Shown in pieces: positions 1 to 21,883 of a DNA stretch of 21,883 nt. The stretch is from a virus, in IMG/VR virus record IMGVR_UViG_3300050821_002838, positions 1 through 21,883 of that record. One strand, 5' to 3'. Numbering within the stretch: position 1 is the stretch's first letter; every line of letters starts with the position of its first letter. The notes under the pieces are model-generated. The model made no database searches. It was not told the DNA's origin and was given only the letters and a program-made list of their open reading frames with translations. A program made the position numbers and the translations under genes.

Positions 1-801
1 TATGCTTCGCGTTCTTTTGCCGACCTAAAGCCATCGTCGCGGCGGACCTATCGTTATGCGCTGGAACCGTTGGCAAAGGCGCACGGACACCGAACAGCTC
101 TGATAACGCATAAACAGGCGTCGAAACTAATTCAGGAAATGGGCGCGAAATCGCCTGGCATGGCGAACCTTACGAAGTCGGTTTTGCAAAAGCTGTTCAA
201 GTATGCAGTCAAGGAAGGATGGCGCGACGATAACCCGATAATTGGTATCGACCGTTTCAAAGGTGGCGAGCATCACACATGGACTGAAGGGGAACTAAAG
301 ACCTATGAGGCAGCATGGCCTGTGGGAACGCGCCAGCGCCTCGCCTATGCGTTCCTGCTCTACACGGCCCAAAGGGTTGAGGATGTCGCGCAGCTAACCA
401 GGGCCGACATTACACCCGAGGGGGTACATGTTATCCAAAAGAAAACAGGCGTGGATTTGACGCTTCCAATATTGCCGGAGCTTGAACTCGCGATGCGGGC
501 CTATCCGTCAAATGGATTGGCGCTGATCGGCCGGGAAGACGGACGGCCGTTCTCAGAGCGCGGCTTGTCGCAGCTTATCAGGGCGGCAGTCAAGGCGGCT
601 GGGTTGCCGGCAAAGTGCGTAGCTCACGGCCTGCGGAAGGCCATGCTGCGGCGGCTTGCAGAGGACGGAGCCAGCGAAAAAGAGATCGCGGCCTGGTCCG
701 GCCATAAGACTTTACGCGAGATCGAGCGGTATACCAAAGCGGCCGACCAGAAGCGTTTGGCCAAGTCCGCCATGAACAGAAAACGAACCGAGAGTCCCTA
801 A
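1..801 (+). CDS. int: Tyrosine-family phage integrase (partial, N-terminus outside window)
   Basis: Site-specific recombinase expected to integrate and excise the phage at att sites. The reading frame is open back to base 1, so the N-terminus lies left of the window. A TTG at 70 is only an internal Leu codon. The first visible residues (YASRSFADLKPSSRRTYRYA) look like the helical core-binding (SAM-like) domain. The catalytic domain is complete. Counting from codon 70 as residue 1, it has the box-I Arg102 (TAQRVEDV), Lys124/125, box-II H186-x-x-R189 (HGLRK), His212 (WSGHK) and the nucleophile Tyr221 at bases 730-732. All catalytic residues are intact, so the enzyme is probably active. Its 3' end faces an AT-rich noncoding gap and then the convergent late operon. 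The family call is very sure; the attachment-site partner is unknown. Confidence 0.95.
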   Translation, partial: YASRSFADLKPSSRRTYRYALEPLAKAHGHRTALITHKQASKLIQEMGAKSPGMANLTKSVLQKLFKYAVKEGWRDDNPIIGIDRFKGGEHHTWTEGELKTYEAAWPVGTRQRLAYAFLLYTAQRVEDVAQLTRADITPEGVHVIQKKTGVDLTLPILPELELAMRAYPSNGLALIGREDGRPFSERGLSQLIRAAVKAAGLPAKCVAHGLRKAMLRRLAEDGASEKEIAAWSGHKTLREIERYTKAADQKRLAKSAMNRKRTESP

Positions 802-961
802 TTCTGATCCAAGTGCCTAATTTTCCTAATAAGCCTTTGAAAATAAAAGATAATTTATCATATGAATTAAGAAGGCGTTAACGGAAAATTAAGCGTTATC
901 AATAGTTTAAGCTGCCTAATTTTCTCCAAGAACCCAAATCTAACTGATTGAAAACATTCAG
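802..961. other. AT-rich noncoding region, candidate attP / integrase-binding region
   Basis: This is the largest noncoding gap in the window. By direct count 49 of 160 bases are G or C (about 31 percent), far below the surrounding genes. It holds three copies of a short motif (GCCTAATTTTC, see the repeat entry), a palindrome CGTTAACG and a near-palindrome GATAATTTATC. It lies immediately 3' of the integrase, where lambda-like phages keep attP with integrase arm sites and IHF sites. It must also contain the promoter of the 962-1306 gene. No tRNA fragment is visible. The attP role is inference from position, composition and repeats. Confidence 0.45.
814..924. repeat. Short repeated motif, two direct copies and one inverted near-copy
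   Basis: The 12-base sequence TGCCTAATTTTC occurs exactly at 814-825 and again at 913-924. An inverted copy of its 11-base core with one mismatch (GAAAATTAAGC) lies at 884-894. Shorter relatives (CCTAATTC at 797-804 and CCTAATA at 825-831) sit nearby. Such spaced, mixed-orientation sites next to an integrase gene resemble arm-type binding sites for integrase or an excisionase. Operator sites for a regulator of the 962-1306 gene are the alternative. Confidence 0.6.
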
Positions 962-1306
962 ATGGCCAAAAAAGTCCCTAACGAAGAGAAGACGTTTATC
1001 TACTTCGTTCGCTCCGGTGAATTTATCAAAATTGGACAATCGAAGCGATGGAAACATCGTGTAGCGAACATGCAGATCGGATCGCCTCATACCATCATCA
1101 CGCTTCTGGTTTTAATCGCCGAACCCAAGCTTGAGAGCAAACTGCATAATTGGTTTCGTGCCGATCACTTTCGGGGGGAATGGTTTCATTCCGGCCCTGC
1201 AATATTAGCATACGTCAGGGAACACTTATCGGAATGCGTCTCCAAGTTGGATAAGCATGACCTTCAAGTGTTCCCCAAGGACGAACGGGATGAAGTTGTT
1301 TTGTAG
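962..1306 (+). CDS. GIY-YIG / T5orf172-like nuclease-fold protein
   Basis: A 114-residue protein with the compact GIY-YIG layout: IYF near residue 14 (FIYFVRSGEF), KIG near residue 23 (FIKIGQS), a basic segment with Arg (KRWKHRV), then a Glu in an LESKLHNWF helix and a GEWF strand. This pattern matches the short T5orf172/MUG113-type members found in many phages, where DNA cleavage is assumed but rarely shown. It starts at the first ATG after the AT-rich gap. No good Shine-Dalgarno is visible, so the mRNA may be nearly leaderless. It is convergent with the endolysin gene, 13 bases apart, with no clear terminator between them. Its base composition is less GC-rich than the late operon. It may be a moron, a homing-type nuclease or a DNA-processing enzyme. 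Confidence 0.75.
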   Translation: MAKKVPNEEKTFIYFVRSGEFIKIGQSKRWKHRVANMQIGSPHTIITLLVLIAEPKLESKLHNWFRADHFRGEWFHSGPAILAYVREHLSECVSKLDKHDLQVFPKDERDEVVL

Positions 1307-1319
1307 ATGATCCCCGCAC

Positions 1320-1877
1320 CTATTCCGGCTCATCCACCATCTGCGGCATAGGCTCGGGCGGTGGCGCAACGACCTTGTCCGGCTTGCCGTCGTAGTTGTC
1401 GTCCTTGATGCCTTGGAATAGCAGCGCCTCGCTATCACGTCGGCGCACCAACCCAGGCAGCACTTTGCCACCGCCTTTATTCCATCGCTTGAATTCCTTC
1501 GCCGCGCCGTCGAAGTCTTCAGCATTTACTTTCCGGAGGAGAGTACTTTTCGCCAGATTGCCTTCGCCGCAGTTATAGCAGAACGACACGAGTGCATCGA
1601 ACTGGTGTTGTTCGAGCGGGACCTTGACCAGGCGACAAACTGCCATCTCAAAGCTTTCCATATCCTTGAGAAAAGCCTCGTTACATTGGGTAGCCGTCCA
1701 TCGAGTAGTTGAATCAAATTTGTTAGCTCCCTCGTTGGTCGTGCCCCACCCGATGGTGAGCATATTTGCGGGACACCTGTATGCTTTATAAGTACCGTCT
1801 TTCTGCTTTTCGAGACAGCCCTCGAAATGCTGAATTAAATTTGCGCCAGCAGACGAAAGCTTGAGATGAGCATTCAT
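1320..1877 (-). CDS. Endolysin, GH24 lysozyme (P21/P22 type)
   Basis: A 185-residue peptidoglycan hydrolase that should cleave the MurNAc-GlcNAc bond to release progeny. The GH24 triad is visible as Glu19 (HFEGC), Cys35 (YRCPANM, in place of the Asp of T4 lysozyme as in P21/P22 enzymes) and Thr41 (LTIGWGTT). The Glu-to-Cys spacing is longer than usual because of a KQKDGTYK insert. The family's C-terminal helix is also seen (QFDALVSFCYNCG). There is no signal peptide or SAR segment, so export should depend on a holin. The Pro-rich acidic tail (APPPEPMPQM) is an appendage. The start at 1877 is chosen because GAGGG lies six bases upstream and the ATGA overlaps the stop of the preceding 32-residue gene. 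An upstream in-frame ATG at 1928 has less support. Confidence 0.93.
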   Translation of the reverse strand: MNAHLKLSSAGANLIQHFEGCLEKQKDGTYKAYRCPANMLTIGWGTTNEGANKFDSTTRWTATQCNEAFLKDMESFEMAVCRLVKVPLEQHQFDALVSFCYNCGEGNLAKSTLLRKVNAEDFDGAAKEFKRWNKGGGKVLPGLVRRRDSEALLFQGIKDDNYDGKPDKVVAPPPEPMPQMVDEPE

Positions 1878-1972
1878 TGCACAACCCTCATGCAGGAGTA
1901 GACGACAGCGATGATAAGCGCCCAGCACAACATTGGCATGATGAACAGGCCGATTACGCGGGGCCAGTCCAT
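1874..1972 (-). CDS. 32-residue single-TM protein, candidate holin or lysis accessory
   Basis: A very short gene beginning MDWPRVIGLFIMPML and ending SCMRVVQ. Residues 5-26 form one hydrophobic segment and the short C-terminus is basic. It has GAGG eight bases before its ATG. Its stop overlaps the endolysin start as ATGA (1874-1877), and it begins one base after the stop of the 24-residue gene. Placement directly before the endolysin suggests a holin, pinholin or antiholin-like role, or a translational coupler. No family is recognised. The membrane prediction is clear, but the function is inference. Confidence 0.55.
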   Translation of the reverse strand: MDWPRVIGLFIMPMLCWALIIAVVYSCMRVVQ

Positions 1973-1973
1973 T

Positions 1974-2048
1974 TTAGCATCCTCGGCATATGCTTGGTGG
2001 GGGCGGTGGCACCGGCGGCAAATCGTCCACCTGCGATTGCCGCTTCAT
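1974..2048 (-). CDS. 24-residue Pro-rich micro-ORF in lysis cassette
   Basis: A putative gene of 24 codons that reads MKRQSQVDDLPPVPPPPPSI plus a Cys-containing end. It starts inside an ATGA overlap with the stop of the upstream two-TM protein (2045-2048). It stops one base before the ATG of the 32-residue gene, so it fills the gap exactly. There is no hydrophobic segment and only a weak Shine-Dalgarno (GGGA). It could be a real micropeptide or simply a coupling device that carries ribosomes across the gap. Evidence is the exact fit in the overlap chain, not homology. Confidence 0.35.
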   Translation of the reverse strand: MKRQSQVDDLPPVPPPPPSICRGC

Positions 2049-2260
2049 CGTCCCAGCCTTGGCATCCCGCCATCCATCATGCCGGCGAACTGCAGCAGCA
2101 ACACGATGACGATCAGCACACCGATCACTAGGATTGCGACGCGAGCGACACGGTTAAAGGGCTCGGGGAGCGGGATTGCATCGATCAGATAGGTGAGCAG
2201 CCAGATCACCAGGCCGATCACAATCAGATAAACGACAAGCATCACAAGTGAGCCGATCAT
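2045..2260 (-). CDS. Two-TM small membrane protein (Thivi_2564-like), holin candidate
   Basis: A 71-residue protein with two hydrophobic helices (about residues 2-26 and 41-58) joined by a conserved-looking loop, YLIDAIPLPEPFNRV. The PLPEPF loop between two helices is typical of the small membrane proteins annotated as the Thivi_2564 family in alphaproteobacteria and their prophages. The start at 2260 is supported by GGAGGG six bases upstream and by an ATGA overlap with the preceding gene (2257-2260); an earlier in-frame ATG at 2293 lies inside that gene. Two helices with short ends and placement before the endolysin make it the best canonical holin candidate in the window. Function is inferred. 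Confidence 0.7.
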   Translation of the reverse strand: MIGSLVMLVVYLIVIGLVIWLLTYLIDAIPLPEPFNRVARVAILVIGVLIVIVLLLQFAGMMDGGMPRLGR

Positions 2261-2499
2261 TTCACGCCCTCCGATTTTGGACCTTGTCTGCAATCCCTAA
2301 TGTCAGTGACTAGCTTGGTAATCAGCTCGTTCTGCGTCTTGTTGCGTTCCTGCGCGTTGGCTGCGACCTCACCCAACACATAGGCGGCAAAGCCGAGGAA
2401 GCCGACATTGACTACCAGCAACGCAATCGCCAACGGCGTGGACTTCATCGCATCCACAGTGGAGACCGCGACCTTGCCGACTTCTTCGCTGACGTTCAT
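2257..2499 (-). CDS. Small single-TM protein, tandem paralogue B
   Basis: An 80-residue protein (MNVSEEVGKVAVSTVDAMKS) with a short amphipathic N-terminus, one TM segment at about 23-45 (LAIALLVVNVGFL) and a polar C-terminal helix. It is the same length as the gene just upstream (2496-2738) and aligns with it without gaps; 28 of the first 49 residues are identical by eye. It overlaps that gene as ATGA at 2496-2499. It may be a holin, antiholin or spanin-like lysis component, but no named family is claimed. Divergence of the C-terminal 30 residues suggests specialised soluble parts on a shared membrane anchor. Confidence 0.75.
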   Translation of the reverse strand: MNVSEEVGKVAVSTVDAMKSTPLAIALLVVNVGFLGFAAYVLGEVAANAQERNKTQNELITKLVTDIRDCRQGPKSEGVK

Positions 2500-2738
2500 G
2501 GTCTGTCATCCTTGGCGGGCGGAGGTGTCGACAACAGGCAGCGCTCCATCATCTCGGCCACCAGCTTGTCCTTGCGCAGCGTGTTGGCGGCAGCATTGCC
2601 CGCGAGATCGTGCAAAAACCAAGCGGCAGCCACCAGAAACATCACGTTGACGACAACCAACGCTAGCGCCAGCGGTTGCGCCTTCAGCGCCTCGACGGTG
2701 CCAGATGCGACCTTGCCCCCTTCCTCCAGCGCGCCCAT
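2496..2738 (-). CDS. Small single-TM protein, tandem paralogue A
   Basis: An 80-residue protein (MGALEEGGKVASGTVEALKA) with one TM segment at about 23-45 (LALALVVVNVMFL) and a charged C-terminal helix ending PPPAKDDRP. It is paralogous to the next gene downstream, which has the same length and an ungapped alignment. The start at 2738 lies one base after the stop of the preceding gene, so reinitiation is likely; no strong Shine-Dalgarno is seen. A longer reading frame to 2858 exists, but that extension lies inside the preceding gene in another frame and looks like shadow translation. It probably belongs to the lysis cassette. Confidence 0.75.
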   Translation of the reverse strand: MGALEEGGKVASGTVEALKAQPLALALVVVNVMFLVAAAWFLHDLAGNAAANTLRKDKLVAEMMERCLLSTPPPAKDDRP

Positions 2739-2739
2739 T

Positions 2740-3069
2740 TTATGCAGCCGCAAACGCCAACGAACGACTGTCCCAGATCGAGGCCAAGGCGAACTCGATG
2801 TCGCCGTCGGGCACGTTGGAGCCCAGCGCGGGCGGATCCGCTTCGATTTCCTGCGCAATGGTCGGGTTAGATGAGATGACGTGCGCCGAGACGATCTGCG
2901 GCTTTTCCTCGCCCCGGATCACCATGCCGGAATAGGCGATGCGTTCGGTGTGGTTCGCTGTGCCAGGGTCCTCGCTGGCGACATTCTGCGCGACTTTGAA
3001 CATGATCATCATGACGCGACCGGCAAAGGTGGGGTCTGACGCGGTAGCAATCAGATCGAGTGCGGACAT
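2740..3069 (-). CDS. Hypothetical phage protein (109 aa)
   Basis: A soluble protein beginning MSALDLIATASDPTFAGRV, with no signal or TM segment. A predicted helical N-terminus (RVMMIMFKVAQNVASED) is followed by beta-rich sequence and an acidic segment. It lies between the fibre-assembly-like gene and the lysis cassette and starts in a TGATG overlap at 3069. Proteins of this kind in similar phages are uncharacterised. Coding is supported by the tight fit and normal composition; no function is assigned. Confidence 0.7.
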   Translation of the reverse strand: MSALDLIATASDPTFAGRVMMIMFKVAQNVASEDPGTANHTERIAYSGMVIRGEEKPQIVSAHVISSNPTIAQEIEADPPALGSNVPDGDIEFALASIWDSRSLAFAAA

Positions 3070-3278
3070 CAGCCTACTCCCAGAATTTGAGCGGTTGTCT
3101 TTGCGGGCTTGTAGTCGAGTTCAGGATTGATCGGCGGCTCTACCGGATCAGGCACGCCGCCATCGGCCAGCCACTGCTCGTATTCGATCCGGTCACGGTT
3201 GGCCGGATCAGGCGGAATGTACGCCTGATCGGCGGTGCGGATCACGACGTCAGTTGCGGTAAGTTGATAATCAGCCAT
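3069..3278 (-). CDS. Small protein downstream of tail fibre, fibre-assembly-like
   Basis: A 69-residue protein (MADYQLTATDVVIRTADQAY). The segment VIRTADQAYIPPDPANRDRI followed by EYEQWLADGG resembles the IR..DGA.IP.DP.NRDY.EYL.WLA.G motif common in small proteins encoded just after phage tail fibres and in parts of tail-fibre assembly chaperones. The ATG at 3278 is preferred over the adjacent GTG at 3281 because it forms a TGATG junction with the fibre stop. It may bind the fibre tip or help it fold. That role is inference from motif and position. Confidence 0.65.
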   Translation of the reverse strand: MADYQLTATDVVIRTADQAYIPPDPANRDRIEYEQWLADGGVPDPVEPPINPELDYKPAKTTAQILGVG

Positions 3279-5074
3279 CACAACCTCGCATTCAAACTGA
3301 CGTCACTAACTGCATAACCGCCCCCCGCTGTTGTCATCGTGAGATTGAAAGTCAGTGTCGAAACATAAGCCCGGTTCAATCCGAAGGCAGAGGCATTGCC
3401 GTAAGTAACGTTAGCGAATACTGCCGTGGGCGCAATTCGCATCGGCGGTGATATCGGCCAAGATACATAGCCCACCGCACCGGTCGTAGCGTAAATGTAA
3501 AAAACTCCCCCTAGCCAAAACCGCCAGTACCGCTGGCACAGCACCAACTCGCTGGCGTAGTCCGGCACCATGAACGCGGGCGCGACATTGCCTTCGTACA
3601 ACCCGACGTCGAACAGCTCGAAGACGTTGTTGACCGTGCCCATGAAGTTGAATTGGTTGGAAGTGCCCATGCCGTTGGTCGTTCCCCATGCTCCCGCAGC
3701 CTGCTGAAAGGTGGTTCCGGCCATTAGACCCCACCGGACGTACATGCCGATGGTGCTGTCAACGTTCCACACGCCCGCTACATCACCGGGGACAATTACC
3801 GACTTGACCACATCAGTATTAGCTTCGGCCGCAGCAATGGTGTACTCAGCAACATAACTGCGATTTGCAGCAGCGTTGACGACGGACACACCATAGATTC
3901 CGGCCGGTGCCTTAACCCCAAACTGCACGATGATCGTCTTAGCGCTCGCCGAACCGAAGCGCAGATCGGCTCCTCGAAGACCTTCAATGACTTGATTGAT
4001 AGTTAGAAAGTCGTTCGCCGCAACAGTTGCGTGCGCCGTCGTTGCGGTGAAACGAATACGGTTCGGAGAACCACCGGGCGTGGAGCTTGCAACTTGTTGA
4101 CTAGTCGCTATCCCATTAATATTACATTGTTGTCCAAATTGATCGACCGGATAATACGAATTAACCGTCCCTGCCGTCGTGCCGTTCTCTTGCGACACCA
4201 TCATTGCGCCGTTGATGATGTAATTTTTCCGCATCACGCCGATGTTGGGGCCATTATTGGCTCCCAGCAGCACATGTGCAGCGACCAGATCAACACCGGC
4301 ACTTGCGAGACGTACCAGTATCCGAAAATCACCGCCGGATAACACTGGATCAGCTTGGGCCGTGAATATCTTGTATTTGGTAATGTCTATTTTGTCTTGA
4401 ACAATGATACTGAAGCCTTTTCTAAGCGAAAATGGCAATGAGGTGGTGATATCGACGCCGTTCGCCGTGAGGTGCGAGATGAAAATTTCAGTGGTGGAAT
4501 TTTGCGTGGCGTTATTGAACCGCAGCAGTCCCGCGGTCGGCGGAAATGTAATGGTGGTGGGATCGAATGAGTATTCGCCGAGCTGTGATCCCGAAGTGCC
4601 GCTGGTGCTGCTGCGGCTCCACGGACTCCAGACCCCTGCTTTCATGACCCGGATATAGTCGACAGGGTTAACCGGGTCGGTAAGATCGGTGGCTTTCAGC
4701 ACGATATTCTGCTGCACCGGGGTGTAAAGCGGCGGCGTCGGCAGCAAATCGGACGAATAGCAGATGCCGCTGAAGGCATGACCGGCGACCGGCGCGATCC
4801 CCGTGGCGGTAACTGCCGCTGAAAACGACCCCGGCATCCATACTTGACTATCCCAGTTGGTGACCACTTGCGCGGTTTGTTCGACCGCAAGATTGATCGC
4901 CGCGGTAGCCGGGCTGGTGCCGCCGGTACCGCCGGCACTGACCGGTCGCGGCAGATTGAGATCTTGGGCTACGTCATCGACATAGGAATTGTAGGGCGTG
5001 CTGGCGATCGTGGTCGAGGGTGCGCCATGGGTGCCGGGTGGTATCGAATACACATTGCTACCGTCACGGGGCAT
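3278..5074 (-). CDS. Tail fibre / receptor-binding protein
   Basis: A 598-residue protein. The N-terminus (MPRDGSNVYSIPPGTHGAPS to about residue 60) is typical of virion-attachment domains of alphaproteobacterial phage fibres. It contains the RPVSAGGTGGTSPATAA segment often seen before fibre shafts. Residues 60-280 are beta-rich and carry fibre-like KATDLTDP and RVMKAGVWSPW strands. Residues about 284-525 form a carbohydrate-binding-like jelly-roll unit (NYIINGAMMVSQENG through YASELVLCQRYW), a widespread receptor-binding module. The last ~75 residues form a beta-rich tip. The start at 5074 shares a base with the upstream stop (TAATG). It should determine host range by contacting surface polysaccharide. 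The receptor is unknown. Confidence 0.85.
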   Translation of the reverse strand: MPRDGSNVYSIPPGTHGAPSTTIASTPYNSYVDDVAQDLNLPRPVSAGGTGGTSPATAAINLAVEQTAQVVTNWDSQVWMPGSFSAAVTATGIAPVAGHAFSGICYSSDLLPTPPLYTPVQQNIVLKATDLTDPVNPVDYIRVMKAGVWSPWSRSSTSGTSGSQLGEYSFDPTTITFPPTAGLLRFNNATQNSTTEIFISHLTANGVDITTSLPFSLRKGFSIIVQDKIDITKYKIFTAQADPVLSGGDFRILVRLASAGVDLVAAHVLLGANNGPNIGVMRKNYIINGAMMVSQENGTTAGTVNSYYPVDQFGQQCNINGIATSQQVASSTPGGSPNRIRFTATTAHATVAANDFLTINQVIEGLRGADLRFGSASAKTIIVQFGVKAPAGIYGVSVVNAAANRSYVAEYTIAAAEANTDVVKSVIVPGDVAGVWNVDSTIGMYVRWGLMAGTTFQQAAGAWGTTNGMGTSNQFNFMGTVNNVFELFDVGLYEGNVAPAFMVPDYASELVLCQRYWRFWLGGVFYIYATTGAVGYVSWPISPPMRIAPTAVFANVTYGNASAFGLNRAYVSTLTFNLTMTTAGGGYAVSDVSLNARL

Positions 5075-6630
5075 TACTGCTGCTCCTCGACTGTGATGGG
5101 TGGCGGCATGAACGGCTGACGCATGGCGGACGGAGCCATCAGCGCGGCAGCGATGTTATCGCGTGATACAAATGGTGACCCTAGCAAGCGAGCCGTTGGC
5201 GGTGCAGGAATGCCCATGCCCTGCGCCAGTGGAGATCGCGCGGCGATCGCTTCTGCGGCCCGATCATAGGCCCGCCGAGTACCCCAGTCGGCTAACTTCT
5301 TTGCTGCGTATTCACTGACCGGAAGAGCGGCAGCAGCCGCTGCAGTAACCGAGGGAGGAAGGCCCATCATATGCGAGCCAAAACCTGCTGGAGCTGCCTG
5401 CACCATCAGTCCGGTCAATGATCTTGGCGCATTGGCTCCGTATCTAGCCAACCAACTGGCGTTGGAGGCCTTCTCAAGCAGTTGCCTTTCGTAATCGTTA
5501 AAACCGTAGAGCGGGCCGCCACCAGCGCGCGAGGCGTTCAGGGCCGCGGCGGAGCGATCGCGCAGGGCTTGGGCTTCGTTGCTTGCGCTAGCGGTAGGCT
5601 TGGCAGCGAATTTTGTTCCAATTTCGTCTCTAGTTCCCGCAAGAAATCCGAGCCGATGGGCGGCGGCTGTATCGCCGCGAGCGTTTGCGAGAACAGGCCC
5701 CACGAGCGTAGGGTCGTTAACATTGGACGGATGAATGGCACTCGCTGGAGGGTTTTCAAGAAACCGATCAATGCCGGCGATGGCAACGTTGGCTGCCTCA
5801 CCCTCCCTATGGCCCGGCAGGACCGCTGCCTGAGAACGGGTTCGATTGAGGGCTTGCCGAACACCTTCGATGTCGCGTGGGACGATGTAGTCCTTGGTGG
5901 TGCCGTAGGGGACGTTTGCCGCTGGATCGATCGTGCGGAGCTGGTCAACATTACTGAGTGCTTGTCCGGCATTGGCGTCGCTAATCCCTCTCGGCTTAAA
6001 TGCGCCCCGGTCAATGGCGGTGGCCATGTTGGGGCCGGTTTGTGGAGTATAGCGTACATCTAAATTATCTAGCGCATTATACCAGTTATTTCCGGACTTC
6101 TCTAAAGCATCCTCAGTAACATTCTTGATAGGACGCCAGGGATTGAGAATGGAGGCCATTTCAGGGACGGCCTGCGCACCACGAACGAGGCCTCGCGCGC
6201 CAGCCGATCCCAATCCGCCGATCAGTGCGGAGCCACCACCTTCGGCGAGCATACGGCCGATCCCTGTATCCTCCGGTAGTTCAGCAATACCAGTAGCCTT
6301 ACGGGCGATCGGCGCGATGTACGGAATTGCCGGTTGTGGCTGTGCACTTGGCGGCGTTTCCCCTGTCAGGTAGTCAAGACCTCGATTAAAGCCGTACTTC
6401 ATCCCACGCTGGATACCAGTGATTGTGTCGGGAATGCCAAATAGCGCATCAGTCGCCATCCGGCCGACCGTGTTAAACGTGCTGTAGGGCTGATCGGCAG
6501 CCTTCGTTATTGCGCTAGTGTCAGGGCCGAGCGGAGTTGGCAGTACATCGTATGGGTTGACCGCAGGCGCGACAGATGGTGCGGACTGATCGGGGAATAT
6601 GCCTTCATCGTAAGGGTTCTTATTGTCCAT
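5074..6630 (-). CDS. Candidate internal virion / ejection protein (518 aa)
   Basis: A protein of about 518 residues beginning MDNKNPYDEGIFPDQSA. The N-terminal 110 residues are disordered and Pro-rich. Next come Gly/Ala-rich helices (GRMLAEGGGSALIGGLGSAG) that could be membrane-interacting, followed by an Ala-rich helical body. The start at 6630 is supported by AGGA about nine bases upstream; the longer ATG at 6684 would extend further into the preceding gene. It overlaps that gene by 11 bases. Size, Ala/Gly-rich helices and location between a large lysozyme-like virion protein and the fibre suit an ejection protein of a podovirus. No family is firmly recognised. Confidence 0.65.
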   Translation of the reverse strand: MDNKNPYDEGIFPDQSAPSVAPAVNPYDVLPTPLGPDTSAITKAADQPYSTFNTVGRMATDALFGIPDTITGIQRGMKYGFNRGLDYLTGETPPSAQPQPAIPYIAPIARKATGIAELPEDTGIGRMLAEGGGSALIGGLGSAGARGLVRGAQAVPEMASILNPWRPIKNVTEDALEKSGNNWYNALDNLDVRYTPQTGPNMATAIDRGAFKPRGISDANAGQALSNVDQLRTIDPAANVPYGTTKDYIVPRDIEGVRQALNRTRSQAAVLPGHREGEAANVAIAGIDRFLENPPASAIHPSNVNDPTLVGPVLANARGDTAAAHRLGFLAGTRDEIGTKFAAKPTASASNEAQALRDRSAAALNASRAGGGPLYGFNDYERQLLEKASNASWLARYGANAPRSLTGLMVQAAPAGFGSHMMGLPPSVTAAAAAALPVSEYAAKKLADWGTRRAYDRAAEAIAARSPLAQGMGIPAPPTARLLGSPFVSRDNIAAALMAPSAMRQPFMPPPITVEEQQ

Positions 6631-9070
6631 ATGGCGTTCCTGCCAGTACCGCTTTCGCGTGGCCTTTGCCAAATTTACTGTCAAACAGGTTTGCTGTATC
6701 CGGATGGGCCTTCAGATAGGCAACGGCTTGGTCGCCGTACTGCATCGGCACTCGATACTGATTACGCAGCGCGACATCATTGATTGGATCGCTGGCTACA
6801 CTCAGGAGCCGGTCATTGTGCCTATTAACCGATCGAATAGTGGTATCTTCAGCAATACCAAGGAGCTTGCGTAGACTTTCCGGCTCCATCTTGATCGTAC
6901 CGCTATAGGCTTTCTCCACGAAATCGCGATCGGCATCCGAGATATTCTGGCTCCCAACTGTTGATTTGATAAGGCCGCCAGCAATTGCCTTCATGCGCGA
7001 CTGCAACATTTCAGTTGCAACGGCCGGCGCATAGTCGCCCGGGACACCGAGATTGCGCAGCATCTTACTGGCATCGAGTTTTAGTTCGGCTCCAGCTCCG
7101 GTATAAGACTGGGCCAACGCTTGCTTGGCTTGCCTGAATGTCGGCAACGTATTTGCCAATTGCTGCGTGGCGTCGTATGATTTGGACATATCTCCAACGA
7201 ATTGCTGGTATGGCACCGCACCACCGAAGCGACGCGCGATGTCAGCTTCTCGGGTCGCCGTAACGCCTGTCGCCTGTCGCTGCGCCTGGGTCTGTATCTG
7301 CTCCTGGCGCTTTAACTCCAGTTGCCGGTCCTGCTCGGTCTGGGCGCGATACTGCTCCATCAAGATCGCATCCTGCTTGGCCCGCTTCTGCTGCTCGTCC
7401 TGGATGATCTGGTCGGCCTTCATCTTGACATACGGATTGTTCGGATAGTCGATGATCGCCTTTTGCGCCGCCTGCTCGGGCGCCGATTGCGGCGTCGGCT
7501 GCGGCATCGGCCGCGGCGGTTGTTTCTCCATCACATAGCCAAACTCCGGAGATTGCGCGCCTGCGGAAGGCGGCACGGAAGAGGGCGGCACTCTTGGCTG
7601 CAGTGGAGTTTGCGCCTGCGCCAGCTGTGCGCCAGGGACAGCGAACGGAATTGGTGGATTGGAAGCGGCCTCAGGCGGCGAAGTAGCCGTCATCGCCTCC
7701 AGCGGCGAGATCGGCGGTTGCATAGGGTTTGGTTGCGGCACCTCCGAAGCCGGGGGCTGTTGGCTCATCAGTGCTTTGGCAATTGCATCACGCCCCAGAG
7801 TTGGCGCAGGGACGGCACCAATCGGCGGCGCGTCGGATGCACTATCGTTGTAGCGCGACAGCGCAGTTGGCGGATAGGCTGATGGCTGCTCGGAGTCTTG
7901 CGCGATATGGAACAGGCCAGTTTGATCCAACGAGCCCTGCCGGCCTGGCTGTTGCTGAGATGCCTGCGGAACTGCCCCTCCGAGTGCGGTATCCCTAGCA
8001 TTTTTCCATTGCTGATCAGATAGCGGATAGGGTTCTGATACCTTGGTTTCATAGCGCGACATCGCCTTGAGAAATTTCAGACCATCGTCTGACGCCAGGA
8101 ACTCTCGTGTAATCGGCGTATCACGGGGTATTCCAGTCATCTTCTCGATGATTGGCGCATAGCTCTGGCCATGCCCTACCCATGTCCCAATCAGATCCTG
8201 CATCGTCTTGCCGGAGTACTGCGGACTTTCCGCCATTTTCTTGATAGCCCCGGCGGCGCCAGCCTCCTTGCTGGGATAAACCGCTGGTGTGTCATAGGGC
8301 GTGATTTGCATGCCAGGCTTACCGCCAAACGCCGCAGCATATTTGTCGTGCCACATGTTGAACGGATTGTTGAACCGTTCGCCCGCCGCTCGCGTTTTGT
8401 CGGCAAGTTCAGCTGCCGTGGGATAAGTCCCGCCAGTAATTGAAGATTGCGGGCCTGGCGTTGCCGCAGGCGGCACTTCGGATAAATTAGGCTCCTTGAA
8501 CCCCGCCGCGTTGCCGCCGGCTGGTGCCACAGCCATTCCGGGTGGGTTCATTTGTGTTGGCGCGAACATCGACCACGGCTGTTTTCCCGGAGGCGTCGTG
8601 ATTGACGGCGGTGGTGTCATGACGGGAGACAGAGGCGAGCTAACTTCCCTCTGCCCCTTTGCCATTTCGTCAGCGCCTAGATTAGGATTAACGTTGACGT
8701 CTTCCGCTGAAACGCCAGGCGGCAGAACCGCCGTGTCGATCGCCTTCGACGCTGGTGTCTCTACATCGTCATCAGACGGCGCATAAGCCGATTTTTGACC
8801 CGCACTCTCCGGCGCGTTACTTTCCGTAGGGGGGACTGCTGGCGCTACACCTCCAATATTTAATCCCCTGGCTTGCGCCTGCTGCGCCACATCCGCGCTC
8901 TGCAACATCCGCATCATGCCGATGTCGCCCATGGCGTCGCCGATCGAGGCCAGTCCCTCGCCCAAAGTCTTTGGATAGCCTTTCTTCTGCGACAGCATCG
9001 CCATGGCAATGCGCTGGCGCAGTTGCTGGTTGACATTGGGGTCATTACCCCAGAAGAAACCTTCAGCCAT
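6620..9070 (-). CDS. Large virion protein with lysozyme-like (structural muramidase) domain
   Basis: A protein of 816 residues, probably an internal or tail-tip virion component. Residues 1-65 are helical. About 65-225 is Pro-rich linker. About 229-344 resembles the lysozyme-like domain of phage structural peptidoglycan hydrolases (GERFNNPFNMWHDKYA, then PSKEAGAAGAIKKM and TMQDLIGTWVGHGQSYAP). About 380-540 is a second long Pro/Gln-rich linker. About 545-620 is a Gln/Arg-rich coiled coil. The C-terminal ~195 residues are helical. I cannot point to the catalytic Glu with confidence. The ATG at 9070 forms TGATG with the preceding stop and is preferred to the GTG at 9073. Expected role: local cell-wall opening during DNA entry. 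Confidence 0.75.
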   Translation of the reverse strand: MAEGFFWGNDPNVNQQLRQRIAMAMLSQKKGYPKTLGEGLASIGDAMGDIGMMRMLQSADVAQQAQARGLNIGGVAPAVPPTESNAPESAGQKSAYAPSDDDVETPASKAIDTAVLPPGVSAEDVNVNPNLGADEMAKGQREVSSPLSPVMTPPPSITTPPGKQPWSMFAPTQMNPPGMAVAPAGGNAAGFKEPNLSEVPPAATPGPQSSITGGTYPTAAELADKTRAAGERFNNPFNMWHDKYAAAFGGKPGMQITPYDTPAVYPSKEAGAAGAIKKMAESPQYSGKTMQDLIGTWVGHGQSYAPIIEKMTGIPRDTPITREFLASDDGLKFLKAMSRYETKVSEPYPLSDQQWKNARDTALGGAVPQASQQQPGRQGSLDQTGLFHIAQDSEQPSAYPPTALSRYNDSASDAPPIGAVPAPTLGRDAIAKALMSQQPPASEVPQPNPMQPPISPLEAMTATSPPEAASNPPIPFAVPGAQLAQAQTPLQPRVPPSSVPPSAGAQSPEFGYVMEKQPPRPMPQPTPQSAPEQAAQKAIIDYPNNPYVKMKADQIIQDEQQKRAKQDAILMEQYRAQTEQDRQLELKRQEQIQTQAQRQATGVTATREADIARRFGGAVPYQQFVGDMSKSYDATQQLANTLPTFRQAKQALAQSYTGAGAELKLDASKMLRNLGVPGDYAPAVATEMLQSRMKAIAGGLIKSTVGSQNISDADRDFVEKAYSGTIKMEPESLRKLLGIAEDTTIRSVNRHNDRLLSVASDPINDVALRNQYRVPMQYGDQAVAYLKAHPDTANLFDSKFGKGHAKAVLAGTPYGQ

Positions 9071-9315
9071 CACACACCTGCCCTTTGTGCATAATATTTA
9101 TCACGCTCGTCCTGTGCGTCCTGTAATTGCTGAGCATACTCAGCCTGCTGTGCCTGTTGCTGTTGCGCCTGAAAACTAGTCTGTATCGGATTTTGCGCTG
9201 GGGCTGGTGGTGTCCCCATCAACTGAATGGCTATTCTGTTGCGCATTACAGATTGTGGTGTCTGCGGCGAATTAATGCTGCCTAGCATGGGCAATCGTTG
9301 CATAAGTCCCGGCAT
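9070..9315 (-). CDS. Small Gln-rich structural-region protein (81 aa)
   Basis: Begins MPGLMQRLPMLGSINSPQTP and ends in a Gln/Ala-rich helix (QAQQQQAQQAEYAQQLQDAQ) likely to be a coiled coil. It sits between two large virion genes and shares one base with each through TGATG junctions at 9070 and 9315. The ATG at 9315 is preferred over the GTG at 9318. The helix resembles the Gln-rich parts of its neighbours, so a virion or assembly role is likely. No family is recognised. Confidence 0.65.
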   Translation of the reverse strand: MPGLMQRLPMLGSINSPQTPQSVMRNRIAIQLMGTPPAPAQNPIQTSFQAQQQQAQQAEYAQQLQDAQDERDKYYAQRAGV

Positions 9316-10649
9316 CACCCTGCCCTCAAGATTGAACCCATGACCTGCCTGTGATCGAGATGCTTGATGCCGCCGATCTCGGTGACGGCGCTCGGATCGA
9401 TCTGCTCAACATCCTGCGCCATCGGCCCGACATGCGGCGTATTGGTCGGATCGGCCTTGAAATTGTACTGATAGATCGGCAGTTGCTTCTTTTGCCCGGT
9501 CGGCGTTGCTGCAAACACCGTCGCAATCCGATTGATGTTGTCTTTCAGGCGGCGGTCGGACGCGCCGAGCTTGGCGGCGCCGCCGACCATCCCCAAAATG
9601 CCGCCCATCAGCGAATTGTAGTTCTGACTCTGCTGCTGGTAGACCTGCATGTTCTGGTTGAATTGGTTGTTGATCAGGCCGGCGACATCGGTAGTTGGGA
9701 TCTGGTTGGACGGCGTGTTGACAAAATTGGGGTTGGAAACCTGAGTACCCGACAACAGGCTGGTGATCTGGTTGATCGGAGCGTTTTGCGCCGCGTACTG
9801 CTCGGTCAGCCACTGATTGCGCGCCGTATTCTGGGCGCCGAAGGCGGCCTCGGCTTGCTGCAATTGTGCCTGCTGCGCGGTGTTGGCGAATTGGCCCTGG
9901 GTGGCGGCCTGCTGAAAGGCCTGCCCCTGCGCCGCATTCTGGAACCCGGCCTGCTGCTGCTGAATGCCCATTTCGGTGGCGCGCTGCTGCGTCGCGCCAG
10001 TGACAGCCTGTAGCCAGGCGTTATTTTCTTGCTGATTGAACGGCGTAAAGGCGTTGTTGTACGCCGTGCTCCCGTATCCGATGCCCTGGTCGGCCAGTTG
10101 CTGTTGCAATTGCTGCTTTTGAATATCGAGTTGCGGCTGCAGTTGCCCCATCAGGGCTTGCTGAATACCGGCCTGACTGAAAGTCGGATCATCGCCGTAA
10201 GTTTTGGTGATATTGCTGGCGTTGGCGAGGCCGCTAGTGTCGATCTGAGTCTGCGGCCCTGGTGTGCCGGCAATGGTGCTGGCCTGTCCTGCTGCCGGCG
10301 CCGCGCCTAGATTAACGCTGTTGGCCAACAGCCCCGGCAATCGTGCCGACTGGGCATTGCCAAGCCCCGCCAGATTGAGCTGTGCGGCCTGGTTCTGATT
10401 CTGGATCGCCTGCTCCTGCGGCGACAGCGTCGTGGTCGCGGTAAACCGCGGAATGGTATAAGTGGCTCCGGTATTGGGATCGCTCCATTGATAATTGCCG
10501 CTCTGGTCATAGTTCAACGAGCCAGTCGGCGTGTTCTGGTTGGTATTGTTGAGGAACGCATTCGCTACCGAGGTGCCGACATTAGTTGCTGTCGCCGCGC
10601 CAGCGGTGGCAAACGGATCAGGCGGGCTAGGGGCTGAGGGCTTTCCCAC
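9315..10649 (-). CDS. Virion protein with C-terminal S74 intramolecular chaperone domain
   Basis: A 444-residue protein. The first ~75 residues (ATNVGTSVANAFLNNTNQNT, SLNYDQSGNYQWSDP) are typical of podophage proteins annotated as tail fibre domain-containing. About 75-360 is Gln/Ala/Asn-rich helix, probably a long coiled coil. Residues 364-440 are a peptidase S74 (endosialidase-type chaperone) domain with SDRRLKDNI, YQYNF, HVGPMAQDVEQIDPSAV and a final helix. The Ser364-Lys369 dyad needed for self-cleavage is intact, so the mature protein is probably trimmed before SDRR. The gene starts with GTG at 10649, supported by AGGAG six bases upstream; no better ATG exists nearby. Confidence 0.85.
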   Translation of the reverse strand: MGKPSAPSPPDPFATAGAATATNVGTSVANAFLNNTNQNTPTGSLNYDQSGNYQWSDPNTGATYTIPRFTATTTLSPQEQAIQNQNQAAQLNLAGLGNAQSARLPGLLANSVNLGAAPAAGQASTIAGTPGPQTQIDTSGLANASNITKTYGDDPTFSQAGIQQALMGQLQPQLDIQKQQLQQQLADQGIGYGSTAYNNAFTPFNQQENNAWLQAVTGATQQRATEMGIQQQQAGFQNAAQGQAFQQAATQGQFANTAQQAQLQQAEAAFGAQNTARNQWLTEQYAAQNAPINQITSLLSGTQVSNPNFVNTPSNQIPTTDVAGLINNQFNQNMQVYQQQSQNYNSLMGGILGMVGGAAKLGASDRRLKDNINRIATVFAATPTGQKKQLPIYQYNFKADPTNTPHVGPMAQDVEQIDPSAVTEIGGIKHLDHRQVMGSILRAG

Positions 10650-10658
10650 GATCGACTC

Positions 10659-11075
10659 CTATTGCGGCTGCCCCATGGGCGGAATTTGCCCCGGTGCACC
10701 GGGTGGCGGCATTGGTGGTGGCACACCGGCCTGCGGGGTTTGTGGTAACGGCATTTGCGGCGCGCCTTGCGGCGGCATCGGTATCGGCTGCTGCGCGCCC
10801 AGATTGGGCACCGGACCGGGCATCGCGCCAGCCTGTGGCGGCTGACCACCGAGCGGCGGCGCTGGCATCGGCGGACGCGGCGGCATACCCGGCGGCATAC
10901 CCGGCGGCATACCCGGCGCACCTTGTGGCAGCGTTGGAGTCATTCCGACGCCGGGGGTTGGCCGCATCCCCTGAGTTGGCGGAACTGCCATTCTGGGCGG
11001 TGGGTTCTGCACATTCATCAATGCTTGGGTGATGGCATTGCGCTGATTATTCTGCATCGGGCTGAGCATCGGCAT
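10659..11075 (-). CDS. Pro/Gly/Met-rich low-complexity protein
   Basis: A 138-residue protein. The first ~30 residues are helical (MPMLSPMQNNQRNAITQALM). The rest is almost only Pro, Gly, Met, Gln and Ala, including GMPPGMPPGMPP encoded by a perfect 12-base tandem repeat. The start at 11075 is marked by a strong Shine-Dalgarno, AGGAG seven bases upstream; the longer frame to 11123 lies inside the GNAT-like gene. It is probably a disordered virion or assembly protein, or a flexible collagen-like linker. The repeat tract invites length variation between related phages. The low-complexity sequence makes homology uninformative. Confidence 0.7.
   Translation of the reverse strand: MPMLSPMQNNQRNAITQALMNVQNPPPRMAVPPTQGMRPTPGVGMTPTLPQGAPGMPPGMPPGMPPRPPMPAPPLGGQPPQAGAMPGPVPNLGAQQPIPMPPQGAPQMPLPQTPQAGVPPPMPPPGAPGQIPPMGQPQ
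10879..10914 (-). repeat. Perfect 12-bp tandem repeat, three copies
   Basis: GGCGGCATACCC (plus-strand view) occurs three times head to tail at 10879-10890, 10891-10902 and 10903-10914 without mismatch. It encodes the PPGM units of the Pro-rich protein in frame. Perfect identity suggests recent slippage or expansion. Confidence 0.95.
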
Positions 11076-11085
11076 TATAAATCTC

Positions 11086-11571
11086 CTACTCGGCCGCTTC
11101 GGCCATCTGCTCGTCCGGAACATGATGCCGGAGGCGTTTGTTGAATTTGTTGTTGCACCAGTCTTCGTAAGTCAGACACGCCAGCACGCCGTCTTTGTCG
11201 CGACCGAGTAGCCGCGGGATTTTAATCAGGCTGTAGCCGTATCTTGCTAGGATGTAGAGCAACTGTTCGTTCTCGGCCGGATTGCGTTGCACCACCATCT
11301 GGCAGCCGATTTGCAAAAACGGATACTGATACATCCGTCGCAATGTTTCACGTGAAAGCCAGTATTTATGCGGTAGCGCCGCGCCCGAAATCTCGATAAC
11401 ACCGGCTGCCGGGTCCCAGTTGTGATAGACAATGCCAGCAATCAGCCGACCATCCTCAACCACGCCAATCGCCTTCGAAGTATCCGGAAAACCCAGCATC
11501 CGGCACGACGGAATCATCTGCGAGACAAAATCGCAAACCGCTGCATCATGTCCGTAAACGTAACCGAGCAT
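11086..11571 (-). CDS. GNAT-like acetyltransferase-fold protein in the virion operon
   Basis: A 161-residue protein beginning MLGYVYGHDAAVCDFVSQMI. The layout fits the GNAT fold: an N-terminal helix, a strand pair IGVVEDGRLIAGIVYHNWD, a strand GVIEISGAAL, a helix WLSRETLRRMYQYPF, the strand/helix QMVVQRNPAENEQLLYILAR and the strand GYSLIKIPRL. The classical acetyl-CoA loop (R/Q-x-x-G-x-G/A) is not obvious, so it may be non-catalytic. GNAT-like proteins at this operon position are known from podophages (the T7 gp13 family is one example), where they act in virion assembly. The Shine-Dalgarno is weak. It follows the moron on the opposite strand and precedes the Pro-rich gene by 10 bases. Confidence 0.7.
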   Translation of the reverse strand: MLGYVYGHDAAVCDFVSQMIPSCRMLGFPDTSKAIGVVEDGRLIAGIVYHNWDPAAGVIEISGAALPHKYWLSRETLRRMYQYPFLQIGCQMVVQRNPAENEQLLYILARYGYSLIKIPRLLGRDKDGVLACLTYEDWCNNKFNKRLRHHVPDEQMAEAAE

Positions 11572-11615
11572 CAGCTTTAAACCTATTTTGTCATCACCAT
11601 TCCAAGAGACAAATC

Positions 11616-11921
11616 ATGAAATCCCTCATAATCACGGCGGCACTGCTTGTTTTGGCAGTACCGGCCGCTGCTGCTAAACAGCCAATTCCGACAGTCGTGC
11701 TGCGAGATATCTACGCCCTCCACAAGGCATACTTCCTTTGTTACCAAGCCGATCCGGCTCAACATCCCGCTGAGGAAATTAAGAAAGCATGCCCTACCGT
11801 TGACCAATTGCTGAAAAAACTGAAGACGCAGGGATATTGTGGTATCGGCCATATTGGCGTAGGCCGGTCCAGTAAAGACGGGAAACATTGCTACGCTATG
11901 CATTATCCAATCCCTCAATAG
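11616..11921 (+). CDS. Secreted four-Cys protein, moron (lysogenic conversion) candidate
   Basis: A 101-residue protein with a clear Sec signal peptide (MKSLIITAALLVLAVPAAAA, then KQ; cleavage probably after Ala20). The mature part of about 81 residues has four cysteines (Cys42, 59, 75, 92 of the precursor) that could form two periplasmic disulfides, and the motif YCGIGHIGVGRSSKDGKHCY. It is the only plus-strand gene inside the late operon. It has 44 bases before it and 17 after, consistent with an independently transcribed moron expressed in the lysogen. No convincing promoter or terminator could be assigned. Possible roles are changing the host envelope or superinfection exclusion. The reverse-strand frame here (11583-11930) is judged a shadow. 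Confidence 0.8.
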   Translation: MKSLIITAALLVLAVPAAAAKQPIPTVVLRDIYALHKAYFLCYQADPAQHPAEEIKKACPTVDQLLKKLKTQGYCGIGHIGVGRSSKDGKHCYAMHYPIPQ

Positions 11922-11938
11922 TTGCTTCATACCTACTA

Positions 11939-13756
11939 CTAACGCGCCTTTTGATTGTAGGCCGCAGCTATGCTGTTTAGCGTGACATTGCCGTTAGCAT
12001 CACGCAAATCCCTGGCCTGCGCCGCTGCTGTAGCGCCAGTAAGGATAGGAATTGTCGTGTCGCCTCGCAGAAGACCTGCCATCCACGGCGCATTAGCGGT
12101 TGCAACTGGATTGAAGTTAAGGGCCTGCAACACGCTATACTGTATAGGAACGTCGTATTGGCCAAGAACAAGACCCGGATTGCGAGCCAGGGCACGAGCG
12201 GCCATGTCGTTATAGGAGTAGATCTGGTCAGCAGGAGAAGCTTGTTGATATTGCTGGAAGGTCAGTCCGCCCAAGGTACCGCCAGCATCTTTGAACTGAC
12301 CGCTTGACATCTGCCCCAGACCCCAGTTGCCATACATATTCGATCTCGGATTCCAATTGCTCTCTTCCTGGAATAGGGCTCCGAGAGCTGCCGGATCTAT
12401 TCCCAGCGAACCGGCAGTGGATTTAACCCCACTCAGTACATCAGGGTTATTGCCTCCGCCCTTTTGCCACCACGGAGTGGGCGTCGCCCCTTGCTGGAAA
12501 GTGTTGTAATCATTGCTAGGACTGACGAAATCGGCCATGCCGAATGAATTACGCCCCTCGTTTTGGCCATACTGCACATAATGCAGGTTGGCGAATTGCT
12601 CCTGATTTCCGCCCGCCGCCTGCGCCGCGCGCAGAACGTCGGGATTGGCAATCAGATACTGATCCTCGGGGCTTATCCCCAGTCCGTAGCCGCCGCGTCC
12701 TTCGTTTTGGCCATAGTCCAGGTAGTGTTGCTCCGCAAATAGCTCAGGGTTCATCCCTGAACTCCCCGCAGCGGCAGCTACATCAGGGTTGGCGGCAAAA
12801 TATTGTTGGGTTGCAGTTTTGAGATAAGGATTGTCGCTTAGATACTGCTGTTCTGGGTTTGCCGTCAGCCCCATCCCGGCGCGACCTTCATCGAAGCCAT
12901 AATTAACGTAGTGCTTTTCTGCATACAAATTGGGATCCATCCCGGATGCCGCAGCTGCGGCAGCCACATCTGGATTGGCAGCAAAATATGCCGCCGCAGG
13001 GCCAGTGGCCGTTTGAGACGGACTACCAACGAGTCCAAATCCCTGACGCCCTTCGTTCTGGCCGTAATTCTGGAAGTGCTGCTCCGCATACTGCAGCGGA
13101 TCCATACCGGACGATGAGGCAGCAGACGCAACATCGGGGTTGGCCTGCAGATATTGCTGAGCGGCTCCGCTGAGCCAGGGCTGCTCCTGACCCCAAGCCA
13201 TGACAGGAGGACTGCCGCCTCCCGTGGTACCAAAATACGGATCGACACCGCCTTGACCAAACGGAGAACCACCGCCGCCATAATACAATCCACCAGGTGA
13301 ACCTGAGTATGGCTCCATAGTAGCGCTGCCACCACTTGGGGTAGGAGCGTAGGTATTGGGATCAAATGCACTTTGATTGGTGCTCCAATTATAGGGGCTC
13401 AACATTCCGCCGGTATATGGATCAGACCACCGCTGATCAAATGTAGCAGCTTGATTGCCGCCAAAAGTATCACCACCATAAATGCCGTAACTCGCAGCCG
13501 GCGACACCGGAGTTGAAGAATAGGGGTCGCCGTAATAGCCGGTGGCACGACCGTAAGCCGCGCCCATTCCGGAATAATAATCCGTCAGACTGCCAAAGCC
13601 GCCGCCACCATACAGCGTAGCGGGGTTATAAGAAGCTTGGCTTGCGTTGTTGACGTAGTTCAGGTTGGCGTTGTTCTGTGCCGCGTAATTTGGATTGCCG
13701 GCGAAGTAGGCGCCGCCACCAAAACCCATGTTGGGAATGCCGCTGACATCCACCAT
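11939..13756 (-). CDS. Virion protein with four repeats and a lytic transglycosylase (SLT) domain
   Basis: A 605-residue protein. Residues 1-190 are Gly/Tyr/Ser/Asn-rich low complexity. Residues 199-408 hold four ~44-residue repeats of the type YF.ANPDVAAAA..SGM, then AE.HY..YG.NEGR.G.GL. Residues ~440-605 resemble a soluble lytic transglycosylase: GIDPAALGALFQEESNW with Glu464 or Glu465 as the likely catalytic acid, then GNWGLGQMS and a helical end ALNFNP to NSIAAAYNQ. The enzyme should cleave peptidoglycan during DNA entry; the repeats may be structural or adhesive. The start at 13756 is supported by GGGAG eight bases upstream. It is three bases from the preceding stop. Fold assignment is by motif only. 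Confidence 0.8.
   Translation of the reverse strand: MVDVSGIPNMGFGGGAYFAGNPNYAAQNNANLNYVNNASQASYNPATLYGGGGFGSLTDYYSGMGAAYGRATGYYGDPYSSTPVSPAASYGIYGGDTFGGNQAATFDQRWSDPYTGGMLSPYNWSTNQSAFDPNTYAPTPSGGSATMEPYSGSPGGLYYGGGGSPFGQGGVDPYFGTTGGGSPPVMAWGQEQPWLSGAAQQYLQANPDVASAASSSGMDPLQYAEQHFQNYGQNEGRQGFGLVGSPSQTATGPAAAYFAANPDVAAAAAASGMDPNLYAEKHYVNYGFDEGRAGMGLTANPEQQYLSDNPYLKTATQQYFAANPDVAAAAGSSGMNPELFAEQHYLDYGQNEGRGGYGLGISPEDQYLIANPDVLRAAQAAGGNQEQFANLHYVQYGQNEGRNSFGMADFVSPSNDYNTFQQGATPTPWWQKGGGNNPDVLSGVKSTAGSLGIDPAALGALFQEESNWNPRSNMYGNWGLGQMSSGQFKDAGGTLGGLTFQQYQQASPADQIYSYNDMAARALARNPGLVLGQYDVPIQYSVLQALNFNPVATANAPWMAGLLRGDTTIPILTGATAAAQARDLRDANGNVTLNSIAAAYNQKAR
12533..13162 (-). repeat. Four protein-level repeats (ANPDVA...HY..YG..EGR)
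   Basis: Four imperfect copies of a ~44-residue unit lie at residues 199-242, 255-298, 316-359 and 365-408 of the 605-residue protein. Each has A-N-P-D-V near the start and H-(F/Y)-x-x-Y-G-x-(N/D)-E-G-R near the end. Copies 1-3 are closest; copy 4 is more diverged (RAAQAAGGNQEQFANLHY). A partial start (QQYLSDNPYL) precedes copy 3. Similar ANPDVA/YG..EGR units occur in some bacterial surface and secreted proteins. Confidence 0.85.
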
Positions 13757-13759
13757 GGC

Positions 13760-14404
13760 TCAACTCCCGAACGGTACTGGCTGAGTCTGGCCCCACGTCA
13801 CGCCATTCTGCGCCGCCGTCAGCCCGGGATAAGAGCCGTTGACCATGGTCGGCAGATAACCGTAGCGCTGCAGATGCGCCTGCGCGTAAGCCTGCAATTG
13901 ATCATTGAAGCTAGCCTGTGCCGCCTGGTTTTTTGCCACCTGCTGCGCGATGGCGGCACGGCGCGCCGTGGGATCGTAAGGCGTACCTTGTGCCTGGGCC
14001 CGCAGTGCCGCCGGATCCACCATGCTGTCACCATAGATTTGATTGCTGGGGAGCGGCACACCAGGACCACCAAAATTGGGCTGTCGCGCCTGTGGCGGCT
14101 GCCATGCACCCGGCATCGCGGTGGCGTCGACATCAGCGCGGCTCATGCTGTGCGCGGCATTCCAGGCGGCAACGGCATCCTGCGAAGGCTTATATCCGGC
14201 GATGTAAGCCGGCGCGAACAGATCGCCCATCGCGCCTTGCTGCTTGTAAGCTTGATAGATGTCAGGCTGCGCCGGCGGCGGGGCGCCTTGTGCGGCCTCG
14301 GCCAGCGCAATCGCCGCCGGCAACGAGTAGCCGGCATTGGCGGCTGACGCAGGTCCGGTTGCGGGCGCGGAGGACGCTGCCGATGAGGCCGACGATGCCG
14401 CCAT
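13760..14404 (-). CDS. Uncharacterised virion protein (214 aa)
   Basis: Begins with an Ala/Ser-rich stretch (MAASSASSAASSAPATGPAS). It then has Ala-rich helices, a Pro-rich centre, a basic helical segment (ARRAAIAQQVAKNQAAQASF) and a C-terminal region ending GQTQPVPFGS. The start at 14404 has AAGGAG nine bases upstream. It lies between the tail nozzle and the SLT virion protein, where P22-like phages encode ejection proteins or chaperones. No signal or TM segment is seen and no family is recognised. A small internal virion protein is the best guess. Confidence 0.65.
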   Translation of the reverse strand: MAASSASSAASSAPATGPASAANAGYSLPAAIALAEAAQGAPPPAQPDIYQAYKQQGAMGDLFAPAYIAGYKPSQDAVAAWNAAHSMSRADVDATAMPGAWQPPQARQPNFGGPGVPLPSNQIYGDSMVDPAALRAQAQGTPYDPTARRAAIAQQVAKNQAAQASFNDQLQAYAQAHLQRYGYLPTMVNGSYPGLTAAQNGVTWGQTQPVPFGS

Positions 14405-14417
14405 TTTTTCTTACTCC

Positions 14418-16400
14418 TTAGACATTGACGCCTTCCACATTGTAGGTCGCTGCCAGCGAAATCAATTCCACACTGGGACTGGCTTTTTGCGCTACCACAA
14501 CCTGAACGATCGGCGCATGCGAGTAACCGGTAGCGCCAACCGATACCCAGCCGGTATGCCTCACCGTTGTCAGATTGGCCGCAGTCGCATCCCACTTCGC
14601 ACTATCCCACAAGCCCTGATCCCAGACATCCAGCACCCCGGGATCCGGCCCCGGACTGGGCGGCGTCTGTAAGGTGATGTTGTAATCGACAGCAGCAGAA
14701 ATCAGCGGATTGAATGGCTCGGTAGGCAGCGCGACAAATGACGCGCGGGTCTGAAACCAGGTCACGGTCTGTGATGGCGACTGAAACATCTCCCAGCCGC
14801 CAACCATGATGGCAGTATACGGCTTACCATTATCGTAGCCGGTGCGGTCAGCCTGCATGATGAAACCGGTCTGGGTGCCGAAAAACATGTCACCGCGCAT
14901 CCGGCAAAAACACACTACATCCCAGCTGTAACGACACCAGGCGCCGGTCGCGGTATTGACCACGCCGCAATACTGATTGCCAACCGCGCCACCCGGCCAA
15001 CTCGCGAACATGCCGCCATACTCGTCCCAGCGCTGCAGTGTCCACGGCAAGATATTGTTGACCAGTGCCGTGTTGCGCCACATCTGGCGAATATTCTTGG
15101 TGATCATCGCCAGTTCAAGCTGCCCGGAGTCCTTGGTGATGGCAGCTGAAATCGGCGCAATACCGTCAACGGTAGCAATCAGGAGATCGCCGCCGAGCGT
15201 GGTATGGGCATTCATACCCATCGGGACGCCGACAAAATAGCGACCCTCCTGCCGCCAGTTGGCGGCGTCGCTTGGATTGGTGCCGGTGAAGATCAGCGCC
15301 TCGCCCTGATCGGTATAAAATACACACTTGTCATCGATGCCGTCGCCGGCGTCGACCGACCACGCCGCGCCGAACAACAGCTTGCCGCCCTTGCTGGCGG
15401 CGCCGGACAACGGAATCATGCTCAATTGTCCGCCTACCGTATTGGTCGGCAGGTACCACGCGTTCATGCTGCCGCCCTCGATGAAAAACCATCGATTGCG
15501 ATACTTCCAGACGTAGACAAGGTTGCCGCCATTGACGACCGTCGTTCCTGGCGGCCCCACCAGGTAACCAATGCCATCAGTGGCTGAATCCGCCACCCAG
15601 AAGGTCGGATGCGCGGCACGATCTGCCGCAAATGTGCCGGTACCGCTGGTGTGTCCTATTGCGCATTTCCAGCGCGAATTGTCCGTGGCATCGAGCGCAC
15701 GGGCGTTGACCGCGTAGACCGTACTAACAATCCAGGCCGCCGGTGTCGTGGTGGCCAGCGTTGCCCACGTACTGCCATTGAACCGCAGCGGCGGGTCACC
15801 GGCATCGTTGACCGCCAGCAACCAGTCACCGCCCTGGGTAGCCAGTTGCGAGACACAGTAGTTGCCGCTGGCCTGACCGGACTTCACCAAGGTCGGCGAG
15901 CCGAAGGCGGTGATCTCGAACAGTTTGCTGGCATTGGCGGCAAACATTCGTGACACGGCGCCGCTGACATATTGAAAGGCCGAAATCACCGGCAGTCTGG
16001 TCACGGTTGAGCTGGCATTGCTCCAATAGGTTGGATGCGCTGTGCGATCGGCTGGAAACGTCGTCGGCGACGCCGCACTGGTATGATTAACCGCCACTGT
16101 CCAGAACGAGCCGTCAGTATTGTCATAAACTTTTGTACCTGCGGTATAAGCGGTCGCGTTGCCCCAGGCTGGCGCATCAAGCGCATGCAGATCGTTCCAT
16201 AAAATACAGCCGCCCCGCAGCGCCAAGCCGCGCAAAGTTGGCTTCCAGTTGTCGAGCTGCATCGCGCCGCCAGGCTGCATGAAAGTATAGTTTTCGCTTT
16301 GGACAATGCCGCGAATGGGCGCTGGCAGCGTCGTGGTTTGCAACTTCTGCGCCACCTGATCCGGAACGGCCTGGCGCCGGAATGCCTGATGCTGGCTCAT
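14418..16400 (-). CDS. Tail nozzle / tubular hub protein (podovirus)
   Basis: A 660-residue protein. The N-terminal segment APIRGIVQSENYTFM followed by GGAMQLDNWKPT and LRGLALRGG matches the motif that opens podophage beta-propeller nozzle proteins (functional equivalents of T7 gp12 or P22 gp10): a Gly after PI, a QLDNW core and an R-x-G strand. Two similar inserted modules lie at about 79-126 and 223-268, each ending HTS..TF.ADR.AHPT.W. Propeller-like strands follow (e.g. VFYTDQGEALIFTGTNPSD, TVDGIAPIS). The gene starts at 16400 in an ATGA overlap with the adaptor gene. It should close the short tail and hold fibres. The role is assigned by motif and order after the adaptor. Confidence 0.8.
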   Translation of the reverse strand: MSQHQAFRRQAVPDQVAQKLQTTTLPAPIRGIVQSENYTFMQPGGAMQLDNWKPTLRGLALRGGCILWNDLHALDAPAWGNATAYTAGTKVYDNTDGSFWTVAVNHTSAASPTTFPADRTAHPTYWSNASSTVTRLPVISAFQYVSGAVSRMFAANASKLFEITAFGSPTLVKSGQASGNYCVSQLATQGGDWLLAVNDAGDPPLRFNGSTWATLATTTPAAWIVSTVYAVNARALDATDNSRWKCAIGHTSGTGTFAADRAAHPTFWVADSATDGIGYLVGPPGTTVVNGGNLVYVWKYRNRWFFIEGGSMNAWYLPTNTVGGQLSMIPLSGAASKGGKLLFGAAWSVDAGDGIDDKCVFYTDQGEALIFTGTNPSDAANWRQEGRYFVGVPMGMNAHTTLGGDLLIATVDGIAPISAAITKDSGQLELAMITKNIRQMWRNTALVNNILPWTLQRWDEYGGMFASWPGGAVGNQYCGVVNTATGAWCRYSWDVVCFCRMRGDMFFGTQTGFIMQADRTGYDNGKPYTAIMVGGWEMFQSPSQTVTWFQTRASFVALPTEPFNPLISAAVDYNITLQTPPSPGPDPGVLDVWDQGLWDSAKWDATAANLTTVRHTGWVSVGATGYSHAPIVQVVVAQKASPSVELISLAATYNVEGVNV

Positions 16401-17119
16401 GGCGCCCCCGTAGGTACCGGATACGGATAGGCAATATTTGTGGTGATCCACGCCTGCGAAATCGGTCCACGGCCGATCAGGATCGGCGACGGTGTGTCGT
16501 TGCCAAGCAGATAGGTCAAGTGGTCATTATAAGTGGAAAGATCCTCGGCATAGGGCGAGCCCTTCTGGGCCTTCCATTGCCAGATCATGCCGAGTTTCAG
16601 AATTCTGTCGCCTAACAAAAAACTATCGCTATCAGACGCAAAACTGTCACCGACACCACCCGACGCCAGCGTAATGCAATTCTTGTCGAGATAGGGGAAA
16701 GTCACGGTAACCCCGGCGCCAGGTGTCGGCGCAATCACCATCTGGCCGCCGATATTGGTCCACTCGCCCCAGGCATTGAACCAGTTCATGGCACGACGCT
16801 GGATCCACTCATCAAGGTCTGGAGTGAAAACCATCGGATGCAGTGCCGATGTCGAGCGCCAGACATTGCCGTTCAGCAACATGCGTTTGAAATTGACCGG
16901 ATAGCTGAATGTCGTGGTGACGCCATCGCCGGTGAAAACATTAATCTTCTTCAGTTTGTTCCATTCTCTTTGATCGCTGGCGATCCGTCTCGCCATCTCG
17001 TTGGCGAGGCTTAGCATCTCCTGCATGGTGCGGTTGGCGCTGATGCCGGAAAACACCGAACCCGGCGAGGTTACGCCAACGGTCAGACAGACATCCTGCA
17101 CCACCGACAATAAGGTCAT
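16397..17119 (-). CDS. Tail adaptor / head-tail connector protein
   Basis: A 240-residue protein (MTLLSVVQDVCLTVGVTSPG). It has the typical adaptor layout: an N-terminal helical bundle (RTMQEMLSLANEMARRIASD, then QREWNKL), a beta region with FPYLDKNCI, and a late helix with LGDRILKLGMIWQWKAQKG and YAEDLSTYNDHL. This pattern is shared by podophage adaptors (T7 gp11 / P22 gp4 equivalents) that sit below the portal. It overlaps both neighbours by ATGA: with the 236-residue gene at 17116-17119 and with the nozzle at 16397-16400. The direct nozzle partner downstream supports the call. Confidence 0.8.
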   Translation of the reverse strand: MTLLSVVQDVCLTVGVTSPGSVFSGISANRTMQEMLSLANEMARRIASDQREWNKLKKINVFTGDGVTTTFSYPVNFKRMLLNGNVWRSTSALHPMVFTPDLDEWIQRRAMNWFNAWGEWTNIGGQMVIAPTPGAGVTVTFPYLDKNCITLASGGVGDSFASDSDSFLLGDRILKLGMIWQWKAQKGSPYAEDLSTYNDHLTYLLGNDTPSPILIGRGPISQAWITTNIAYPYPVPTGAP

Positions 17120-17826
17120 GCCGCATCCGGATCACATTGTTGAGCCATGCGAATCAAGGTCTTGCGCTGTACCGAACCGAGCGGCGCCTGTCCCGAACGC
17201 TGGGTGATGAATTCCCGCAGCTGATCGTTCGACATGCCGTCGTAGCCGGCCTCTAGCTTCTGCGCTTCCTTCAATCGGGTAACGTCTTCTTCCAGCAACT
17301 GATTGCGGGCCTTGATGGCTTCGAGCTCGGCCTGCATCTGCAAGTCCGGCACCTGTTGCCGGCTCTGCTCGATATAGGCCGCGGCATTGTTCTTCATCTC
17401 GCGGCCGAACGGCCCGAGGTTTTTTAGTTCATTGCCGTCAATCGCGGCCAGCGCCTCCACGGTATAGACATTCTGGGCGCGCAGCTCGGCGCGCCGCGCC
17501 TCGGTCAGAAATGGCGCGTGCGCCAGCGGCGTGCCGCTCTTGGTCTGGTTAGCCTGGGCCTTGAACTGCTGGTACTGATGCCTGAAACGCTCGGCGTAGG
17601 TGACCATGGTGCTTTCGCGGGTCACCGGGTCTTCCACCCATCCCGCCATCGCCAGCGCCGGATAAACCCCAAAATCCTTGCTGCCGGAGCGATGGATTTC
17701 CACCACCTCCCAATCGTCAAACACCGGACGTCCCGCCTGCATCGACAGCGCTTCGTTCTTTACCGCCAGATACTTGAACAGCGGCACCAGCGTCGCGTCA
17801 GGATCTCGATTGCCGTACAGACTCAT
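17116..17826 (-). CDS. Head-tail region protein with coiled coil (236 aa)
   Basis: Begins MSLYGNRDPDATLVPLFKYL. The N-terminal part (WEVVEIHRSGSKDFGVYPAL) is beta-rich. A segment LRAQNVYTVEALAAIDGNEL, then KNLGPFGRE, resembles a helix-hairpin unit. It is followed by a coiled coil (LEAIKARNQLLEEDVTRLKE) and a helical C-terminal end (NDQLREFITQRSGQAPLGSV). The start at 17826 has GGAGG six bases upstream; the ATG at 17838 has none. Proteins of this kind commonly lie between the capsid and adaptor genes in alphaproteobacterial podophages, with unknown function. A minor head or connector protein is plausible. Confidence 0.7.
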   Translation of the reverse strand: MSLYGNRDPDATLVPLFKYLAVKNEALSMQAGRPVFDDWEVVEIHRSGSKDFGVYPALAMAGWVEDPVTRESTMVTYAERFRHQYQQFKAQANQTKSGTPLAHAPFLTEARRAELRAQNVYTVEALAAIDGNELKNLGPFGREMKNNAAAYIEQSRQQVPDLQMQAELEAIKARNQLLEEDVTRLKEAQKLEAGYDGMSNDQLREFITQRSGQAPLGSVQRKTLIRMAQQCDPDAA

Positions 17827-17855
17827 TCTTGCCTCCATGATTTAATTCAGGCTCA

Positions 17856-17889
17856 CCCCTGCGCTCGGGAAGTTAATCCAACGCAGGGG
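17856..17889 (-). repeat. 8-bp perfect inverted repeat after capsid gene
   Basis: CCCCTGCG at 17856-17863 and CGCAGGGG at 17882-17889 are exactly complementary, with an 18-base loop. They lie in the 92-base gap just after the major capsid stop, the longest gap inside the operon apart from the moron locus. In the minus-strand transcript the GC-rich stem is not followed by a U tract. It is therefore more likely a processing, stability or leaky attenuation hairpin that keeps capsid mRNA high than a full terminator. Confidence 0.55.
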
Positions 17890-17918
17890 CGGCCCTTCAC
17901 GCCACAGCCCGTTCGGCA

Positions 17919-18941
17919 TCAGGCTGCAGGGTTAGAATCATAAAACCTCCAGTTAAACATCGGATTGGTCATGGTGAGTTCGCCCATCCAGCCAACAAAC
18001 TGGGCCACCGCATCTTTATCGATTGGCATCTGGCCTTCGCCATCGAACAGCTTGTCGAAATTGCGCTCCGGGTGATAGCGCAGCCGCAGCGAGTCGGTAT
18101 TGATGCCAAATGTGGTGTTGGCCGGGATGTTGCTGCCATAACCGCCGTCGAGCACGATCTCGGCGCGTTTTCCCCCGCCGATATATTCCAGCGCCGTAAA
18201 GCCCAACTTGCCGAGTGAGGTCTCGTTGGTCTGGCGTTGGATGGCGACCGTAGCGGCGTCGTAGGCCGCGTAGTGCTCTGGCGACATGATCAGCAAATCC
18301 GCATAGTCCTTGCCGCGGCTTTGCTTGATCATGACGCTGTTGAGAAACGGTCGAATGGTCGCCGATGTCACCTGGGTGCCGATCGCCGCGTTCATGCCAT
18401 TGGCGTCGTAGGTTTTGGTTTGCCACAGCGTTGCCGATGAGCGATCGATGCCACCATAGATGCCGGTGGTCGGAATGATCGGAATAGCAGTGGCGAGCCC
18501 AGTGATCTGCTTGCCGCCATTAGCGGTGCCATCAGAGTAGAGTCCGACGTCCATGGCATCTTCGAGCGCGCGCTCGGCTGCGGCCATGTAGGCATCCATC
18601 ACGTCCATCAGTTGTGATTTGCCCTGGTTGTTCAAAATTTCCTGCATGCTGAGGATGACAGGAACGACGACCATTTTCGGATCAAAGTAGGCGTCGTTGA
18701 ACAGATCCAGTGATGGGTTCAATAGCTGATCGTATCCAGAATACCACTGAGCGGTATTTTTTGCAATCTGTAGTGTCTGTCTGATCTTTGGACCACTATA
18801 GGTATGCCAGAGTCCCTTGCGGCGAAGCACTGCAAGCAGTGCATTATTGGAAGAAACCAGATCCTGATAAGATGATGAACGGTCTTCTAAGGCCATCGAC
18901 AATATCTGTTGATATTGCGACAGCGGGGCGATGTTGGCCAT
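17919..18941 (-). CDS. Major capsid protein (HK97-fold type)
   Basis: A 340-residue coat protein that should form the icosahedral shell. Family features visible: N-terminal helix SYQDLVSSNNALLAVLRRKG; strand QTLQIAKNTAQWYSGYDQLL; the spine helix region MVVVPVILSMQEILNNQGKS followed by QLMDVMDAYMAAAERALEDA; the MDVGLYSDGTANGGKQITGL hallmark; an A-domain region with LLIMSPEHYAAYD; and a C-terminal NFDKLFDGEGQMPIDKDAVA. No delta domain or protease precedes it, which matches a separate scaffold gene upstream. The start at 18941 has GGGGAG eight bases upstream. Length is usual for this podophage capsid group. Confidence 0.92.
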   Translation of the reverse strand: MANIAPLSQYQQILSMALEDRSSSYQDLVSSNNALLAVLRRKGLWHTYSGPKIRQTLQIAKNTAQWYSGYDQLLNPSLDLFNDAYFDPKMVVVPVILSMQEILNNQGKSQLMDVMDAYMAAAERALEDAMDVGLYSDGTANGGKQITGLATAIPIIPTTGIYGGIDRSSATLWQTKTYDANGMNAAIGTQVTSATIRPFLNSVMIKQSRGKDYADLLIMSPEHYAAYDAATVAIQRQTNETSLGKLGFTALEYIGGGKRAEIVLDGGYGSNIPANTTFGINTDSLRLRYHPERNFDKLFDGEGQMPIDKDAVAQFVGWMGELTMTNPMFNWRFYDSNPAA

Positions 18942-18969
18942 GATTGGCTCCCCATATCGATGTCAGAAC

Positions 18970-20205
18970 TCAGTGTTTCCCGAATACGCTGTCGTAGGCG
19001 TTTTCCAGGGATTCACGGCGGCCGGGCGGAGGTCCACGCCGCGTTGCTCCGTTTGAGGGAGTCACAACAGGGGCACCGTGGATGCTTCGATCGGTGGGTC
19101 GGGTCTGAGCCGATGGGGTGCGGGTCTGAGCCGCGTGGGTGGCTGGTCGGAGCAGTTCAGCCCGCATGTACGCCTGATCGAGGTCCCAGCCGAACTTCAG
19201 CTCTTGCTCGATCAGGTCTCCGAGTTCATCGAACCGGGGGTGACTGGCCGCGTAATGGTCAACCGCCGACCGGGTGTAGCTGTATTGTTGCTGAGTATGC
19301 ATCTGGTTGAGGGCGTTTTTCAACCCCGTGACTTCCTGATGCAATGCACCAATCTGGTGCTGGGCCGCCGAGGTGGCATTACCGAGCTGGGTGGACTTCA
19401 ACTGATCCGGCGATTGACTCAGGACGTAATAGGCAATCTCGCGAAGGGTGTGACGCTGGCCGGTGCCGGGATCGATCAGATTGAGATTATGAACAATCAG
19501 GTCAAGGCCGCCGATCGGGTCAACCCTGAGTTTTTGTTCCATGGTGACGTAATTATTCAGCGCCTGCGCCAGCGTGGTGCCGTGCTGCTGCGCCATAGTA
19601 TGGAACGGTCGGATCCGGTTCATCTCGTCATGATCGGCGCGCATATTTTGATAAGCGCCCTGAAATTCAGTGTGCATGCGGTGAACTTCGCCGCGCACCG
19701 ATTCCGGCGTGGTGTCCCAGTCCCGTTTGGCGTGCTCTGCCATCCGCTGCGGCGGGTCATAATACGGCGCGTGCTTTGGCAACGTTCGCTGCCGTTGCGG
19801 GTGTGTTCCGCTTTGTTCTGACACGTAAGTTAAATTCGAGTTCCGAGTTTGTTCGCGTGGCGCGAATTGTCCCCGCTCGCCGCGCGGCTGATCCGCCGGC
19901 CGCTTCTTCAGGTCGAACTTTTCGGTTTCTTCCGGCGGCTGGTTGTGCCCGACTTTGGCCTCTGCAGGCTGCGCAGGAGCCCGCTCAGGGGCTTTGGCCT
20001 TGGCCCGCTGGGGATTGGCGGCCCGCTCGTAAGCCGCATCCAGCGCCTCCCTACGGGTCGAGTGACGTTCACCCTGCGGCCGGTCCGGGGCCTGATCGCC
20101 GACCGGGTTCGGCAACGAGACCTGGCTCTGATCAATGACGACTTCATTGACTGGAGTCGCGGCTTCCTGTGTCGCGCTCGGCTGCGCGACTGTAACGTCT
20201 GACAT
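18970..20205 (-). CDS. Capsid scaffolding protein
   Basis: A 411-residue, highly charged Gln/Arg/Pro-rich protein lying 28 bases before the capsid gene, the standard scaffold position. Residues 1-135 are disordered and acidic-then-basic. About 145-320 is helical (HAKRDWDTTPESVRGEVHRM, TGLKNALNQMHTQQQYS). About 325-355 is another helix pair (FDELGDLIEQELKFGWDLDQ). A basic tail ends RRESLENAYDSVFGKH. A very similar segment, RREALDAAYE, occurs at 51-60, so the same helical motif may act at both ends. Charged helical C-termini bind coat in known scaffolds. The start at 20205 has GGAGG six bases upstream. No protease motif is seen. Confidence 0.82.
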   Translation of the reverse strand: MSDVTVAQPSATQEAATPVNEVVIDQSQVSLPNPVGDQAPDRPQGERHSTRREALDAAYERAANPQRAKAKAPERAPAQPAEAKVGHNQPPEETEKFDLKKRPADQPRGERGQFAPREQTRNSNLTYVSEQSGTHPQRQRTLPKHAPYYDPPQRMAEHAKRDWDTTPESVRGEVHRMHTEFQGAYQNMRADHDEMNRIRPFHTMAQQHGTTLAQALNNYVTMEQKLRVDPIGGLDLIVHNLNLIDPGTGQRHTLREIAYYVLSQSPDQLKSTQLGNATSAAQHQIGALHQEVTGLKNALNQMHTQQQYSYTRSAVDHYAASHPRFDELGDLIEQELKFGWDLDQAYMRAELLRPATHAAQTRTPSAQTRPTDRSIHGAPVVTPSNGATRRGPPPGRRESLENAYDSVFGKH

Positions 20206-20223
20206 CGGTTCCTCCGAAGAAGA

Positions 20224-20268
20224 ACGGTCAAAATGCTAGGGTGTGCCGAGCACCGTCATTTTGACCGT
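20224..20268 (-). repeat. 12-bp perfect inverted repeat before scaffold gene
   Basis: ACGGTCAAAATG (20224-20235) and CATTTTGACCGT (20257-20268) are perfectly complementary, with a 21-base loop. On the minus transcript the loop contains a small inner stem, GTGC-TCG-GCAC. The stem ends just before TCTTCTT and the scaffold Shine-Dalgarno. It could be an RNase III or processing hairpin, a leaky terminator setting the level of head genes, or an operator. It occupies most of the gap between the 59-residue gene and scaffold. Confidence 0.7.
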
Positions 20269-20272
20269 AAAA

Positions 20273-20452
20273 TTAACACCCCTTACGGCCACGCTGTGTC
20301 ATGGGCTTGGTCTTTGCCTTGTCCTTACGCGTATCTGCTTTGTTGAATTCCTTTGCCGCGGCCTGACTGATCCCTGCCGCCATAGCAAATTTTGGCGAAT
20401 GAGCGGCGGCAGCCATGAAGCGTTTTTGCTTTGGACTCTTGCTCGGACTCAT
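20273..20452 (-). CDS. Short basic phage protein (59 aa)
   Basis: A gene of 60 codons that reads MSPSKSPKQKRFMAAAAHSP and then KFAMAAGISQAAAKEFNKAD, with a Lys/Arg-rich end. The pattern SK.Q.RFMAAAAH.PKFA..GI...AAKEFNKAD matches a widespread family of tiny phage proteins near portal and scaffold genes. It starts in an ATGA overlap with the preceding gene (20449-20452) and has GGAGG seven bases upstream. Function is unknown; the basic helix suggests nucleic-acid or head interaction. The 88-residue frame that crosses it (20325-20591) is out of frame and not accepted. Confidence 0.85.
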   Translation of the reverse strand: MSPSKSPKQKRFMAAAAHSPKFAMAAGISQAAAKEFNKADTRKDKAKTKPMTQRGRKGC

Positions 20453-20820
20453 CTCTCACCTCCAACAATTTCTTTGCTTTTGCTGCGATGTCCCGCAGCG
20501 TATCGCTCCACAGCCTTACTAATTGATCGTCGTCGAGCGGTCTTGACTTCAGATAAATCCGTTGATCGCCACTTCGGCTTAGGTTTTTCATTCCCCACCT
20601 CGGTCAATCCAAGGGCTTTTCCCACCGCGCGGAACTGACGTTTAGAAGTATAAAATTTGCCGTCAACCTGCTCGGTCGGTTCCATAATGTCCGAAATCAC
20701 GTAGGGCAACGGCAGATCGGATCTTGCAGGAGTTAAATGCAGCCTTTTAACAACCCACAGTCCGGGCTCGATTTCGATCAGTTCAATGTCAGCCGACGAG
20801 GTCATTGTAAGCTCGCTCAT
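20449..20820 (-). CDS. Hypothetical phage protein of head region (123 aa)
   Basis: Begins MSELTMTSSADIELIEIEPG. A beta-rich first half contains PYVISDIMEPTEQVDGKFYT, followed by SKRQFRAVGKALGLTEVGNE. The second half is basic and helical (KTARRRSISKAVERYAAGHR). The segment MEPTEHVDG-FYTSK-FR is a recurrent pattern in alphaproteobacterial phage proteins of unknown function. It overlaps the preceding gene by 32 bases from the ATG at 20820; starting at the internal Met (20805) would shorten this overlap. It may be a DNA- or RNA-binding accessory protein, but no function is assigned. Confidence 0.72.
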   Translation of the reverse strand: MSELTMTSSADIELIEIEPGLWVVKRLHLTPARSDLPLPYVISDIMEPTEQVDGKFYTSKRQFRAVGKALGLTEVGNEKPKPKWRSTDLSEVKTARRRSISKAVERYAAGHRSKSKEIVGGER

Positions 20821-21016
20821 ACAGCGCGCCCCATGTACGAGGTTGCTGCTCCGCTAATACCGAAAGCTGATTTATCCATTCAGCCCGATGCTCCCGGCGG
20901 TATTGCCCGCACGGACAGCGCTCTGGGTGCTCCCATTGATACCTCGCGTTTGGGTCCTTACTCCCCAGCCACAGCAGAACGTGTTCACGTGTTCCAATTT
21001 CCGGCCTGCTCAACAT
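20789..21016 (-). CDS. Hypothetical small phage protein with CPCGQY motif (75 aa)
   Basis: Reads MLSRPEIGTREHVLLWLGSK and continues to WEHPERCPCGQYRREHRAEW and ALYERAYNDLVG. A KDP...Y.W..P..C.CGQY pattern with two close cysteines recurs in small phage proteins of this gene neighbourhood. AAGGA lies nine bases before the ATG at 21016. It overlaps the next gene by 32 bases, unusually long for this operon. Function is unknown; the two Cys alone are not enough for a zinc site. Confidence 0.65.
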   Translation of the reverse strand: MLSRPEIGTREHVLLWLGSKDPNARYQWEHPERCPCGQYRREHRAEWINQLSVLAEQQPRTWGALYERAYNDLVG

Positions 21017-21028
21017 CGCCTTGTTCCT

Positions 21029-21334
21029 TCAATGTTGAATGGTGACATCGCCATCGTCGATCGCTTCAGCTATCTGCTCGTCCAAAATATCGGGATCCAC
21101 CCCATGGGAACGAGCCGCATGAGGTAGTCCGACATCAGCCTTCACCGCCGTAGACCGTAACAGTGGAGGACTGACATAGATGACCGGCATGCCAAAACCA
21201 TTGGTTACCTTGGTCACGGCGACACCGTAACCGGCCGGCGCCTCGATCACCGACTTACCAGACATCGGCGCCACTGCCGTGGCGTCAATGACGGGCAAGC
21301 CGCCCGCCGCCACCGTGTTGACTGGCCAGCCCAC
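21029..21334 (-). CDS. Hypothetical phage protein (101 aa, GTG start)
   Basis: Starts with GTG two bases after the stop of the 63-residue gene and reads GWPVNTVAAGGLPVIDATAV. The first 60 residues repeat a GLPV/GMPV beta pattern (AAGGLPVIDA, GYGVAVTKVTNGFGMPVIYV) seen in small low-complexity head or tail proteins of podophages. The last 30 residues are acidic (DPDILDEQIAEAIDDGDVTI). The Shine-Dalgarno is a GAAGAAG run within the upstream coding end, so coupling is likely. Possibly a decoration or minor structural protein. No named family. Confidence 0.65.
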   Translation of the reverse strand: MGWPVNTVAAGGLPVIDATAVAPMSGKSVIEAPAGYGVAVTKVTNGFGMPVIYVSPPLLRSTAVKADVGLPHAARSHGVDPDILDEQIAEAIDDGDVTIQH

Positions 21335-21336
21335 CG

Positions 21337-21528
21337 CTATTTCTTCTTCGGCTCGTCCGGCACCGCGCGGTGCTTAGCCTCATTCTCCGGCAGCGGCTCA
21401 TTGATCGAGCCCTCTGACGGATTGACCTGATGCGGATCCCACACTTCTTCTTCACCTGCTTTACCTTTCTTGGGGTCCGGCTTCGGGGCTTCATACTTCG
21501 GGGGGTCGTGTTTTACTTCTGTAGTCAT
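21337..21528 (-). CDS. Small charged Pro/Lys/Glu-rich protein (63 aa)
   Basis: Begins MTTEVKHDPPKYEAPKPDPK and ends KHRAVPDEPKKK. It is highly charged and probably disordered, without TM or signal segments. AAGGAG lies seven bases before the ATG at 21528, and it ends two bases before the next GTG start. It lies between an Ig-like protein and a small structural protein in the head region. Coding is supported by the strong ribosome site and packing. Function is unknown. Confidence 0.65.
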   Translation of the reverse strand: MTTEVKHDPPKYEAPKPDPKKGKAGEEEVWDPHQVNPSEGSINEPLPENEAKHRAVPDEPKKK

Positions 21529-21538
21529 GTCGCTCTCC

Positions 21539-21883
21539 TTAGGTGAAAGTCCAGTTGGTGGCCGCGGTCGCCACCCCGTTAGTCACTACCGTAATTGGCG
21601 TGGTACCGGCCGAGGTGCGCTTCGGGGCGTTGATGGCCTGCAACTGCGTCGGCGAGACGTAATTGGTAGTGTTCGGCACCCCGCCGACATTGACCACACT
21701 GCTTTCCTGAAAGCCGGTGCCATTGACGGTCAGGTTCATGGTGCCACCAGTACCCGCCGTGGTCGCCGGCACCAGGCCAGTAATAGTCGGCGGTGTCCCT
21801 GGCGCCTGGCTTGATGGGTGATTGGCATTCGGTGACGCCGAATAGGCGCCCTGCACCGTAATCGATGTCGTGCCTGGCTTGGT
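21539..21883 (-). CDS. Ig-like (IPT/TIG) domain protein, partial at window edge
   Basis: The frame is open through base 21883, so the N-terminus lies beyond the window; the GTG at 21856 is internal. Visible residues start TKPGTTSITVQGAYSASPN, which looks like the last strand of a preceding Ig-like repeat. One full IPT/TIG-type domain follows: TITGLVPATTAGTGGTMNLT, NGTGFQESSVVNVGGVPNTT, YVSPTQLQAINAPKRTSAGT and TPITVVTNG. Such domains in phage head or tail proteins are exposed and bind weakly to carbohydrates or decorate the capsid. It is the most upstream late gene seen here. Confidence 0.8.
   Translation of the reverse strand, partial: TKPGTTSITVQGAYSASPNANHPSSQAPGTPPTITGLVPATTAGTGGTMNLTVNGTGFQESSVVNVGGVPNTTNYVSPTQLQAINAPKRTSAGTTPITVVTNGVATAATNWTFT

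Follow-up and report, generated by a model that had tools for sequence, protein, structure and literature searches.

Little is known of the way in which the ejection proteins of phages locate the cell wall and stay on it. The window, which is the whole stretch of 21,883 nucleotides of an IMG/VR virus contig analyzed here, raises this question through a single open reading frame (ORF) of 605 codons, in which a low-complexity N-terminus, an array of short repeats, and a domain resembling SLT enzymes follow one another. What could such a protein do? The reading favored here, on which our confidence is evenly balanced, is that it is an accessory and probably virion-borne peptidoglycan hydrolase of a short-tailed temperate alphaproteobacterial phage, with re-used, envelope-associated beads that most likely aim it at glycans.

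The ORF occupies positions 11939-13756 on the minus strand, with an ATG at 13756 and a stop codon at 11939-11941. The first 195 residues (13172-13756) are rich in Gly, Tyr, and Ser and are probably disordered, as judged from their composition. With 21% Gly and 10.5% Tyr, this region bears out the description in the initial annotation, which had called it Gly/Tyr-rich and of low complexity. The encoded protein has a pI of 4.3, contains no Cys, and is free of strongly hydrophobic segments. Neither the full protein nor its C-terminal domain had a significant match when compared with the proteins of cultured phage records, and the full protein had no match to HemolysinCabind, the RTX family of Gly/Asp-rich nonapeptide calcium repeats.

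The C-terminal domain and its presumed active site

The only Pfam family found for the C-terminal domain (aa 431-605; 11942-12466, minus strand) is SLT (PF01464), with an E-value of 0.058 that does not reach the cut-off, and the same family is the sole, likewise sub-threshold match (E 0.029) for the one homologue of the enzyme domain that was found, at the related locus L105. The scores are 13.4 and 14.4 bits for the domain and the homologue, respectively, against a curated cut-off of 21.3, and the domain is therefore called SLT-like here rather than a member of PF01464. The two homologues share 35% identity and keep the ES, GLxQM, and A-x-N-F-x-P segments. The Glu of the ES motif, Glu465 (codon at 12362-12364, minus strand), is the presumed catalytic residue and does not vary across L105 and two phage SLT domains. 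It is followed by the GLxQ motif, which reads GLGQM at aa 479-483 of the window protein and GLAQM in L105. In hhalign, the catalytic half aligns to the two phage SLT domains at 96%, compared to 0.1% for a reversed control; these two domains were found by the same motif, and the alignment is thus supportive rather than independent. Collectively, the sole Pfam family and the hhalign result suggest that the C-terminus is probably an SLT-type domain, as had been proposed from the sequence at the outset, and it may be enzymatically active, presumably through Glu465.

A different interpretation is that the C-terminus is a degenerate, inactive relative of SLT enzymes and that the protein is a structural or surface component of the virion, for example an adhesin-like decoration, which cuts nothing. 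The sub-threshold Pfam score fits this idea, as does the finding that only the N-terminal half of the domain aligns to canonical SLT domains; the third motif, C-terminal A-Y-N-x-G, is degenerate in both homologues, where it takes the form A-x-N-F-x-P (ALNFNP in the window) and lies outside the hhalign alignment. In addition, the fold model of the C-terminus, built from an input of two sequences, is poor (pLDDT 54) and matched no solved structure. Against this, the Glu-Ser and GLxQM motifs are kept in a homologue of such low identity, and SLT is the only family matched by both proteins. We therefore regard an inactive domain as unlikely.

Other assignments were considered and rejected. Armadillo matches of the C-terminus in the PDB consisted of single stretches with E-values of at least 17 in the three matches that were aligned, and a SleB-like hydrolase, suggested by eye for the L095 C-terminus, lacked Pfam support. 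The SLT-domain pair had no match in 298 genomes of a single order, a result that is uninformative.

A variable slot between tail and ejection genes

The ORF stands within a long series of genes on the minus strand. In the order of transcription, these encode a 411-aa protein that is scaffold-like by position, the major head protein, a 240-aa protein, an SU10-type adaptor, a 677-aa tail/neck protein (14418-16451; phrog_5107), a 214-aa protein (13760-14404), the 605-aa protein, an N-acyltransferase (11086-11571; phrog_4470), a Pro-rich protein of 154 aa, an S74 virion protein (9315-10649) that is a relative of DNA ejection proteins, two proteins of 817 and then 536 aa, and a tail fibre. A separate phage lysozyme for lysis is encoded at 1320-1928, and the 605-aa protein is therefore not needed for lysis; a tyrosine integrase is found at the left end. 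The name 'amidase', which the 677-aa protein carries in PHROGs and in some records, is probably an annotation error; other records name it tubular tail protein B, stabilization protein, or head-closure protein.

The 677-aa gene and the acyltransferase gene form the upstream and downstream borders of a slot whose length varies from 0 to 3.0 kb among the 55 loci that have both borders. The slot is empty of annotated genes in four cultured relatives, Rhizobium phage RHph_Y25, Sulfitobacter phage pCB2047-C, EBPR podovirus 2, and Bradyrhizobium phage ppBjS10J-1, in which the tail gene is followed directly by the acyltransferase gene. Where it is filled, its contents change fast and are mostly low-complexity, Gly/Pro-rich proteins; homologues of the 214-aa protein, the other occupant in the window, are present in many slots. 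The same SLT domain was seen in only one of the 55 complete slots of relatives, that of L105. Repeats within the slot were found in the window, in L009, whose three units are the closest to those of the window, and more weakly in L095 and L097; L009 had been chosen because it bears repeats, so that these counts are not an estimate of frequency. The slot of the 605-aa gene is thus hypervariable, with the tail/neck gene on one side and the block of acyltransferase and ejection-protein genes on the other.

An alphaproteobacterial host is likely, given that Rhizobium, Bradyrhizobium, and Sulfitobacter are among the hosts of the cultured relatives identified with the 677-aa protein, and that a homologue occurs in 15 of 298 genomes of one alphaproteobacterial order. 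The gene position also suggests that the 605-aa protein is located in the virion. In this respect, it is comparable to gp16 of phage T7, an ejection protein with an SLT domain, of a kind for which swapping between ejection proteins has been documented (PMC8954989). In both cases a short-tailed phage would have the gene for an SLT-type wall enzyme, probably so in the window, in its ejection/tail block. However, the SLT domain is N-terminal in gp16, whereas here it is C-terminal and preceded by the low-complexity region and the repeats. The sequences of the two proteins showed no relation to each other, and it is from gene order that the virion location is deduced in the window.

A repeat shared by phage proteins and bacterial surface and sugar-polymer proteins

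The repeat array (aa 199-407) consists of four full units of approximately 44 residues, at aa 199-242 (13031-13162), 254-297 (12866-12997), 316-359 (12680-12811), and 364-407 (12536-12667), and a half repeat, EQQYLSDNPYLKTA, at aa 302-315 (12812-12853) between the second and third units, all on the minus strand. The four repeats that the initial annotation had pointed out are real, with mutual protein identities of 45-68% and pairwise scores 16-26 SD above those of shuffled repeats; the half repeat, which can be read directly in the sequence, had been overlooked. Among the four units, 17 of 45 columns are invariant. The identity between the copies at the DNA level (49-65%) is not higher than that of the protein, suggesting that the duplications, and hence the array, are old.

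A profile search with the repeat, which had been suggested together with its annotation, matched no known family above threshold in Pfam, NCBIfam, PHROGs, or PDB; Pfam matches to MHB and PGA_cap were below the cut-off and were rejected. No paper describing the repeat or its occurrence in ejection proteins was found in a search of the openly accessible literature. The whole 605-aa protein did not match any PHROG profile either, including phrog_598 / P22 gp7, with which it has the repeat alone in common.

The repeat had been taken to be unusual in an ejection-type protein, which is contradicted by its recurrence in the parts of phages that enter the envelope. When viral contigs were scanned for the window repeats, at least 80 loci were found, and at least 82 carrier ORFs, that of the window included, fall into about 21 sequence clusters; all such scans were pattern-based, and their counts are lower bounds. 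Among 57 carriers scanned, 18 match phrog_598 ('DNA ejection'), five phrog_6121 and two phrog_4287 (S74 / DNA ejection), and two Pfam P22_gp7, and four tape-measure families are matched by one carrier each, proportions that are only indicative because patterns derived from the repeats of the window had served to pick the carriers. For the majority of the phrog_598 carriers that were viewed singly, the match to the profile continues across the repeat and includes some 50 or more surplus residues, which is insertion-like. Similarly, the S74 proteins of L010, L017, and L152 have a unit inserted at one site, where the S74 protein of the window has none. In the Caulobacter phage CcrSC, one unit is part of a tail protein whose domains include Phage-tail_3 and Rcc01698_C (GTA hub) and whose gene adjoins that of a cell-wall hydrolase. 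A single unit is usual in phage carriers, and its presence or absence varies between close relatives. The 605-aa protein therefore shares with the phrog_598 / P22 gp7-type and phrog_6121 S74 proteins a module inserted in one or several copies within the ejection block, but it is outside these families and adds the SLT-like domain; no SLT-like motif was found in the other repeat carriers among the 82 phage ORFs. As a separate observation, two ORFs of a human-gut contig labelled as phage (L005, MT836085.1), at 1451-3817 and 10624-14331, have seven and ten divergent copies, respectively, so that the repeat family extends past the phages of alphaproteobacteria.

The likeness to repeats of bacterial surface and secreted proteins, which had also been noted early on, was supported and extended. 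In searches by tblastn and with profiles, the repeat was found on plasmids of Azospirillum, Methylobacterium, Rhizobium, and Bradyrhizobium, where RTX, M10 metallopeptidase, and glycosyltransferase proteins carry it. These units have the same signature as those of the window, Y-x-x-x-N-P-D-V ... H-Y-x-x-x-G-x-x-E-G-R, of which Y, D, H, G, and R are invariant and N and E nearly invariant in 93 repeat units. A genome scan with a closer subset of the repeats, rather than the full diverse alignment, gave 294 relatives, 80 of which were kept, mostly from Alphaproteobacteria, and a short form of the repeat was present in 19 of 249 genomes drawn from the phylum. RTX repeats accompany it in 14 of 63 bacterial carriers, followed by glycosyltransferase families, secreted proteases, and cadherin/Ig adhesin domains. 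Three bacterial carriers are surrounded by O-antigen, rhamnose, or polysaccharide genes, some of them in O-antigen/exopolysaccharide loci. Glycosyltransferases are cytoplasmic, and carriage of the repeat by itself is therefore not proof of an envelope location. The bacterial arrays often consist of six shorter units with RTX or glycosyltransferase partners, in contrast to the four longer units of the window, and exactly six units were counted in 42 of 106 bacterial carrier ORFs. In the examples printed from L178, L189, L235, L172, and other bacterial loci, a longer linker follows the third unit (3+3), and the six-unit arrays could form a closed ring or a two-lobed domain. From these comparisons of sequence, the repeat is a re-used and unnamed module common to envelope-entering parts of phages and to bacterial surface and sugar-polymer proteins. 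It offers a concrete handle on how the wall is reached, as one compact, testable domain with a fixed signature that recurs in ejection proteins, in tape measures, and in the tail tip of GTA-like type, and that bacteria have in proteins for export and for sugar polymers.

Beads, spacers, and the proposed mechanism

The array was modelled with AlphaFold2, separately from the C-terminus and with an input that included 36 relatives. The array model (mean pLDDT 80, pTM 0.44, with linkers of low confidence) gives separate beads of three predicted helices each on a string whose overall arrangement is undefined; in the first unit, the helices are placed at aa 193-205, 207-216, and 220-232. Foldseek matched no solved structure with this model, and among viral models the most probable match was a glycosyltransferase of Hyperionvirus, a weak one (probability 0.94, E 0.16, 28% identity) that points faintly to glycan enzymes.

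The initial annotation had suggested that the repeats may form a solenoid that binds the wall or spans the periplasm, and a rigid, periplasm-spanning form of this was weighed. Helical units do stand in tandem, and the frequent count of exactly six in bacterial carriers makes a closed or stacked form conceivable there. In the model, however, the units are separate and the pTM is low, linkers of 6-18 residues and a broken half repeat lie between them, and most phage carriers have a single unit. The solenoid was rejected on the basis of the model and of this single-unit norm, and we consider it very improbable.

The flexible linkers that join the beads are also what would be expected if the repeats were passive folded spacers, which add length to an ejection or tail protein that is disordered, withstand the passage through the tail, and bind nothing. 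The usual single copy, its presence or absence between close relatives, and the tolerance of the slot for many unrelated low-complexity proteins are in line with such a role. On the other hand, the invariance of five residues across very different hosts and partner domains exceeds the needs of a spacer, and an insertion of one copy lengthens a protein little. Passive spacing thus seems somewhat unlikely, and the association of the carriers with glycans suggests instead that the beads may contact these polymers.

The hydrolase with glycan-directed beads could work as follows. The 605-aa protein would be packed with, or attached to, the ejection apparatus, and its disordered N-terminus and bead-like repeats would allow it to be packed and threaded out alongside the ejection proteins. 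In the envelope, each repeat would fold into a compact three-helix bead, and the beads would most likely keep the enzyme at the glycans of the envelope or direct it to them. The SLT-like domain could then cut glycan strands locally through Glu465, so that the DNA conduit crosses the wall. This proposal draws on the position in the head/tail/ejection operon and the slot comparison, on the Pfam, motif, and hhalign evidence for the C-terminus, and on the recurrence of the repeat in phage ejection, tape-measure, and tail-tip proteins and in bacterial surface and glycan-related proteins.

A linked small ORF and minor features of the block

Between the SLT gene and the acyltransferase gene, an ORF of 101 aa with a signal-peptide-like start and four Cys is located on the plus strand (11616-11921). 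A single homologue was seen in about 168 loci, that of L105, which shares 32% identity with it and keeps all four Cys. Position and orientation agree as well, since in both loci the ORF converges with the SLT gene and diverges from the acyltransferase gene. L105 is also the only locus with the same SLT domain; under random placement among the 55 complete slots, the chance of the coincidence is about 1 in 55. The linkage could be explained by joint inheritance of one cassette, which does not require a functional link. No relative of the 101-aa protein turned up in a pattern-based scan of viral contigs, and its family is not common in the sampled order, where one weak, broken match was obtained among 298 genomes.

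The ORF is possibly a moron or a superinfection-exclusion gene. In phage T4, the small periplasmic protein Spackle inhibits gp5, the tail lysozyme, and shuts out superinfecting phage (PMC7677548). The window pair resembles this system in working principle only, as a wall enzyme of the virion, a probable one in the window, accompanied by a small secreted, Cys-containing phage protein; the PDB sequence searches showed no relation of the 101-aa protein to Spackle, and inhibition by it is hypothetical. A bolder idea combines two proposals: unrelated phages would have repeatedly captured an unnamed, glycan-directed three-helix module for their envelope-entering proteins, and the SLT-like carrier and the four-Cys protein would form a cassette that, in a lysogen, blocks the enzyme of later phages, a Spackle-like self-immunity pair of independent origin. 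We judge the combination quite improbable, but the linked secreted protein makes self-immunity testable.

Further features of the block were seen in passing. The 817-aa protein (6620-9073, minus strand) contains a stretch, FNNPFNMW...GGKPGMQITPY..., which by eye resembles an 'NNP'-type virion muramidase and has no Pfam support. In pCB2047-C and EBPR podovirus 2, the place that the 817-aa gene has in the window, next after the S74 gene, is taken by genes annotated as endolysin and peptidoglycan hydrolase, and the block of this phage may therefore contain two wall enzymes. The 214-aa protein ends with QAYAQAHLQRYGYLP, which is close to the tandem units YRQAHYDRYGYYP in a slot gene of another relative (L109:9680-11494); this is another slot repeat, perhaps related to the last helix of the main repeat. 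Finally, a motif of the type R-x-A/R-I-A-x-A-L/M-M occurs five times (RNAITQALM, RNRIAIQLM, RQRIAMAML, RDAIAKALM, and RAAIAQQVA) in four neighbouring low-complexity genes on the minus strand (6620-9073, 9070-9318, 10659-11123, and 13760-14404). The pattern was written after the cases had been seen; shuffles give 0.05 expected occurrences with a maximum of 1 in 1000, and 25 occurrences were counted in relatives compared to none in one shuffle. The motif could be a shared docking or packaging peptide.
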